Shown here: positions 1 through 64,000 of the stretch, piece after piece
Numbering within the stretch: position 1 is the first letter of the stretch
Layout of the letters: each line of letters starts with the position of its first letter
The notes under the pieces: model-generated
Told to the model about the DNA's origin: nothing
Database searches by the model: none
What the model saw: the letters and a program-made list of their open reading frames with translations, nothing else
Program-made: the position numbers and the translations under genes
Assembly (NCBI GenBank): GCA_947455465.1
Contig: CANGNS010000009.1
Location: 1-64,000, forward strand
Reading direction: 5' to 3'
Length of the DNA stretch: 64,000 nt
Origin: Comamonadaceae bacterium
Lineage (GTDB): Bacteria > Pseudomonadota > Gammaproteobacteria > Burkholderiales > Burkholderiaceae_C

Positions 1-640
1 CAACAGCAACAGGCGTTGTGGAGGTGTCGTTGACGTTCACGGTGGCGGTGCGGCCGGCGGCTGTGACCGTCAGGGTCTCAACGCCCTCGGTCGTCGCGTC
101 CGCAGACAGGGGCACCGAGATCAGGGCAACGCCGTCAGCGCCGACGGTAGCCGTACCGGTCATCGCGCCACCGACGATGTCGGAGGAGTTCACCGAGCCA
201 CCGATCGAGTAGCTGATCTGCGAGCCGGCAGCGACGCCGGTCGTCTGCAGGGTAAAGACAACCGAGTTACCTTCGTTAACACCACCGGTGACCGCAGCGG
301 CGGCGGCCGTCAAAGTGTATGTGGGAACAACAGCAACAGGCGTTGTGGAGGTGTCGTTGATGATGACGTTGGCGGTCTTGCCGGCGATCGACAGGGTCAT
401 GGTCTCCACGCCCTCGGTGAGGTTGTCGGCCAAGATGGAAACACCGATGACGGCCTTACCAGCGGAATCGACAGTGGCGACTCCGGTCAGAACGCCGCCG
501 ACGACGTCGGTCGAATTGACGCCGGTGAGCGTGTAGGAGAACACGGTACCGGGCGCCACGTTCTTGGTGGTCAGGGTGTAATAAACGGTGTCGCCCTCGG
601 ATACACTTGCCGCACTTGTAGTGATGCTATAAGTCGGGGT
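1..640 (-). repeat. Tandem 327-bp (109-residue) Ig-like repeats inside the DUF4214 protein
   Basis: The sequence at position 1 (CAACAGCAACAGGCGTTGTG and the 13 bases after it) recurs at 328, giving a 327-bp period that keeps frame. The repeats share protein motifs such as VVGG.(L/M)TG.ATV, TEGVET(M/L)T and NDTSTTPVAV. Junction DNA is nearly identical while repeat interiors differ, so the units diverged but their boundaries stayed alike. The array continues left of the window. Confidence 0.8.
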
Positions 641-1165
641 CGTATCAACAACAGGCGGGTTGATCACAGCCAGCACAGCAGCTTTTGCAGCAACCAGGTC
701 TGTCGTAGCGGTCACAGTTGCCAAGATTTTGTTAGTGGTGTCTGTTCCACCGTTTTCACCGTAGTACTGGCCCACAGCAACTTTGTTGTTAAACAGCGAT
801 TGCGATGCCAGGGCAGCAGCGTCGGTACCGGTGTAGCTGGTAACAGCAACAATCATGTCGGCAACAACCTGACCTTTGGTCTTGGTATTCATCTGGCCTG
901 TCCAGTAAGCCAAGCCGGCGTCGTCTGCAGTGCGACCCAAGACGTTTTTGTAGAACTGACCAACAATTTCTTGGTTGGTATAGAAGCTGGGGTAGTAAGA
1001 GCGTGCGGCGGTTACGTCATACATGCTTTGCGCCACTTGCGCGAAAGTCTTGCCAGCATCAAGCTGCCCAACCCAGTATCCCAGGCCTTCGCTCTCAGGA
1101 GCGCGTCCGAACAGGGAAACATAGAGTTGCGTTACTTGGGTACGCATCGTGGTGGTAATGGCCAT
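1..1165 (-). CDS. DUF4214 repeat surface/secreted protein, N-terminal part (gene runs off the left edge)
   Basis: The frame is open from ATG at 1165 to the window edge (388 codons, no stop). AGGAG lies 6-7 bases before the ATG and fixes the start. Residues about 5-125 carry two copies of a DUF4214-type motif (YVSLFGRAPESEGLGYW and YKNVLGRTADDAGLAYW), a module common in proteins exported by type I secretion in proteobacteria. From about residue 175 there are Thr/Ser/Val-rich Ig-like (Calx-beta-like) repeats of about 109 residues. No N-terminal signal peptide is seen, which fits type I export through the operon at 25-32 kb, although any C-terminal secretion signal would lie outside the window. 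Role as adhesin or S-layer-like protein is inferred from architecture only. Confidence 0.75.
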   Translation of the reverse strand, partial: MAITTTMRTQVTQLYVSLFGRAPESEGLGYWVGQLDAGKTFAQVAQSMYDVTAARSYYPSFYTNQEIVGQFYKNVLGRTADDAGLAYWTGQMNTKTKGQVVADMIVAVTSYTGTDAAALASQSLFNNKVAVGQYYGENGGTDTTNKILATVTATTDLVAAKAAVLAVINPPVVDTTPTYSITTSAASVSEGDTVYYTLTTKNVAPGTVFSYTLTGVNSTDVVGGVLTGVATVDSAGKAVIGVSILADNLTEGVETMTLSIAGKTANVIINDTSTTPVAVVPTYTLTAAAAAVTGGVNEGNSVVFTLQTTGVAAGSQISYSIGGSVNSSDIVGGAMTGTATVGADGVALISVPLSADATTEGVETLTVTAAGRTATVNVNDTSTTPVAV

Positions 1166-1235
1166 TTGTAGCTCCTACAGGATTGAACGAGAGAGAAAAA
1201 AATTTAGCTAAGTAGATACTGAGATCTACCCAGTA

Positions 1236-1290
1236 CCGTTGCATTTTATACAGTGCCCCTTAGGGAAATGTGACGCAGATCACTAATTAT
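1236..1290 (-). promoter_or_regulatory. CRP-type operator and promoter for the DUF4214 adhesin gene
   Basis: TGTGA-N6-TCACT at 1269-1284, flanked by AAA on the upstream-strand side, is one base from the E. coli CRP core TGTGA-N6-TCACA. On the minus strand TATAAA (1250-1245) overlaps TAAAAT (1248-1243), either of which could be a -10 box, with no good -35. That would put the operator centre near -39 to -41, the usual position of a class II CRP site. The start codon is at 1165, leaving an untranslated leader of about 70 bases. Binding by the CRP-like protein at 5250-5930 is inferred. Confidence 0.55.
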
Positions 1291-1327
1291 CGATGTTTTT
1301 CGAAGTTATTGTGCTGAAAAACAACAT

Positions 1328-2650
1328 TTACCAACTGCGCCAAACACTTGTTTCTAAAGAGAAATTTCGCTGGTTAAAGAAAGCAATGTTGCTTTCTTGG
1401 CGGTTTACGTTGGCGCTGAACGACCAGCGCCAGGCGTTTTGGCCGGGTACCGGGGCTGACCAGATGATCTGCCCGTCTAGCCGGTTTAGCCGTCGGGGCT
1501 TGCCGTTGTCCAGGAGGCTAGTATAGGTGTCGCTGTCTTGCGACTGGAGCCAGTCGGCCTTGGCCTGCAAGGTGTGGCCGTCCAGCTCCAGGGGGGCCAG
1601 CCACTCCTTTTGCAGGCCCAGGCTGAGGTGCAGGGTGTCGCCGCCAGGGCGGTTAGCCTGGCGCGCTCGCTCTTGGGCCAGCTGCACGTAGGCCTGGGCA
1701 AGGGGGGCGGCACCTGGGCACTGCCAGGTGGTGCGGTAGGACATCCAGTGGCTATCCAGGTGCGGGGCTTGCAGGTATTGGCGCTCTTCAGCCTGTAGCT
1801 GCTGGCGCCCGGAGCAGGCGGCCAGGGCGGTGTCGAGCTGCCAGCGCACGATGGGCGCTTGGTAAGTGGCCTGGCCACTGAGCCAAATGGCCTGCCAGCC
1901 CATGCTGAGCTGGCCCGGCAGCGCCGGGTGATCGAGGGTGACCTGCGGAAGAATCTCTGTGTTGTTAAATTGCGACAAAACGTCGTACTGGCGTGCCTGC
2001 GCTTGTATTTGCCAGCGCAACTGGCCGTCTAGCAGGGCCTGGTTTTGCTGGTGCACTACGCCCAGGCGCACGTAGCTGGCGCTTTTGGGCTGGCTGGCTG
2101 GGTCTACATTGAGGATGGCGTCGCCATACGGCGTAGTGAGCGTGATGGTGCTCATTAGGAGGCCAGAATTGGCGTTGTCCTCATAACCTGCACCGATGAC
2201 CAGGGCGGTTTGCCCGCCTTGGTCAGCGTCTTGGGTGGGCGCTTGGGCGGGCAGCAGGTGGGCATCAATGCGCGCGCGCAGGCGGCCCAAAACTGTCGCT
2301 ATCTCGGGGGGCAAGGGGGTGAATTTTTGCTCCAAGGCGATGAGGTATTCGTCTGCCTCGGGGAAACGGCCCTGCCCTACGGCAAGCCATGCCAGGTCTA
2401 GCCAGGCGCCAGCCAACTCAGGGTGCTGCTGAACCACGCGTTGCAGCAGGCTTTGGGCGAGGTCGGGCTGGTTTTGCGCCATCGCCTGCAGCGCCTGGAC
2501 GTAGAGGGCGGGTAACTCGGGCGATGGCGCAGTTTGGGCCGGCGCATGGCCGCACAGGAGCAGACCGCCCACCAAGGCCACGGCACGCAAGGGACGCCAA
2601 AGGAGGGCTAAAAACCCCGAAGCGCGGTAATGCGGCAGAACGTAACGCAC
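1328..2650 (-). CDS. TPR protein with C-terminal outer-membrane beta-barrel (Slam-like architecture)
   Basis: 440 residues. A hydrophobic signal segment at about 22-35 ends in a likely AQT cleavage site. TPR-like helices occupy about 45-130, and the rest alternates polar and aromatic residues in strands ending FSLETSVWRSW, as in an outer-membrane barrel closing on an aromatic residue. TPR plus barrel resembles surface lipoprotein assembly modifiers, but membership is not certain. It lies downstream of the FecR-domain gene, a common pairing. The start is doubtful: GTG at 2650 directly follows a terminator-like T-run and has no Shine-Dalgarno. A GTG at V25 within the signal segment is another option. 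Confidence 0.6.
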   Translation of the reverse strand: MRYVLPHYRASGFLALLWRPLRAVALVGGLLLCGHAPAQTAPSPELPALYVQALQAMAQNQPDLAQSLLQRVVQQHPELAGAWLDLAWLAVGQGRFPEADEYLIALEQKFTPLPPEIATVLGRLRARIDAHLLPAQAPTQDADQGGQTALVIGAGYEDNANSGLLMSTITLTTPYGDAILNVDPASQPKSASYVRLGVVHQQNQALLDGQLRWQIQAQARQYDVLSQFNNTEILPQVTLDHPALPGQLSMGWQAIWLSGQATYQAPIVRWQLDTALAACSGRQQLQAEERQYLQAPHLDSHWMSYRTTWQCPGAAPLAQAYVQLAQERARQANRPGGDTLHLSLGLQKEWLAPLELDGHTLQAKADWLQSQDSDTYTSLLDNGKPRRLNRLDGQIIWSAPVPGQNAWRWSFSANVNRQESNIAFFNQRNFSLETSVWRSW

Positions 2651-2652
2651 AG

Positions 2653-2676
2653 AAAAAAAGCCCGGTGAAGGCTTTT
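2653..2676 (-). terminator. Terminator-like hairpin between the FecR and TPR-barrel genes
   Basis: Read on the minus strand: AAAAGCC, seven-base loop, GGCTTTT, with a run of seven T (2659-2653). It ends 2 bases before the GTG at 2650. It could attenuate read-through from the FecR gene into the barrel gene. An alternative stem GCCCGG/CCGGGC (2660-2665 with 2692-2697) competes for part of it. Confidence 0.55.
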
Positions 2677-2729
2677 GGCTGGGGAGCTAGACCGGGCCGG
2701 TACGGGAACCGCAGAGGCCCGCGCTGGCC

Positions 2730-4082
2730 TTAGCGGAACCACTGTGCGGCGCCCGACAGTGTGCTGCCCAGGGAGAGGGTTTTGTCAAAAAGGTAGGTGG
2801 CTTCCTGGCCCTTGTTGAGGACGATTCCGCCCACGTTGGAGTTGCTCAGGGCGGCGGTCGATTGCATGCGGCCATAGGCGTCTACGGTGCCCTGGGCTTG
2901 CACGGTCTCGATGTGGTTAGGGCTGGTAACTACCGCCAACTGGGTGCTGAAGTTGCTCAGGCCAAAGTCGATCATCAGTTGGCCGGACTTGACGCCTGCT
3001 GCGGTGAATTGGCTGCCATCCTTGACGTAAGCCTCGGCAGCGACCAGGCTGAACTGCACCCGCCCCTGGTCGGGCAGACTGGTGGAGGCGCTACCGGGGT
3101 AGGCGAGCGCGACCGAGTCGTTCGCCCCTACGATTTGAAAGTCGGGTAGGCGCGCGAACACCGTGCTCAGGCTGGGGCTGCCTGCGGGTATTTGCTCGAT
3201 GAGCGCAGACCAACGGCCCCACTGGGCCAGGGCGCTGCGCTGCTGCACCACAGGGGTGGGTGTGAGGTCTGGGGTACTAAGGACTTTACTCACCTCGGCG
3301 GCCGCCACGACAACGGCGGCTTTGGTCTCGGTCCGGTCGATCGACAGCTGGAGGGAAGCGCGCTTGGCTGGGTCGTCTACGGCGCCCACTGCGGCGTCGG
3401 CACGGACAGTGACAGGGGTAGCCGGGGCCGCCTGTGCCAGCGTGCCGCTCATGACGCGCGGCGCCTGGTTGGGGGTGACCTCGATGAAGGCGTTGGGCAT
3501 ATTAGCCGTCAACTCGCGGGCCAGGGGCGTGAGGCAAGGCCCCAGGTCGACGCTAGAGCAACCCGCCCCGAAGGGGCTGACTATCACGCCGCCCTGGGTG
3601 ACGCTGACGCGGGTCTTGTCGGCGTCAGCAACCACGGTGTAGTCGGTGCCGCGCAGTCCGATGGCCGCCAGCGGGGTGTTGAAACGGTACTGGTGCTTGG
3701 CGGCCTGGCCCCCTTTGCCGGAGACGGCGCGGCTGGTGCCTTGCTGCAAGTCCAGGCGGATGCGGCTGGACTGGGGCTGGTCTTTGTCGAATTCGTAGGT
3801 GCTGATGGTCAGCTCGCTGCTGGGGCGCAATGAAACGAAGGCGTTGTCCACCATGCGCAGGTAAATGTGGCTTTGGGCCTGGGTCTGGATATGGTCGCCC
3901 ACGTAGACCGGGTCGCCCAACTGCACTGCGCGTGCGCTCTGCGCGGCGTTGGTGACCGTGACCACTCCGTCCACAAAGGTAATGTGGCCGGCAACCAAGG
4001 GTGCCAGGCCGGCGGCGTGCAGGGCGGTCACCGACGCAAGCAAGCATATTGCTAAGCGGCGCAAAATGAGAGGGAGAGTCAT
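2730..4082 (-). CDS. FecR-domain periplasmic protein
   Basis: 450 residues with an N-terminal signal peptide (hydrophobic to about residue 23). The FecR-type beta domain spans about 35-175: VGDPVYVGDHIQT, LRMVDNAFVSLRPSSEL and a typical LAAIGLRGTDYTV. The C-terminal half is unassigned, rich in Ser, Ala and Thr, and may be a ligand-binding or surface domain. This is not the TonB anti-sigma FecR: no sigma factor or transducer is nearby. FecR proteins of this kind often neighbour barrel proteins and CHASE2 cyclases; the barrel gene is adjacent here and a CHASE2 cyclase lies at 23 kb. Function is unknown. Confidence 0.75.
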   Translation of the reverse strand: MTLPLILRRLAICLLASVTALHAAGLAPLVAGHITFVDGVVTVTNAAQSARAVQLGDPVYVGDHIQTQAQSHIYLRMVDNAFVSLRPSSELTISTYEFDKDQPQSSRIRLDLQQGTSRAVSGKGGQAAKHQYRFNTPLAAIGLRGTDYTVVADADKTRVSVTQGGVIVSPFGAGCSSVDLGPCLTPLARELTANMPNAFIEVTPNQAPRVMSGTLAQAAPATPVTVRADAAVGAVDDPAKRASLQLSIDRTETKAAVVVAAAEVSKVLSTPDLTPTPVVQQRSALAQWGRWSALIEQIPAGSPSLSTVFARLPDFQIVGANDSVALAYPGSASTSLPDQGRVQFSLVAAEAYVKDGSQFTAAGVKSGQLMIDFGLSNFSTQLAVVTSPNHIETVQAQGTVDAYGRMQSTAALSNSNVGGIVLNKGQEATYLFDKTLSLGSTLSGAAQWFR

Positions 4083-4105
4083 GCTTTCATTCTATGGGAT
4101 TGCCC

Positions 4106-5086
4106 TTACAGGCGCAAATAGCGCCGCCAGCGCAAAACGGGCCGCTCCAGCCAGCGCTGGGTTAGCACACTGGCGGCGACGCTGGCTGTCAGCAGCAGGG
4201 CCCAGTCGTGCCAGGCTTGGGGGGCGCCTAAGTCCAAACACCAGATGAACAAGAAGTGGTTCAAAAATATGCCGTACGAGGCGTCACCCAGGGCAGCGTC
4301 CAAGCTCTGGAGGCGCCCGTGGGCAAAGCCGTGTTTGCTGAGCCCATAAACCAGCGGCACGCCCAGGCCAACGCCCACCAGCGTCTCCCTGATGTACGGC
4401 AGCGCGAGGTGGCCTCGGTAGTTCAGGTACCAGGCTGCGCCAATGGCCAAGAGGGGTAGGCAAAACACCGCGCGATGGCTTGCCGTCGGGTGTGATTGTT
4501 GGTACCGGTGCAGCGCCATGCCCAGGAGGAAGACCCATAAAACGCCCGGCAGAAGTCGGTAGCCCCACCAGTCACTTTGAAGCACATCGTGCCAGGCCAG
4601 CACCGCGACACCCACACTGATTGCGCCAAGGGCAAGGGCCCAGGGCCACTTTCTCCACAGCCACGGGGCAAGCACATAAAAGGCCAGCTCGGCCCCCAGG
4701 GACCATGCCGGGGGAACCAGCGTAAAACGATCTGCGCCGTTGTACATAAAGTAGTTGAGCGGGACGATAAGCAGGTTATTGGCCCACTCTAAGGCGCTGG
4801 GGTCTGGGGCCAAAAAACTCGTCGGATGCCCGAACGTAAACAGCCAAGCCGCAGCGCCCAGGGCGTAGAAGGCATATTGTGGATAGATGCGCAGCAGGCG
4901 ATCGCCGTAAAAGTGCAGCGTCTTGGCGGGGGCTGCATAGTGCCGCTGGATGAGCGCAGCCATGACGTAGCCAGAAATAGCGTAGAAGACGAAAACAGCG
5001 ACGACGCCCGGGTTAAGCCCCTGCACTCGCAGGCCGGCATGGCTTAGAAGCACAAAAACAGCAAGGAGGAATCGAAGAGTGCCCAT
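4106..5086 (-). CDS. Acyltransferase 3 family integral membrane protein
   Basis: 326 residues, about ten hydrophobic segments. The N terminus has the family's signature His (H16 in LLSHAG), then FYAISGYVMAAL and FYGDRLLRIYPQY, where the Arg is the usual acyl-donor-side residue. This family (OafA/NodX-like) O-acylates extracytoplasmic sugars, so modification of one of the two polysaccharides encoded in the window is likely but inferred. Slightly shorter than the usual 350-380. It starts at ATG 5086 and is followed after a short gap by the FecR gene on the same strand. Confidence 0.85.
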   Translation of the reverse strand: MGTLRFLLAVFVLLSHAGLRVQGLNPGVVAVFVFYAISGYVMAALIQRHYAAPAKTLHFYGDRLLRIYPQYAFYALGAAAWLFTFGHPTSFLAPDPSALEWANNLLIVPLNYFMYNGADRFTLVPPAWSLGAELAFYVLAPWLWRKWPWALALGAISVGVAVLAWHDVLQSDWWGYRLLPGVLWVFLLGMALHRYQQSHPTASHRAVFCLPLLAIGAAWYLNYRGHLALPYIRETLVGVGLGVPLVYGLSKHGFAHGRLQSLDAALGDASYGIFLNHFLFIWCLDLGAPQAWHDWALLLTASVAASVLTQRWLERPVLRWRRYLRL

Positions 5087-5249
5087 GTTTTATTTGAATA
5101 TTGCCGTTAAGCGCGGTGGGACTTAGGTGGGCAAAGCGTGTCCCATAATGTAGCCGTGAAATTCTAGCAAGAGGGTGTGTTCGCTCGCCACGGGTATTTA
5201 ATCCTAGCGGCGCCGCGGACGACCTGCAGACCGACCTAAGAACCATCCC

Positions 5250-5930
5250 ATGAGAACCCTGCCCTTGCAAGTGCGACTGCTCCCCCTGTTTCGGGACCTG
5301 AGTGATGCCGCATTTGACACGCTTTCTAGAAACTGCAGCTACAGGGCTTTGCTGCGTGGTGACACCTTGTGCAACAAGGGCGACCCCTCCAATGGCATGT
5401 ATGTACTGGTGCGAGGGCAGTTGCAGGTGTATGAGGTGAGCCGCCACGGCCAGGAGGTAGGACTGAACTACCTCAAGGGCCCGATGGTGTTTGGGGAGCT
5501 GGGCGTGATCGATGAGCTGCCACGTTCGGCCGACATTGTTGCCCTGACGGCAGCCGACGTGGCGAGCATTCCTAAAGCCTTGATGATGCAATGCTTTACC
5601 GAAACGCCGCAGGCCAGCTACGCAATGTTCAGGCACCTCACGGGGATGGTGCGGCGGGTCACCCAGCACCAAAGTTTGTTAGCCATGCCAACGGCCACGC
5701 AGCGCATCTGCGCCATGCTGGTGGAGTTGGGTGAGCGCCATGGGTATGGCGACCAAGCCGCATTTGAAATGCCCAAGCAAAGGGAGCTGGCCTCTTTGGT
5801 AAATACCGCCCGCGAAACGGTTTCTCGGACTTTGGGCCAGCTTATCGAGCAGCAAATCATCAAAAAGAACCACGGCAAAATCGTGATTCTTCACGCAGAT
5901 GCTTTGCGTAAATGGGCCGGACTGGATTAA
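5250..5930 (+). CDS. CRP/FNR-family transcription regulator, CRP-like
   Basis: 226 residues. The cyclic-nucleotide-binding fold covers about 10-125, with FGELG (81-85) and RSA (92-94) matching the E. coli CRP residues that hold cAMP (Glu72, Arg82, Ser83). No FNR cysteine cluster is present at the N terminus. The C-terminal HTH has ARETVSR (187-193), equal to CRP's recognition-helix contacts (Arg180, Glu181, Arg185), so TGTGA half-sites are the predicted target. A matching operator lies at 1269-1284 and a class III adenylate cyclase at 23081-24895. The gene diverges from the acyltransferase gene and converges on DUF3443 with a 4-base overlap of stops. Confidence 0.85.
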   Translation: MRTLPLQVRLLPLFRDLSDAAFDTLSRNCSYRALLRGDTLCNKGDPSNGMYVLVRGQLQVYEVSRHGQEVGLNYLKGPMVFGELGVIDELPRSADIVALTAADVASIPKALMMQCFTETPQASYAMFRHLTGMVRRVTQHQSLLAMPTATQRICAMLVELGERHGYGDQAAFEMPKQRELASLVNTARETVSRTLGQLIEQQIIKKNHGKIVILHADALRKWAGLD

Positions 5931-7168
5931 CTCTTGAAGGCTATGTAGGGCCCATTGGGATTGGCGTTGCTATCAAAACCGGTGTAGACACGGCGCCCTA
6001 AAAAGAATGGGAGCCCCAGGTGAATCGCGGTGGGCTGACTGCCCAACCCCGGGCCCGCCAAATTACCAAAAACCGCAGCTGGCTGTGCAAACAGGTAGGA
6101 CGCGTTGGCCACGGGCACCATGACCGCTATGGTGCCGCCAAGTACTATCTCGCGCACTTGGACGGCTGCACTTTTGCCATCGCCGGGACAGTACAAATGG
6201 GCCATCAGCACGCTGCCCGCGCACAGGGGGAGTGACGCATCGTTGAAGACATTGGCGCTGGAGCCGCTGTCAATCGTACTGTCCGGGTAAACAGTGCCGT
6301 TAAGCGAGGCGTTTAATCGCCCAGCATGCAGGCCCGTTTTAGCAATGGGCACCAGTGACGCGTCAGCTGGCAAGGTGTTGTTAGGCTGTGTGTTGATGCC
6401 AAACACCATTTGGCCGATCAGTTGGCCGGCGCCGGCGCTCGGTACACTGGGCAGGTCTATTACTACCCCGTTGTTATCGCGCGGGAAACTGGCCACCGGG
6501 TTGGCCGTCTGGCTCGCCAATGGGAGGGTGGTGCCGACGCAGCCACCGGCGTTGGAACACTGGAAATAACGTCCATTGCTGCTCACACTGGTGCAGTAGG
6601 CCCCACAGTCTTGCAGTGCCGACCCCACCCCGAGCACGCCGTTGAGGGGCAAGCGACCCATAGCCCCCAGATCTGCGCCAAATGACTGACAGCTCGCAGG
6701 GGCGGCCTGCCCTGCCCCATCTTGGTATAGCTGCAGCGGCACGTTGTTGGCGAGTTCCTGGCCGATTTTGACGTCCGCCCTTGCGATAGCGCCCCATAAA
6801 AAACCGCTGCCAAAGGCCGCACACTCCAATACTGAGGTGCCCGCAATGCCCCCGTCTACGCGCTGCAGGTCCAAGCCGGCCAGGGCTGAGGAGGCCAGTC
6901 GCAAGCCAGTAGAACCGGTGTCCACCTGCACGTTGTCAATGGTTTTGCATGCGCTGAGACCGGGCAAGCAAACGGTAACCGTGGTTAGCAAGAGGTTGGC
7001 CGACTGATTTTTCAGCCCACCGGACACCGTCACGGCGACGGCGTTACCCGCCAACGCGGCAGTGCCTGCATCGGTGCCGCCCCCGCCGCCACAGGCAGCG
7101 ATTACCCCGGCGAGGACCAATCCAACACCAAATTGAACAAATTTTCCACTTAAAAATAAGATATTCAT
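5927..7168 (-). CDS. DUF3443 lipoprotein with pepsin-like aspartic peptidase motifs
   Basis: 413 residues. A lipoprotein signal ends at AAC (Cys26), followed by GGGGG. The body shows four pepsin-family hallmarks in the right order: DTGS (83-86), NGVLGVG (176-182; pepsin has DGILGLG), IDSGSS (299-304; the second active-site Asp) and LGLPFFLGRRVYTGFD (384-399; pepsin has LGDxFLRxxYxVFD). DUF3443 is the family expected for this sequence; that it is an aspartic peptidase-like fold is read from these motifs. Many cysteines suggest disulfides. It is transcribed divergently from the DUF1800-DUF1501 operon across a 71-base gap. Confidence 0.75.
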   Translation of the reverse strand: MNILFLSGKFVQFGVGLVLAGVIAACGGGGGTDAGTAALAGNAVAVTVSGGLKNQSANLLLTTVTVCLPGLSACKTIDNVQVDTGSTGLRLASSALAGLDLQRVDGGIAGTSVLECAAFGSGFLWGAIARADVKIGQELANNVPLQLYQDGAGQAAPASCQSFGADLGAMGRLPLNGVLGVGSALQDCGAYCTSVSSNGRYFQCSNAGGCVGTTLPLASQTANPVASFPRDNNGVVIDLPSVPSAGAGQLIGQMVFGINTQPNNTLPADASLVPIAKTGLHAGRLNASLNGTVYPDSTIDSGSSANVFNDASLPLCAGSVLMAHLYCPGDGKSAAVQVREIVLGGTIAVMVPVANASYLFAQPAAVFGNLAGPGLGSQPTAIHLGLPFFLGRRVYTGFDSNANPNGPYIAFKS

Positions 7169-7239
7169 GAAAATCTGACATCATTCATACGCACCGCCTC
7201 GCCAAGGCATCCCCTGTCGCCCGCTGTTTGGATACCTAG

Positions 7240-8889
7240 ATGCTTCAGTCCCTGTTTTCCCTGCTCCGCATCCAGCCTTGGGCCATGCCCTTGCTGATGT
7301 GTACCATTCTGGCAGGCTGTGGCGCCAAGCAGGACGCGAGTTTTTTGCCGGAACGCAGCGTGGCGCAAATGGGGGCCGTTTCGAGCAATACCAACCTGAA
7401 CTTTTACGGCGCTTCGCGCTTTTTGGAGCAGGCAAGCTTTGGTCCTACAGCGGCCGCAGTGGATGCGGTGCAGGCTCTGGGCATAACAGCCTGGCTGGAC
7501 AAGCAGTTGGCCATGCCCGCGACATTGTTTGACGATGCTGTATTAAAAAGCATCAACCCGATGACAGATAAGTCGGCCTACCAGTGGTTACCAGACCATT
7601 TTTTCAATACAACCTTAACAACACCAGACCAATTGCGTTGGCGCGTGGCATGGTCGCTTTCACAGTTTTTGGTGGTGTCGCAGGCCAAAGTTCAACCCTT
7701 TGGTCTGACGCGTTACTTTAACCTGCTACTTAAGGATTCCTTTGGCAACTACCGCGACTTGCTCAGGGACGTCACGCTGAGCTCGACAATGGGTTTTTAC
7801 TTGGACAATGCCTCCAATGTGCGGGCGGGCGCCTGTCCGGGTTGTGCACCCAACGAAAACTACGCCCGTGAGTTGCTGCAACTTTTTTCTCTGGGCACCT
7901 ACCTGCTCAATGCGGACGGCACGGCCAAACTTGATGCCAAAGGTCAGCGTATTGCCACTTATGACCAGCAAGGCATTGCCAATATGGCGCGCGCATTGAC
8001 GGGCTGGAACTATTTCTACGACCCCTTTTCACCGTTTGCCAACTGGGCCCGCTTTGATATGCAGATGGTGGCCAACGACTACAACCACGACACCAATGCA
8101 AAAACTTTGCTAGGGACCACCATAGCGGCCGGGGGCAACCCTGCCTCAGACCTGGAAAGAGTGCTGGACATCCTTATGGCGCACCCGAATATGGCGCCGT
8201 TTGTATCGGTTCGACTCATCCAGCATCTGGTAACCAGCGATCCTTCGCCGGCCTATGTGGGGCGCGTTAGTGCTGTGTTCAATAACAACGGCAAGGGCGT
8301 CAAGGGCGATCTCGGGGCTGTTATTAAAGCCATTTTGCTAGACCCGGAGGCCCGGGCAGGCGACGACCCTGGCGCCATAAACAATATCGGGAAATTGCGC
8401 GAACCCTTGTTGTGGACCACAGCCGTATTAAGGGGTTTGGGCTGCACTTCAGTCCCCGTGGGGGACCAGGGATACAGCTTGCTGTACACCAGCCAGCAAC
8501 CCTTGAATGCGCAAACAGTTTTCGGGTTCTATCCGCCAGACCATAGGGCGCCGGTAAGCCTGCTGCTGGCCCCAGAACAAAAACTTCTTGATACCTCTGA
8601 GTTTTCACAGCGCATGGGCCTGAGTTGGAACCTGGGTAACAATCCAGCGGCGCTGCAACGGGCCGGTTGCCAATTTGATGCCATGGTCAGCGCGCTCAAC
8701 ACGTCGCCTGATTTTTACCTTAACGAAGTAAGCCAGCGATTTTTCCGAGGCGCCATGTCGCCCGTGCTGCGCAGCGCTGGGGTCAATCTCATTACCCAGT
8801 TCAAGAGCAACGGAAACAGTCCTGCGCTGGTTGCTTCCGGCACATTGGTTTTCCTACTGGCGTCGCCCGCTTTTGGCGCGATGCATTGA
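7240..8889 (+). CDS. DUF1800-family lipoprotein
   Basis: 549 residues. The N terminus is a lipoprotein signal (LAGC, Cys27), then ASRFLEQASFGPT at about 53-65, the usual opening of DUF1800 proteins. The body includes YARELLQLFSLG and ALTGWNY, both typical of the family. DUF1800 proteins have no established biochemical role and nearly always sit next to a DUF1501 gene, as here (6-base gap). An internal ATG at residue 16 is an alternative start; no strong Shine-Dalgarno is seen for either. Likely periplasmic or outer-membrane anchored. Confidence 0.85.
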   Translation: MLQSLFSLLRIQPWAMPLLMCTILAGCGAKQDASFLPERSVAQMGAVSSNTNLNFYGASRFLEQASFGPTAAAVDAVQALGITAWLDKQLAMPATLFDDAVLKSINPMTDKSAYQWLPDHFFNTTLTTPDQLRWRVAWSLSQFLVVSQAKVQPFGLTRYFNLLLKDSFGNYRDLLRDVTLSSTMGFYLDNASNVRAGACPGCAPNENYARELLQLFSLGTYLLNADGTAKLDAKGQRIATYDQQGIANMARALTGWNYFYDPFSPFANWARFDMQMVANDYNHDTNAKTLLGTTIAAGGNPASDLERVLDILMAHPNMAPFVSVRLIQHLVTSDPSPAYVGRVSAVFNNNGKGVKGDLGAVIKAILLDPEARAGDDPGAINNIGKLREPLLWTTAVLRGLGCTSVPVGDQGYSLLYTSQQPLNAQTVFGFYPPDHRAPVSLLLAPEQKLLDTSEFSQRMGLSWNLGNNPAALQRAGCQFDAMVSALNTSPDFYLNEVSQRFFRGAMSPVLRSAGVNLITQFKSNGNSPALVASGTLVFLLASPAFGAMH

Positions 8890-8895
8890 GGTCCT

Positions 8896-10275
8896 ATGAG
8901 CAACTTTCATCCAAACCGAAGGGATTTTTTGAAACGCGTGGGCGCAGTGAGTGCGACCGGTTTATCCGCAGGCGCGTTGCAATGGTTGGCTTCTGAAAGC
9001 AACTTGGCCCACGCTGACACGGATTACCGAGCGTTGGTCTGTATTTACCTAGCGGGTGGCAATGACAGCAACAATATGCTGATGCCTACCGATGGCGCCT
9101 ATACGGACTATGCCAATGCACGCAAGGAGCTAGCCCTTGGGCGGTCCGAAATATCACCCCTCATTGGATCCTCAGCAGGACACACCTTTGGCTTACACAG
9201 CGCCATGGCGGGCTTGGCGCCGCTGTACAACCAAAAACGTCTGGCCTTCATTGCCAACGCAGGTCCGTTGATCAAGCCTGTTACCGCCGAGCAGGTAAAG
9301 AACAACACTGCCACCATCCCCGCTTTTTTGCTTTCACACAGTGATCAGACGGCAATGCAGCAGGGCTGGCAAGGAGGCGCAGATCCCAGCGGCTGGGCTG
9401 GACGCGGCCTGGAACAACTAGGCAGTTCTTTGCGTAATCCGGTTGCGGCCCTCACCATGACACAAAACAGCACTTTGGTGCTGGGCCAAAGTAGTTCGGT
9501 GGCCATGACCTATCCTGGCGGGACGCGCTATTGGGGTCAAGCCGATCTGATCAGCAACACCAACACGGCGACACAGATTTTGCGGTCCATGTCGCAGATG
9601 CAGTTTGCGCAGGGCTATGACAATGAGTATGTGCGCACGATGAAGTGTGCGCTGAACGACTCAACGATTTTGGCCAACGCGCTCAGCCAAGCCGCACCGG
9701 CTCCGACTGACTTGGGCACAGAATATCTGGCACAGGAGTTGGCCTATCTGGCGCAAATCATGCCGGTAATGAAAAGTTACGGCTACCGCCGGCAGGTTTT
9801 TTTGGTCGAATACGGTGGCTTTGATACCCACACCGCACAGCGAAGTAACGCGATCAATGACAAGCAAAGCCAAGACTACCTGCTCAGCGTGGTTGCCAAG
9901 GCTATGGTTGGATTTGACGCGGCACTGCAACGCGCCGGTTTGGGTAACAACGTAGTCACTTTCACGATGTCGGACTTCAACCGCACCCTCAAACCTGCGG
10001 CCGGAGGCGGCTCCGACCATGCCTGGGGAGGCCACTCTATGGTGATGGGTGGCCCGGTGATGGGCGGCGCAGTTTATGGGACCTTCCCTTCGCTCCTGCT
10101 GGGCGGTGTGGACGATTTTGACGAGGCGGCTGGTGGTCGCTGGGTTCCAAGCACCTCGGCAGATCAGGTAGGCGCAACGCTGATGGCTTGGATGGGTTTG
10201 CCCGCCACAAATATGGCTGCTGTATTTCCGAATCTGGCAAACTTTAAGCAAACGAATCTTGGATTTTTGGCCTAG
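8896..10275 (+). CDS. DUF1501-family Tat-exported protein
   Basis: 459 residues. A twin-arginine signal (RRDFLKR at 8-14) precedes a hydrophobic segment and AHA, so export is in folded form. The body has the DUF1501 features LAGGNDSNNMLMP, EYGGFDTH, TMSDFNRTL and DHAWGGHS, a sulfatase/alkaline-phosphatase-like pattern with conserved Asp and His. The biochemical function of the family is not established. It is the second gene of an apparent operon DUF1800-DUF1501-DUF4214, with 13 bases to the next start. Confidence 0.88.
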   Translation: MSNFHPNRRDFLKRVGAVSATGLSAGALQWLASESNLAHADTDYRALVCIYLAGGNDSNNMLMPTDGAYTDYANARKELALGRSEISPLIGSSAGHTFGLHSAMAGLAPLYNQKRLAFIANAGPLIKPVTAEQVKNNTATIPAFLLSHSDQTAMQQGWQGGADPSGWAGRGLEQLGSSLRNPVAALTMTQNSTLVLGQSSSVAMTYPGGTRYWGQADLISNTNTATQILRSMSQMQFAQGYDNEYVRTMKCALNDSTILANALSQAAPAPTDLGTEYLAQELAYLAQIMPVMKSYGYRRQVFLVEYGGFDTHTAQRSNAINDKQSQDYLLSVVAKAMVGFDAALQRAGLGNNVVTFTMSDFNRTLKPAAGGGSDHAWGGHSMVMGGPVMGGAVYGTFPSLLLGGVDDFDEAAGGRWVPSTSADQVGATLMAWMGLPATNMAAVFPNLANFKQTNLGFLA

Positions 10276-10288
10276 TTGAGACCTCGCG

Positions 10289-12754
10289 ATGGATTACCAC
10301 ATCACCGGGGATAACCTCACCATCGACACGGCGAAGCTAGGTCAGGCTGATTGGACTACGTATTACTTGGATGGCAAGGGCATCACCATCACCCTGAGTA
10401 ATGCCAATGTGGTCGTCGGCGCAGGAAATGCCACCATCATTGCAAAAGATATATGGTCTGCCGCCTGCTTTTGGAACGCGCCCAAAATGGGCATCAATAT
10501 CAATCTAAAAACTGGCGTGGGAACAGGCTCCCAGGGTGCCACAGTTCACCTGATTGATGTTCACAATATCCAGGGCTTCTACCTTGACGACAGACTGATC
10601 GGGGGCGCTGGTGACACATTTTTTTGGGGCAACGGCGGGAATGACTACTTCCAGGGGGGCGATGGCATCAGCACCCTGGGACTTGGTGGACTGATTTCAC
10701 GTTACTCCTTCAAAGTCAGCATCGACGGCATGAACGCGACCGTGACTGACAACGAAGCGGGCAGCGGCGCATCCCACAATGTCACCACATTGGTCAATGT
10801 GCAGCGCTTACAACTGTGGAACCCAGTTACATCAAGCTCCATTACCTATGATGTTGAAAGCTTCATCACAGACCAAGATCGCGCACTTCAAGGCCTGCTA
10901 GCACCCAACCCAGCCCGCTGGAACTCCAACCTCCCAATGGGCAGCGCGGCGGCGGTGAGCTACAGCTTTGCGCCAGGCGCCCTCTCTGCGAGCGCGCAAG
11001 CGGCAGTCAAGGCGATATTGACAGCCACCTCTGCGGTAGTAGGTCTGGACTTTGTAGGGGTCAGTTCAGGCGGGCAGATAGTGATCAACGCCAGCGCGCA
11101 AAGCAACGGTATGGTAACGGTGGTAGGAACCCCTGCTGCTAATGGCGGACATTGTGAAATTACATTCAATAGCAATCTGCTCACGGATACCAGCCCGGCT
11201 ACCAAAGGATTTGAGACCTTGCTGCACGGCATTGGGGCAGCGCTTGGACTGAAAGAGGCCAATTACGCAATTGGTGGAAGCAGCGCGACGGTTCTGGCAA
11301 CCCGCGACGATTTCACGGTGAATACCGTCATGTCTACCCATGCCTTTGATCTACGCGGAGGAGCTCGAGATAACTGGGGACGACTTGATCTGATCGCTTT
11401 GCAATCACTTTACGGCGCACGCACTATCCAAGCCGGTAACGATAGCTACCAGCTCAATGATGCAACGGGTCTCACATTGCATACCTTGGTCGATAACGGC
11501 GGTACCAACACCTTAGATGCGTCCGGTTGCACCTTCGGCGTGACGCTCAACCTGAACGCCGGCGCTATGTCCTCGGCAGGCGTGACACCGCAGGGAACCG
11601 CCGCATTTAATAATTTTGCACTATCGGCCAACACGGTGATGCAGGTCGCCATCGGTAGTGCACATGACGATTGGCTCATTGGAAATGATCTGGATGACAC
11701 TTTTTTTCCAGGCGTTGGCAATGACTTGGTCCAGGGCGGTAAAGGCAGCAACACGGTCGTACTTTCCAGCCCATGGAGCGCCTACCTAGCGGGCATGGAA
11801 ACACGTGCTGGTGTGGCAACATTGACTTTGCAGGCAGCAGACGGCATCTCTGGCACCAAGACCTGCACCGGAATTCTCAATTATCAATTCACTGATGCAG
11901 TGTTACAGGTGGGGTCGGCCAATTCCACCCTAAACCTACGTACATCGGGCAATTTTTTGGTGGGGCAAGGATTTGGCTTTGGGCGCATAGCCGGCACGGC
12001 GGGATACGATACGGGAGTGTTTAGCGGACCATTGGCAGACTATACGATTTCATTCAAACCGGCCCAACAACTTGCCGTCGTGACCGACTCCAATGGCAGC
12101 CGTAATGCAAGCAATTCTCTGATCAGCTTTGAGCGCCTGCAATTTACTGATTTATCTATAAATCTTTCCGCCCCCGCCATCACCAGCTCAATCACCAACA
12201 CCAACCTCACGCGGATAGAGGAACTGTATATCGCATTTTTCAACAGGGTACCGGACGCAGATGGATTGGCCTACTGGGTACAACAGTTCAAGGGTGGGCA
12301 AAGTATCAATCAGATAGCTGCACTTTTCTATGAAATCGGAATTCAATATGCCAACCTGACTGGTTTTACTCCAAGTATGAGTAACAGCGATTTTATAAAT
12401 TTGATTTACAGAAATGTATTGGGGCGAAAAGACGGAGCTGACGCAGGTGGGCTCGATTATTGGAGTAAAGAATTGACAAAGGGCATCGAACGCGGCCAAC
12501 TGGTATCCACCATTTTGGATGCAGCCCACACATTCAAAAACGACACGACTTATGGCTGGGTAGCGAATTTATTGGATAACAAAATAACAGTTGCCCAAAC
12601 CTTTGCGGTCAACTTAGCGCTCAACTACAACTCGCCAAATGAATCGATAGCCCAGGGCATGAAGATCGCAGCTGCCGTGACGCCAACCAGCATCCAAAAT
12701 GCCATTGATTTGATCGGCATTCATACCGATGCGGTGACACTCAGTCAAATTTAA
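10289..12754 (+). CDS. RTX/DUF4214 protein with a degenerate serralysin-like metallopeptidase domain
   Basis: 821 residues, no signal peptide. About 100-130: RTX-like glycine repeats (GGAGDTFFWGNGGNDYFQGG). About 210-390: serralysin-like domain with sheet and helix text, LLHGIGAALGLKE (311-323), Met-turn NTVMS and LDLIALQSLYGA. In serralysins the zinc motif is HExxHxxGxxH; here H313 stays but E is G314, the second H is A317 and the third is E323, so catalysis is very unlikely. About 450-500: a second RTX block. About 635-765: DUF4214 (YIAFFNRVPDADGLAYW and YRNVLGRKDGADAGGLDYW). Probable type I secretion substrate and non-enzymatic surface protein. Stop overlaps the convergent neighbour by 4 bases. 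Confidence 0.8.
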   Translation: MDYHITGDNLTIDTAKLGQADWTTYYLDGKGITITLSNANVVVGAGNATIIAKDIWSAACFWNAPKMGININLKTGVGTGSQGATVHLIDVHNIQGFYLDDRLIGGAGDTFFWGNGGNDYFQGGDGISTLGLGGLISRYSFKVSIDGMNATVTDNEAGSGASHNVTTLVNVQRLQLWNPVTSSSITYDVESFITDQDRALQGLLAPNPARWNSNLPMGSAAAVSYSFAPGALSASAQAAVKAILTATSAVVGLDFVGVSSGGQIVINASAQSNGMVTVVGTPAANGGHCEITFNSNLLTDTSPATKGFETLLHGIGAALGLKEANYAIGGSSATVLATRDDFTVNTVMSTHAFDLRGGARDNWGRLDLIALQSLYGARTIQAGNDSYQLNDATGLTLHTLVDNGGTNTLDASGCTFGVTLNLNAGAMSSAGVTPQGTAAFNNFALSANTVMQVAIGSAHDDWLIGNDLDDTFFPGVGNDLVQGGKGSNTVVLSSPWSAYLAGMETRAGVATLTLQAADGISGTKTCTGILNYQFTDAVLQVGSANSTLNLRTSGNFLVGQGFGFGRIAGTAGYDTGVFSGPLADYTISFKPAQQLAVVTDSNGSRNASNSLISFERLQFTDLSINLSAPAITSSITNTNLTRIEELYIAFFNRVPDADGLAYWVQQFKGGQSINQIAALFYEIGIQYANLTGFTPSMSNSDFINLIYRNVLGRKDGADAGGLDYWSKELTKGIERGQLVSTILDAAHTFKNDTTYGWVANLLDNKITVAQTFAVNLALNYNSPNESIAQGMKIAAAVTPTSIQNAIDLIGIHTDAVTLSQI

Positions 12755-13890
12755 CTGCGCTTGGCAGCCACTACCGATTCATAAACTGAAAAAGTAGCTT
12801 TCGCACAGGCCTGCCAGGTAAATTGCTTAGCCCGGGCCAGCCCTGCTACTTTCAGCTGACTGATCAGCGACTGGTTATGTATCACCTCACGCATTGCATT
12901 TGCGATTTCATCGACTTCCAGTGGATCAACAAGCAATGCAGCATCTGCCGCGACCTCTGGCAAAGAGGTAGTATTTGACGTTATCACCGGTGTTTGACCG
13001 GCAAACGCTTCGAGTACCGGCAAACCAAATCCTTCAGATAGGGAAGGAAAAACCAAAGCAACCGAAGATTGCAGCAAAGCGCGTTTTTGCACATCTGAGA
13101 CGGCACCCAACCATCGAATGGGCTCGCGTCCTGCAGCCTGGTGCAACTGGTTTATCAGCGCATCACTGCCCCATCCATTTCTGCCAACAATGACCAAGGG
13201 AAAATCACGCCGCAATTCCATCGAAAGGGATTGATGTGCTTGAATAATTCTTTGAATATTTTTACGTGGCTGTAGAGTTCCGATAAAAATAAAGTAGTGA
13301 CGTGGAACTCCGAAGGCCTCCAACACTTCTTCGCAAAAACGCGCAGGAAGAATTTCAAAATAGCGACTGTCTACCCCCAAGGAGACCACACTGATTTTGT
13401 TAGGCGAAATATTGAAATGCTCAGTGATTTGAGATTTCGAGTACTCGGAAATCGTAATAACCTGCTGCGCCCAGGTGGCCGTTTTCTTCCATAGTGCGTT
13501 TTGCAATGGCCGCAGCCGCGAATGAACCCACTCTGGATGGGCTAAGGGAATCGCATCCATCAAAGTGGCGACCACAGGCGTGCCGCGCAACTTGGGAATA
13601 AGGTGATCAGTTGCATGGAACACGTCCATATCTGAGGCCTGCCCAGTACGCCCGAGATGACTGCAGCCTGTGGCGGCAGACAGGAGTGCGTTGGTACTAA
13701 ATCTGCCCCAATGCTGCGCATCAAAGCCCTCCAAAGATTCGAGCTTTGCCTGGCCAAAGACAACCGGCAAGAGCGCACACCCCTTCCGATGGAGCTCCTG
13801 GGCTAACTCTTGGGTGTAATAGGCGATGCCATCAAGCTGGCCGTGCTGTAGCCCTCTCGCTAGCACGCTGGCGCCAAACCCGACCCGCAT
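12751..13890 (-). CDS. GT4-family glycosyltransferase
   Basis: 379 residues from ATG 13890, which shares its A with the preceding gene's TGA stop (TGATG), a coupled start; an upstream in-frame ATG at 13983 would overlap the neighbour by 94 bases and is not chosen. GT-B fold with FIGTLQPRKNIQRI (sugar-nucleotide domain entry) and the EX7E-type motif SEGFGLPVLEAF near residue 283. Retaining transferase using a nucleotide sugar, probably GDP-mannose or GDP-rhamnose given the locus; specificity is not readable. Last gene of the Wzm/Wzt polysaccharide operon. Confidence 0.88.
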   Translation of the reverse strand: MRVGFGASVLARGLQHGQLDGIAYYTQELAQELHRKGCALLPVVFGQAKLESLEGFDAQHWGRFSTNALLSAATGCSHLGRTGQASDMDVFHATDHLIPKLRGTPVVATLMDAIPLAHPEWVHSRLRPLQNALWKKTATWAQQVITISEYSKSQITEHFNISPNKISVVSLGVDSRYFEILPARFCEEVLEAFGVPRHYFIFIGTLQPRKNIQRIIQAHQSLSMELRRDFPLVIVGRNGWGSDALINQLHQAAGREPIRWLGAVSDVQKRALLQSSVALVFPSLSEGFGLPVLEAFAGQTPVITSNTTSLPEVAADAALLVDPLEVDEIANAMREVIHNQSLISQLKVAGLARAKQFTWQACAKATFSVYESVVAAKRS

Positions 13891-14738
13891 CAGGGAGTCT
13901 CCAACATCCAACTGAGGGTTTGCAAAAGCGAGTATTGCTTTAGCTGCCCGACGGTCGCCAGCAATTTGGACGGATTGCCGCAAAGTTTGTGAACTTCGCC
14001 CTCACGTACAAACTCTGGGTTATCTCTGATATCCAGGAGGTGTCCGGTGAGCGACTGCAAGGCTTCCACAACCGAAGTCAGACTGTAGGAGTTTCCGGTG
14101 CAGACGTTGTATACCTCGCCTACCTGGCCTTTTTCAAGCAAAGCCAGGTATGCAGCACACACCATTCGGACGTCATTGAATTCTCGTTCTACATTTAAAT
14201 TACCAAGCTCCACACTGGGAGCTCGGCGCTTGAAATGGTCGACCAACTTGGGAATCAAAAACTGAAGCGCCTGGCCCTGGCCTGTATAGTTGAATGGGCG
14301 GGCAATAACGACTGGTAATCGATCGCTGAAAAGGCGCGCAACTTTTTCCATCGTTACCTTGCTCATTGCATAGTGATTAACAGGCGCGATTGCCTGTAAT
14401 TCATCTATGGGCGATGCTGCACAATTTCCGTATATATTCGCACTACTGGCCAGTAATACGCACTTGGGCACATCTGGCAGCGTCGCCAGGGCGGACAGCA
14501 GGTTCATAGTACCGAGCACATTGACGGAATAAAAAGCTGTCTCGTCGCCATGCCCGACAAAACTGATGCCGGCCAAATGCAAGACGGCGTCTACGTGCCG
14601 CGATGCAATTTCCGCATTCAATGCCGAGACATCTCTAAGATCCGCCTGCACGGCATACACTTTATGACCAGAACCTTCTGCCATACGAGTCAATATGCGT
14701 CCTGTAAAACCGTCCGCTCCCGTGAGTAAGATATTCAT
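13890..14738 (-). CDS. rmd: GDP-4-dehydro-6-deoxy-D-mannose reductase-like SDR
   Basis: 282 residues from ATG 14738. N-terminal Rossmann motif TGADGFTGR (about 6-14), catalytic YAMSK (YxxxK), then RPFNYTGQGQ, REFNDVR and GEVYNVCTG, a set typical of Rmd enzymes, which reduce GDP-4-keto-6-deoxymannose to GDP-D-rhamnose. A more general UDP-sugar epimerase is the alternative. The substrate would come from Gmd (53475-54575), encoded in the other polysaccharide locus, since no Gmd is present here. An in-frame GTG/ATG further upstream gives an unlikely 13-residue extension. Confidence 0.7.
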   Translation of the reverse strand: MNILLTGADGFTGRILTRMAEGSGHKVYAVQADLRDVSALNAEIASRHVDAVLHLAGISFVGHGDETAFYSVNVLGTMNLLSALATLPDVPKCVLLASSANIYGNCAASPIDELQAIAPVNHYAMSKVTMEKVARLFSDRLPVVIARPFNYTGQGQALQFLIPKLVDHFKRRAPSVELGNLNVEREFNDVRMVCAAYLALLEKGQVGEVYNVCTGNSYSLTSVVEALQSLTGHLLDIRDNPEFVREGEVHKLCGNPSKLLATVGQLKQYSLLQTLSWMLETP

Positions 14739-14740
14739 AT

Positions 14741-14827
14741 TCAATCCAAGGCCAACCTGCGAATTTCCTCCGCACAAGCATTCTCAGGCATTAATGCCAT
14801 TGCCTTCCTACCAATAAAATATTGCAT
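14741..14827 (-). CDS. Possible 28-residue ORF between two polysaccharide genes
   Basis: ATG 14827 lies 3 bases after the stop of the giant transferase gene, and TGA 14743-14741 lies 2 bases before the rmd start. The peptide begins MQYFIGRKAM and ends IRRLALD. No Shine-Dalgarno is clear. The exact fit into the gap between two tightly packed genes argues for translation, but the ORF is short and no family is recognised. It could instead be the remnant of a deleted gene's C terminus. Confidence 0.3.
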   Translation of the reverse strand: MQYFIGRKAMALMPENACAEEIRRLALD

Positions 14828-14830
14828 AGC

Positions 14831-17800
14831 TTAGTTTGATAGGTATTGCTGCGACAGATTTTGAGAATGCAAGGCAACGAGCATATTGGCAAAGCGAATG
14901 CTTAGTGTGGAGTACCGATGGTCTGCCCGCCAAATTGCACATTGGTCTGCCTTTGCAGTGATCGCCCCATCAGCAGTTCGAATGCCCTGCATTAGCGATG
15001 CAATGCCCTTGGCAATGCTTTCCGCCGAAGTGCCCGGCAACCTGTGTACAGCGTCGCTAACATCGTCAAAAATGCTAAGTGGCGTTACGGCGACCGGGAC
15101 GCCACTTGCGATTCCAAAACGAACAGCACCACTGGCAGATTCTCCAGTTTCTTGATAAGGAAAGACGATTAAATCGGCTTGCGAAAGGTGATCGAGACTT
15201 CGGGCATCATCCAGATAATCTGATTGCAAGGTAATGTAGTCTTGCGCCTCCAGCTGAGTAATTTTATTTCGCGCATGCGCGATCGCTTGCGCCGATATAG
15301 GCGCCGGATACTGGGCATTGACCATGAATAGTTCAACCGATGCGCCATCATTACGCAGAGACACTACAGCATCGATCAACTCATTGAGCCCCTTGTGCGG
15401 GAGGAAATACCCATAGCTCGCAACGCGCAATGGACGGCCACTAAATGACTTTTCCTGCCGTGGCTGCCGGTCCAATATGCCATGAGGAAAAAGTGTCACG
15501 TTATTCACCAGGCCGAGCGTCTTGAGACGATTCATATCCGCCACGCTATGGACCAGGATTCGATGACACCTTTCTAGCGCAGGCAGCATATCGGCCAGCT
15601 TTTTATGGGGCACGTGGGTGGGATCTGACGTGGAGTGCATTTCAATGACCACCGTACGCCCAGCGTCAATCTGTTGGTGCATAAAGGCAGCTAAAGTCTT
15701 CAGATCGAAAAATCCATAGTTAAATTGAATCACCACCGTATCCGATTGTTCTGACTCGATGGCAGTTGTGAGATTTTCCAACGTATCTTCATCGCCCTGA
15801 CGCCAGCAGCGAATTACGCGGACATCATCTTCAGCCACTAAAAGGTCTGCATGGCTGGCCAAAATACGCACATCCGAGGGCATATGGGCCAGGAGATGGT
15901 CCGAGTAACTTGCTATGCCACAGCGGGTATTCCAGCTACTTACCCAGGCAATACGGGGCTCCTTTTCCGCGCCCTCCAGCGCCCATCGGCGCAGTGCGTG
16001 CTCCGTTCTTTGCGCCGCCTGGCGCCAGGTGAATTTTTCAAGCAGTAGCGTGCGCCCTGCGTTCGCACGTTGTTTTCGCAGACTCTCTGGGGCCTGATGT
16101 ACTTGCACCAATGTCTGCGACAAATGGTTAACGTCAGGCCTCGCCCAGACCGAATCAGACAGTTCAAAATGACTTTGGGCATAAACAAAATCAAAGTTCA
16201 CCAGCCAAGCCGTTTCACTGTTGCAAAAATCGAGCTGTCCACTCCAAGCTGTCGCAATTACAGCCAAACCGGAAAGCATGGCTTCGGCTAAAGGTAATCC
16301 AAAGCCTTCTGCTCTGCTTGGCGCTACAAGTACCTGGCACTGCAAATATAAGGATTTGAGCTGCGAGTCACTGAAGTCTTCCTCAATGATCAATACATCG
16401 GGAAACGATGCATCAGTGGCACGAATTTCACTCAACCATTGGTGGATTTCATTGTGAGGATTGGGAAAGGTCTTTATTACCAAAGTAACGTCATCCTGCG
16501 CTCGGAAGGCAAGTCCGTAGGCCCGCAGAAGTTCTTGTACGCCTTTACGGGGAAAACAAGATGAAACATGCAGGAACCGAAATGTCTTCGCCTCCATTGG
16601 CACAACGTTGCTCGCCTGAACCCGCTCCCAGTGGTCCACGCCGATGCCGCTGACTGCAATAGGCGCCCGCACCCCACTATCAATGAGCACTTTGGCGACA
16701 TGCTGCGACATGACCGTAATGCCGCTCAGATGGGCATTGAATTCCTGCACCCAGGCCGGTGGAAAGCGACTTTCCTCCCATCCATAACAATGCAAAAGGT
16801 TCAATTTTCCATGCATATCGTGTACCCGCGGTGGGTACATAAATCGACTTAAAACCTGCGCTTGGTCGGCAGGCATAAAAGAGGTACGCAGGTGTAATGC
16901 CTGGATATCGGGGTTTGCCAACAAGAAGGCAGGGTCCGCTTGAAAATCGCCTCCGCCCTCTGCGCAATGCAAGGCGACATCGTGACCTAATTCAGCCAGG
17001 GCACGCGCAAATTCGCGATTTACCAAGGCCAGGCTATAGCTGCTATCAAACGGGCCTTCCAGACGCCAGGGCAATTTAGCGGGCAGTAGGTCTGTGCGCG
17101 CCAGTGCGCCAGAAACCAGCGAGTTAATGCCGAGGCAACGCGTGATTTCCGCCGGCGCAGTTACATTTTTTTGCTGACTCTTGGATAATATTTCGGAGAT
17201 CTCGATTGCGAGCCGATCTTCATACGCCTGAGTAGACTCGCGCCAAGGGCGAATGTTGAAATCTGTATTTTTTGCCCCAAACCGCTCCATGGCGTTTATT
17301 GCAGCTTGCGCCGTTGCATCCCAAGAAAAACGCGTAGCCTGTACGGCGCCGTTATGGATTAACGTTTGCCGGAAATCCTCATCGGTCAATGCCTGGTTTA
17401 GTTTTGCCATTATTGACGCCACTGAAAATGGGTCAAACATTGCAGCTTGCAAGTGAACAACCTCAGGCAAACTACTCGTATTTGCTGTGATGACCGGCGC
17501 ACCGCAAGCCATTGCCTCCAACGGGGGCAAGCCAAATCCTTCATGCCAGGACGGAAAAATGAATAAATGGCACAGGTTATAGGCAAGTACCAATTCTTCA
17601 TCTGACAAGAAGCCCAAAATTTTTACTTCGTCAGAGGACAATCCATGCATCGCAATAGTGGACTGCAAATATTCCACTTCGCCGGTCGACAATTTACCTG
17701 CAAGGGCTAATTGGTATTGGTCTCTAGTGCTTTTCGCTAGCGCGGCAAAAGCTTCTATAAGGCGCCCCAGATTCTTCCGATGATCTGCGCCACCGGTATA

Positions 17801-19711
17801 GAGAACAAATGGCTTGGTAAGGCCCCACGAAGCGCAAAGCCGCTCTTTCTGCGAAGCGGCCTCCCTTATCGGCGCAAATTGCTGATCGCAGGCTGCCCCA
17901 ATACAAACAACCCTTTGCTCGTCGAATTCAAGATTATTTATCACCTCCAGCCGAGACGATTCAGATATCGTCAAGGCGAAATTGACCATTTCCAAAGTCT
18001 TAACGCGTGAATGATAAAAATCAGCGTAAATCGGATTGGGAAGCAAATATTGCTCTGGATTGAGGAATGGGATCAGGTCGTAGACCAAGCCACATATCAA
18101 AATGTTGGATTCAACACGGGTCATGCCTGTGACGGCGTCGTCATTAAATCCCTCAAACAAGCTAGTGTGTAGCACCATATCTGGCTGCAAACTAGCGAAA
18201 AAGGCTTCTCTAATTTTCTCGGCTACGCGCGCTCGCATCTTGTTTTCAGGCGCACATGCACTTACCGGTCCAGGCGCTGTCCAGACCACAATATTTTGTG
18301 GTGGCAGATCGGTAGAAAAGAAGTCACGTATCGGACCAATACTTTGATCCAACATGCCATTGAGCACCAAGATAACTTCGTGATTGCCTCGGTGTTTAAT
18401 GATTGCCTGTGCGATTGCCAGAGAATACCGCCCTATCCCTCTGAACCGGCTGCCAGTCTGCGCGCCCTGCATATCTATCACGATGCGCATCTTGCGCGTG
18501 GCACGCGGTAATGTTGGCGACTGAATTGGCGCCCCTTTTTCAACGTGCCCTTTTTTATATTTACCAACAGATGCCAATTCCGATTTTTCCGGCATCTTGA
18601 CCCTATTGAAATAGGGCAGTTTGTTCAACAATGTCCAAGTTTTCTTCGCCGCAGCATATAGACGCGCTTTCCATCCGTGCTTTAGCAACAGATGACGTTG
18701 AAAACCAATCCACCGAAGAGGTGCAGTGATTTTCCATGACCGGCTTTGGTAAATCGCCTCCACAGTTTGCTTTGCTTCAATCGCTGTAACTTTTGCAATT
18801 TGCGATTGTTCTATGGCCAACTCAACCCGCTGAAAAAATTGCCCCATGGCCACATTAGTCTGTTCTCGCCATTCTTCAAGGGATTCCAAGCGCATTGCAA
18901 TCGCCTCATGCTTGGCCATCATTAGCTTGTGCTGTTTTATGAGTGATGATTGAATGGAGTCGCGCTCATTCTGCGATGATTGATCAAAACGATTAAGTAA
19001 AGTATCTAGGGACAATCCGAATTCTTTGTCCCAAACACCGCCCGAGGCGATCGGTAGTACGTCATCTCTTCGTGCGAGCACCGCATAATCTGGGCTGGCC
19101 CCATTTACAACGTCCGTTAATGTGGGCGCCGATTTTTCTTGAACATCAGCAGATTCCTGCAATCTAATTAGCTTGACACGACCAAAACCTGCGGTCTTCG
19201 CCATAAAGGTCAACAATTCAGACGGTATCGGTTTCTGATGCGTTGGATCGAGATAAAAATTGCGCGTTGCAACTATTAAATTCTCGGGATTGGGTGTCTC
19301 CATAATCAACAAGCCAGCGGGTCTCAACACGCGCATTGCTTCCTCGATTAGTCTTTGCATCTGCTCAAATTGCAGATGCTCTACCAAGTGGAATGCCGAC
19401 ACAATGGTCTGGCTTTTATCGGCAAGTGTCGCCAGATAGTCCAGCGCATCACCGTGGTGGACCTTGAAGCCCCGATCTCGACATGATTGCAGCATTCCTT
19501 CGTTCAAGTCAACGCCATGGGCTGCAAACCCACTAGATTGCATTTTTTCAATCCACTCCCCGCGTCCGCAACCCAGGTCAACCACCTCTGTATTTGGAAA
19601 AGCTTCAATTAATGGCTGAAGAAAATCATCATAGGCCCGCAGGCGATCCATGATTAGCTCACGCGTCCCACGGAAGCTAGCTTCAAATTCTGTGTAAAAC
19701 CTATCTGTCAT
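14831..19711 (-). CDS. Giant methyltransferase and three-glycosyltransferase polypeptide for O-polysaccharide assembly
   Basis: 1626 residues. About 1-215: class I SAM methyltransferase (VVDLGCGRGEW at 43-53; HLVEH; METPNPENL), similar in layout to the N-terminal methyltransferase of WbdD-type chain terminators. About 220-400: helical linker with coiled-coil character. About 410-800: GT4 domain (FRGIGRYSL; HEGFGLPPLEAM near 720). About 850-1230: second GT4 domain (RAEGFGLPLAEAM near 1137). About 1240-1600: third GT-B domain (YQETGESASGAVRFG near 1520). It overlaps Wzt by ATGA. No kinase domain is seen, unlike WbdD of E. coli O9a. Inference: it polymerises the chain and caps the end by methylation. 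Confidence 0.85.
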   Translation of the reverse strand: MTDRFYTEFEASFRGTRELIMDRLRAYDDFLQPLIEAFPNTEVVDLGCGRGEWIEKMQSSGFAAHGVDLNEGMLQSCRDRGFKVHHGDALDYLATLADKSQTIVSAFHLVEHLQFEQMQRLIEEAMRVLRPAGLLIMETPNPENLIVATRNFYLDPTHQKPIPSELLTFMAKTAGFGRVKLIRLQESADVQEKSAPTLTDVVNGASPDYAVLARRDDVLPIASGGVWDKEFGLSLDTLLNRFDQSSQNERDSIQSSLIKQHKLMMAKHEAIAMRLESLEEWREQTNVAMGQFFQRVELAIEQSQIAKVTAIEAKQTVEAIYQSRSWKITAPLRWIGFQRHLLLKHGWKARLYAAAKKTWTLLNKLPYFNRVKMPEKSELASVGKYKKGHVEKGAPIQSPTLPRATRKMRIVIDMQGAQTGSRFRGIGRYSLAIAQAIIKHRGNHEVILVLNGMLDQSIGPIRDFFSTDLPPQNIVVWTAPGPVSACAPENKMRARVAEKIREAFFASLQPDMVLHTSLFEGFNDDAVTGMTRVESNILICGLVYDLIPFLNPEQYLLPNPIYADFYHSRVKTLEMVNFALTISESSRLEVINNLEFDEQRVVCIGAACDQQFAPIREAASQKERLCASWGLTKPFVLYTGGADHRKNLGRLIEAFAALAKSTRDQYQLALAGKLSTGEVEYLQSTIAMHGLSSDEVKILGFLSDEELVLAYNLCHLFIFPSWHEGFGLPPLEAMACGAPVITANTSSLPEVVHLQAAMFDPFSVASIMAKLNQALTDEDFRQTLIHNGAVQATRFSWDATAQAAINAMERFGAKNTDFNIRPWRESTQAYEDRLAIEISEILSKSQQKNVTAPAEITRCLGINSLVSGALARTDLLPAKLPWRLEGPFDSSYSLALVNREFARALAELGHDVALHCAEGGGDFQADPAFLLANPDIQALHLRTSFMPADQAQVLSRFMYPPRVHDMHGKLNLLHCYGWEESRFPPAWVQEFNAHLSGITVMSQHVAKVLIDSGVRAPIAVSGIGVDHWERVQASNVVPMEAKTFRFLHVSSCFPRKGVQELLRAYGLAFRAQDDVTLVIKTFPNPHNEIHQWLSEIRATDASFPDVLIIEEDFSDSQLKSLYLQCQVLVAPSRAEGFGLPLAEAMLSGLAVIATAWSGQLDFCNSETAWLVNFDFVYAQSHFELSDSVWARPDVNHLSQTLVQVHQAPESLRKQRANAGRTLLLEKFTWRQAAQRTEHALRRWALEGAEKEPRIAWVSSWNTRCGIASYSDHLLAHMPSDVRILASHADLLVAEDDVRVIRCWRQGDEDTLENLTTAIESEQSDTVVIQFNYGFFDLKTLAAFMHQQIDAGRTVVIEMHSTSDPTHVPHKKLADMLPALERCHRILVHSVADMNRLKTLGLVNNVTLFPHGILDRQPRQEKSFSGRPLRVASYGYFLPHKGLNELIDAVVSLRNDGASVELFMVNAQYPAPISAQAIAHARNKITQLEAQDYITLQSDYLDDARSLDHLSQADLIVFPYQETGESASGAVRFGIASGVPVAVTPLSIFDDVSDAVHRLPGTSAESIAKGIASLMQGIRTADGAITAKADQCAIWRADHRYSTLSIRFANMLVALHSQNLSQQYLSN

Positions 19712-20931
19712 GATTCAATAGTTATTGCAATAGGCAACCAATTGGTACCAACGAAGTTGGATTTATCGACATTTACTACGTTGAAAACGACGGCTAAGTC
19801 GCGCCATTCGTAATTTTTGCTTAAGTGATTTTCAGCAGAATGGAGCGCAACTGCAACGGAATATGAACCTGGACCAAGGTTGGCTGCGAATTCGATGGCG
19901 AAGGAATAAGTTGCACCGGCCGCAGCGAGACGTATTACTTGGCCTAAGTAATGGGTATTGGTGCCAAAAATCGGCTGTCCCAGCTTATCCTTAATCAAGA
20001 ATCCCAGGACCAGTTCGGGAATATTCTGGTGAACTTTTGCGCGAACCGTGAGGGTCAATTTTTCCGCAACAGACACCACGGTTATTTGTTCGCCGCTAGC
20101 ATTGCGCAGGCTAACATCTTCTATTTTCGCCTCGCCCGATCCGGATATGGTTTGCACTTTACCGTCTGGCCGCTCGCGTCGATGAACCTCACTGCTTTGA
20201 CGCTGGGCTAACATCGCGTTGTAATAATCCATTACCGCTTCTGGGGGGCCCTGCATTGCCACTCGGCCTTCGTTGAGTAGGATGGCACGGTCGCAAATAC
20301 TTTGAATAGCAACCTTGTCATGGCTGACCATCAATAAAGTTGTCCCTTGCTGGCGAAAGGCACGAATCCGGTCAAAGCTCTTATGCTGAAAGTAGGCATC
20401 GCCGACCGATAGCGCTTCATCAACAATAAGAATGTCAGGACGAATCGCTGTTGCGACGCTAAATGCCAAGCGCATTTGCATGCCACTGCTGTACACGCGC
20501 ACTGGTTGATCTATATAGTCACCAATTTCGGCAAATGATTCGATATCTGGCATGCACTCAGTCAATTGGGCGGTGCTTATACCCAAAAGCTGCCCAGCCA
20601 TCATTGCGTTTTGTCTGCCAGTGAAATCTGGATGAAAGCCAATACCCAGTTCCAGTAATGCGGCAACCCGTCCGGTCATGTGCACGCTACCGCGCGTTGC
20701 CTGTGCAGTTCCCGTAATCAGCTTGAGTAAGGTGCTCTTACCTGCGCCATTAATTCCAATAATGCCAACTGATTCGCCCGGTTGTACTGTAAAACTAATG
20801 TCTTGCAACACCCATTTCAAGCGATGACGAACCGCCCAGCCAAACGTGACCCATTCAGTTAACCGTCCCCAGCGTCCTTGGTACTGTTTATAAGCCTTGC
20901 CTAGCGATTGGACTTCAATTCTGCCCATCAA
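19708..20931 (-). CDS. wzt: Polysaccharide ABC exporter ATPase with C-terminal sugar-binding domain (Wzt)
   Basis: 407 residues. Walker A GINGAGKST (59-67), signature YSSGMQMRL, Walker B ILIVDE and the switch His in MVSHD cover the first about 240 residues. The C-terminal about 150 residues form the beta-sandwich Wzt_C domain, which in O9a-type systems recognises the terminal modification of the finished chain. That fits a methyl cap made by the neighbouring giant protein. ATGA overlaps on both sides (Wzm upstream, transferase downstream) indicate one operon. Confidence 0.92.
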   Translation of the reverse strand: MMGRIEVQSLGKAYKQYQGRWGRLTEWVTFGWAVRHRLKWVLQDISFTVQPGESVGIIGINGAGKSTLLKLITGTAQATRGSVHMTGRVAALLELGIGFHPDFTGRQNAMMAGQLLGISTAQLTECMPDIESFAEIGDYIDQPVRVYSSGMQMRLAFSVATAIRPDILIVDEALSVGDAYFQHKSFDRIRAFRQQGTTLLMVSHDKVAIQSICDRAILLNEGRVAMQGPPEAVMDYYNAMLAQRQSSEVHRRERPDGKVQTISGSGEAKIEDVSLRNASGEQITVVSVAEKLTLTVRAKVHQNIPELVLGFLIKDKLGQPIFGTNTHYLGQVIRLAAAGATYSFAIEFAANLGPGSYSVAVALHSAENHLSKNYEWRDLAVVFNVVNVDKSNFVGTNWLPIAITIES

Positions 20932-21722
20932 AGCTCATCCACCATTTCGCCGCTATGGGTGCGAAACATGCGCCAACCCATTAAGCAAAGTAAGCCGCCT
21001 GTTACAAGCGGAACACATAGCGCAGTCCAGTCCGCGATGGGCTGACCTGCAAAGATGTTTTGATAGCCATGGATAACTGGAAACATCGGATTCCATAACA
21101 TCCAACTACGCACTGCCGGTGGGAGAATTTCCACAGGGTAAACAATTGGCGTGAGCCAAAACCAAAATTGCAAAAATATGGCGACAAATTGCCCTACGTC
21201 GCGAAAGAATACATTTAGCACACCCAAGACCATCGCCAACCCTATAGCGAGCATCAATTCAATCACCAACAAAGGGACCATATTGAGCAAAGTCCAACCC
21301 GGCCAGCTCCCAGAAAAAATCAAAAATAATAAGAAAAGACTGAAAATTATTAGAAAATTTATACAAGCATTCAAGACCAAAATAACAGGCAAAATTAGAC
21401 GTGGGAAACTGATTTTTTTCAGCAAATTGGCATTTTCAATGAATATGTTTTGGCCTCGGGATACGATCTCGATAAACAAGCCCCAGGTCAATGAACCTGC
21501 ACACAAATAAATACTGTACGCAAATGGTGTGTCGACACCAGGAAGCCGCGCTTTCATTAATTGAGAAAATATTATTGTGTAAACAATTATCATTGCCAAA
21601 GGATTAACTATAGTCCATGTGGCTCCCAGCACAGATTTTCGATATTTCGACTCGAATTCGCGCCTCACGCTTCCAATAATGAAGCCTCGATAATTCCAAA
21701 GTGAACGCAAGGTAGCTCCCAT
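20928..21722 (-). CDS. wzm: Polysaccharide ABC exporter permease (Wzm)
   Basis: 264 residues with six predicted membrane segments (GATWTIVNPLAMIIVYTII opens the first). ABC-2 type permease for O-polysaccharide or capsule transport across the inner membrane, working with Wzt. First gene of the minus-strand operon; the promoter should lie in 21723-21900, shared with the divergent glycosyltransferase gene. The stretch is visibly more AT-rich than the flanking housekeeping DNA, which suggests transfer. Confidence 0.92.
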   Translation of the reverse strand: MGATLRSLWNYRGFIIGSVRREFESKYRKSVLGATWTIVNPLAMIIVYTIIFSQLMKARLPGVDTPFAYSIYLCAGSLTWGLFIEIVSRGQNIFIENANLLKKISFPRLILPVILVLNACINFLIIFSLFLLFLIFSGSWPGWTLLNMVPLLVIELMLAIGLAMVLGVLNVFFRDVGQFVAIFLQFWFWLTPIVYPVEILPPAVRSWMLWNPMFPVIHGYQNIFAGQPIADWTALCVPLVTGGLLCLMGWRMFRTHSGEMVDEL

Positions 21723-21873
21723 GCGGCACTCAGCTCAGTTTGGACCGATGATTACGAAAAGTCATAGTGCGCATCATAAAGCGCCCGCCCTAGAACGGAA
21801 CAGGCATTTGCGCCGATTCCCGGAAATGGGGGGATGCTGCGGCGTGCCAGGACGGCGCCAGACGGCTTGCTCA

Positions 21874-21920
21874 CCCCACATTTGCTGGATTGAAGCAAAA
21901 TGGGGGGGAAACTCCCCCCA
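21874..21920 (+). promoter_or_regulatory. Two mutually exclusive hairpins before a glycosyltransferase start
   Basis: Hairpin A pairs ACCCC (21873-21877 area) and TTTGCT (21881-21886) with AGCAAA (21894-21899) and TGGGG (21901-21905). Hairpin B pairs TGGGGGG (21901-21907) with CCCCCCA (21914-21920), loop GAAACT. Both use the same G-run, so only one can form. Hairpin B ends 3 bases before the ATG at 21924, which has no Shine-Dalgarno. This has the form of a translational or attenuation switch; no ligand is suggested. Confidence 0.4.
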
Positions 21921-21923
21921 ACC

Positions 21924-23075
21924 ATGCGCGTTCTTCACATTTATCGGACTTATTTTCCCGAAACCCAAGGCGGGGCTCAGGAATCCATTCGTCAGCTCTG
22001 TCTGGCCACACAGACCTTGGGAGTGGACAACACCATATTTGCGCTCGCCCATCAACCCGAGCCCCCAGCCTTAGGCCTACCCGAGGGGCGGTTGGTACGT
22101 GCAAAATCTTGGATGGAGATCGCTTCTTGCGACATCGGCGCCTGGTCGGCGATTCAACGCTGCAGGGCGGCAGCAGCCCAGAGCGACATCATCCAGATCC
22201 ATTACCCCTGGCCATTCGCTGACCTGATGCTGCCTTGGATCCGAAGTCACAAACAACCGGTGCTGGTAACCTACATTTCTGACATCGTGAGGCAGAACGA
22301 TTTTGGTCTCGGACAGCTCTATGCGCCACTGCGTCGGCAACTGTTAGGCGCGGCGAAACATATCGTCGCGTCGTCGCCCAACTATGAGAAAAGTAGCGAA
22401 GTTTTACAGCAGTACAGTCATAAATTAAGCTGTATTCCGCACTGTATGGGGCCAGCGCCGCAAGTCTCAGACGCCTCCGTTGCACATTGGCGCGCGCGCT
22501 TTGGCACCGAATTTTTCCTTTTCGTAGGCGTACTCCGGTATTACAAGGGGCTTGATTTTTTGCTTGAAGCAGCTCCTCACGTGCGTGCTCCCATCGTCAT
22601 TGTGGGGGAGGGCCCCGAGGGCGATCGCCTGCGGCAAATAGCCCAACGCAATGGGCTGACCAATGTGCACTTCGTGGGCGCCTTAAATGATGAGCATAAG
22701 AATGCCCTGATTCAGATTTGCCGCGCCGTGGTTTTTCCTTCTCATTTGCGTTCGGAGGCATTTGGTATGACTTTGCTAGAGGGCGCGCGCGTCGGGCGTC
22801 CCTTAATAAGTTGTGAAATCGGCACCGGCACAACCTGGATCAATATCGACGGCGAGACTGGGCTGGTAGTTCCACCAGCTGATGGCACCGCCTTGGCATA
22901 TGCCATGGAAAAGCTCCGTCAGGACAGCGCGCTGTGTGCCCGCTTGGGCGAAGGCGCTCAACGGCGGTGGGAGCAACTGTTCACACCCCAAGTAGTGGGT
23001 CAGTCCTATTTCGATTTGTACTCTGACCTGCACGGCGGGCGCACTTCGCCCGCGCAGGGCGCTAAATTGGGCTGA
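21924..23075 (+). CDS. GT4-family glycosyltransferase
   Basis: 383 residues from ATG 21924 (the N terminus RVLHIYRTYFPETQGGAQE is the usual GT4 opening; an ATG 24 bases upstream would read through the G/C hairpin). GT-B fold with FLFVGVLRYYKGLDFLLEA, VGEGPEGD and the EX7E motif RSEAFGMTLLEGA near 278. Retaining glycosyltransferase of the polysaccharide locus, transcribed away from Wzm. The 5-base gap to the CHASE2 cyclase gene suggests co-transcription. Confidence 0.88.
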   Translation: MRVLHIYRTYFPETQGGAQESIRQLCLATQTLGVDNTIFALAHQPEPPALGLPEGRLVRAKSWMEIASCDIGAWSAIQRCRAAAAQSDIIQIHYPWPFADLMLPWIRSHKQPVLVTYISDIVRQNDFGLGQLYAPLRRQLLGAAKHIVASSPNYEKSSEVLQQYSHKLSCIPHCMGPAPQVSDASVAHWRARFGTEFFLFVGVLRYYKGLDFLLEAAPHVRAPIVIVGEGPEGDRLRQIAQRNGLTNVHFVGALNDEHKNALIQICRAVVFPSHLRSEAFGMTLLEGARVGRPLISCEIGTGTTWINIDGETGLVVPPADGTALAYAMEKLRQDSALCARLGEGAQRRWEQLFTPQVVGQSYFDLYSDLHGGRTSPAQGAKLG

Positions 23076-23080
23076 ACAGG

Positions 23081-24895
23081 ATGTTCGCCCCGCTCCTGAC
23101 ACGCTGGTCGGTACGATGGGCGGTTTGCTTTATTGCGGTCGGCTTGGCCGCTTGGATTCAATGGCAAAGCCCCCACCAATTCGCCAGATTTGATGCAGCA
23201 CTACGGGATGGCTATTTGCGTATTCAGGCCGATTCCCGCAAGGACGATCGACTGGTAGTGATCGATATTAACGAGGATAGCCTGCAACAATTGGGCCAAT
23301 GGCCATGGCCGCGAGCCCGTCTGGCCGACCTGGTGGAGATCGCACTTACGGACGGTGCCGCCCGGGCTGTGGCACTTGATATGGTTTTGCCCGAATCGGC
23401 GGACAACCTCGGAGATAGACGTTTGGCCGCACTGGCCGAACACGCACCTCTGACCCTGGCCCAAGTCATGGACTTCAGCCCACGCGAGATTCCAAACCGA
23501 CTGGGTGTACTGGCATCCGGCCACGCACCGGAAAAATCACCGACGGCAGTTGCAGCCATGGGGTACATCGCCAATCATGCCGGCTTGGCACATGCGCGGT
23601 GTGTGGGCAATATCGGTTATGTGCCGGATAGCGACGGTGTTTTGCGCCACACACCTGCCCTGACACAATTTGAGAAAACCTATTATTTGCCTCTGGCGGG
23701 CGCTTTAATGCGCTGTGCAAATCCCCAATGGCCGCAGCCCCAGGCCAATGCAGCAGGCCTCTGGCGGATTCCATTTGGTCATGCAATCGAGTCTTATACC
23801 GTCCTATCAGCAGCCGATGTTTTGGCTGGCAAAGTGGATTTATCGCTATTTCAGAATCGCTTTGTTCTTATCGGATCTTCCGCCTTAGGGCTCAGCGACC
23901 GGGTAGCCACGCCGCTACAAGCTTTGGCGCCCGGCTTATTTGTTCACGCCGAGGCCATTTCTGGTCTGCTCGATATTGCGCAGGGCAAGGCGCGCGCCCC
24001 TTGGGACGCCTCAGGCTGGATGTTGGGTTGGACGGCATTAAGCGCCCTCAGTGCAGTCCTGGCAATTGCATCCCTGGCTGCGTGGCAAGGGACCTTGCTG
24101 CTCCTTGGCCTAACACTGGCCTGGCTTGCCATCGCGGGCGTTGGCGTAGCGATGCAGGCCGAGTTCTCGGTAAGCGCGCCTTTAGCCGCATATTTCGTGG
24201 TCTTTTTTACCGCCATCCCTTATGAATGGTGGCAGTCCCAGGGCCGGGCACGTCGCCTAGTGACAACTTTTTCCCACTATGTCGCCAAACCAGTGCTCGA
24301 TGAAATATTGCGCTTAGGCTTAAAACATAGTCTTACACCCACCTTGCGGGAAGTTACCGTATTGATCGCCGATATGCAAGGCTATACCCAAGCAACATCG
24401 GACCTTTCCCTAGACGAGGCAGCGCGCCTAACCAAGGAGTTTTTGGGCTGTCTGACCACCCCTGTTTTGACCCACGGCGGAACGCTGGACAAATACACAG
24501 GCGATGGGCTCGTCGCCTTCTGGGGCGCACCGGTGCCTGCGCAAGATCACGCGGACCGCGCGGTGCAAGCGGCGATGGATATTGTGGCCACGGTCGACCT
24601 TTGGAATGAGGGGCGCATGGCTGAGGGAAAAAGCGCCTTACGGGTTCGCATTGGCGTAGAAAGCGGGCCTGCATTGGTAGGCGATCTGGGTACTCCTTTT
24701 CGAAGCACCTACACCGCGGTGGGCGATTGCATCAACTTTGCATCCCGGCTTGAGGCCGCTGCGCGTGACCTTTCCACTAATTTAGTAATTGGCCCACACA
24801 CCCAAGCGATGCTGCGCCGCCACCGCACGCGTTCGCTAGGACTTATTCATTTGCGCGGTGTGTCTGATCCTTTAGAGGTATTTGGGCTGCAGTAA
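23081..24895 (+). CDS. CHASE2-domain class III adenylate cyclase
   Basis: 604 residues. One membrane segment near 12-27, extracytoplasmic CHASE2 sensor about 35-300, three closely spaced membrane segments about 310-380, cyclase domain about 415-590. Metal Asp431 and Asp475, transition-state Asn552 and Arg556 are present. The base-selecting pair is Lys471/Thr545, the pair found in cyanobacterial-type adenylate cyclases, so cAMP is the predicted product. All catalytic positions are on one chain, giving an active homodimer. It is the likely cAMP source for the CRP-like regulator at 5250-5930. Whatever CHASE2 senses is unknown. Confidence 0.88.
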   Translation: MFAPLLTRWSVRWAVCFIAVGLAAWIQWQSPHQFARFDAALRDGYLRIQADSRKDDRLVVIDINEDSLQQLGQWPWPRARLADLVEIALTDGAARAVALDMVLPESADNLGDRRLAALAEHAPLTLAQVMDFSPREIPNRLGVLASGHAPEKSPTAVAAMGYIANHAGLAHARCVGNIGYVPDSDGVLRHTPALTQFEKTYYLPLAGALMRCANPQWPQPQANAAGLWRIPFGHAIESYTVLSAADVLAGKVDLSLFQNRFVLIGSSALGLSDRVATPLQALAPGLFVHAEAISGLLDIAQGKARAPWDASGWMLGWTALSALSAVLAIASLAAWQGTLLLLGLTLAWLAIAGVGVAMQAEFSVSAPLAAYFVVFFTAIPYEWWQSQGRARRLVTTFSHYVAKPVLDEILRLGLKHSLTPTLREVTVLIADMQGYTQATSDLSLDEAARLTKEFLGCLTTPVLTHGGTLDKYTGDGLVAFWGAPVPAQDHADRAVQAAMDIVATVDLWNEGRMAEGKSALRVRIGVESGPALVGDLGTPFRSTYTAVGDCINFASRLEAAARDLSTNLVIGPHTQAMLRRHRTRSLGLIHLRGVSDPLEVFGLQ

Positions 24896-24974
24896 TTGCA
24901 GGCGCGACCCTGAACGCCAGCCTGGCCAGCCCCTACCGCCTAATTTAGCGATTTCAGACCCTACGAACCTCAGG

Positions 24975-25023
24975 TTGCAAATATTCATATATGATGTGTT
25001 ATAGTCCCTCATATATGAATATT
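24975..25023 (+). promoter_or_regulatory. Perfect 15-bp inverted repeat over the start of the TnpB-like gene
   Basis: AATATTCATATATGA (24980-24994) and TCATATATGAATATT (25009-25023) are exact reverse complements around a 14-base spacer. The right arm contains the ATG at 25015. A TATAGT box (25000-25005) lies in the spacer and TTGCAA at 24975-24980 could be a -35 (19 bases apart), giving a nearly leaderless mRNA; TATGAT (24990-24995) is a second candidate. The element could be an operator for autoregulation, an RNA hairpin hiding the start, or a relic of a transposon subterminal hairpin. Confidence 0.6.
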
Positions 25024-25653
25024 CTTCTACGCGTCCCGCTCAACACCTCGCCCGAGCAATCCGAGCGGCTCAAAGCTTTACAGGCCGTGTTTGCCCAGGC
25101 CTGCAACGCCTTGGCGCCCGTCGTGCAGCAAACCAAGGTCTGGAACCGGGTCGCCTTACACCACCTGATGTACCGCCCTTTGCGCGAGCGCTTCCCGGAA
25201 TTGGGGTCGCAAATGGTGTGCAACGCCATTTATTCGGTTTCCAGAACCAGCCGCTTGGTATTTCAAAGTCCGCAAAGCCCGTTTAACCTGTCCAAACTGG
25301 CGGGCAAACCCCTGCCCCTGCTGCGCTTTACCGACCAATGCCCGGTGTACTTTGACCGGCACACCCTGAGCGTCAAGGACGGGCAGCTGTCCATGTACAC
25401 GCTGGACGGGCGTATGCGCTTTGCACTGGCGCTCTCGCCCCAAGACGAGGCCAATTTCCGGGTGTACAAGCTCCTGGAAATCGTGCTCACGGGCAATGAG
25501 GCCAGCAATTACAGCCTGGCTTTTCAATTTAGCGACGCGTCTGCGGCCCCCGCAGCACTGGACGACGCGCCAACACAAACCGATACCGAAGCGGCGACTC
25601 CCCAGACGGGGGCCGCCCTACCCGATTACGTTTTGGTCGAGGAGACCCCATGA
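25015..25653 (+). CDS. TnpB-derived protein lacking the RuvC nuclease half, leading a type I secretion operon
   Basis: 212 residues from ATG 25015 (an ATG at 24991 in frame lies inside the inverted repeat and adds 8 unlikely residues). About 1-170 follow the N-terminal half of IS200/IS605 TnpB: a start strand (LLRVPLNTSPEQ), a helical block with LHHLMYRPLRERFPELGSQM (48-67), and a barrel segment with FDRHTLSVKDGQLSMYTLDGR (113-133) and NYSLAFQF (165-172). The RuvC motifs and zinc ribbon that should follow are absent; instead there is an Ala/Thr/Asp/Pro-rich tail. Stop and next ATG overlap (ATGA). Likely a domesticated nucleic-acid-binding protein; function unknown. Confidence 0.7.
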   Translation: MNILLRVPLNTSPEQSERLKALQAVFAQACNALAPVVQQTKVWNRVALHHLMYRPLRERFPELGSQMVCNAIYSVSRTSRLVFQSPQSPFNLSKLAGKPLPLLRFTDQCPVYFDRHTLSVKDGQLSMYTLDGRMRFALALSPQDEANFRVYKLLEIVLTGNEASNYSLAFQFSDASAAPAALDDAPTQTDTEAATPQTGAALPDYVLVEETP

Positions 25654-27386
25654 ACCCCAATAAACCCCCATCCGAATTGCGCACTGCCATCGGCGCGCTC
25701 ACGCCCTATTTCCGCCAAGCCGCCTGGTTCAGTGTGGTGACCAATATATTGGTGCTCGCCCCGTCGGGCTACATGCTGGAGGTGTACGACCGGGTGCTCA
25801 ACAGCAGCGACATCATGACTTTGGCCATGCTGACGCTCTTGGTTCTGGGCGCCTACGCGCTTATGGAGGTGCTCGAATGGGTGCGCTCGGAGGTCATGCA
25901 CGAGGCGGCCATGGAATTTGACAAGCATCTGAGCCGCCGTGTCTTTGACGCCATCTTTGAGGCCAACCTCAAACGCCTGCCCTTTGGCAGCGCACAGGCC
26001 ATGGTTGACTTCCGGTCTGTGCGTGACTTTCTGGGCACACCGGTGCTTATGGCCATGATGGACGCCCCGATGTCACTGCTGTTTTTGGTGCTCATTTTTG
26101 CGATCAGCCCCGTGCTGGGCTGGTCCTCGGTCATGGCCGCTGTGGCCCAAACCTTTATCGGCTGGCTCAACGAGCGCAGCACCCAACCGCCCTTGATGGC
26201 TGCTAACCGCAGCGCAGTTGGCGCTCAGCAATACGCCGACAACACCTTGCGCAATGCCCAGGTGATTGAGGCCATGGGCATGTTGCGGGACATTCACAAA
26301 CGCTGGTTTAAAAAGCAGGAAGAATTCCTGAACCTGCAGGCCATCGCCTCGGACCACGGGGGCTTTTACCAAGCGCTGTCCAAGTTTTTACAAAACACCA
26401 TCAGTTCGGGGCTCTTGGGCCTGGGCGCTTGGCTCTTGCTGCACAACATGCTAAATGGCGGCGCCTCCTACATGATCGTGGGCTCATTATTGGGCGGCCG
26501 CGTGCTGGCACCTTTGGGCCAATTGGTGGCGCAATGGCAGGTGGTGGTCAATGTCCGCGTGGCCTACGCCCGGCTTGACGCAGTTTTGAATGCGGTGCCC
26601 GCCAAAGCCGAATCTATGCAACTGCCGCCGCCCAGCGGCCAGTTACTGGTCGAGCAAGTCATGGCCGGCGCCCCCGGCACGCAAGTGGCGATTCTGCGCG
26701 GTGTGGCCTTTGCCCTGAACCCCGGCGAAGTACTGGCGGTGGTGGGGCCATCGGCCTCGGGCAAGACGACGCTGGCGCGCCTGCTGGTAGGTCTGTGGCC
26801 AGCGGCCAGCGGCAAAGTGCGTCTGGACGGCGCAGACATCCACAGTTGGGACAAAAACCACCTGGGCCCCTTCGTAGGCTACCTGCCCCAAGGTGTGGAA
26901 TTATTTGACGGAACCATTGCCGAGAACATCGCGCGCTTTGGACATGTCGATAACGCACAAGTCGAAGCGGCGGCGCGCGCCGTCGGCCTGCACGACTTGA
27001 TCATGGCCTTGCCGCAAGGCTATGACAGCCAGGTCGGACGTGACGGTGCCGTGCTCTCGGGCGGCCAGCGTCAGCGCGTGGGCCTGGCACGCGCCCTCTA
27101 CGGGCGCCCCTCGTTTGTGGTGCTCGATGAGCCCAATTCCAGCCTGGACGAGCAAGGCGACGCCGCATTGGCCGCAAGCATCGCCAACCTCAAAGCCAGT
27201 GGCACCACCTTTGTCATCATGACGCACCGTACCAGTGTTTTGGGCGTTGCCGACAAGATGCTGGTGCTGCGCGACGGGCAGCAACAAATGTTTGGCCCAC
27301 GTGACGAGGTGCTTAAAGCCCTCAATGAAGCCGCCGCCAAAGCCCGCGCTCCCGCCGCCGGCGCCGTGGCGCCCGCTACCGCCTGA
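25650..27386 (+). CDS. Type I secretion ABC exporter, PrtD-like (first copy)
   Basis: 578 residues. Membrane domain about 20-310 with the PrtD-type start APSGYMLEVYDRVLNSS, then a nucleotide-binding domain with VGPSASGKTT (Walker A), LSGGQRQRVGLARAL (signature) and VVLDEPNSSLDE (Walker B with catalytic Glu). No C39 peptidase-like N-terminal domain, so of the PrtD/AprD class that exports RTX proteins without leader cleavage. Translationally coupled to the TnpB-like gene by ATGA. A near-equal paralogue follows, so the pair may form a heterodimer. Ala/Pro-rich C-terminal tail. Confidence 0.92.
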   Translation: MNPNKPPSELRTAIGALTPYFRQAAWFSVVTNILVLAPSGYMLEVYDRVLNSSDIMTLAMLTLLVLGAYALMEVLEWVRSEVMHEAAMEFDKHLSRRVFDAIFEANLKRLPFGSAQAMVDFRSVRDFLGTPVLMAMMDAPMSLLFLVLIFAISPVLGWSSVMAAVAQTFIGWLNERSTQPPLMAANRSAVGAQQYADNTLRNAQVIEAMGMLRDIHKRWFKKQEEFLNLQAIASDHGGFYQALSKFLQNTISSGLLGLGAWLLLHNMLNGGASYMIVGSLLGGRVLAPLGQLVAQWQVVVNVRVAYARLDAVLNAVPAKAESMQLPPPSGQLLVEQVMAGAPGTQVAILRGVAFALNPGEVLAVVGPSASGKTTLARLLVGLWPAASGKVRLDGADIHSWDKNHLGPFVGYLPQGVELFDGTIAENIARFGHVDNAQVEAAARAVGLHDLIMALPQGYDSQVGRDGAVLSGGQRQRVGLARALYGRPSFVVLDEPNSSLDEQGDAALAASIANLKASGTTFVIMTHRTSVLGVADKMLVLRDGQQQMFGPRDEVLKALNEAAAKARAPAAGAVAPATA

Positions 27387-27403
27387 TCCCTGAAAGCCCT
27401 CGT

Positions 27404-29137
27404 ATGAACCAAGCCATCTCCTCCCCTGCCCGCAGTGCATTGCGCACCACTTTGTGGAGCTTTCGCGGGGCGTTTTTGCGCGTCGGCGGCTACAGTTTGG
27501 TAGCCAATTTGCTGATGCTCACACCGACGCTGTACATGCTGCAGGTCTACGACCGCGTGCTTAAAAGCCAAAGCGAGCTGACGCTTTTGGCAATGTCCAT
27601 GCTGACCTTGGCCCAGTTTGCCGTCATGGCCGCCGCCGAGTGGATGCGCTCACGCCTGCTGGTGCGCGCTGGCGTTGCGCTGGACGGACGGCTGAGCACC
27701 CAGGTGTTCAACGCCAGTTTTGACGCCTACCTTAGCCAAACCGGCAACTCGCCCTCGCGCGCATTTGGCGACCTGATCCAGGTGCGCCAGTTCCTCACCG
27801 GCAACGGCATCTTTGCCTTCTTTGATGCGCCTTGGACGCCGATCTATATGGCGGTGCTGTTCTTACTGCACCCGATGCTGGGCTGGCTGGGCATTGTTTT
27901 TGCCCTGGTGCAACTGGCTTTGGCCAAATTTGGCCACCAAGGCACGCTGGCACCGAGCGAAGCGGCCACGGCGGCCACCTCCGATGCCAGCATCTTTTTG
28001 CAAAGCAAACTGCGCAACGCCGAAGTGATCGAGTCCATGGGCATGCTGCGCAATTTGCAGCGCCGCTGGCTGCAGCGCCATGGTGTTGCGCTGCAGCGCA
28101 GCGGCGAGGCCCAGCACGTGACGCACCGCATCACCGCCATCAGCAAATTTGTGCGCTACAGCCAACAATCACTGGTGCTGGGAGCGGGCGCTTTGCTGGT
28201 CATTCGCGGCGAGCTTTCGCCCGGCGGCATGATCGCCGCCAATGTGCTGATGACCCGCGCACTGGCCCCCATCGACCTGATGGTCAGCAGCTGGCGCCAG
28301 TTTGCGGGCATGCGGGCTGCCTTTGGGCGCTTGGAAAAACTGCTGGCCGACTACCCCGAACGCGATCAGCGCCTGCAGCGCGTCGCACCCAGTGGCGCAC
28401 TGCATGTGCACAACGTGGTCGCAACTGCGCCGGGACGCAAAGAGGCCATTCTCAAAGACGTCAGCGTCAGCGCGCTGCCGGGCAGCGTGACCGTCATCCT
28501 GGGGCCCTCGGGTTCGGGCAAGTCAACGCTGGCGCGTGTCATGGTGGGCATCTGGCCCGACGTGAGCGGCAAGGTTTTGCTCGATGAACTGCCTATTGCA
28601 TCGTGGAAGCGCGAGGAATTAGGCCCCCATATCGGCTACCTCCCCCAAGATGTGGAGCTGTTTGAGGGCACGATTGCCGAAAACATCGCCCGCTTTGGCA
28701 GCACTGACAGCGCCCCCATCATCGAAGCGGCCAAAGCAGCCGGTCTGCACGAGATGATTTTGCGCTTTCCCAAAGGCTACGACACCTCGACCGGCGAGGC
28801 GGGCAATCTGCTCTCGGGCGGGCAACGCCAGCGCATCGGCCTGGCCCGGGCGATCTATGGCAACCCCAAGCTGGTGGTCTTGGACGAGCCCAACGCCAAT
28901 CTGGACGACGCCGGCGAGGCGGCGCTGCAGCAAACCGTGGTGCGCCTCAAAGCCCAGGGCAAAACCGTGGTGCTGATCACCCACCGCCCGGGCGCCGTCG
29001 CTGTGGCCGACCATTTGCTCATCCTCAACAACGGCCAGGTGCAAGCCCGCGGCCCACGCGATGCCGTGATTGCCGCCCTGCAAGCGGCGCAAAAGAATGC
29101 GGCCGCTGCTGCGCCTGGCGCAGCCCTGCCCGCCTGA
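27404..29137 (+). CDS. Type I secretion ABC exporter, PrtD-like (second copy)
   Basis: 577 residues, same layout as the preceding gene: TPTLYMLQVYDRVLKSQSEL, Walker A GPSGSGKST, signature LSGGQRQRIGLARAI, Walker B VVLDEPNANLDD. Both copies keep full ATPase motifs, so neither is an obviously dead subunit. Tandem duplication followed by divergence is the simplest origin. Only 17 bases separate the two genes. Confidence 0.92.
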   Translation: MNQAISSPARSALRTTLWSFRGAFLRVGGYSLVANLLMLTPTLYMLQVYDRVLKSQSELTLLAMSMLTLAQFAVMAAAEWMRSRLLVRAGVALDGRLSTQVFNASFDAYLSQTGNSPSRAFGDLIQVRQFLTGNGIFAFFDAPWTPIYMAVLFLLHPMLGWLGIVFALVQLALAKFGHQGTLAPSEAATAATSDASIFLQSKLRNAEVIESMGMLRNLQRRWLQRHGVALQRSGEAQHVTHRITAISKFVRYSQQSLVLGAGALLVIRGELSPGGMIAANVLMTRALAPIDLMVSSWRQFAGMRAAFGRLEKLLADYPERDQRLQRVAPSGALHVHNVVATAPGRKEAILKDVSVSALPGSVTVILGPSGSGKSTLARVMVGIWPDVSGKVLLDELPIASWKREELGPHIGYLPQDVELFEGTIAENIARFGSTDSAPIIEAAKAAGLHEMILRFPKGYDTSTGEAGNLLSGGQRQRIGLARAIYGNPKLVVLDEPNANLDDAGEAALQQTVVRLKAQGKTVVLITHRPGAVAVADHLLILNNGQVQARGPRDAVIAALQAAQKNAAAAAPGAALPA

Positions 29138-29195
29138 CGATTTTTTTTGATTTCTACCCAGATCCTTATTCACCCCTAACTTTGTCGGACCTGCC

Positions 29196-30578
29196 ATGAC
29201 TACACCCCCCGTCAACCAACGCATTGCCTCCAAACTGGCCTCGGCGCACGGCGCACCCAGCGACGCAACCCTCATCTCCTCGGCCGAAGCGCTGCAAGCG
29301 GGCCACGCGGGGCGTGCCGGCCGCATCGGCGCCTGGACCCTGGGCATCGGCCTGGTGGCCTTGCTGGTCTGGACCGCCATGGCGCCACTCGACGAAGGCG
29401 TGCCCGGCCCCGGCATGGTGGCCATCGACACCAAGCGCAAAGTCATTCAGCACCTGAGCGGCGGCTTGGTCAAGGAAGTGCTGGTGCGCGAGGGGCAGCA
29501 AGTCAAGGAAGGCGAGCTGCTTTTGCGCTTGGACGAGGCCGCCGCACGTGTCAACTTTGAAGCTGCACGCCAACGCTACATCGGCTTGCGCGCCATGCAA
29601 GACCGCTTGCAGGCCGAACAGCGTGGCCAGGCCACCATCAGCTTTCACCCCGATGTGGTGCAAGCGGCGCGCGATCCGCAGATTCAGTTGGTCGTGGCCA
29701 CCCAGCAGCAGCTCTTTGGTTCACGCCGGGCCAGTCTGGGCGCCGACCTGCAAAGCATGCAGGAAAACATCGCCGGTCAAGAAGGCATGATCTTGGCCTA
29801 TGAAAACATGAGCGCCAATCGCAAAAACCAACTGGCACTGCTGACCGAGGAACTCAACAACACCAAAGGCCTGGTCGCTGAGGGCTATGCCCCGCGCAAC
29901 CGCCAGCTTGAGTTGGAGCGCCAGGTTTCTGAAATGGGCTCGGCCTTGGCAGAACTGCAAGGCAATATGACCCGCGCCAAGCGGGCCATCGCCGAGGTGC
30001 GTCAACGCATGCTGGCACGCCAACAAGAGTTCAATAAAGAGGTGGAGTCCAACCTAGCCGACGTCGGCCGCGAAGTCGAAGCCGACCAGGAAAAATACCG
30101 CGCCACCCAGGACGATATGGGGCGCCTGGAGATCAAGGCCCCAGCGGCTGGCCAGGTGGTGGGCCTGACGGTGCAATCCATAGGCGCGGTCATCGGGGCG
30201 GGTCAGAAGCTGATGGACATTGTTCCCAAGGAGCAAGCGCTCTTGATTGAGGCCAAGGTGGCGCCGCATTTGATCGACAAAGTGCATGCAGGCATTGCGG
30301 TGGACGTGCGCTTTTCCTCGTTTTCCAACACACCGCAGTTGGTCGTCAAGGGATCGGTGCAATCGGTCTCGGGCGACCTGATCGTGGAGCAAAACGGTAT
30401 GGCCTATTACTTGGCGCGCATCAGCATTACCGAAGCGGGCTTTAAGGAATTGGGCGATCGTCAATTGCAGTCGGGCATGCCGGTGGAGGTGATTTTCATC
30501 ACCGGCAAACGCTCTATGCTGACCTACCTGCTGCACCCCCTGGTCAAGCGCTTGGCCGCGTCCATGAAGGAGGAGTAA
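29196..30578 (+). CDS. Type I secretion membrane fusion protein, HlyD/PrtE family
   Basis: 460 residues. Cytoplasmic N terminus, single membrane segment about 47-65 (IGLVALLVWTAMAPLDEG), first beta-barrel/lipoyl half with VIQHLSGGLVKEVLVREGQ, long alpha-helical hairpin about 115-310, second lipoyl half (EIKAPAAGQVVGL) and beta-barrel ending in VEVIFITGKRS, typical for PrtE-class adaptors. It bridges the ABC exporter to the TolC-like protein encoded next (2-base gap). Confidence 0.93.
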   Translation: MTTPPVNQRIASKLASAHGAPSDATLISSAEALQAGHAGRAGRIGAWTLGIGLVALLVWTAMAPLDEGVPGPGMVAIDTKRKVIQHLSGGLVKEVLVREGQQVKEGELLLRLDEAAARVNFEAARQRYIGLRAMQDRLQAEQRGQATISFHPDVVQAARDPQIQLVVATQQQLFGSRRASLGADLQSMQENIAGQEGMILAYENMSANRKNQLALLTEELNNTKGLVAEGYAPRNRQLELERQVSEMGSALAELQGNMTRAKRAIAEVRQRMLARQQEFNKEVESNLADVGREVEADQEKYRATQDDMGRLEIKAPAAGQVVGLTVQSIGAVIGAGQKLMDIVPKEQALLIEAKVAPHLIDKVHAGIAVDVRFSSFSNTPQLVVKGSVQSVSGDLIVEQNGMAYYLARISITEAGFKELGDRQLQSGMPVEVIFITGKRSMLTYLLHPLVKRLAASMKEE

Positions 30579-30580
30579 GC

Positions 30581-31948
30581 ATGAAAAAAGCATCGTTGCC
30601 CATGCGCCAGCGCGCCATCGCACTGCGCCAACCTGCCCTGGCCTTGGCGCTGCTGGCCATCTGCGGCCTGGCCCCGGCCATGGACTTGCTCCAAGCCTAC
30701 GACGCAGCCCGCCAAAATGATCCCAATATCCTGGCCGCGCGCGCAGCCGCCGACATCGGCCGCGAGCGCCTGCCGCAGGCTATTGCGCAGCAGCTGCCCA
30801 ACGTGTCCTTCAGCGCGCAATACGGCAAAAACCAGTTGGCCAGCACCTCGCCCAATTTTTTGGGTGTGGACCAGACCATCAACACCGAGTACCCCAGCAC
30901 CAGCCAAACCCTCACTATCCGCCAGCCGATTTACCGCGGCTACTTGTTTGCGCAGACGCGCCAGGCCCAGGCCCAGTTTGAAGACGCTGAGGCCACATTG
31001 GCCCAAGAGGAGCAAAACCTGCTGGCCCGCGTCACGGGCAGTTACCTGGAGGCGCTGCTGTCGCAAGAGCAACTCGAACTGGTGCTGGCCCAGCGCGCCG
31101 CCAACACCACGCAGCTGGACATCGCCCGCAAAGCCTTTGCCGCTGGCGCGGGCACGCGCACCGACATCGACGAGGCCCAAGCCCGCTTGGACAGCACGCT
31201 GGCCCTGGAAATCGAGGCGCGCCAAAACATGGCCTACACCTTGCGCCAGCTAGAGCAATTGACAGGCAGCCCCGCAGGCGTGCTGGCGCGCTTGAATTTG
31301 GCCAATTTCACGCTGACCGACCCGCAGCCCGCCGACCTGGACAGCTGGATTGCCCGCGCCGAGCGCAGCAGCCCCCAACTGCGCAGCCTGCAAGCCCAGC
31401 TAGAAACCGCGCGCCAAGAGGTCGAAAAGGCCAGTTCCGGCCATGAACCGACGCTGGACGCCACGGTGCAATGGACCAGCAGCGCCAGCGAAAACGTCTA
31501 CAACATCCGCAATAGCTACACCAACGCCAGCGTGGGCGTGCAACTGACCATCCCCATTTACGGCGGCGGTTACACCAGCTCCCAGGTACGCCAAGCCCTC
31601 GCGCAGCAAGAGCGCGCATCCCAAGCCCTGGAGGCCGGGCGGCGTGATTTGGGCATGCGGGTTTTCCGGGAATTGCGCGGCGTGACCGAAAACATCCCCA
31701 AAGTGCGGGCATTGGAAAAAGCGTTGAGCTCAGCGGAGCAGTTGATTGTGTCCAACCGCAAGTCTTTCCAAGCCGGCACGCGCACCGTGATCGACATCCT
31801 CAACGCCGAGCAGCAGCGCTTTTTGGTGTTGCGTGACCTGGCCCAAGCGCGCTATGTCTACCTGAGCGCACGGGTCCGCTTGCTGTCCTTGGTCGGCGAG
31901 GCTGATTTAGGCGCATTGACCACCATCAACCAGATGTTTGGCCCCTAA
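30581..31948 (+). CDS. TolC-family outer-membrane channel of the type I system
   Basis: 455 residues. Signal peptide to about residue 34 (LLAICGLAPAMD), then MDLLQAYDAARQNDPNILAA, the usual TolC start. Two internal repeats of long helices and beta strands, with QLTIPIYGGGYTSSQVRQA in the second half. Forms the outer-membrane duct. It ends the operon and is followed by a strong terminator 17 bases later. Confidence 0.92.
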   Translation: MKKASLPMRQRAIALRQPALALALLAICGLAPAMDLLQAYDAARQNDPNILAARAAADIGRERLPQAIAQQLPNVSFSAQYGKNQLASTSPNFLGVDQTINTEYPSTSQTLTIRQPIYRGYLFAQTRQAQAQFEDAEATLAQEEQNLLARVTGSYLEALLSQEQLELVLAQRAANTTQLDIARKAFAAGAGTRTDIDEAQARLDSTLALEIEARQNMAYTLRQLEQLTGSPAGVLARLNLANFTLTDPQPADLDSWIARAERSSPQLRSLQAQLETARQEVEKASSGHEPTLDATVQWTSSASENVYNIRNSYTNASVGVQLTIPIYGGGYTSSQVRQALAQQERASQALEAGRRDLGMRVFRELRGVTENIPKVRALEKALSSAEQLIVSNRKSFQAGTRTVIDILNAEQQRFLVLRDLAQARYVYLSARVRLLSLVGEADLGALTTINQMFGP

Positions 31949-31965
31949 GGCGGGTTGCGCAAGAA

Positions 31966-31999
31966 AAAAGCCCTGGAACTTTGCAGTTCCAGGGCTTTT
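31966..31999. terminator. Strong bidirectional terminator after the type I secretion operon
   Basis: Perfect 15-bp stem AAAAGCCCTGGAACT / AGTTCCAGGGCTTTT with loop TTGC. A-run on one side and T-run on the other let it work for the operon on the plus strand and for the tRNA-Arg transcript on the minus strand. Confidence 0.9.
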
Positions 32000-32003
32000 C
32001 AAT

Positions 32004-32080
32004 TGGTGCGGCTGGCAGGAATCGAACCCACGACCCCTTGGTTCGTAGCCAAGTACTCTATCCAGCTGAGCTACAGCCGC
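32004..32080 (-). tRNA. tRNA-Arg(ACG)
   Basis: 77 nt with encoded CCA. Acceptor GCGGCTG pairs with the 3' end, D-arm AGCTCAGCTGGATAGAG, anticodon loop CTACGAA with ACG at 32046-32044, T-loop GGTTCGAATCC. Discriminator A. Confidence 0.96.
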
Positions 32081-32242
32081 TAAGCGTTCGATTCTAGCAT
32101 AGGCCCGCGTAGGGGCCTATGCCTGCGCAGCCATGCACCTGACAGACAGGTCTGTACGGTCGGCGACATCCGGTCCGAGGCTATAGGAGGGCGGACCCTA
32201 CAATGATTCTTTCCACCACCCTCACTAAATGAAGGACATGCT

Positions 32243-32539
32243 ATGAGCCTGGAATCAATCACCGAATCGATGCGCGCAAAAATGGGCGCCGACAGCGGCC
32301 TGGATGCCACCTTGAAATTTGACTGCGGCAGCGACGGCGTCATCGTCCTGGATGGTGTCTCCAAGCCCAACAGCGTCTCCAACACCAACCAAGACACCGA
32401 TTGCACCATCCTGATCAGCCTGGAAAACCTGCAAGCCCTGCTCGACGGTGAACTCAATGCCGTGACCGGATTTATGAGCGGCAAACTCAAGGTCGAAGGC
32501 GATATGAGCATCGCCATGAAGCTGCAAAGCGTGGTCTAA
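32243..32539 (+). CDS. SCP2 sterol-carrier domain protein
   Basis: 98 residues, one SCP2-type lipid-binding fold: TLKFDCGSDGVIVLDG, then DCTILISLENLQALLDGELNA and GFMSGKLKVEGDMSIAMKL, the usual C-terminal signature. Probably binds fatty acyl-CoA or other hydrophobic ligands in the cytoplasm. AAGGA sits 8 bases before the ATG. Single gene flanked by two tRNAs and a terminator; weak TACAAT -10 at 32199. Confidence 0.9.
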   Translation: MSLESITESMRAKMGADSGLDATLKFDCGSDGVIVLDGVSKPNSVSNTNQDTDCTILISLENLQALLDGELNAVTGFMSGKLKVEGDMSIAMKLQSVV

Positions 32540-32542
32540 ATA

Positions 32543-32575
32543 AAAAAGCCCCCGCCTTCACAGCGGGGGCTTTTT
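32543..32575 (+). terminator. Rho-independent terminator after the SCP2 gene
   Basis: Stem GCCCCCGC (32548-32555) / GCGGGGGC (32563-32570) followed by five T; A-run on the left side makes it usable for the minus strand tRNA-Ile transcript as well. Confidence 0.9.
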
Positions 32576-32580
32576 GCACT

Positions 32581-32657
32581 TGGTGGGCCCACCAGGACTT
32601 GAACCTGGGACCAAAGGATTATGAGTCCTCTGCTCTAACCAACTGAGCTATAGGCCC
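32581..32657 (-). tRNA. tRNA-Ile2(CAU) (alternative: elongator tRNA-Met)
   Basis: 77 nt with CCA; acceptor GGGCCTA/TGGGCCC, D-loop AGCTCAGTTGGTTAGAG, anticodon loop CTCATAA with CAT at 32623-32621, T-loop GGTTCAAGTCC. C4 and C5 in the acceptor stem match E. coli tRNA-Ile2 and differ from its elongator tRNA-Met (U4, A5), so lysidine-modified Ile2 is preferred. Confidence 0.8.
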
Positions 32658-32737
32658 GGCGCGCCGATTCTAGCGTCTCACCCCTCTGCAACCTCTTTCG
32701 CTCGCAGCCAACAAATTCAGCAAAAATAACAAATAAA

Positions 32738-32912
32738 TTGTCTTTTTTGTTATTTTCACCTTATACTTAAGCAAGTTCAGCCCACCGGTGAATCTTTCGC
32801 TGTGACTGTGGGCCGGGACTTCGTTGGCAGCGCGAACCTTTGGAGGACGCTGAAAAAATAAGCAGAGCCCCTTGGTGGTGAATCCTTCGGGATGGGCCAC
32901 CAAGGCGGCATC
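32738..32912 (+). ncRNA. Candidate small RNA or tandem hairpin element in the 276-base gap before hemW
   Basis: TTGTCT (32738-32743), 18 bases, TATACT (32762-32767) makes a fair sigma-70 promoter. Downstream come two hairpins: GCCCAC/GTGGGC (32780-32785 with 32808-32813) and CCTTGGTGG/CCACCAAGG (32870-32878 with 32897-32905). Both loops carry the same motif GGTGAATCyTTCG, exactly 90 bases apart (32787 and 32877). No ORF of note. On the minus strand the second hairpin is followed by TTTTTT (32858-32853) and may end the hemW transcript. Function is unknown. Confidence 0.35.
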
Positions 32913-32933
32913 TGTGCTTTAGACCCGCAGCGC

Positions 32934-34175
32934 TCAGGCGGCGTCCAGAAAAATACTTTGCAAGTCCGACAAAAAGTCAAAGCCCTTCACTGTGGGCCGC
33001 ACATGCACGGCATCGCGGGTGAGCAAGCCTTGCGCCTGGGCTTTGGCCAAAGCGGGCTCTATCGTGCTCAGCGGCAGACCGGTGCGGTCGCGAAACGCTT
33101 GCAAGTCAAAGCCGTCGCGCAGACGCAGGGCGTTGAGCATGTACTCAAAAGGCAAATCGGCACGGCGCACATCCTGGTTTTCGGCCAGCGCCCGGCCTTG
33201 CGCAGCGCGCTCCAGGTACAGACGCGGATCACGCAGGCGGCTTTGGCGCACCACGCGATGGGCAAAACTGAGTTTGCTGTGGGCACCCGCGCCCAGCCCC
33301 AGGTAGTCGCCGAACTGCCAGTAATTAAGGTTATGCACGCAGCGGTGCCCCGCACGCGCATAGGCCGACACCTCGTAGCGCTCTAACCCGGCCAGGCCAG
33401 TCAGCTCGGTGATGCGGTCCAGCATGGCGTAAGCCGTGTCGTCCTCGGGCAGCGCCGGTGGGAACTTGGCGAAATAGGTGTTGGGCTCGATGGTCAGGTG
33501 GTAAATCGAGAGGTGCGGCGGCGCAAAGTCCAGCGCCTGGTGCACATCGGCCTCCAGCTGCGCCATGCTTTGCCCGGGCAAGGCGTACATCAGGTCCAGG
33601 TTAAAGGTGGCAAAAGAGCGCGCCGCCTCCTCGAGGGCGGCACGCGCCTGCGCGCCGTCATGGACGCGGCCCAAGGCCTGCAGGTGCGCGTCGTTAAAGC
33701 TTTGCACGCCAATGGACAAGCGCGTCACGCCCGCTTGCGCAAAAGCGCGAAAGCGATCCCGCTCAAAAGTGCCCGGGTTGGCCTCCATGCTGATTTCGCA
33801 GTCGGGGGTCAGGGGCAGGCGGGCGCGCACAGCGCTGAGCAAGCGGTCAATTTCTTGGGGCGCAAACAAGCTGGGCGTGCCGCCGCCCATAAAAATGCTG
33901 TGCACCGGCCGGCCCCACACCAGCGGCAAGGCGGCCTCCAGGTCGGCGATCAAGGCGTCGACATAGGCGGCCTGCGGCAATTCGCCGGGCGGTGCAGCGT
34001 GGGAGTTGAAGTCGCAGTAAGGGCATTTGCGCAAGCACCAGGGCAGGTGCAAGTACAGAGACAAAGGCGGCAGGGCCGGCAGTTGCAGCACGCCGGGGCG
34101 CATGTGGTGCGCCAGGTCGTAGGCCTGGGCGTGCACGTCCTGCGCAGCTTCAGCCTGCAGCGCAATGGTTTTCAT
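32934..34175 (-). CDS. hemW: Heme chaperone HemW (radical SAM)
   Basis: 413 residues. CxxxCxxC at Cys47, Cys51, Cys54 (PWCLRKCPYCDF) for the 4Fe-4S cluster, FMGGGTPS SAM-binding motif, LSIGVQSF, NLNYWQFGDYLGLGAGAHS, all typical of HemW, which delivers heme to respiratory enzymes. It lacks the extra N-terminal Cys of true HemN oxidases (sequence CxxxCxxC without the HemN -FC- extension), so HemW is preferred. Start overlaps the rdgB stop by ATGA. Confidence 0.92.
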   Translation of the reverse strand: MKTIALQAEAAQDVHAQAYDLAHHMRPGVLQLPALPPLSLYLHLPWCLRKCPYCDFNSHAAPPGELPQAAYVDALIADLEAALPLVWGRPVHSIFMGGGTPSLFAPQEIDRLLSAVRARLPLTPDCEISMEANPGTFERDRFRAFAQAGVTRLSIGVQSFNDAHLQALGRVHDGAQARAALEEAARSFATFNLDLMYALPGQSMAQLEADVHQALDFAPPHLSIYHLTIEPNTYFAKFPPALPEDDTAYAMLDRITELTGLAGLERYEVSAYARAGHRCVHNLNYWQFGDYLGLGAGAHSKLSFAHRVVRQSRLRDPRLYLERAAQGRALAENQDVRRADLPFEYMLNALRLRDGFDLQAFRDRTGLPLSTIEPALAKAQAQGLLTRDAVHVRPTVKGFDFLSDLQSIFLDAA

Positions 34176-34777
34176 GCGCCGAACCAGCGCTCGCGCATCA
34201 GCGCCAGCATGGCTTGGGCAGCGCGGCCTCGGTGGCTGTGGGCATTTTTGACCTCAACAGGCAATTGGGCAAAAGTCTGGCCGAATTGAGGAATCCACAT
34301 GACCGGGTCAAAGCCAAAACCGTGGCTGCCAACCGGCGCGCGGGCAATCTCACCGACGACGCGCCCCACGGCGATCAGCGGCTCGGGGTCTTCAGGCGTG
34401 CGCACCGCCACCAGGGTGCTGACCAGCGCGGCGCGCCGTTCGCTCAGGCCTTCCATTTGGGCGAGCAAGGCGGTGACGTTGTTGTTGTCGCCTTTGGGCA
34501 GGCCAAACTGCGTGGCGTAGTAGGCGGTGTCGACGCCGGGCAGGCCGCCAAAGGCGTCGACGCACAGACCGGCGTCGTCGGCCAGCGCGGGCAAGCCGGT
34601 ATGGGCCGCGGCGTTACGCGCCTTGGCCAGCGCGTTTTCGACAAAAGTGCGGTGCGGCTCCGGGCATTCAGGCACGCCCAGGTCGCCCTGGCGCACCAGG
34701 GTGCAGTCCAGGCCGGCAAACATGGCCTGCAATTCAGCAAGCTTGCCCTGGTTATTGGAGGCGAGAACGATGCGCAT
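34172..34777 (-). CDS. rdgB: Non-canonical purine NTP pyrophosphatase RdgB
   Basis: 201 residues. Opens with VLASNNQGKLAEL (Ham1 family SNNxGK motif), then ALADDAGLCVDAFGG and SHGFGFDPVMW. Hydrolyses dITP, XTP and similar, keeping them out of nucleic acids. Second gene of rph-rdgB-hemW, a conserved order in Burkholderiales; 15 bases after rph. Confidence 0.95.
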   Translation of the reverse strand: MRIVLASNNQGKLAELQAMFAGLDCTLVRQGDLGVPECPEPHRTFVENALAKARNAAAHTGLPALADDAGLCVDAFGGLPGVDTAYYATQFGLPKGDNNNVTALLAQMEGLSERRAALVSTLVAVRTPEDPEPLIAVGRVVGEIARAPVGSHGFGFDPVMWIPQFGQTFAQLPVEVKNAHSHRGRAAQAMLALMRERWFGA

Positions 34778-34792
34778 CGGCCGGTGCCGAAA

Positions 34793-35536
34793 TTAAGCCG
34801 CTGGCAGCGCCTGGGCCAGCGCTTGCTGCTGCAGCGCCATCAGCTCGACGATGCCTTTTTCAGCCAGGTGAAGCAATGCGTCCATTTCTGCACGCGAGAA
34901 AGCGGCGCCCTCCGCAGTGCCCTGCACTTCGACGAAATGGCCGGCACCGGTCATGACCACATTCATGTCCGTGTCGCAAGCGGAGTCTTCGGTGTATTCC
35001 AAATCGAGCAGAGGTGTGCCCTGCACAATGCCCACCGAAATGGCGGCCACCGGCCCCACAATCGGCGACTGGCTGATCTTGCCCTGCGCCAGCAGGCGGT
35101 TGACGGCGTCTTGGGCGGCAACAAAAGCGCCGGTAATGGCCGCCGTGCGCGTGCCGCCGTCGGCCTGCAAAACATCGCAATCGAGCGCGATGGTGCGTTC
35201 GCCCAGGGCCTTGAGGTCAAACACGGCGCGCAAGGAGCGTCCGATCAGGCGCTGGATTTCCTGGGTGCGGCCGCTTTGTTTGCCTTTGGCGGCCTCGCGG
35301 TCGCTGCGGGTGTGGGTGGCACGCGGCAGCATGCCGTATTCGGCGGTGACCCAGCCTTCGCCGCTGCCGCGCTTATGGGGAGGGACTTTGTCTTCTACCG
35401 AGGCGGTGCAAAGGACTTTGGTAGCGCCAAACTCAATGAGCACTGAACCTTCGGCATGGACGGTGTAGCCGCGTGTGATGCGCACCGGGCGCAAGGCATT
35501 GGCAGCGCGTGCGCCGCTTCGAACAAAAACTGTCAT
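34793..35536 (-). CDS. rph: Ribonuclease PH
   Basis: 247 residues, full length. [28 protein letters not shown] start, then [19 protein letters not shown] and [17 protein letters not shown]; phosphorolytic Asp/Arg residues present. 3' trimming of tRNA precursors. First gene of the rph-rdgB-hemW unit. Confidence 0.96.
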
Positions 35537-35593
35537 GAATAAACCTCAGGGAAAGACACTGCGGCCGGGCCGCCGCTGCGCGCAGGACAGCGC

Positions 35594-36334
35594 TCAGCTC
35601 AGCTCGGCATTATCGGGCTCTTCCCAGGAGACGGCGATCAAGGTGGCATTGTCGCCATGGGCGCCGCCGCGCTGTAGCGCCAGCTCCATCAGACCGGCCG
35701 AGCCATCGGACACGTTGTGCCGACTCATCCAATCGACGATATCTGGTTCACCCACCGAGCCCCACAAGCCATCCGAGCACAGCAGCAAGCGGTCACGGAA
35801 ATGCAGGGGCGCGGGATCGGACACATCCACAAAAGGCGCGTTGGATGCACCCAAGCAGTTGTACAGGGTGTGTCGGCTGCTGCCAGCGCCATCGCCTGCC
35901 GCAGCTTCGCGCATCAGCATGGAGTGGTCTGTCGTTTGCATAAAGACTTCTTGGTCCCGCACGAGGTACAGGCGCGAATCGCCACAGTGGCCCACATACA
36001 CCTGGTGGTCCTGAATGATGGCAATGACCATGGTCGTGCTGGGGGTGTCAATCATGCTGTGGCCCATAGCATAGGCCACCAAATTTTGGTGCGCCGCCAT
36101 CATGGCATCGCGCATAAAGGCAGGCACATCGTGCAACCTGGGTTTGGCCTGCTCATGAAACATAGACATCACCACCTGCAGGCCCAGTTGCGAGGCGACC
36201 TCGCCAGCCGGATGACCACCCAATCCATCAGCAACGAGGAATATGGCTGCGCCCTGGGTGTAGGTGTAGCCCGCGCGATCTTCATTTTTCTTGCGACCGC
36301 CGATTCGACTCAACTGAAAGACTGAAAACTTCAT
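35594..36334 (-). CDS. PP2C-family protein phosphatase
   Basis: 246 residues. Metal-binding motifs NEDR (17-20), VADGLGGH (35-41, Asp36), GDSRLYL and CSDGLWG mark a PPM/PP2C catalytic domain. No extra domains. It follows the kinase gene by 13 bases, so it probably reverses that kinase's phosphorylations. The pair precedes rph as in many Burkholderiales; target proteins are unknown. Confidence 0.93.
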   Translation of the reverse strand: MKFSVFQLSRIGGRKKNEDRAGYTYTQGAAIFLVADGLGGHPAGEVASQLGLQVVMSMFHEQAKPRLHDVPAFMRDAMMAAHQNLVAYAMGHSMIDTPSTTMVIAIIQDHQVYVGHCGDSRLYLVRDQEVFMQTTDHSMLMREAAAGDGAGSSRHTLYNCLGASNAPFVDVSDPAPLHFRDRLLLCSDGLWGSVGEPDIVDWMSRHNVSDGSAGLMELALQRGGAHGDNATLIAVSWEEPDNAELS

Positions 36335-36347
36335 AGGCTGTTACAGA

Positions 36348-37349
36348 TCAGTGCGCAAATGTCGAGGGCCGCGCGCTGCGCTGCCCGATCAGGCGACTCA
36401 TGGCGGAGGGAAAACTCAGTTGCGGCGCGCCCGAGGCCTCGGGCGTGGTCGCCTCGCCCATCAGCATTTTTTGCACTGCAAAGACCGAGTGCGGGCGGTT
36501 TTGTGGATTCAAGGCCATGCAAGCAGTAACCAAATCGACCAGGCTGTCCGAATAAATCGCGCGCAATGACACCAGGTGCTGGCGAAGTTGCTCCGGGCCG
36601 TCGCTGCGGGCCATGTCCGGTGGCGGATGGCCTGCCATACAGGAAAAAATGCAGGCGCCGATGGCAAAAATATCGGTCCAGGGGCCGATGGCATTGCCCT
36701 GTTTGCGCATTTCGGGGCCCGAAAAACCGGGCGTGAACATGGGCTGTAAGAACTTCCCATCTTTATGCAGCACATTGCGCGCAGCGCCAAAATCGATGAG
36801 CACGGCCCGGTCATCGTCGGTGATGAAAATATTGGCCGGCTTGATATCCAAATGCAGCATGGTGTGCTGGTGTACCACCCGCAGCCCGCGCAAAACCTCA
36901 TCAAATAAAGAACGTATGGTGCTCTCGCGAAAAATTTTGGGCTGCTTGAGCGAGGCCGCCACCATGATGTACTGCTGCAAAGTCGAGCCTTCCAGGTAGT
37001 TCATCACCAGATAGACCGTGTCGTTTTCCAACAGGAAATTGAGCACGCTGACCACGCTGGGGTGCACGATTTGCGCCAGCGCCCGCCCTTCCTCCAAGAA
37101 ACAGCGCAAGCCCATGCGGTACAGGGCGCGCTTTTCTCGGGGCACGATCACTTCGGCGTTGCCGTCCTCACGCCAGGCCAGCGCACCAGGGAGGTATTCT
37201 TTGACCGCCACTTCCTGGCCCGTCGGGCTGATGGCGCGGTAGACAATGCCAAACCCGCCCGAGCCAATCTTGTTGACAATGCGGTAGCCACCGACCACCT
37301 TGCCGGGTATGAGGGCTGCGGGTTGCGAACGGGCGCTATCCTTGGTCAT
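36348..37349 (-). CDS. Hanks-type serine/threonine protein kinase
   Basis: 333 residues. Gly-loop GSGGFG (29-34), ATP-binding Lys50, catalytic HLDIKPAN (166-173; Asp168) in place of HRD, DFG 186-188, SGPE in place of APE. HLD lacks the Arg of RD kinases, so activation-loop phosphorylation may not be needed. The C terminus has no transmembrane or PASTA segment, so it is cytosolic. Operon with the PP2C gene; divergent from yicC. Confidence 0.93.
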   Translation of the reverse strand: MTKDSARSQPAALIPGKVVGGYRIVNKIGSGGFGIVYRAISPTGQEVAVKEYLPGALAWREDGNAEVIVPREKRALYRMGLRCFLEEGRALAQIVHPSVVSVLNFLLENDTVYLVMNYLEGSTLQQYIMVAASLKQPKIFRESTIRSLFDEVLRGLRVVHQHTMLHLDIKPANIFITDDDRAVLIDFGAARNVLHKDGKFLQPMFTPGFSGPEMRKQGNAIGPWTDIFAIGACIFSCMAGHPPPDMARSDGPEQLRQHLVSLRAIYSDSLVDLVTACMALNPQNRPHSVFAVQKMLMGEATTPEASGAPQLSFPSAMSRLIGQRSARPSTFAH

Positions 37350-37462
37350 CTTGCTTTAATCGGATTGCCTCGCACAAAGCTGTGCTCCCGCCATGGCTGG
37401 CGAGCCGGGGTGAGAAGCCGGTTATTCTTGGGCCCTCCACTGACATGCCCAAGGATTATTCG

Positions 37463-38380
37463 ATGCAAGTTTACAGTATGACCGGCTATGCCAGTGTGCA
37501 AAGTCAGGGCACACCGCCAGCGCCGACAGCGGGGAAAGCAGTCGCTGCCAACACCCGGCTGGGGCTGGAAATACGCTCGGTCAATAGCCGCTTTCTGGAT
37601 TTGTCATTTCGCCTCCCGGACGAGTTGCGCGCCTTTGAGCCGCCGCTGCGCGAACTGATCACCCAGTCGCTCAAGCGCGGCAAAGTGGAAGTGCGGGCGG
37701 TTTTCGAGCAAAGCCGCAGCCAAAACGTGGCCGAGCCCACGCCGGTGCTGCTGCAGAGCCTGCGCCAGGCGCAGGAACAAGTCCTGCAGTGGCTGCCCAG
37801 CGCCGCGGCGCTGAGCGTTGCCGACGTGCTGCGCCTGGCCGGCAACGAGCAAGGCGGCCCACAAGACTGGAGCGCGCAACTCATGCCCTTGGCCCGCGAA
37901 GCGGTACAGGCACTCCTGGAGGCGCGGCGGCGCGAGGGCGAGCGCCTGGGCCACATGCTTTTAGACCATATTGGCCAGCTGCGCGCGCTGGCCGGCCAGG
38001 CCGCGCCGCTGGTGCCCCAGGTGGTGGAACAGCAGCGCTTGCGCTTTATGGACAAATGGAAAGAGGCTTTGGCTCTGAGTGCGGGCAGCGTGAGCGCCGA
38101 AGCAGCCCAGGACCGGGCGCTGACCGAGGCCACCGCTTTTGCCATCCGCATTGACGTGGCCGAGGAAATCACACGCTTGGGGGCCCACCTGGACGAGCTG
38201 ACCCACCTAATTAATAAAGGCGGGGAGATCGGAAAACGCATGGATTTCCTGATCCAGGAGCTGCACCGCGAGGCCAACACCATGGGCTCCAAGTCGGCGG
38301 CGCTACCGCTCACCCGCATCTCGGTGGACATGAAGGTGCTGATCGAGCAAATGCGCGAGCAGGTCCAGAACATAGAATGA
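37463..38380 (+). CDS. yicC: YicC/YloC-family endoribonuclease
   Basis: 305 residues from ATG 37463, chosen because AAGGA lies 7 bases before it and the family begins (M)xxSMTGYA; ATG 37445 is an alternative. [17 protein letters not shown] and the C-terminal [34 protein letters not shown] are the family hallmarks. YicC family members are ribonucleases in E. coli. Upstream of gmk, the usual arrangement. Confidence 0.92.
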
Positions 38381-38408
38381 CCGGCTGTCCCTAGCCCTAG
38401 CCTGCCCT

Positions 38409-39029
38409 ATGGAGTATCCCGGAAACCTTTTTGTTGTTGCTGCCCCCAGCGGGGCGGGAAAATCGAGCCTGGTGCGCGCGCTCCAGGAGCTGGACTCGCA
38501 TGTGCAGCCCTCGGTCTCGCACACCACACGCGCGCCACGTGGCCAGGAAAAGCATGGCCGGGAGTACTTTTTTGTCTCCGAGCCCGAGTTTGACGCCATG
38601 GTGCAAGCCGACGCCTTTGTGGAATGGGCCCATGTGCACCAGCACCGCTACGGCACCTCCAAGACCGCCATCGCCCAGCGCATGGCCCAGGGCGCCGACG
38701 TGATTTTGGAGATTGACTTCCAAGGCGCCATCCAAATCAAACAGGCCTTTGCCAATGCGGTGTGCATATTCATCCTGCCACCGAGCTGGGAGGAGCTGCG
38801 CGCGCGCCTGGAGCGCCGGGGCGAGGACAGCGCCCAGACCATCGAATTGCGCATGAAAAACGCGGCCATCGAGGTGGCGCAGGCCGGAAAATTCGACTTC
38901 GTTATAATCAATGAGTTATTTGACCGCGCGCTTTTTGACCTCAAAGCGATTGTTCACGCGCAGCGGCTCAAGTTTGCTGCCCAGGCGCGCAGCCGGGCAG
39001 ACACCTTCCAAGCGCTCAACATCCCCTAG
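38409..39029 (+). CDS. gmk: Guanylate kinase
   Basis: 206 residues. P-loop [10 protein letters not shown], then [26 protein letters not shown] and [10 protein letters not shown] (GMP and Mg binding). Phosphorylates GMP to GDP. Between yicC and rpoZ, 18 bases from rpoZ. Confidence 0.96.
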
Positions 39030-39046
39030 TTTTTCCGGAGAATTTC

Positions 39047-39250
39047 ATGGCCCGTATCACCGTCGAAGACTGCCTGGAGCAGATCCCCAATCGTTTCCAA
39101 CTGGTGCTGGCCGCCACCTACCGTGCGCGCATGCTCAGCCAAGGCCACACACCCAAGATTGAGAGCAAGAACAAGCCCGGCGTGACCGCGCTGCGCGAGA
39201 TTGCAGCAGGCAAAGTTGGTATCGAGATGCTCAAGAAAGTGCCGCTCTGA
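39047..39250 (+). CDS. rpoZ: RNA polymerase omega subunit
   Basis: 67 residues. [20 protein letters not shown] start and [11 protein letters not shown] are the family pattern. GGAG lies 8 bases upstream. In related genomes spoT usually follows; here a terminator and a converging thioesterase gene follow instead. Confidence 0.96.
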
Positions 39251-39265
39251 AGCGCTTTCGCCCAC

Positions 39266-39293
39266 AAAAAAAGGCCCCGAGGGGCCTTTTTTT
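39266..39293. terminator. Bidirectional terminator between rpoZ and the thioesterase gene
   Basis: AAAAAAA-GGCCCC-GA-GGGGCC-TTTTTTT, symmetric, serving rpoZ on the plus strand and the minus strand gene ending at 39318. Confidence 0.92.
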
Positions 39294-39317
39294 ACGCCTG
39301 GCTGCCGCGCAGCACCC

Positions 39318-39815
39318 TTACGAGACGATGTAGGCGGCGCAACCGGTGGAGAGCAAAGTGCCGTCCGGGCCACAAAACTCCATGCGCGTGGAGGCCACCC
39401 GCGAGCCCAGACGCAAGACTTCGGCGCGCAAATCGAAATATTCGCCAATGCCGGGACGCAAATAGTCGATCCGCAGGTCGATGGTGCCCAGATTGGCAAA
39501 GCGGCGCAGCCGCTGGCCGGGCGCCTCGTCCATGTGGCGGGCGCCGATGGCGGCCATCACGGCCAGACCACCCATCGCGTCCAGCCCGGCACTGATCACG
39601 CCGCCGTGGATGCGGTTGTAAGCAAAATGGCCCACCAAGTCCGGCTTCATCTGGATGCGGGCGCACGAGAGCGTGGGGCCGACCGAGGTGATTTCCAAAC
39701 CCAGCACCTTGTTAAAGGAAATCATTTCCTCGAATATTTTTTTCAGACCCGTGACAAATTCCGCCTCAAACACGATGGGCTCAACGGGGACAGGCGGTTT
39801 GGCAGGGGCGTTCAT
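39318..39815 (-). CDS. PaaI-type hotdog thioesterase
   Basis: 165 residues. Single hotdog domain: AYNRIHGGVISAGLDAMGG (catalytic-region helix), then TIDLRIDYLRPG and RMEFCGPDGTLLSTG. Hydrolyses acyl-CoA or an aromatic acyl-CoA; specificity not readable. Follows an enoyl-CoA hydratase gene by 18 bases, part of a fatty acyl-CoA cluster to 43.8 kb. Confidence 0.88.
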   Translation of the reverse strand: MNAPAKPPVPVEPIVFEAEFVTGLKKIFEEMISFNKVLGLEITSVGPTLSCARIQMKPDLVGHFAYNRIHGGVISAGLDAMGGLAVMAAIGARHMDEAPGQRLRRFANLGTIDLRIDYLRPGIGEYFDLRAEVLRLGSRVASTRMEFCGPDGTLLSTGCAAYIVS

Positions 39816-39833
39816 GCGGCGGATTTTCAGGCT

Positions 39834-40607
39834 TTACAGCGCGGCAAAGTCGGGTTTGCGCTTTTCCAGAAAGGCCGAGAAGGCCTCTTTGGAATGCGGG
39901 CTTTGCAGCAAACGGGCAAAAGCGGCGCCCTCTTCGTCCATTTGGGCGAGCAGCACCGGTATGTGGCCTTGCTTCATCAGGCGCTTGGTTTGCATGAGCG
40001 CGGGCAGCGGCTTGGCGGCCAGCTTGCGTGCCTGGCGGCGCGCCAAGGCGCTGACCTCGGAGGGCGGCACGATACGGTTGACCAGCCCCATCTCGAGTGC
40101 GGCCTCGACCATGATGGGCTCACCCAGCAACAAGGCCTCGGCTGCGCGGTGGTAGCCCATTAACTGCGGCGCCAGCAGGCTGGAGGCAGCCTCGGCGCAC
40201 AGGCCCAGGTTGACAAAAGGCATGGAAAACGCCGCGTTGTCCCCCGCATAGACCAAGTCGCAGTGAAACAGCATGGTGGTGCCCACGCCCACGGCCGGGC
40301 CGCAAACGGCGCCAATCAAAGGCTTGGGGAAAGTCACCAAACCGCGCAAAAATCGCGTCACCTGCGCATGGGCCGAGTCGACCGATGGCGCGCGTTGCAA
40401 AAAGTCGGCGATGTCGTTGCCGGCGCTAAATATCGTCTCATGGCCTTGCAGCACCAACGAGTGGACCGACGGATCGTCGGCAGCGGCCAGCATGGCGTCG
40501 GCGCACAGGCCGTACATGTCCTGGGTAAAGGCGTTTTTCTTGTCCACCCGGTTCAGGGTCAGGGTCATGACGCCCTCGGAAATGTCTTGCAATACGTCGT
40601 GGTTCAT
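39834..40607 (-). CDS. Enoyl-CoA hydratase/isomerase family protein
   Basis: 257 residues from ATG 40607 (longer reading frame to 40697 lacks a family-like start). Crotonase fold: GNDIADF (oxyanion-hole region; first loop), CGPAVGVGTTMLFHCDLVYA, FSMPFVNLGLCAEAASS, SLLLAPQLMG; Ala98-like motifs suggest hydratase or isomerase. Likely step of beta-oxidation. Clustered with a thioesterase and acyl-CoA dehydrogenase. Confidence 0.88.
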   Translation of the reverse strand: MNHDVLQDISEGVMTLTLNRVDKKNAFTQDMYGLCADAMLAAADDPSVHSLVLQGHETIFSAGNDIADFLQRAPSVDSAHAQVTRFLRGLVTFPKPLIGAVCGPAVGVGTTMLFHCDLVYAGDNAAFSMPFVNLGLCAEAASSLLAPQLMGYHRAAEALLLGEPIMVEAALEMGLVNRIVPPSEVSALARRQARKLAAKPLPALMQTKRLMKQGHIPVLLAQMDEEGAAFARLLQSPHSKEAFSAFLEKRKPDFAAL

Positions 40608-40636
40608 AGGGGGACTCGGGTGGATGTCAATACAAC

Positions 40637-41476
40637 TTATTCTTTGAAATACACCAATTGGTGCGTGGTGACCAGCGGTACGCCAGCCTCGCTCCACAGG
40701 CAGCCGCTTTGGTCAAAAAAGCCATTGCGAAACACCTGCCCACGGGCCTGCGCCAGCAGGTAGCCGCCACCGACCTGGGCCAACTGCGCCGCGTCCGTAT
40801 GGAAATACACCGTCATGGACACGGTGCCTGCCGGCACATGGCGCGGGCGGCGCAGCCAGACGCGGGGGTAAAAAATATCGGCCGCCGCGGCCAAGCCGGC
40901 AAAGTCCATGGCCCGCCCGGCGCTGTCGCGCACCCACAGCTGGCTCAGGCTGGCCGTCTCGGGCGGCAGGCTGTTGGGCTCACCGTCCCAGACCCGGGGC
41001 ATGGCGCCATCTAAGGCGCGCATCTCGTAGCGGGAGAACCATTCCACCGCGCGCGGCATCTGCACCACAGGCACCTCGTGCGGCGGCGCCACGCGGGGCA
41101 TGGGGATGTCGTTGATGCCAAAGGTGTCTCGGCGCGCGGCCGTCAGCGCCGTGCCGGTGAGCACACAGGCGCTGCTGCCGTCGGCCTGGGCTTGGGTAAT
41201 TTCAAATACCCAGTGCTGTGTTGAGCGGTTGGTGCGGGCCACGCGCAAATGCAGCACATAGGGCCCCAGCGCAATGCCGGCCACGTAATTGACCGTGAGC
41301 GAGAGCGGCTCGCCCAGGCAATCGGCATGGTCCGTGATAGCGCGCACCACGGTCGCTGCAGTAATACCGCCAAACGGACCGACCATATTGGCCCAGGCCG
41401 GAGTGGCCGCGCCCAGCAAAGTGCCGTCAGCTTGGGCACTCAGTTGCAGCGCCGCGTCAAAGGGATGCAATGCCAT
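40637..41476 (-). CDS. Acyl-CoA thioesterase, TesB-like double hotdog
   Basis: 279 residues with two hotdog halves: WANMVGPFGGITAATVVRA in the first and SMTVYFHTDAAQLAQVGGGYLLAQARG in the second. TesB family members release fatty acids from acyl-CoA. No strict TesB catalytic Asp-Gln-Thr check was made. Next to the enoyl-CoA hydratase gene. Confidence 0.8.
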   Translation of the reverse strand: MALHPFDAALQLSAQADGTLLGAATPAWANMVGPFGGITAATVVRAITDHADCLGEPLSLTVNYVAGIALGPYVLHLRVARTNRSTQHWVFEITQAQADGSSACVLTGTALTAARRDTFGINDIPMPRVAPPHEVPVVQMPRAVEWFSRYEMRALDGAMPRVWDGEPNSLPPETASLSQLWVRDSAGRAMDFAGLAAAADIFYPRVWLRRPRHVPAGTVSMTVYFHTDAAQLAQVGGGYLLAQARGQVFRNGFFDQSGCLWSEAGVPLVTTHQLVYFKE

Positions 41477-41491
41477 GAAAACCTTTTGGTG

Positions 41492-41935
41492 TTACTCGAC
41501 CCGAACCCAGGTTTGGGTGCGGCCCAGCATGGGCGTGCCGATGTAGCCGCGCACTTGCAGCTTTTTGCCGGCTTCGGTAGGGGTCAACAACAGGCGGTAA
41601 TTGGTGCCGTTGTTCGGGTCGAGAATGTACCCGCCTTCCCACACGTCTTTGCCCTCGGCTTTTTTGCCGCCACGGATGATTTCCATGCCAATTTTTGGCT
41701 TGCCTTTGCGGTCATCGCTGCATTTGTCGCAGTTGGGCTCAGGATCGACAACCGCTTCGAGTCCGCGTACCACGACGCCGGACAATTCACCGGCGGCCGT
41801 GGCGCTGATGCGCACTTCGGCTTTGGGTTTGCCCGTTTTGTCATCAATGGTGTTCCATAAGCCGATAGGCGTCATTTGGGCCATGGCGTTGGCGCCCAAG
41901 GCCAGGAGGAATGCAGCTACTGTTAGTTTTTTCAT
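41492..41935 (-). CDS. DUF2147 secreted protein
   Basis: 147 residues. Signal peptide MKKLTVAAFLLALGANAMAQ, then the DUF2147 pattern GLWNTIDDKTGKPKAEVRI, GKDVWEGGYILDPNNGTNYR and KKLQVRGYIGTPMLGRTQTW. Periplasmic beta-rich protein of unknown role. Contains CDKC, possibly a metal or disulfide site. Confidence 0.9.
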   Translation of the reverse strand: MKKLTVAAFLLALGANAMAQMTPIGLWNTIDDKTGKPKAEVRISATAAGELSGVVVRGLEAVVDPEPNCDKCSDDRKGKPKIGMEIIRGGKKAEGKDVWEGGYILDPNNGTNYRLLLTPTEAGKKLQVRGYIGTPMLGRTQTWVRVE

Positions 41936-41973
41936 CTCTGTCTCTTTCTAGTGGGTCAATGGAGGGGAATCTA

Positions 41974-43770
41974 TCAGGCCAGCGCAGCGTCGGTGTCCAT
42001 CAGCACGCTGCTGCCCTGGCGGGCGGTTTGCATCAGGCTGGTGGTTTCGGGGAAGAGCTTGGCAAAGTAAAAGCGCGCCGTCTGCAATTTTGCCTGGTAG
42101 AACGGATCGGTGTTGCCAGCGGCAATCTCACGCAAAGCCACTTGCGCCATGCGCGCCCAGAAGTAGCCAAACACCCAGTGACCGGCCACACGCAGGTAGT
42201 CCACCGCTGCGGCGCCAACCTCGTCGGGGTTTTGCATGCCTTTCATGGCGATGTCCATAGTGAACTGCGTCATTTGCTGGCCCAGATCGGCCACGGGGGT
42301 GATAAAGGGTTTCATGGCCTCGTTGCCGGCCTCGGCTTGGGCCAGTTCCATGACCAATTTGCCGAATTTGCGCAGTGTGGCGCCGTTGTTGCCCAGAATT
42401 TTGCGGCCCAACAGGTCTAAAGACTGGATGGTGTTGGTGCCTTCGTAAATCATGTTGATGCGGGCATCGCGCACATATTGCTCCATGCCCCATTCCTTGA
42501 TAAAGCCGTGGCCGCCAAACACCTGAAGGCAGCCCGAGGTGGCAATCCAGCCGTTGTCGGTGATAAAGGCTTTCACGATAGGGGTGAGCAGGGCCAGCAT
42601 TTCGCCGGCGTCTTTGCGCACCTGCTCGTCGGGGTGGGAGTGCTCTTTTTGCAAGAGCATGGTTCCAAAGGCCTGCAGGGCGCGGCCGCCCTCAGCATAG
42701 GCTTTGGCAGTCAGCAGCATTTTGCGTACGTCCGGATGCACGATGATGGGGTCGGCGGCCTTGTCCTTGGCCTTGGTACCCGAGAGCGAGCGCATCTGGA
42801 TACGGTCCTTGGCGTAGGCCAGCGCGTTTTGGTAGGCCACCTCGGTCAGGCCCAGCGACTGGTTGCCCACGCCCAAGCGAGCGGCATTCATCATGACAAA
42901 CATGCCGTTCATGCCTTTGTTGGGCGCGCCCACCAGGGTGCCGACGGCGCCGTCAAGCACCATCTGGCAGGTGGCGCTGCCCTTGATGCCCATCTTGTGC
43001 TCCAGGCCGCCGCAGTAAATGCCATTGCGCTCGCCCAGGCTGCCATCGGCATTGACCAGGAACTTGGGCACGATAAACAGGCTCACCCCTTTGATACCGG
43101 GGGGCGCATCGCTCAGGCGGGCCAGCACCAGGTGCACGATGTTCTCGGCCATGTCATGCTCGCCGGCGCTGATAAAGATTTTGTTGCCGGTGATGCGGTA
43201 GCTGCCGTCGGGCTGCGCCTCGGCGCGGGTTCGCATCAGGCCCAGGTCGGTGCCGCAGTGCGGCTCGGTCAGGCACATCGTGCCAGTCCACTGGCCACTG
43301 ACCATTTTTTCCAGGTAGGTGGACTTTTGTTCCTCGGTGCCGTGCGTCGCCAAAGAGGCATAGGCGCCGTGCGTGAGGCCGGGGTACATGGTCCAGGCCT
43401 GGTTGGCGCTGTTGAGCATTTCATAGAAGAACTGGTTGACCACCAGGGGCAAACCTTGTCCGCCGTAGGCGGGGTCGCTAGAGAGTGCGGGCCAGCCGCC
43501 GGCCACGTACTGGGCATAGGCCTCTTTAAAGCCTTTGGGGGTGGTCACTTTGTGGCTGACCGGGTCAAGGTGGCAGCCTTCCTCGTCGCCACTCATATTG
43601 AGCGGGAAGAGTACCTCGGAGGCGAACTTTCCGCCCTCTTCGAGCACGGCGTTGATGGTGTCTACATCCATATCGGCATGCGCGGGCATGGCCTGGAGTT
43701 CATCGACAACGTGCAACAACTCGTGCATCACAAACTGCATATCGCGCAAGGGCGGGGTGTAGCTGGGCAT
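41974..43770 (-). CDS. Acyl-CoA dehydrogenase (FadE-like, with C-terminal domain)
   Basis: 598 residues. Acyl-CoA dehydrogenase core with TMCLTEPHCGTDLG (FAD/substrate), KIFISAGEHDM and QVFGGHGFIKEWGMEQYVRD; catalytic Glu expected in YEGTNTIQSLDL. The extra about 120 C-terminal residues fit the longer bacterial class. First oxidation of beta-oxidation. Divergent in function from but close to the TetR-type gene at 43830. Confidence 0.92.
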   Translation of the reverse strand: MPSYTPPLRDMQFVMHELLHVVDELQAMPAHADMDVDTINAVLEEGGKFASEVLFPLNMSGDEEGCHLDPVSHKVTTPKGFKEAYAQYVAGGWPALSSDPAYGGQGLPLVVNQFFYEMLNSANQAWTMYPGLTHGAYASLATHGTEEQKSTYLEKMVSGQWTGTMCLTEPHCGTDLGLMRTRAEAQPDGSYRITGNKIFISAGEHDMAENIVHLVLARLSDAPPGIKGVSLFIVPKFLVNADGSLGERNGIYCGGLEHKMGIKGSATCQMVLDGAVGTLVGAPNKGMNGMFVMMNAARLGVGNQSLGLTEVAYQNALAYAKDRIQMRSLSGTKAKDKAADPIIVHPDVRKMLLTAKAYAEGGRALQAFGTMLLQKEHSHPDEQVRKDAGEMLALLTPIVKAFITDNGWIATSGCLQVFGGHGFIKEWGMEQYVRDARINMIYEGTNTIQSLDLLGRKILGNNGATLRKFGKLVMELAQAEAGNEAMKPFITPVADLGQQMTQFTMDIAMKGMQNPDEVGAAAVDYLRVAGHWVFGYFWARMAQVALREIAAGNTDPFYQAKLQTARFYFAKLFPETTSLMQTARQGSSVLMDTDAALA

Positions 43771-43829
43771 GGGGATAACTCCTGTAATAAATCGAAAACT
43801 GTGAACGGATCAGACTTGGCGGTACGCGA

Positions 43830-44510
43830 TCAGGCGGCCGCCTGGCCGCCAGCGCCTGGCGCCGCGTTGCGCGCCAAGATGCTGTCAAACCCCCGGTTGG
43901 CGCGCGCCAGCGATTCAGGCTTTTGCAAAAAGCGGGCCTCGTAGTGCAGCGCCAGAATCAAACCGTGAATCTCAAAAGCGATTTGCGCCGGGTCGGCCTG
44001 GGCACGCAAGTGGCCACATTCCTGCGACTGCACCACCGCGCGGTGCACCGCCTGCTGCCACTTTTGTACCGAGTCGGCCAAGGCGTCACGCACCGGGCCG
44101 GGGCGGTCATCAAACTCCACGGCGCCGCTGATAAAGATGCACCCCGACTGAATTTCGACGGCAACGCGCTTCATCCAGTTGTCAAACAGGGCACGCAGGC
44201 GCGGCAGGCCGCGCGCCTGCTGCAGCGCAGGGTAAAAAATCTCTTGCTCAAAGCGCACGAAATACTCGCCGATCACGGATATCTGCAGCTCCTCGCGTGA
44301 GCCAAAGTGGGCAAAAACACCCGACTTGCTCATGTGCATCACCTCGGCAAGCAGGCCGATGCTCAGGCCTTCCAGTCCCAAACGGGTGCTCAGGCTGACC
44401 GCCGCCTCGATGATGGCCTGCTTGGTTTGCTGGCCTTTGTGCATGGCGCGGCCGGCCGGTTTGGCGGATTCGGTCTCGACAGGGGGCGCTTGCAGCGCGG
44501 TAGCGGACAT
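43830..44510 (-). CDS. TetR-family regulator
   Basis: 226 residues. HTH about 25-70: IIEAAVSLSTRLGLEGLSIGLLAEVMHMSKSGVFAHF split by a recognition helix (MSKSGVFAHFGSREEL). The ligand-binding domain matches AcrR-type acyl-CoA sensors only loosely. Adjacent to the acyl-CoA dehydrogenase gene on the same strand, so fatty-acid catabolism is the likely target; inferred. Confidence 0.9.
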   Translation of the reverse strand: MSATALQAPPVETESAKPAGRAMHKGQQTKQAIIEAAVSLSTRLGLEGLSIGLLAEVMHMSKSGVFAHFGSREELQISVIGEYFVRFEQEIFYPALQQARGLPRLRALFDNWMKRVAVEIQSGCIFISGAVEFDDRPGPVRDALADSVQKWQQAVHRAVVQSQECGHLRAQADPAQIAFEIHGLILALHYEARFLQKPESLARANRGFDSILARNAAPGAGGQAAA

Positions 44511-44577
44511 AGAACGGTCTAAAAAAGTACGACCGTGCTATTTTGCACTATTTGCAAGCCCCAAGGGCTGTGCGGGT

Positions 44578-45459
44578 TTAGGAGGAACGGATCATGGTGC
44601 CAAAGGCCTGCGCGGTCAGGATCTCCAGGAGCAGCACGTGGGCGACCCGCCCGTCAATGATGTGCACGGCCTTGACCCCGCTTTTGGCTGCGTCCAGGGC
44701 GCCGCTGATTTTGGGCAGCATGCCGCCCGAAATCGTGCCGTCGGCAAACAAGGCGTCGATTTGGCGGGCGCTCAGCTCGGTGAGCAGCTCGCCGGCTTTG
44801 TTGAGCACGCCGGTGATGTTGGTCAACATCATCAGTTTTTCGGCCTGCAAGATGGTGGCCAGTTTGGCGGCCACCACGTCGGCGTTGATGTTGTAGCTCT
44901 CGTTGTCCTCGCCAAAACCGATGGGGCTGATGACCGGGATAAATTCATCGTCCTGCAAAGCGCGCACCACGCTGGGGTCGATGCTGACGATATCGCCCAC
45001 CTGGCCGATGTCGTACTCGATCTGCGGGTCCTGGTTGTCCAGCATTTTGAGTTTGCGGGCGCGGATCATGCCGCCGTCGCGCCCGGTCAGGCCCACGGCT
45101 TTGCCGCCGGCCTGGTTGATCAGGCCGACGATGTCTTGCTGCACCTCGCCGCCCAGCACCCATTGCACCACTTCCATGGTCTCGGCGTCGGTGACGCGCA
45201 TGCCCTGGATAAAGGAGCCGGTTTTACCCAGGCGTTTGAGGGCATTTTCGATTTGCGGTCCGCCACCGTGCACCACCACCGGCTTGATGCCGACCAGTTT
45301 GAGCAGCACCACGTCCTGGGCAAAAGCGGCTTGCAAGGCCGGGTCGGTCATGGCGTTGCCGCCGTATTTGATGACCATGGTTTTGCCGTGGTACTTGCGG
45401 ATGTAGGGCAAAGACTGGGCCAGGATGTCGGCCTTGTCTTGGAAAGAAGGAGCGGTCAT
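44578..45459 (-). CDS. argB: Acetylglutamate kinase
   Basis: 293 residues from ATG 45459 (a TTG at 45474 overlapping the upstream stop gives 5 more residues). VIKYGGNAM (nucleotide loop), [17 protein letters not shown] and [21 protein letters not shown]. Arginine biosynthesis, second step. It directly follows a polysaccharide dehydratase gene, an unusual partner. Confidence 0.95.
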
Positions 45460-45470
45460 AGCAGCGTGGT

Positions 45471-47363
45471 TCAAGGGCTATCAACAGGGGCGGTCTGCGG
45501 GGCGCCAAAGCCCTGCACGCAAACGGCCAGCACCGCCCGAATCTGGGCCTCGTCCTCGGCCACGGCGGCCGCACGCAAGGCGCTTAAGTGGTCCTGCAAA
45601 ACGTCCCAGGGCAACATGTCTTCGTGCGCTTTCATGATTCGCGGATGGAGGGTGCTTTGTGGATTGTCGCCGATCAGCAACTCCTCATAGAGCTTCTCGC
45701 CCGGGCGCAGGCCGGTGATAGCGATCTCGATGTCGCCGCTGGGGTGCGCCGCATCGCGCACCGACAGACCGGCCAACTGCACCATGCGGTGCGCCAAGTC
45801 CAAGATTTTGACCGGCTCACCCATGTCCAGCACAAACACGTCGCCGCCCTGGCCCATGGCGCCTGCCTGCAGCACCAACTGGGCGGCCTCCGTAATGGTC
45901 ATGAAGTAGCGGGTGACCTCGGGATGCGTCACGGTAAGCGGGCCACCTGCGGCCAGTTGCTGGCGGAAAAACGGCACTACGCTGCCGCTGCTGCCCAGCA
46001 CATTGCCAAAGCGCACCATGGAAAAGCAGGTGCCGCCCGGCCCGCCATGGCGCTGGGCCAGGGCCTGCAGCACCAGTTCGGCCATGCGCTTGCTCGCGCC
46101 CATGATGTTGGTGGGGCGCACCGCCTTGTCGGTGCTGATCAGCACAAAGCGGCCGACTTGGGCCTCCAGTGCGGCCGCCGCCACCGACAGGGTGCCAAAG
46201 ACATTGTTCAGCACGCCCTGCCCCGGATTGAACTCCACCAGCGGCACGTGCTTGTAGGCTGCCGCGTGGTAAACCGTGGCCGGACGGTGATGCAGGCACA
46301 AGGCCTTTATGTGGGCGCTGTCGCTCACGCGGGCCAGAACGGGCACCAGCGCGATATCGGCCAGCGCACCTAAGCGCAGCGCCAGTAATTCTTGGTGGAT
46401 GGTGTACAGCGCAAACTCGCTGTGGTCGAGCAAAACCAGTGTGTGGGGATGTTGGGCAAAGATTTGCCGCGCCAATTCGCTGCCGATGCTGCCGCCTGCG
46501 CCGGTGACCATGACGACTCGGCCGGCGATGTCTTGGGCCAGCAAGTCCGCACGCGGCGGCACCGGGTCGCGCCCGAGCAGGTCTTCAATGTCCAACTCCC
46601 GAAAATCCTGCACCTTGACGCGCCCGCTGGCCAGATCTTGCATGCTAGGCAGCGTGCGCACATGGACAGGCAAGGCTTTGAGCGCGTCGACGATGGCCTT
46701 GCGCCGCTCCCGCGTAGCGCCCGGGATGGCCAGCAAAATATCGGTGACGCCCTCGCGGGCAATGCGTTCGGCCACCGCGCTGGCGGGCCAGACGGGCACG
46801 CCGTTGATGCTGCGCCCGCACTTGGCCGGATCATCATCCACAAAGCCTACCAGCGTGAACTGGCGCGATACCGCCAAGGCGACAGCGGTTTGCACACCGG
46901 CCGTGCCCGCGCCAAAAATCAGCAAACGGCCAGCGCCACCCTCGCCCGCCTCCCCCTTGCCGGCCAGCCAAAAACGCGCCATGGCGCGGCTGGTCGCCAC
47001 CAAAATCAGGAAAACCAAGGGCTGCAAAATGCCCAGGCTGCGTGGCACCATGGTCCACTGCACACTCACCAAAAGCGCACTCAGTGCCAGGGCATAGACC
47101 GCCACCGCTTGGGCGGTGGCCATCAGGGCGGCCTGCCCGGTGTAGCGAAATACCGCCCGGTAGAGCCCAAAATGAATAAAAACGGGGATCGCCAGACATG
47201 GCGCGATCACATACACCCGAAGTTGCAGGGCATCGGGCAGGTGCAAAGTATCTAAGCGCAGAGAAAAAGCGACCCAGGTCGCCAGTACCGACAGCACCAG
47301 GTCAAGCCCAATGACCACCAATTGTTTGGCGCTGCGCGGCCACTCCAGTACCTGTAACTGCAT
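45471..47363 (-). CDS. WbpM/FlaA1-like nucleotide-sugar 4,6-dehydratase, membrane bound
   Basis: 630 residues. Four N-terminal membrane segments (about 15-125), a CoA-binding-like Rossmann domain about 140-260, then the dehydratase Rossmann domain with [18 protein letters not shown] (about 283-300), [25 protein letters not shown] (MxxxK in place of YxxxK). Converts UDP-GlcNAc to the 4-keto-6-deoxy sugar in WbpM-type systems. With the WbpV-like reductase and sugar transferase nearby it could make UDP-QuiNAc for O-antigen initiation. Confidence 0.9.
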
Positions 47364-47393
47364 GCGGGGTTAAAACCTTAGAAAACTTAGAGC

Positions 47394-47425
47394 AAAAAAA
47401 TAGGCGGGCGATAAATCGCCCGCCT
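47394..47425 (-). terminator. Terminator after the H-NS gene
   Basis: On the minus strand: AGGCGGGCGAT / ATCGCCCGCCT 11-bp stem, then a T-run (47400-47394). It separates the H-NS transcript from the WbpM-like gene. Confidence 0.9.
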
Positions 47426-47486
47426 GCGTGCAAACTCCGGGCTGGGATGCATACACATACACCCTCAGCACTGGAGCCGGCGCGCT

Positions 47487-47846
47487 TTAGTTGGCAGCAG
47501 GGCTGACCGCAAAGGATTCTTTGCTTTGGCCTTGGGCGACCAAAGCGGCTAACCACTTGGGCGTCAGACCACGGCCGGACCAGGTTTCGCCGTTGGGGCC
47601 ACGGTATTTAGCCGCCACCGGAACGCCTGCCTTGCGCGATGCCTTGGGCGCTTTAGGCGCCTTGACCTTGGCAACACGGCCGGGTTTTCCGGGTTTGCGG
47701 GTTTGAATATCTTTGACCGTGATACCAAAAGCTTGCATCTTGGCCTGAATTTCTTTGACCGTGGCTGCGAATTCTTTAGTTTTGATGTCTGCAGCTTGTT
47801 TTTGCAGCTTTTCGATTTGGCTTTGAATATCTACCAGATTACTCAT
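47487..47846 (-). CDS. H-NS/MvaT-type nucleoid protein
   Basis: 119 residues. Coiled-coil oligomerisation helices about 1-45, basic linker KPGKPGRVAKVKAPKAPKASRK, and the H-NS DNA-binding loop YRGPNGETWSGRGLTPKWL about 81-99 (variant of TWTGQGRTP). Silences AT-rich foreign DNA; it sits inside a polysaccharide locus and could silence it. Own promoter and terminator. AGGAG 8 bases before ATG. Confidence 0.93.
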   Translation of the reverse strand: MSNLVDIQSQIEKLQKQAADIKTKEFAATVKEIQAKMQAFGITVKDIQTRKPGKPGRVAKVKAPKAPKASRKAGVPVAAKYRGPNGETWSGRGLTPKWLAALVAQGQSKESFAVSPAAN

Positions 47847-47870
47847 AATACGAGACTCCTAAAAATGCGG

Positions 47871-47890
47871 TAGCGCAATTATAATGTAAT
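47871..47890 (-). promoter_or_regulatory. Promoter (-10 box) for the H-NS gene
   Basis: TATAAT at 47883-47878 on the minus strand, 32 bases before the ATG at 47846; a good -35 is not obvious (GTCCCA at the 17-base position). The AT-rich 50-base gap between the sugar transferase stop and the H-NS start carries it. Confidence 0.5.
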
Positions 47891-47896
47891 TGGGGA

Positions 47897-48466
47897 TTAA
47901 TGGGACACGTCTTTACGTGCAATTACCTTGATCCCTGTCAAACATAAAATCTTTAAATCTAACAAAAACGATTTATTTAGCAAATACTCATAATCCAAAG
48001 CCACCTTTTGCTCTAGGGGCAATTCGTCACGCCCATTGACCTGGGCCCAGCCGGTCAGACCCGGAACCAGCGCATCGACACCCTTAGCAGTGCGCATCGC
48101 CATCAAATCATATTGGTTAAACAGCGCCGGGCGCGGCCCCACAAAGCTCATATCTCCCGTAATGATGCTCCATAACTGCGGCAACTCGTCCAAACTGCTT
48201 TTGCGCAAAAATGGACCGATGGGGGTTAATACGGATTCCGGATCAAGCAATAAATGGGTTGCCAGCGCGGGCGTACCCAATCTCATACTGCGAAATTTAG
48301 GCATTTTGAATATTTTGTTATTTTTGCCAATTCTGTCAGACCAATATAAAGCTGGCCCGGGAGATGTCCAACGCACCGCCAAAGCGATTATGAGCAAGGG
48401 TAAGAGCATTAACCCGCCCAGTATCAGGCTGAGCACCAGATCAAATAAACGTTTCATTCCACTCAT
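47897..48466 (-). CDS. Initiating sugar-phosphate transferase (PglC/WbaP C-terminal type)
   Basis: 189 residues. One N-terminal hydrophobic re-entrant segment (LFDLVLSLILGGLMLLPLL), then KFRSM, SSLDELPQLW, MSFVGPRP and GLTGWAQVNGRD, all typical of monotopic phosphoglycosyl transferases. Loads the first sugar phosphate onto undecaprenyl phosphate. Overlaps the WbpV-like gene by ATGA. Confidence 0.93.
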   Translation of the reverse strand: MSGMKRLFDLVLSLILGGLMLLPLLIIALAVRWTSPGPALYWSDRIGKNNKIFKMPKFRSMRLGTPALATHLLLDPESVLTPIGPFLRKSSLDELPQLWSIITGDMSFVGPRPALFNQYDLMAMRTAKGVDALVPGLTGWAQVNGRDELPLEQKVALDYEYLLNKSFLLDLKILCLTGIKVIARKDVSH

Positions 48467-49377
48467 AGTGTCGTTACTGCTTTTTGTAATCCCACCTGGA
48501 TGTCAAAGGGCGGCGTCCAATCCAGTACTTGGGCCGCTTTGCTGATATCCACTTGCAAAGTGCCGCACAAACGGTCAACAGCGGAACTGCGTCCCAACAA
48601 ACGGCCCGCCACCCGCAAGCATGGCACAGGCACCGAAAAGGTGCGCGGCGGACGCCCTAGCGCCTGGGCCATGTGTCCGAGCAATTGCGCCGTCGAGATG
48701 TCTTGTCCGTCGCTAACCAAAAAAGTCTGGTTGGCTGCGGCCGGGTGATGGCAGCACAGGCCTATGAAATCGAGCAAATTATCCAGGCCCACCAGGCTGC
48801 GCCGGTTATCCACCGCACCCAGCGGCAGGGGCCAGCCCGCACGCACCGCGCGCAGCAAGGCTGCAAAATTCGCTTTAACCCCGGGCCCATAGACCAAAGG
48901 CGCGCGAATAATGACCAATTCCAACCCGGTTTCACGGGCAATTGCCATTAGCGCCTGCTCGGCCTCCCATTTGGATTGCCCGTAGGCGTCCTCGGGGGCG
49001 GGCGTGTCGGCTTCGGTCAGCGGACGGCCCGGTGCACTGCGCTCTGCGAGCACTTTGACCGAGCTAAGAAATACCAGGCGCCGCACCCCAGCCTCGGCAG
49101 CGCAGCGGGCCAAGCGCACGCTGGCATGGACATTGGCTTGACGGAAGGCTTCCAAAGGGTCAGCGGCATGTTCCTGCATGACATGCACACGCGCAGCCAG
49201 GTGGACGACCGTGCGCGCACCATGCAGTGCCTGGGCCCAGTCCACGGCCGGATCACGCAAGGACATGGCCTGGGCCGCCGGCCCCCAATGCGCCATGAGG
49301 GCCCGGCCCACAAAGCCATTGGCGCCGGTGACCACCAGCGGGGCGGCGGCCTGCGCTGCAGCGTGGGCTGGGCTCAC
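48463..49377 (-). CDS. NAD-dependent epimerase/reductase, WbpV-like
   Basis: 304 residues from GTG 49377, which overlaps the GT2 stop as GTGA; a longer reading to 49425 would intrude into that gene. TGANGFVGRAL (Rossmann), FLSSVKVLAE, DAYGQSKWEAE (YxxxK). The SSVKV signature and the nearby sugar transferase and WbpM-like gene match the UDP-QuiNAc pathway reductases (WbpV/WreQ). A UDP-glucose 4-epimerase is the alternative. Confidence 0.85.
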   Translation of the reverse strand: MSPAHAAAQAAAPLVVTGANGFVGRALMAHWGPAAQAMSLRDPAVDWAQALHGARTVVHLAARVHVMQEHAADPLEAFRQANVHASVRLARCAAEAGVRRLVFLSSVKVLAERSAPGRPLTEADTPAPEDAYGQSKWEAEQALMAIARETGLELVIIRAPLVYGPGVKANFAALLRAVRAGWPLPLGAVDNRRSLVGLDNLLDFIGLCCHHPAAANQTFLVSDGQDISTAQLLGHMAQALGRPPRTFSVPVPCLRVAGRLLGRSSAVDRLCGTLQVDISKAAQVLDWTPPFDIQVGLQKAVTTL

Positions 49378-50120
49378 CAGGAAAATTCCCGCGCCTTCTT
49401 GGGATAGCGCAGCAGCAGCTGCCACCAGCTGGTGGAAATGTGGTTTTCCCGGCAGGCGCGCAACATTTCACGGTTAAGCAGCCAACTGGCCGCAATGCCA
49501 CTGGTGCTGGCCCCGCCCGTGCGCATGCGCGCGAGTACCTGGGGCATGTGGCGGTGGCGCAAGCCACTATTTTTGAACACCCGGGCGATCCATTCAAAAT
49601 CACCCGCGATGCGGTAGTCGGTTTTAAACGGACCAAAACGCTCGAACAAAGCACGTTTGACGAACAGCGCCGGATGGGCTGGCTGCCAGCCCCGGGCGAT
49701 ACCAGCGGTGGCGAAATGGCTCGAGTCGTAGCGCCGAAACACTTTGTCAGGCCGCTGGGGTTTGAAATATTCCACATCGCCATACAGCCCGTCCAGGCCC
49801 TCGGCTTGGATGGCCCGCATGGCGCTTTCAATGACCTGGGCGTCCAGGTAATAGTCGTCAGCGTTCAAGAATGCCACGACATCGCCGCTGGCCAGGCGCA
49901 AACCTTTATTCATGGCGTCGTAAATGCCGGCATCGGGCTCGGAGACGCAATGGGCGATGCGCTGGGAGTTGGCGGCAATGACTTGCAAGGTGTTGTCGCT
50001 GGAGGCGCCATCAATAATGATGTGCTCAATATCCGGCCAGGTCTGCTGCGCCACCGAGCGCACCGCCGCGCCGACGGTCTCGGCACAGTTGTAGCAAACG
50101 GTAATGACACTGATCCTCAT
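49374..50120 (-). CDS. GT2-family glycosyltransferase
   Basis: 248 residues. GT-A fold: ISVITVCYNCAETV start, DGASSDNT, then FLNADDYYLD (DxD-type metal site). Inverting transferase adding one sugar to the lipid-linked oligosaccharide. Only GT clearly in this locus in the window. Confidence 0.92.
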   Translation of the reverse strand: MRISVITVCYNCAETVGAAVRSVAQQTWPDIEHIIIDGASSDNTLQVIAANSQRIAHCVSEPDAGIYDAMNKGLRLASGDVVAFLNADDYYLDAQVIESAMRAIQAEGLDGLYGDVEYFKPQRPDKVFRRYDSSHFATAGIARGWQPAHPALFVKRALFERFGPFKTDYRIAGDFEWIARVFKNSGLRHRHMPQVLARMRTGGASTSGIAASWLLNREMLRACRENHISTSWWQLLLRYPKKAREFSW

Positions 50121-50124
50121 GGCG

Positions 50125-50253
50125 CTAGCCTACCACTACGGACACACCAAGGCAGGACTTTTGCCAGCTAACACCTTGTACAGGCCTGCCAAAGCCCGGC
50201 AAATTTTGCATCGACGCGCAATATGCGCAGACCTCAAGAATATGGGGATTCAT
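50125..50253 (-). CDS. Possible 42-residue ORF between the methyltransferase and GT2 genes
   Basis: ATG 50253 overlaps the methyltransferase stop as ATGA, and TAG (50127-50125) lies 4 bases before the GT2 ATG. The peptide (MNPHILEVCAYCASMQNLPG at its start) matches no family I recognise and is Cys/Gly/Val rich. A neat fit in the 129-base gap is the only support; it could be chance. Confidence 0.2.
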   Translation of the reverse strand: MNPHILEVCAYCASMQNLPGFGRPVQGVSWQKSCLGVSVVVG

Positions 50254-51059
50254 TTTTCAGGCGGCGCATCGGCGCCTTTCTGGGCTAGGGCGCGGTTATC
50301 GGACACCGTCAGGGAACCACGAAGGCGTTTTATCATTACGGTCAAAAAAGGTGCCAGATAGCTGGCACCCAGCGTCAGCAGCCACACCGGCGGCAAACGG
50401 CGCCGACTCATAATGTGGATACCTCGAACTGTGGCGAAATGTAAACTGAGCCGTTCAGCCATTTTTTCCAGCGTGCGCCTTTGAAAAAAGCTGATGTGCT
50501 GTCCGCCCTCAAACGCGTAATACCACCAAGTCGGCAAGGGCGCAGTTTCACCGACATAGAGTTCGGTCGAAAAAATCAATGTATCGCAACCATGCTGACG
50601 CATGGTTTCGGCGATAAATACACAGGGGTCTTCTACGTGTTCGAGTACCTCAAAGGCTGTAACCGCCGCGTATGGCGCACTGGCGCCAGTCGCCTCAAAT
50701 CCTTTGGCAAGAAGGTTCGCACAGTACTTGTCATACCACCAATAATCAAACCCAAAATCACGCATTAGGCGCACCAACATTCCATAGCCGCCTGCCACGT
50801 CCAGGTACCGACCGCCGCGCCCTGCAATAAGTTGCAGCAAGGGGGCTAAACGTAGGGCAATTGAAATATTACGACTAACCAATCCAGTATCACCCATCGC
50901 AATGGCGTCGCTATAGGCCTCATCTAGCCAGTAGGGCTTCTCCGTCTGGATCAGTCCGCAAGTTGTACAACGGTAATACGCTACCTTGTGCTTGTGGAGC
51001 ACCAGCGCACTAAAAACCTGATGCATAGCATCGTGGCAAACTTTACATTGCATCGTCAT
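50250..51059 (-). CDS. SAM methyltransferase with N-terminal zinc-binding motif
   Basis: 269 residues from ATG 51059, coupled to the flippase stop (ATGA). CKVC (about 4-7) and CTTCG (about 32-36) form a zinc-ribbon-like pair, followed by a class I methyltransferase (YLDVAGGYGMLVRLM motif I; FEVLEHVEDP). Typical of sugar C- or O-methyltransferases in polysaccharide loci. Target sugar unknown. Confidence 0.85.
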   Translation of the reverse strand: MTMQCKVCHDAMHQVFSALVLHKHKVAYYRCTTCGLIQTEKPYWLDEAYSDAIAMGDTGLVSRNISIALRLAPLLQLIAGRGGRYLDVAGGYGMLVRLMRDFGFDYWWYDKYCANLLAKGFEATGASAPYAAVTAFEVLEHVEDPCVFIAETMRQHGCDTLIFSTELYVGETAPLPTWWYYAFEGGQHISFFQRRTLEKMAERLSLHFATVRGIHIMSRRRLPPVWLLTLGASYLAPFLTVMIKRLRGSLTVSDNRALAQKGADAPPEK

Positions 51060-52456
51060 ATTTTGTCTAAAGCCAAAATGGATTGAATTTTGGGCATGTA
51101 TACGTACCCATACGCGGTGAAATGGGTCAGCAAAAATACGAGTGCTGTGCATAGCGGAACTGCCATCAGACCCCACTGGCCAACCGCCCAGACCTTTAGT
51201 GGCAACAGCAGTGCGCAAAATACCATCACCACCACGGTTTGCTCGCGCACAACGCCTGCGCCGTTGAGGAACACGGCCAAAGCGCCGCCCAGGCATTCGA
51301 GAACGGTCCACAGTGCACAGGCAGCAAACAAGGCCATGGGCACGGCCACTTTGCCGCCAGTCCACAATTGGATTGCCGGCGCGCTGACCAGGCTCACCAA
51401 GGCGGCGCCCAGGAGCGCGGCGCCCAAAGTCAGCAGCAGGCTCCAGCGCAGCGTTTTGCGCACGAACGCATGGTCATCGCGCGCCAGCGCGTCGGCATAG
51501 GCGCCCCAAAACGGGGTATTAAAAATAGCCAGAGGTTGGGACACCAGCAGCAAAAGACGCTGCGCCACGCCCAGCACCGCCACCTGGGCGGCGCCCAAAA
51601 GGCTCGCAACAATCAGGGCGTCGGCACCGGTGGCGATCATCCCGCCGACCTGCAACAAAAAAAACAGACCGCCGTCGCGCCACAGCCCCGGTATCACCTG
51701 CCGTGTATGCGCAGTCAGGCCATGCAGCCGCAAGAGTGCGCTGCGACGCAGCAAGCCCAACAATGCCAGGCTGGCCAGGGTTTGCACCCCAAAACTGACC
51801 AACACCAAGGTCGCGATATCGGCCTGCGCGTTTGCTGCAAGCCACAAGCCGATCAGCGCCAGCACCGAACCGCCCGCCGCGCAGGCATGGGCCAGGTAAG
51901 ACTTTTGCAAGCCAGCAAAAATTCCGTTCAGCGCCGAATTGAAGATGCCAATGGCAAAAAACAGCCCGAATACCGCGGCCGCATTTTGGGTTTCTTGCAA
52001 CAAAACGAGGTCGGCGCTGCGCAATACCTGACCCCAAGGAAGGTAGTGAAATACCAACTGCAAAAACACACCCACGGCCAACGCGATGCAGGCCATGAAT
52101 CCCAGGCCACCCGAGACCAGTTTTGCCAGCGCATCGGTGGATTCTTGCGCATGCGCGAGTGCCACTTTATTGGTCAGGGCATTTCCAACGCCCAGACCCA
52201 GAAAAGCCAGCACAAAAGACAGGCTGGAAATCAGCATCCAGGCACCCAAGCGGTCTGGGCCCAGGTAGGGCGCGGTGAGGCTCACGCTCAAAACCATCAC
52301 CGCCAGTGCCAGCGCCTTGTTGCCCGCATTGGCGAGCATGGCAAACAAAGCGCGCCTGTAGCGTTGATCGGCCCGCCCCTGCTCGCTGTCGGCGTCAAAA
52401 GTCTGTGGCCCCATCAGGCTCAAGGCTTTGCGCAGCAGTGCGATAGGGGAACTCAT
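51056..52456 (-). CDS. wzx: Polysaccharide flippase, Wzx-like
   Basis: 466 residues from ATG 52456. About 12 membrane segments, MOP-superfamily architecture (LSVSLTAPYLGPDRLGAWML opens it). Moves the undecaprenyl-linked repeat unit across the inner membrane. No Wzy polymerase was found nearby, so the polymerase lies elsewhere or the product is short. Confidence 0.85.
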   Translation of the reverse strand: MSSPIALLRKALSLMGPQTFDADSEQGRADQRYRRALFAMLANAGNKALALAVMVLSVSLTAPYLGPDRLGAWMLISSLSFVLAFLGLGVGNALTNKVALAHAQESTDALAKLVSGGLGFMACIALAVGVFLQLVFHYLPWGQVLRSADLVLLQETQNAAAVFGLFFAIGIFNSALNGIFAGLQKSYLAHACAAGGSVLALIGLWLAANAQADIATLVLVSFGVQTLASLALLGLLRRSALLRLHGLTAHTRQVIPGLWRDGGLFFLLQVGGMIATGADALIVASLLGAAQVAVLGVAQRLLLLVSQPLAIFNTPFWGAYADALARDDHAFVRKTLRWSLLLTLGAALLGAALVSLVSAPAIQLWTGGKVAVPMALFAACALWTVLECLGGALAVFLNGAGVVREQTVVVMVFCALLLPLKVWAVGQWGLMAVPLCTALVFLLTHFTAYGYVYMPKIQSILALDKI

Positions 52457-52493
52457 CTCAGAACACAGGCAGACGGGGCCCGCATGCGGTGGA

Positions 52494-53471
52494 CTAGGAC
52501 TGCGCCCGCAGACCAGAAGCCATGTCGCGGTAGGCCAGGGCCAAGCCCGCATCTAAATCGACGCGGGGGCTCCAGCCCAAGCCGTTGAGGCAGCGGCTGT
52601 CCATCCACTTGCGCGGCGCGCCGTCGGGCTTGCTGCTGTCAAACACGATAGCGCCTTGGTAGCCGACCGCCCGTTTGACCGACTCGGCAAGCTGGGCGAT
52701 CGTCACGTCACTGCCATAGCCCACGTTGATGTGGCTTTGCATGGGCTTGGTTTGTGCGCGGTAGGTGCTCTCGGGCAGCTGCATCACAAAAACGCTGGCC
52801 GCGGCCATGTCATCGACATACAAAAACTCGCGCCGAGGGTTACCGGTACCCCAAATGACCACTTCTGGCGCGCCGTCCCGCTTGGCCTCATGAAAGCGAC
52901 GAATCAGCGCCGGAATGACGTGGCTGTTTTCGGGGTGGTAGTTATCACCCGGGCCATATAAATTAGTGGGCATGACACTGCGGTAGTCGTGTCCGTACTG
53001 CCGGTTGTAACTCTCGCAGAGCTTGATACCGGCGATTTTCGCCACCGCGTAAGGCTCGTTGGTCGGCTCCAGCGGGCCGGTGAGCAAGGCGTTTTCGGCC
53101 ATGGGCTGGTGTGCCTGGCGTGGGTAAATGCAACTGCTGCCCAAAAAAAGCAGCTTGTGCACCCCGTGCAAATGGGCTGCATGCACGACATTGGCCTGCA
53201 CCATCAAGTTGTCATAAATGAAATCAGCCGGATAGGTGTTATTGGCATGAATACCACCGACTTTGGCCGCTGCCAAATACACCTGCGTGGGCCGCTCCTG
53301 GGCAAACAAGGCCTGCACGGCCGCCTGGTTGCACAAGTCCAACTCGGCGTGGCTGCGGGTCAAGAGCTGCTCGGGGCGCAGGCCCTGGGCCAGCAAGGCA
53401 CGCACGATCGCGCTGCCCACCATGCCGCGGTGGCCGGCGACGAATATTTTGTCCGTGCTGCTAAATGGCAT
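52494..53471 (-). CDS. fcl: GDP-L-fucose synthase
   Basis: 325 residues. [17 protein letters not shown] (Rossmann), [20 protein letters not shown] (YxxxK), all typical of Fcl/WcaG, the epimerase-reductase converting GDP-4-keto-6-deoxymannose to GDP-L-fucose. Follows gmd by 3 bases. Confidence 0.95.
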
Positions 53472-53474
53472 CGC

Positions 53475-54575
53475 TTATTCCGTGCTGATGTTCACGGCAA
53501 AACCGTTTTGCTGGAGCAAGACGTGTTTTTGGGCTTCGCGCAGGTCGCTGGCGACCATTTCCTGAATCATCTCGTCAAGGGTTATTTCGGGCACCCACCC
53601 TAATTCGGCTTTGGCCTTGGCCGGATCGCCTAACAAAGTCTCCACCTCCGCAGGACGGAAAAAATGCGGATCAATCCGTACGACCACATTACCATCCCAA
53701 GAACCAGTCTCCTCAATTCCGCTGCCACTCCAAGTAATCTTCTTTCCTAAGGCAGCAGAGGTTTTTTCAATGAACTGACGCACTGAATACTGAATACCCG
53801 TGGCAATCACGAAGTCATTGGCTGTACTTTGTTGAAGCATCATCCACTGCATACGCACATAGTCTTTGGCATGCCCCCAGTCGCGAAGTGAGTCGAGATT
53901 GCCCATGTACAAGCAGCTTTCCAAACCCAAACTGATATTTGCCAATCCCCGGGTGATTTTGCGTGTTACAAATGTTTCTCCACGGCGCGGGCTCTCGTGG
54001 TTAAACAATATGCCATTGCAGGCGTACATGCCATAGGCCTCACGGTAATTGACCGTTATCCAGTAGGCATACAGCTTGGCCACCGCGTACGGGCTGCGCG
54101 GGTAAAAGGGCGTTGTTTCTTTTTGAGGGGTTTCTTGCACCAAACCGTAAAGCTCGCTGGTACTGGCCTGATAAAAGCGGGTTTTTTTCTCCAGGCCCAA
54201 AATCCTAATAGCCTCTAGGATGCGCAGCGTACCAAGCCCATCCACGTCTGCGGTGTACTCAGGACTCTCAAAACTCACAGCCACATGGCTTTGGGCTCCA
54301 AGGTTATAAATTTCGTCCGGCTGGGTTTCTTTGATGATGCGCAGTAGATTGCTGGTATCAGTCAAATCGCCATAGTGCAGAACTAGGCGGTTATCACCAT
54401 TATGAATGTCGTGGGAGAGATGATCGAGCCTTTGCGTATTGAAAGTACTAGCGCGCCTTAGCAACCCATGAACCAGGTAGCCCTTTTCCAATAATAGCTC
54501 TGCCAAATACGAGCCATCTTGGCCAGTAATGCCTGTGATTAATGCAACTTTAAGGTTCATAGGTGATAGTGTCAT
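53475..54575 (-). CDS. gmd: GDP-mannose 4,6-dehydratase
   Basis: 366 residues from ATG 54575 (ATGA overlap with manC stop); ATG 54560 is an alternative nearer the family's start. [19 protein letters not shown] (Rossmann), SSELYG-type, [15 protein letters not shown] (YxxxK). Produces GDP-4-keto-6-deoxymannose for Fcl here and probably for the Rmd-like enzyme at 13890-14738. Confidence 0.96.
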
Positions 54576-56005
54576 TTTCTGCCGTAATTGTCTTCGAAGC
54601 GCACAATGTCATCCTCGCCAAGATAATCGCCACTTTGCACTTCGATAATCTCTAGCGCCACCTTGCCGGGATTAGCCAAGCGGTGCTTTTGACCTAATGG
54701 AATAAATGTGCTCTGATTTTCGCCAACGATGAGCACCTTGTCTCCGACGGTCACTTCGGCTGTGCCTTTTACCACCACCCAGTGTTCCGCTCGGTGATGG
54801 TGCATTTGTAATGAAAGACTCGCGCCAGGCTTGACGCTAATACGTTTTACCTGGTGTCGCGGCCCAATGTCTACGCTGTCGTACCATCCCCAAGGACGGG
54901 CGACGCGGCGGTGATGCAGGGCCTGCGCAGTATCGAGCGCCTGGAGTGCTAGGACCACCTCCTTTACCGATTCGGCCTGATTTGCATCAGCCACCAATAA
55001 TGCATCGGGGGTGTCAATGATTAACAGCGTGTTGGTTCCCAGTGCCACCACAGGGCGAGCGCCCGCAGCGTGGATGTAGGTGTCCGTGGACTTAAAGTGA
55101 TGGGCGTTTGCTACTTCTCCGCCAGCGCGGTTGCCCCGCGCATCTGCATTGGCCAAATCGGCCACCGCGTTCCAACTACCGACATCACTCCAAGCGCCAT
55201 GAAACGGTATGACCACAACCGCGTCATGGGGCTCCATCACGGCGTAATCAATACTTTGGGAGCGGCAGCCGGCAAAGGTACTCGGCTCGGGCCGGTAAAA
55301 CTGATGCTCACCGATGGCGTCGGCATGCACCTGTGACCACGCATCCAAGCAACTGGCATGAATATCGGCCGCATGGCGCTTGAGGGCATCCAGCAAAACG
55401 CTGGCTTTACATAAAAAGATTCCCGCGTTCCAAAGCACGTTACCGCCCAAAAGCAGCTCCTGGGCCACCTGCGCGTTGGGCTTCTCGATGAACCGCGCTA
55501 CCGCAAACGCACCATCCGGGCGGGATGGGCCCTGGGCGATATACCCATAGGCTGTGCTGGGAAAGCTCGGGAAAACGCCAAAAGTGACAATGGCGTCACC
55601 GTCACGGGCGGCGGGCACGCCTTGGCGCACCATGGCGGCAAATGCCGTCGGATCAGGAATGTGGTGGTCTGCCGGACAAAAAAGTAGCAACTGGTCTGGC
55701 TGCGCGGCCAAGGCAGCCAGCGCCATCGCAGCAGCGGTGTTGCGCGCAACCGGCTCCAGGATCACTTTGCCACCCCAGCCGGTATCCGACAGGGTCTGAG
55801 AAACCAAAAACCGGTGGTCCTCCGAAGCAACGCACACCATATCGCCGGTGGTTATCGGCCCCAGACGCTCGATCGTCATGCGCAACAGGCTTTTGTCCCC
55901 TAGCAGTGGAACAAACTGCTTAGGCAGACTTTTGCGGCTCAAGGGCCACAGCCGGGTGCCGGATCCGCCGCACAGCACGACAGAGCTGATAGTAGGTAAG
56001 GTCAT
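54572..56005 (-). CDS. manC: Mannose-1-phosphate guanylyltransferase / mannose-6-phosphate isomerase
   Basis: 477 residues. N-terminal transferase with [21 protein letters not shown]-type signature split over 12-31, FIEKPN, and a C-terminal cupin isomerase domain ([19 protein letters not shown]). Makes GDP-mannose, first dedicated step for fucose and rhamnose sugars in the window. First gene of the manC-gmd-fcl unit. Confidence 0.95.
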
Positions 56006-56090
56006 AAATCAGGGGAAACTGCGCCCAAAGCGCTGATGACAGATTATCGGCGACCTTGGTAGGGCTGGGGAGGCGCTATGCTGGCAGCCT

Positions 56091-56414
56091 ATGCTCTACA
56101 AATTCAAATCCAAAGCCAGTGGCGACCTGATCATGATGGACGCCGACGGGCAAAGGCTGCTCCAAATCATCGGCAAAGCCGAGCTGCGCCAGGGCGTTTT
56201 ACTGCCCCAGGACATGCCGGCCGCCCTGGCGGCACTGCAAAACGCCTTGGCCCAGGAGGACGCGGCACGCTCTGCCCCCGGTACAAAACAGCCCACCGAC
56301 GAGGCGCCGTCGGTCTGGGCCCAGCCCATCAGCCTGCGCCAGCGTAGCCTGCCCTTTGTGCAGATGCTGCAGCGCTGCCAAGACGCACAAAAAGAAATTA
56401 CCTGGGGCGTCTGA
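56091..56414 (+). CDS. DUF1840 protein
   Basis: 107 residues. Opens MLYKFKSKASGDLIMM and has the pattern LLQIIGK.....GVL and RSLPFVQMLQRCQ, the DUF1840 family of proteobacteria. Cytoplasmic, function unknown. Divergent from manC. Confidence 0.88.
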   Translation: MLYKFKSKASGDLIMMDADGQRLLQIIGKAELRQGVLLPQDMPAALAALQNALAQEDAARSAPGTKQPTDEAPSVWAQPISLRQRSLPFVQMLQRCQDAQKEITWGV

Positions 56415-56429
56415 GCTTTTCGGGCAAAA

Positions 56430-56454
56430 AAAGTGCCGCACGAGGCGGCACTTT
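56430..56454. terminator. Bidirectional terminator between DUF1840 and the Bug gene
   Basis: AAAGTGCCGC / GCGGCACTTT stem (10 bp), loop ACGAG, with flanking A-run on the left and TCT on the right, for converging transcripts. Confidence 0.88.
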
Positions 56455-56486
56455 CTAAACTGAACGCTTGTGCAGCGCGCAGAACC

Positions 56487-57458
56487 TTAATCGATATATT
56501 CCTTGGCCGCGGCAATCACCGGGCCCCATTTAGCGATCTCGGAAACCACAAAGCGCTTGTGCTCGGCGGGCTCCACGCGTTTGTCGTTAATGATGACTGC
56601 ACCCAGGGCCTCCTGCTTCTTGATGAAGTCAGGGTCTTTGAGGGCGACTTTCAAAGCATTGTTGATCTTTGCGATCACGTCGGCCGGCGTGCCTTTGGGC
56701 GCGTACAGACCGTGCCAAATGGTCACTTCAAAGCCTTTAAGGCCGTCTTCCTGCAACGTTGGCACATCTTTGAGCGCCGGGGTCGTCAGCCGCTTGGAGG
56801 TCGTTACGCCATAGACATTCACCTTTTTGGCCTCGATCATGGGCGTGGTGTTAGTGGTCTGGTCGCACATGATGTCAATTTGACCACCCATCAGGTCACT
56901 CATGGCTGGCGCCGTGCCTTTGTAGGGAATGGAGGCCATGTCAATTTGCACGGCGTTTTGGAACATCAAACCGCACAGGTGTGAGGCCGAGCCGATGCCG
57001 GCATTTCCCAGGTTGATCTTGCCTTTGTGGGCATTGAGCCACTCACGCAATTCCTTGAAGTTTTTGGCGGGCAAGGTGGGCCGTGTGATCACGGTCATAG
57101 GCACCTCGTTGATCATGCCCAGGTACTCAAAGTCAGACTCTACTTTGAAAGGCATATTACGTAACAGATTGGGCATACTGGCCATGGCGATGTGATTAAG
57201 CATCAGCATGTAACCGTCCGGGTTGGCGCGAGCCACTTTGCCCGCACCCACCGAACTGCCCGCGCCCACCACGTTGTCGATCAGGATGGTGGCATCACCC
57301 AAGGGCTTGCGCATCGCTTCGGCCAAATCGCGGGCAACACGGTCGGTCGGCCCGCCAGCGACAAAGGGCACCACGATGGTGACCGGCTTAGAAGGATAGG
57401 TATCAGCATGGGCTGCCAAGGCAAGCAGGCCCAAGGCGGCGAGCAGGATTTTTTTCAT
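56487..57458 (-). CDS. Bug-family (TctC) periplasmic binding protein
   Basis: 323 residues from ATG 57458 (GGAG upstream). Signal peptide MKKILLAALGLLALAAHA, then YPSKPVTIVVPFVAGGPTD, IDNVVGAGSS, the Bug/TctC motif set. Binds small carboxylates or similar for a TTT transporter or for signalling; no membrane component is beside it, as is common in Burkholderiales with many orphan Bug genes. Confidence 0.93.
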   Translation of the reverse strand: MKKILLAALGLLALAAHADTYPSKPVTIVVPFVAGGPTDRVARDLAEAMRKPLGDATILIDNVVGAGSSVGAGKVARANPDGYMLMLNHIAMASMPNLLRNMPFKVESDFEYLGMINEVPMTVITRPTLPAKNFKELREWLNAHKGKINLGNAGIGSASHLCGLMFQNAVQIDMASIPYKGTAPAMSDLMGGQIDIMCDQTTNTTPMIEAKKVNVYGVTTSKRLTTPALKDVPTLQEDGLKGFEVTIWHGLYAPKGTPADVIAKINNALKVALKDPDFIKKQEALGAVIINDKRVEPAEHKRFVVSEIAKWGPVIAAAKEYID

Positions 57459-57584
57459 GGGAGTCTCCAACAGGGTAAAACCCCAGTCTACCGGCATTTA
57501 ACCCCGACCGCCTGAGGGCAAACCCTCTTGGCCCCGGACCCGCAGGGGCCAAGATCTGGCGTATCGCCCCAAACGCGCACCCGG

Positions 57585-58838
57585 CTACTGGTAGCTGCGC
57601 GCGTCTTCGATGACCTTGCCATCGTTGGGCAGCGAGCCCGGCGCGGCCAATTCGACGCTGGCGCGCAGCTTGGTTACCTCGCGCACCGCCTCGCGGATGC
57701 GCTCGGGCAGCCCTTCGGCAGCGCTGCTGCTCTCCACTTTGAGGGTCATCTCGTCTTGCGCCATGGCGCCGCTGACGACCAAACGGGCGCGCAAAACCTC
57801 GGGGAAACGCCGCACGATGTCAGCCACCTGCTTGGGATGGACGAACATACCGCGAATCTTGGTGGTCTGGTCAGCCCGCCCCATCCAACCCTTGATACGC
57901 TGGTTGGTGCGCCCGCTGGGGCAAGGTCCGGTCAGAAAGGCCGACAGATCGCCCGTGCCAAAGCGCACCAGCGGATACGCCGCGCTCAGGCTGGTGACGA
58001 CGACCTCGCCGACTTCGCCTTCGGGCACCGGATCGCCGGTGCCGGGACGCACAATTTCGACCATAACGCCCTCGTCGAGCACCAAGCCCTCGCGCGCCTC
58101 GGTTTCGTAGGCAATCAGGCCGACATCGGCCGTGGCATAGGCTTGGTAAGCCGCGACGCCGCGCTCGGCCAGCCAATCACGCAACGACGGCGGAAAGGCC
58201 TCGCCCGAGACCAGGGCCTTGTGCACGCTGGGAAGCGCCACACCCATCTCGGCAGCTTTCTCCAAAATAATCTTTAAAAAGCTGGGCGTGCCAATATACC
58301 CAGCAGGCCGCAACTCAGCCATCGCCCCCACTTGCTGCTCGGTTTGGCCGGTACCGCCAGCAAACACGGTGCAGCCCAGGGCGTGGGCGCCAGTTTCCAT
58401 CATGGAGCCCGCCGGGGTGAAGTGGTAGCTAAAGCAGTTGTGTATCAGCTCGCCGGGGCGAAACCCAGCGGCAAATATGGCGCGGGCCATGCGCCAGTAG
58501 TCAGGCGTGCGGCCCTCGGGCTCATATATCGTGCCCGGGCTGGCAAACACCCGGGGCATGGCCGCGCCAAACCCCAGCGCGCTAAAGCCTCCGAAGACGT
58601 TACCGCCCGCCGCTCGGCTCGCTTTTTGTAAGTCCAGGAGCTCTTGTTTACGCACCACTGGCAGGGCCGCCAAAGCCTCCCGTGTGTGCACTTGCGCAGG
58701 GTCGACGGCCGCCAACGCCTGGGCGAAGGCAGGCGCATGCGCCTTGGCATGGGCAATTTGGGCGGGCAGGGCTTGCATCCAAGCCGCTTCGCGTTGCGCC
58801 GGCTTGCGCGTCTCCAGCGCGTCGTAGTGGTTTGACAT
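57585..58838 (-). CDS. Phenylacetate-CoA ligase-like AMP-forming enzyme
   Basis: 417 residues. AMP-binding core with YEPEGRTPDYW, AGGTGQTEQQV, AYQAYATADVGL and KIRGMFVHPKQV (C-terminal lysine domain). Similar to PaaK family ligases (about 430). Adjacent to a liv-type transporter, which often imports aromatic or branched acids; substrate unknown. Confidence 0.88.
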   Translation of the reverse strand: MSNHYDALETRKPAQREAAWMQALPAQIAHAKAHAPAFAQALAAVDPAQVHTREALAALPVVRKQELLDLQKASRAAGGNVFGGFSALGFGAAMPRVFASPGTIYEPEGRTPDYWRMARAIFAAGFRPGELIHNCFSYHFTPAGSMMETGAHALGCTVFAGGTGQTEQQVGAMAELRPAGYIGTPSFLKIILEKAAEMGVALPSVHKALVSGEAFPPSLRDWLAERGVAAYQAYATADVGLIAYETEAREGLVLDEGVMVEIVRPGTGDPVPEGEVGEVVVTSLSAAYPLVRFGTGDLSAFLTGPCPSGRTNQRIKGWMGRADQTTKIRGMFVHPKQVADIVRRFPEVLRARLVVSGAMAQDEMTLKVESSSAAEGLPERIREAVREVTKLRASVELAAPGSLPNDGKVIEDARSYQ

Positions 58839-58853
58839 GGTGTTTCCTTGGGG

Positions 58854-59666
58854 TCAAGCCAACCAGCGCTTGCGCCGTTTGTAGCTTTTCACATCTTTAA
58901 AACTCTTGCGCTCGCCGCCGCCCACGCCCAGGTAGAACTCTTTGACGTCTTCGTTATTGGCCAGGTCCTGGGCCGCACCGTCCATCACCACCCGGCCCGA
59001 CTCCATGATGTAGCCGTAGTCGGCGTAACGCAGCGCCATATTGGTGTTTTGCTCGGCAAGCAAAAAGGTGACCTTTTCTTTGTGGTTGAGGTCTTTGACG
59101 ATTTCAAACACCTCCTCCACGATCTGCGGCGCCAGCCCCATGGACGGCTCGTCTAGCAGCACCATGCTGGGATTGGCCATCAGCGCGCGGCCAATGGCGC
59201 ACATTTGCTGCTCGCCGCCCGAGGTATAGGCCGCCTGGCTGGTGCGGCGGGTTTTGAGGCGCGGGAAGTAGGCATAGACTTTTTCCAGATTGGCGGCAAT
59301 CTCGGCCTTGCTTTTGCGGGTGTAGCCGCCGGTCAGCAGATTTTCTTCGATGGTCAGGTGGGCAAAACAATGCCGTCCTTCCATCACCTGCACCACCCCG
59401 CGCTGCACCAGATCGGCCGGCGTGAGGTTTTCGATGCGCTCACCGCGCAGCTCGATACTGCCCTTGGTGACCGCGCCACGCTCGCCTTGCAGCAGATTGG
59501 AAATCGCGCGCAAGGTCGTGGTTTTGCCGGCACCATTGCCGCCCAAAATGGCCACGATTGCGCCTTGGGGCACCTGCAGAGAGACGCCCTTGAGCACCAA
59601 GATGACATGGTTGTAAATGACTTCAATGCCATTGACATTTAGAACGATGGAGGGGGTATCAGACAT
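58854..59666 (-). CDS. livF: Branched-chain-type ABC transporter ATPase LivF
   Basis: 270 residues from ATG 59666. Walker A GGNGAGKTT, signature TSGGEQQMCAIGRAL, Walker B MVLLDEPSMGL. C-terminal extension of about 25 basic residues is longer than usual LivF (about 235). Works with LivG, LivH, LivM. Confidence 0.92.
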   Translation of the reverse strand: MSDTPSIVLNVNGIEVIYNHVILVLKGVSLQVPQGAIVAILGGNGAGKTTTLRAISNLLQGERGAVTKGSIELRGERIENLTPADLVQRGVVQVMEGRHCFAHLTIEENLLTGGYTRKSKAEIAANLEKVYAYFPRLKTRRTSQAAYTSGGEQQMCAIGRALMANPSMVLLDEPSMGLAPQIVEEVFEIVKDLNHKEKVTFLLAEQNTNMALRYADYGYIMESGRVVMDGAAQDLANNEDVKEFYLGVGGGERKSFKDVKSYKRRKRWLA

Positions 59667-59685
59667 AGTGGAATTTCCCGATAAA

Positions 59686-59723
59686 CCTGGGCAAAGCGCG
59701 TGCATTCGCGCGCTTTGCCCAGG
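59686..59723. other. Strong intercistronic hairpin between livF and the livK-like gene
   Basis: CCTGGGCAAAGCGCG (59686-59700) and CGCGCTTTGCCCAGG (59709-59723) make a perfect 15-bp stem with an 8-base loop. No T-run. In ABC operons such stems after the binding-protein gene often protect that transcript and lower downstream ATPase expression. Confidence 0.7.
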
Positions 59724-59767
59724 CAGCTCTTGCGAGCGGCCTAGGGCTTACGCTTGCGCGCTACGAA

Positions 59768-61087
59768 TTAAGACTGGCAATCCTTGGCATCGCGGCGGGT
59801 GAGCTTTTTCTCGGTGGCGTACTTGTCGGCATACTGGCGCACCAAGGGCTTGATGATGGAGGTGTCGGCCTCGATCCAGTCCGAGGCGTACTGCCATTTC
59901 TTACCGTCCCAGGTATGCACACGTGCGGAGCGCGAACCTTCGTGGTCAATGCAGCTGGTGCTAATGGGTTTCATGACGGTATCGAGTTTGAGCGCTTTCA
60001 AACGCTTGGCATCAACCGCCAGGTTTTCCAAGCCCCAACGGATTTGCTCACCGTCCATGACCTTGCCCTTGCCAAAGCGCTCTTGCGCGCGACGTACCGC
60101 CTCTACGCTCAAGGCCGCACTGACCATGCCACGGTTGTAGAGCACCGTCGAAACTTCCTCTGCAGGGCCGGTTCCTTGACCTTTGCCGTGGACAAATTTT
60201 TTGATGTCTTCAATCACGGCGCCGCCCTCACCGGTGGCTACCAAACCACTGTAGCCTTTAGCTGCCTCGCCGATATCTTTAACATCGGGTTCACCGGCAG
60301 ACCACCACACGCCATACATTTTTTCGCGCGGATAGCCGGTCGCCACGGCCTCTTTCAATGCAGCCGAGTTCATGACACCCCAGCCCCAGAGCAGCACATA
60401 GTCGGGGCGGTTTTGACGAATCTGCAGCCAAGTGGCTTTTTGCTCGATGCCAGGCGCGGTCACTGGCAGCAAGGTCAGATCAAAGCCCTGAATCTTGGCA
60501 CGCTCTTGCAACAAAGGAATCGGCTCTTTGCCGTAGGGGCTGTCGTGGTAGACCAGCGCAATTTTCTTGCCCTTCACATTACCACCCTCTTTGGCTGTGA
60601 TGTGCTGCATCAAAATATCCGCACCAGACCAATAGGTGCCCATCAGCGGGAAATTCCATTTGAAGACGCCGCCATCGCTGGACTCGGAGCGGCCGTAGCC
60701 GCCGGTGATCAAAGCGTTTTTGTCGTTGGGCGCCTTCTCAGTCAAGGCAAACGTAATGCCAGTAGACAAAGGTTGGAAAATCGCGCCCGATGCCTTACCT
60801 TTGAGGCGCTCATAGCACTCCACGCCACGGTCGGTGGCGTAGGCGGTATCGCATTCTTCAAAAGCGATCTTCACGCCATTGATGCCCCCATCGCGCGCAT
60901 TAATGAGTTTGAGGTAATCGACAAAACCATTGGCCCATGGCACGCCATTGGGTGCATACGCACCAGAGCGGTAGGGCAAGACCGGAAAGAACTGCTCTTT
61001 TGCCTGGGCAAAAGTTGTTGCAGGCACCAAGCCCGCGACGGCGCCTGCTGCCAGGGCAACAGACAAAGCCAGCTTACGAAAAGTCAT
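59768..61087 (-). CDS. Branched-chain-type ABC transporter periplasmic binding protein (LivK-like)
   Basis: 439 residues from ATG 61087 with AAGGAG 7 bases upstream. Signal peptide to about residue 24, then PYRSGAYAPNGVPWANGFVD, GGINGVKIAFEECD and KIALVYHDSPYGKE, typical Peripla_BP_6. Longer than LivK (about 370), like aromatic-acid or urea binding relatives. Ligand unknown. Confidence 0.9.
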   Translation of the reverse strand: MTFRKLALSVALAAGAVAGLVPATTFAQAKEQFFPVLPYRSGAYAPNGVPWANGFVDYLKLINARDGGINGVKIAFEECDTAYATDRGVECYERLKGKASGAIFQPLSTGITFALTEKAPNDKNALITGGYGRSESSDGGVFKWNFPLMGTYWSGADILMQHITAKEGGNVKGKKIALVYHDSPYGKEPIPLLQERAKIQGFDLTLLPVTAPGIEQKATWLQIRQNRPDYVLLWGWGVMNSAALKEAVATGYPREKMYGVWWSAGEPDVKDIGEAAKGYSGLVATGEGGAVIEDIKKFVHGKGQGTGPAEEVSTVLYNRGMVSAALSVEAVRRAQERFGKGKVMDGEQIRWGLENLAVDAKRLKALKLDTVMKPISTSCIDHEGSRSARVHTWDGKKWQYASDWIEADTSIIKPLVRQYADKYATEKKLTRRDAKDCQS

Positions 61088-61150
61088 ACAAGTCTCCTTG
61101 AATAATGAAACAAACCACCAACAAAATTGCAAATGCCCGATGCACAGGCC

Positions 61151-62227
61151 CTAATGGGGAAAGGGCCAAATCCGCATCTTTTGCTTACCCACACTCCACA
61201 GGCGCGCCAAACCGTGCGGCTCCACAATCAGGAACCAGACGATCAGCGCACCAAAAATAATGAACTCCGCGTGGGTCAGCGCTGCGGTGTCCACGTTGAA
61301 TCCCAAAAAATGCCCCAACACGGGTAAGAACTGGTTAATCGCAATGGGCAGAATCACAATGAAGGCGGCGCCAAAAAAGCTGCCCATCACCGAGCCCATG
61401 CCGCCCAAAATCACCATAAACAAGAGCTGGAAAGAACGGTCCACCGAAAACGCAGCGGGCTCCCAGGAGCCCAGGTACACAAAGGCCCACAATCCGCCGG
61501 CCACACCGACGATGAAAGAGCTGACCGCAAACGCACTGAGCTTGGCGTACATCGGACGAATGCCGATGACCGCTGCGGCCACATCCATATCGCGGATAGC
61601 CATCCACTCCCGGCCAATGGCGCCGCGCACCAAATTTTTCGCCAGCAAACCAAATACCACCAAGAAGCCCAGGCAAAACCAATACTTCGCCAAGGGCGTA
61701 GTGATCGCAAAGCCCATCACCTGCAGGTCCGCCACCGACGCCGTACCCGATGCAGAGTCGTTGGTAAACCACTTGACGCGCAAGAAGGCCCAATCGCAGA
61801 AAAATTGCGCGGCCAACGTAGCCACCGCCAGATACAAACCTTTAACGCGCAAGCTCGGAATGCCGAAAAACATGCCCACCAGGGTCGAGAAAACACCGCC
61901 CAAGAGCAAGGCGGCAATGACCGGCATGCCTTCGACGCGGACAAAGAAGTTGTACGCCGCGTACGCGCCCACCGCCATGAAAGCGCCGGAGCCCAGCGAA
62001 ATTTGCCCGCAGTAGCCCACCAAAATATTGACCCCCAAGGCCGCCAGCGACAAGATCAAAAAAGGCACCAAAATTGCGCGAAACATGTACTCATCGGCAA
62101 GCAATGGAACACCCAAAAAAGCGAAGGCGATCAACAACAAAATCCCCACGCGGTCTTGCGTGATGGCAAAGATTTGCTGGTCGGCGCGGTAGCTGGTTTT
62201 GAATTGGCCGTTTTCTCTGTAAAACAT
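61151..62227 (-). CDS. livM: Branched-chain-type ABC permease LivM
   Basis: 358 residues, about eight membrane segments. LGVNILVGYCGQISLGSGAFMAVG and GGMGSVMGSFFGAAFIV are the LivM signatures. Partner of LivH. Confidence 0.93.
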   Translation of the reverse strand: MFYRENGQFKTSYRADQQIFAITQDRVGILLLIAFAFLGVPLLADEYMFRAILVPFLILSLAALGVNILVGYCGQISLGSGAFMAVGAYAAYNFFVRVEGMPVIAALLLGGVFSTLVGMFFGIPSLRVKGLYLAVATLAAQFFCDWAFLRVKWFTNDSASGTASVADLQVMGFAITTPLAKYWFCLGFLVVFGLLAKNLVRGAIGREWMAIRDMDVAAAVIGIRPMYAKLSAFAVSSFIVGVAGGLWAFVYLGSWEPAAFSVDRSFQLLFMVILGGMGSVMGSFFGAAFIVILPIAINQFLPVLGHFLGFNVDTAALTHAEFIIFGALIVWFLIVEPHGLARLWSVGKQKMRIWPFPH

Positions 62228-62238
62228 GCGGGTTTCCT

Positions 62239-63171
62239 TCAGACGCGGTCAATAATTTTTTCGCCAAACAAGCCTTGCGGACGAAACAGCAGCACGATCA
62301 AGGCCAGCACGTAGGCAAACCAAATTTCGATACCGCCGCCCACATACGGGCCCAAAAACACTTCGGAGAGCTTCTCGCCCACACCGATGATCAAGCCGCC
62401 CAAAATGGCGCCGGGCACCGAGGTCAGGCCACCCAAGATCACCACCGGCAAAGCGCGCATCGCCACCGTGGACAGCGTAAATTGCACGCCCAGTTTGCTG
62501 CCCCAAATCATGCCAGCCACCAAGGCCACGACACCGGCGACGCACCAGACCACCACCCAAATGCGGTCCAGCGGAATACCAATGGACTGGGCCGCTTGGT
62601 GGTCATCGGCCACGGCACGCAGCGCGCGTCCGGTCGATGTTTTTTGGAAAAACAAGGTGAGCAAAATCACCAAACCGGCGGCAATAACGGCTGCAATCAG
62701 GTCTTCCTTGTTGATCATGATGCCTCCCGGAAAGGTCGACTCAAAAGCCATGATCGGCTCTTTAGGCATACCAATATCAATTTTGTAAATGTCGCTGCCG
62801 AAAATTGCCTGACCCAAACCATCGAGCAAATAGGCAATACCCAAGGTGGCCATCAACAAAGTGGTGCCTTCTTGGTTCACCAAATGGCGCAGCACCAGGC
62901 GCTCGACCGTCCAGGCGACCACAAACATCACCACACCGGCCAGCACAAAAGCGATACTGGTTGTGACCAGGCGGTTGTCGGCCATGCCTGCCCACAGCGG
63001 CACCCACTCGGCGAAACGGGCCATTGCCAGGGCTGCAAACAACACCATAGCGCCCTGGGCGAAGTTAAAGACGCCCGAGGCTTTGTAAATCAGGACAAAA
63101 CCCAGCGCCACCAGCGAATACAGCATGCCGGCCATCAGGCCGCCAAGCAAAGTTTCCAGAAAAAATCCCAT
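62239..63171 (-). CDS. livH: Branched-chain-type ABC permease LivH
   Basis: 310 residues from ATG 63171 (the longer frame to 63267 is not supported). About eight membrane segments, MLYSLVALGFVLIYKASGVFNFAQGA and GGLTSVPGAILGGLIIGVGE. Stop 11 bases before livM. Confidence 0.93.
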   Translation of the reverse strand: MGFFLETLLGGLMAGMLYSLVALGFVLIYKASGVFNFAQGAMVLFAALAMARFAEWVPLWAGMADNRLVTTSIAFVLAGVVMFVVAWTVERLVLRHLVNQEGTTLLMATLGIAYLLDGLGQAIFGSDIYKIDIGMPKEPIMAFESTFPGGIMINKEDLIAAVIAAGLVILLTLFFQKTSTGRALRAVADDHQAAQSIGIPLDRIWVVVWCVAGVVALVAGMIWGSKLGVQFTLSTVAMRALPVVILGGLTSVPGAILGGLIIGVGEKLSEVFLGPYVGGGIEIWFAYVLALIVLLFRPQGLFGEKIIDRV

Positions 63172-63241
63172 GGTCAAACACCCCCGCCAGTTGCGTGCAC
63201 GCCACCCAATTGCATTGCGTTTTTCATTGTTGTCCCTTTGC

Positions 63242-64000
63242 TTAGTGGCTGGTGCCCAGATAGGCACTAATCACATCGGGGTTGTTGCGCACCTCGTCGG
63301 GCGTGCCATCGCCGATTTTCTTGCCGTAGTCCAGCACTACCACGCGGTCGCTGATGTCCATCACCACGCCCATATCGTGCTCAATGAGCACCACGGTCGT
63401 ACCAAATTCGTCGTTCACGTCCAGAACAAAACGGCACATGTCCTGCTTTTCCTCGACATTCATGCCGGCCATAGGCTCATCCAGCAGCAACACCTGGGGC
63501 TCCATCGCCAGCGCCCGCCCCAGGTCGACCCGTTTTTGCAGGCCATAAGGCAGCTGTCCCACCGGTGTTTTGCGGTAGGCCTGGATTTCCAGAAAGTCGA
63601 TGATGCGCTCGACCGCCTCGCGGTGCATGATCTCCTCGCGCTCGGCCGGCCCGATGCGCAGCGCCTGCAAAAAGATATTGCTCTTGATCTTGAGGTTGCG
63701 TCCGGACATGATGTTGTCCAACACACTCATGCCCTTGAACAAGGCCAGATTTTGGAAGGTACGGGCAATGCCCATGGTGGCCACGTCGTGGCTGTCCATG
63801 TGGTCAAAAGTCTGGCCGCGAAAGGTGATCGAGCCATGTTGGGGCGTGTAGACCCCGTTGATGCAGTTGAGCATGGAGCTCTTGCCCGCGCCATTGGGGC
63901 CAATGATGGCCCGAATCTCATGCTCGCGGACATTAAATGAAATATCGGTCAGCGCCTTCACGCCGCCAAAGGCTAGAGAGATGTTTTGGACGTCCAGGAT
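63242..64000 (-). CDS. livG: Branched-chain-type ABC transporter ATPase LivG, partial at its 5' end
   Basis: The frame is open to 64000 (ILDVQNISLAFGGVKALTD), so the start lies outside; a GTG at 63961 is internal. Walker A GPNGAGKSS, signature LPYGLQKRVDLGRAL, Walker B VLLLDEPMAGM. 252 residues visible of about 255-260. First gene of the visible liv operon order livG-livH-livM-livK-livF. Confidence 0.93.
   Translation of the reverse strand: MLDVQNISLAFGGVKALTDISFNVREHEIRAIIGPNGAGKSSMLNCINGVYTPQHGSITFRGQTFDHMDSHDVATMGIARTFQNLALFKGMSVLDNIMSGRNLKIKSNIFLQALRIGPAEREEIMHREAVERIIDFLEIQAYRKTPVGQLPYGLQKRVDLGRALAMEPQVLLLDEPMAGMNVEEKQDMCRFVLDVNDEFGTTVVLIEHDMGVVMDISDRVVVLDYGKKIGDGTPDEVRNNPDVISAYLGTSH

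What the first reader, a model, noticed from the sequence alone, without database searches (positions are those of the whole stretch)
25015..25653. RuvC-less TnpB-derived protein translationally coupled to a type I secretion operon
The first 170 residues follow the N-terminal half of IS200/IS605 TnpB, including LHHLMYRPLRERFPEL and FDRHTLSVKDG..SMYTLDGR. The RuvC motifs and zinc ribbon never appear; an Ala/Thr/Asp/Pro-rich tail replaces them. No tnpA or transposon ends are seen, and the gene overlaps the first exporter gene by ATGA, so it is an operon member rather than a passenger. Known TnpB-derived repressors (TldR) keep a full-length but nuclease-dead RuvC, so this would be another route to domestication: a nucleic-acid-binding half that may regulate secretion.
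Basis: partly seen in the sequence, partly recalled or inferred. Interest (0 to 1): 0.85.

Follow-up and report, generated by a model that had tools for sequence, protein, structure and literature searches.

The report
Halved TnpB as secretion-operon regulator
A bacterial secretion operon carries the front half of a transposon's RNA-guided DNA cutter as a gene, and its promoter holds short DNA sites that begin with the same five letters found at the insertion targets of intact relatives, which suggests that the cutter's DNA-reading part was turned into a gene switch.

Summary
ORF 25015-25653 (212 aa) is the WED/REC half of a TnpB: 48% identical over residues 7-136 to an intact TnpB, and its model's first 29 structure hits are Cas12f/TnpB/Cas12k-type. 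It is not a recent truncation: 22 RuvC-less members (window included) were found, the 21 put on a tree form one clade (100/100), and the gene directly precedes a type I exporter ABC gene in 21 of 22 loci, the 22nd contig ending there. New here: the operon promoter carries an 11-bp site, TTCATATAKGA, in 19 of 22 loci as a pair. In two loci with tolC upstream of the gene, the pair lies before tolC. The site's first five bases, TTCAT, are the insertion target (inferred TAM) of four intact relatives. Exact pairs occur in 5 of 399 genomes, all carriers. Best reading: the TAM-reading lobe became an autoregulator of secretion, probably without guide RNA, since the guide-scaffold side has diverged and no guide was seen nearby. 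A guided version (5-bp TAM plus 6-nt seed) is not excluded. DNA binding is inferred, not shown.

The parts
25015..25653 (+). RuvC-less TnpB-derived gene (212 aa), first gene of the secretion operon here
25039..25314 (+). REC-like helical insert (about residues 9-100); helices 2-3 hold the LGSQ..CN motif shared with the TTCAT-type TnpBs
25315..25542 (+). WED-like strands (residues 101-176; with residues 1-8); part 101-134 conserved, part 135-176 diverged from TnpB
   Evidence: domain limits of ISDra2 from PMC10097598 passages; limits here by analogy
25546..25608 (+). disordered, variable linker (residues 178-198)
25621..25644 (+). C-terminal PDYVLVEE (residues 203-210), strand 206-209; similar in most of the 21 aligned members, absent in G693
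24984..24994 (+). site 1, TTCATATATGA (within arm 24980-24994 of a perfect 15-nt inverted repeat)
25009..25019 (-). site 2, TTCATATATGA on the minus strand; covers the start codon (within arm 25009-25023)
25000..25005 (+). -10-like hexamer TATAGT preceded by TGT, 9 nt before the ATG (leaderless mRNA likely)
   Evidence: not found as a full sigma-70 match
25639..25644 (+). GAGGAG, likely ribosome site of the ABC gene, inside the end of the TnpB-derived gene
   Evidence: sequence
25650..27386 (+). PrtD-type ABC exporter 1 (ATGA overlap)
   Evidence: TIGR01842
27404..29137 (+). PrtD-type ABC exporter 2
   Evidence: TIGR01842
29196..30578 (+). HlyD-type membrane fusion protein
   Evidence: TIGR01843
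30581..31948 (+). TolC-type outer membrane protein
   Evidence: TIGR01844

Best explanation
The TAM-reading lobe (WED+REC) of a TTCAT-specific TnpB was kept, RuvC and the guide system were lost, and the lobe became a sequence-specific double-strand DNA-binding protein. It reads an 11-bp site (the old TAM TTCAT plus ATAKGA), mostly present in two copies at its operon's promoter, and so controls, most likely represses by blocking the -10 box and start site, the operon that makes itself and the type I exporter: negative autoregulation of secretion. Shown: homology, fold, clade, operon linkage, the site, its near confinement to carriers and this operon, its first five bases equal to the insertion target of four intact relatives. 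Inferred: that the protein binds the site, that it needs no RNA, that the sign is repression.
For: WED/REC fold. Gene directly before an exporter ABC gene in the window and in 20 of 21 other loci by tblastn; the 21st (L008) ends, but its ABC start is read. An 11-mer within 1 mismatch of TTCATATAGGA at the operon promoter in 21 of 22 loci, and nowhere else in the 21 loci scanned; the 22nd (L046) has one weaker copy before tolC. In the own genome TTCATATAKGA occurs only at the two arms; in 9 other carrier genomes 15 of 16 places are at this operon (palindromic sites of G270 and G693 count twice), G141 has none. Exact pairs: inverted (gap 5-25) in 2 of 399 genomes, direct (gap 4-6) in 3 of 399; all 5 are among the 9 carriers, own genome included; reversed control 0. 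In L047 and L048, with tolC upstream, the pair is before tolC. Left edges of relatives' IS are TTCAT in G019 (6 of 7 copies), G094 (3 of 3), G149 (2 of 3; third borders N) and G770 (1 of 1, by similarity); in L035 it is the ATGAA start of mrpD, so it is target, not element. In ISDra2 target and TAM are the same sequence (PMC8612924 passages) and the TAM is read by WED and REC (PMC10097598 passages). Residues 41-83 and 101-134 are 49% and 40% identical to six CN-type TnpBs, residues 135-176 only 14% (those TnpBs among themselves 46%), with mean net charge -1.6 against +1.8. A TA-N3-T hexamer lies between the sites in 14 of 14 pairs examined (of 19 pairs), 5.0 expected from letter shuffles.
Against: No binding or expression data. 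Contact residues could not be mapped: two alignment modes placed ISDra2 Y52, K76 and Q80 differently. The inferred TAM rests on insertion edges, not on cleavage assays; L023, the TnpB most like P0001, has no TTCAT at the left edge (one lies inside its hairpin loop) and the left end of L058 is broken by another IS. Sites were picked by likeness to the 11-mer, which inflates conservation inside it (the flanks are free of this). Spacing and orientation vary (inverted 20-34, direct 14, 16 or 26-27), unusual for a classical dimeric repressor. L012, L044 and L046 show one site only. For the five close direct pairs no -10 box was examined. The promoter scan found no full sigma-70 match here. G693 has one further TTCATATATGA elsewhere, and G094, which has TnpBs but no RuvC-less gene found, has one TTCATATAGGA; the reversed control hit once, in G019. 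Carriers share descent, so genome counts are not independent.
Confidence: 0.6

Rival explanations
1. RNA-guided repressor like TldR but without RuvC: the 11-mer is a 5-bp TAM followed by a 6-nt seed matched by a small guide RNA encoded somewhere in the genome.
For: TldR works with guides as short as 6 nt and has a 6-nt seed (PMC13418256 passages); 5+6 gives exactly 11; the eight bases after the 11-mer are not conserved.
Against: No scaffold end plus seed (TTTAC-ATAKGA) in 22 loci, 267 kb; one bare GTTGTTTAC in L007, not followed by the seed; of 24 seed copies not preceded by TTCAT, 5 overlap the sites themselves and the other 19 share no preceding sequence by eye. The RuvC domain, which with WED holds the guide RNA in ISDra2, is missing, and residues 135-176 have lost likeness to TnpB and positive charge. 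The two sites of one genome differ within the would-be seed in L007 and G693. A guide encoded far away, or one with an unknown scaffold, was not searched for.
Confidence: 0.2
2. Another transcription factor reads the sites; the TnpB-derived protein does something else in secretion (for example binds RNA or an exporter part).
For: The protein's binding is unproven; the C-terminal strand motif is conserved in most members and may bind a partner.
Against: Exact pairs occur only in carriers (5 of 9 carriers, 0 of 390 others) and the site starts with the TnpB relatives' target; a general factor would be expected to have sites elsewhere, and the own genome has none.
Confidence: 0.15
3. The sites are relics of a transposon end and the gene is a decaying TnpB.
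For: The first site lies where a left end would lie and begins with the target sequence.
Against: 44 invariant columns in 21 members that are 48% or more identical to P0001, one clade, and the relatives' left ends continue AGAA, not ATAKGA; site 2 and the sites before tolC are not explained.
Confidence: 0.03

Closest known systems
TnpB (IS200/IS605 RNA-guided nuclease; ISDra2 TnpB)
   Same: WED/REC fold and sequence; Q..CN motif shared with the six CN-type TnpBs aligned, among them those of three TTCAT elements
   Different: RuvC, zinc ribbon, tnpA and transposon ends absent; no guide RNA seen; diverged guide-scaffold side; chromosomal operon member
TldR (TnpB-like nuclease-dead repressor)
   Same: domesticated TnpB tied to a non-transposon gene and to promoter DNA
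   Different: TldR has a RuvC inactivated by mutation and a guide RNA (PMC13418256 passages; original paper not held); here RuvC is absent altogether and no guide was found
Autoregulated repressors with paired operators (general class, from own knowledge)
   Same: paired sites over -10 box and start of own operon
   Different: DNA-binding fold would be a TnpB WED/REC lobe, not a helix-turn-helix or ribbon-helix-helix; spacing and orientation of sites vary
PrtD-type type I secretion operons
   Same: ABC, HlyD, TolC genes (TIGR01842, 01843, 01844)
   Different: two tandem ABC genes here (one in G307 and G693) and a TnpB-derived gene before them

Membership tests
TnpB nuclease | WED and REC lobe | tested here: met
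TnpB nuclease | RuvC triad and zinc ribbon (PF01385, PF07282) | tested here: not met
   no match in P0001 or in any of 21 members; no PF07282 in the own genome; the ABC gene follows directly
TnpB nuclease | transposon ends or tnpA beside the gene | tested here: not met
   the only Y1 transposase match of the own genome is on another contig; no GTTGTTTAC right end of the relatives' type in window 19001-32000; ends of other types not searched
TldR | full-length TnpB with mutated RuvC | tested here: not met
   212 aa, no RuvC
TldR | guide RNA encoded beside the gene | tested here: inconclusive
   none found by motif in 22 loci; no RNA data
TldR | represses a promoter next to a TAM | not testable with these tools
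   site with TAM-like start is present; repression needs an experiment
Sequence-specific autoregulator | conserved operator at own operon, rare or absent elsewhere | tested here: met
   (exception: one extra site in G693)
Sequence-specific autoregulator | protein binds the operator | not testable with these tools
   needs gel shift or DNase footprint

The most novel reading that the evidence does not exclude
A new class of transcription factor: the TAM-recognition lobe of TnpB working alone, without guide RNA, as a protein-only reader of an 11-bp operator, kept in at least five family codes of the window's order and in one genome of another order as the autoregulator of a type I secretion operon.
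Probability: 0.55. Interest if true: 0.92.

Novelty: new variant of a known kind. Interest (0 to 1): 0.82.

Why it matters
TnpB is held to be the ancestor of Cas12; the known TldR domestications keep the guide RNA. If this holds, the TAM-reading half can live on its own as a DNA-binding protein, which would be a second way that RNA-guided systems become regulators, would give a small protein for studying TAM reading apart from R-loop formation, and would explain how a secretion operon is controlled. Both the candidate operator and the parents' likely TAM are known, so the idea can be tested directly with a gel shift and a reporter.

Tried and rejected
Family libraries and PDB sequence search with P0001 or with the 21-member alignment alone: no TnpB hit; homology had to be shown through intermediate TnpBs. 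Mapping of ISDra2 TAM contacts: two MAFFT modes disagree, dropped. Transposon-end relic: rejected, see rivals. RNA-level (translational) operator: disfavoured because sites occur in both orientations and before tolC. Short weak hits in G388 and G150 (33% and 29% identity) lie beside unrelated metabolic genes; they, G708 (53-aa frame) and G458 (560-aa frame, E 6.8e-5, not examined) were not counted as members. L014 (35-residue fragment at a contig edge) was left out of alignments and counts. Plasmids gave 1 and phages 2 matches to P0001 at E 1e-5: a transposase, a copy of the G019 element, and a transposase of Thermus phage MN1; none was a RuvC-less member.

Full report
What is there. ORF 25015-25653 (+) encodes 212 residues; its last codons overlap the start of a PrtD-type ABC gene by ATGA, followed by a second PrtD-type ABC gene, an HlyD and a TolC gene. 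No family library or PDB sequence search recognises it alone. The link to TnpB comes from genomes: in 399 genomes of the order, 17 (own genome included) match at E 1e-3; 9 of these 17 (own genome included) are RuvC-less members, 6 hold full-length or partial TnpBs, and 2 (G388, G150) are short doubtful hits. The TnpB in G048 is 48% identical over residues 7-136. Of six such ORFs scanned, five carry PF07282 and/or PF01385; the sixth is the short G388 ORF. The AF2 model from 21 members (pLDDT 87.4, pTM 0.83) matches 29 Cas12f/TnpB/Cas12k/TranC/Fanzor/Cas12n chains before anything else (query TM 0.39-0.60, a moderate fit). The own genome has no PF07282 match and its one Y1 transposase lies on another contig.

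It is an old, selected family. The genome-contig scan gave 13 loci, 12 usable; the order search gave 8 genomes besides the own one; the class search gave 1 more, outside the order, in 369 genomes (G693), with two weak further hits not counted; the phylum search in 398 genomes gave no new member, its one new strong hit being a full-length TnpB (G770). That makes 22 with the window. In the 21 aligned members (G693 not among them) 44 columns are invariant. On a tree with 14 TnpBs the 21 form one clade (100/100), next to a group of four TnpBs that includes a G094 copy (88/81), with the G019 and G149 elements outside (92/29) (the ISDra2 branch is very long, and these two deeper supports are modest). 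An exporter ABC gene follows directly in the window and in 20 of 21 other loci by tblastn; in the 21st (L008) the contig ends but the start of the ABC gene is legible.

The promoter site. A perfect 15-nt inverted repeat (24980-24994 / 25009-25023) covers the start codon and brackets TATAGT. Its core is TTCATATATGA on both strands. The same site, consensus TTCATATAKGA, is found in the other loci: within 1 mismatch of TTCATATAGGA at the operon promoter in 21 of 22, and at no other place in the 21 loci scanned; the last (L046) has one weaker copy before tolC. Twenty-four non-coding copies show 1.17-1.91 bits in the 11 positions (inflated, because sites were picked by likeness to the 11-mer; L007 arm 1, L046 and G693 arm 1 were added by eye), at most 0.18 bits in the eight bases after them, and an A-rich stretch before them. 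Nineteen loci have pairs: 11 inverted (start to start 20-34; 27 in 5 of 11), 3 direct at 26-27, 4 direct at 16, 1 direct at 14; three loci have one site (L012, L044, L046). In 14 of 14 pairs examined (the inverted ones and the direct ones at 26-27) a TA-N3-T hexamer lies between the sites, the nearest one 6-10 nt before the ATG; 5.0 of 14 were expected from letter shuffles. In L047 and L048 a tolC gene lies upstream of the gene on the same strand, and the pair is before tolC; in L047 about 0.6 kb separates tolC from the gene. The site thus seems to follow the operon promoter, not the gene's start codon.

Specificity. In the own genome TTCATATAKGA occurs only at these two places. In nine other carrier genomes 15 of 16 places lie at this operon (the palindromic sites of G270 and G693 count twice), the 16th elsewhere in G693; G141 has none; of four TnpB genomes without the gene, G094 has one copy; the reversed control hit once, in G019. 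Exact inverted pairs (gap 5-25) occur in 2 of 399 and exact direct pairs (gap 4-6) in 3 of 399 genomes; all five are carriers and the reversed control is 0 in every genome. One search gives 6.8e-10 for this coincidence with 8 carriers; counting the own genome as a ninth it is about 1.5e-9 (my arithmetic). Both treat genomes as independent, which they are not (three carriers share a genus code). The own genome, G240, G270 and G141 are carriers that these strict patterns miss (variant or single sites).

Why it points to the protein. IS copies with the intact relatives begin at TTCAT: 6 of 7 copies in G019 (the seventh is 5'-cut), 3 of 3 in G094, 2 of 3 in G149 (third beside an N run), and one in G770 by similarity. 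In L035 the TTCAT is the start-codon region of mrpD (NF009309 aligned from residue 1), so it belongs to the target. In ISDra2 the insertion target equals the TAM (TTGAT; PMC8612924 passages) and it is read by residues of REC and WED (PMC10097598 passages). So the part kept here is the part that reads the TAM, and the promoter site starts with the relatives' target. A given pentamer falls anywhere in an 11-mer on either strand about 1.4% of the time (arithmetic). Against this: L023, the TnpB most like P0001, has no TTCAT at its left edge (one lies in its hairpin loop), and the left end of L058 is destroyed.

Guide or no guide. The stretches that carry TAM reading in TnpB stay close to the six CN-type TnpBs (residues 41-83 49%, 101-134 40%; 1-40 33%), while residues 135-176, which by position correspond to the part that helps hold guide scaffold in ISDra2, are 14% identical to them although they are 46% identical among themselves, with mean net charge -1.6 against +1.8 (alignment-dependent). 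The core net charge is +3 to +13 in the family, +12 to +16 in TnpB N-halves. No scaffold end plus seed was found in 22 loci (267 kb); of 24 seed copies not preceded by TTCAT, 5 overlap the sites and 19 share no preceding sequence by eye. The two sites of L007 and of G693 differ inside the would-be seed. But TldR needs only a 6-nt seed (PMC13418256 passages), and 5+6 is 11, so the guided rival stays at about 0.2.

Mechanism. Most likely the protein binds each site as a monomer (spacing and orientation vary; in ISDra2 one TnpB binds one RNA) and blocks the -10 box and start: negative autoregulation. The distance from hexamer to ATG suggests a leaderless mRNA. The sign of control and any signal are unknown; the C-terminal strand, tied by a loose linker, may seal the barrel where RuvC once sat or bind a partner (inference).

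Print. Searches for domesticated or nuclease-dead TnpB, RuvC-less or truncated TnpB, TldR, TnpB with type I secretion, TnpB with operator or autoregulation, and RNA-independent TnpB relatives (listings with starts of abstracts seen, at most 20 rows each) showed no such case; most papers of subscription journals are missing from the library, and the TldR discovery paper and the TnpB diversity paper are not held, so the claim of novelty is limited to that.

Noticed in passing
window 10289-12754 (+): 821-aa protein with a DUF4214 domain; possible cargo of the type I exporter (guess).
   Followed up: no
window 23081-24895 (+): CHASE2-adenylate/guanylate cyclase gene directly upstream, also upstream in L002 and matched in none of the other 19 orthologue loci (several of which are too short upstream to tell).
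   Followed up: partly
window 14831-19711 (-): 1626-aa methyltransferase plus glycosyltransferase fusion.
   Followed up: no
L028 1501-1722, L030 1501-1689, L067: Short stretches weakly like the first 76 residues (L028, L030) or profile positions 41-72 (L067); L028 and L030 lie beside unrelated metabolic genes. Chance or a further reduced relative.
   Followed up: partly
L023 / L050 (G048): The start codon of this intact TnpB sits in CTTTATATGAA, that is TTCATATAAAG on the other strand, like the start-codon site of the RuvC-less genes; intact TnpBs may already control themselves.
   Followed up: no
G094:C36:10768-10778: An exact TTCATATAGGA in a genome that has TnpBs but no RuvC-less gene found.
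   Followed up: no
G458:C112:4134-4277 (L066): Weak match (E 6.8e-5) to profile positions 102-149 inside a 560-aa frame; not examined.
   Followed up: no
L014: Fragment 91% identical over 35 residues to the window protein on a contig labelled Chthonomonas, probably a misbinned contig.
   Followed up: no
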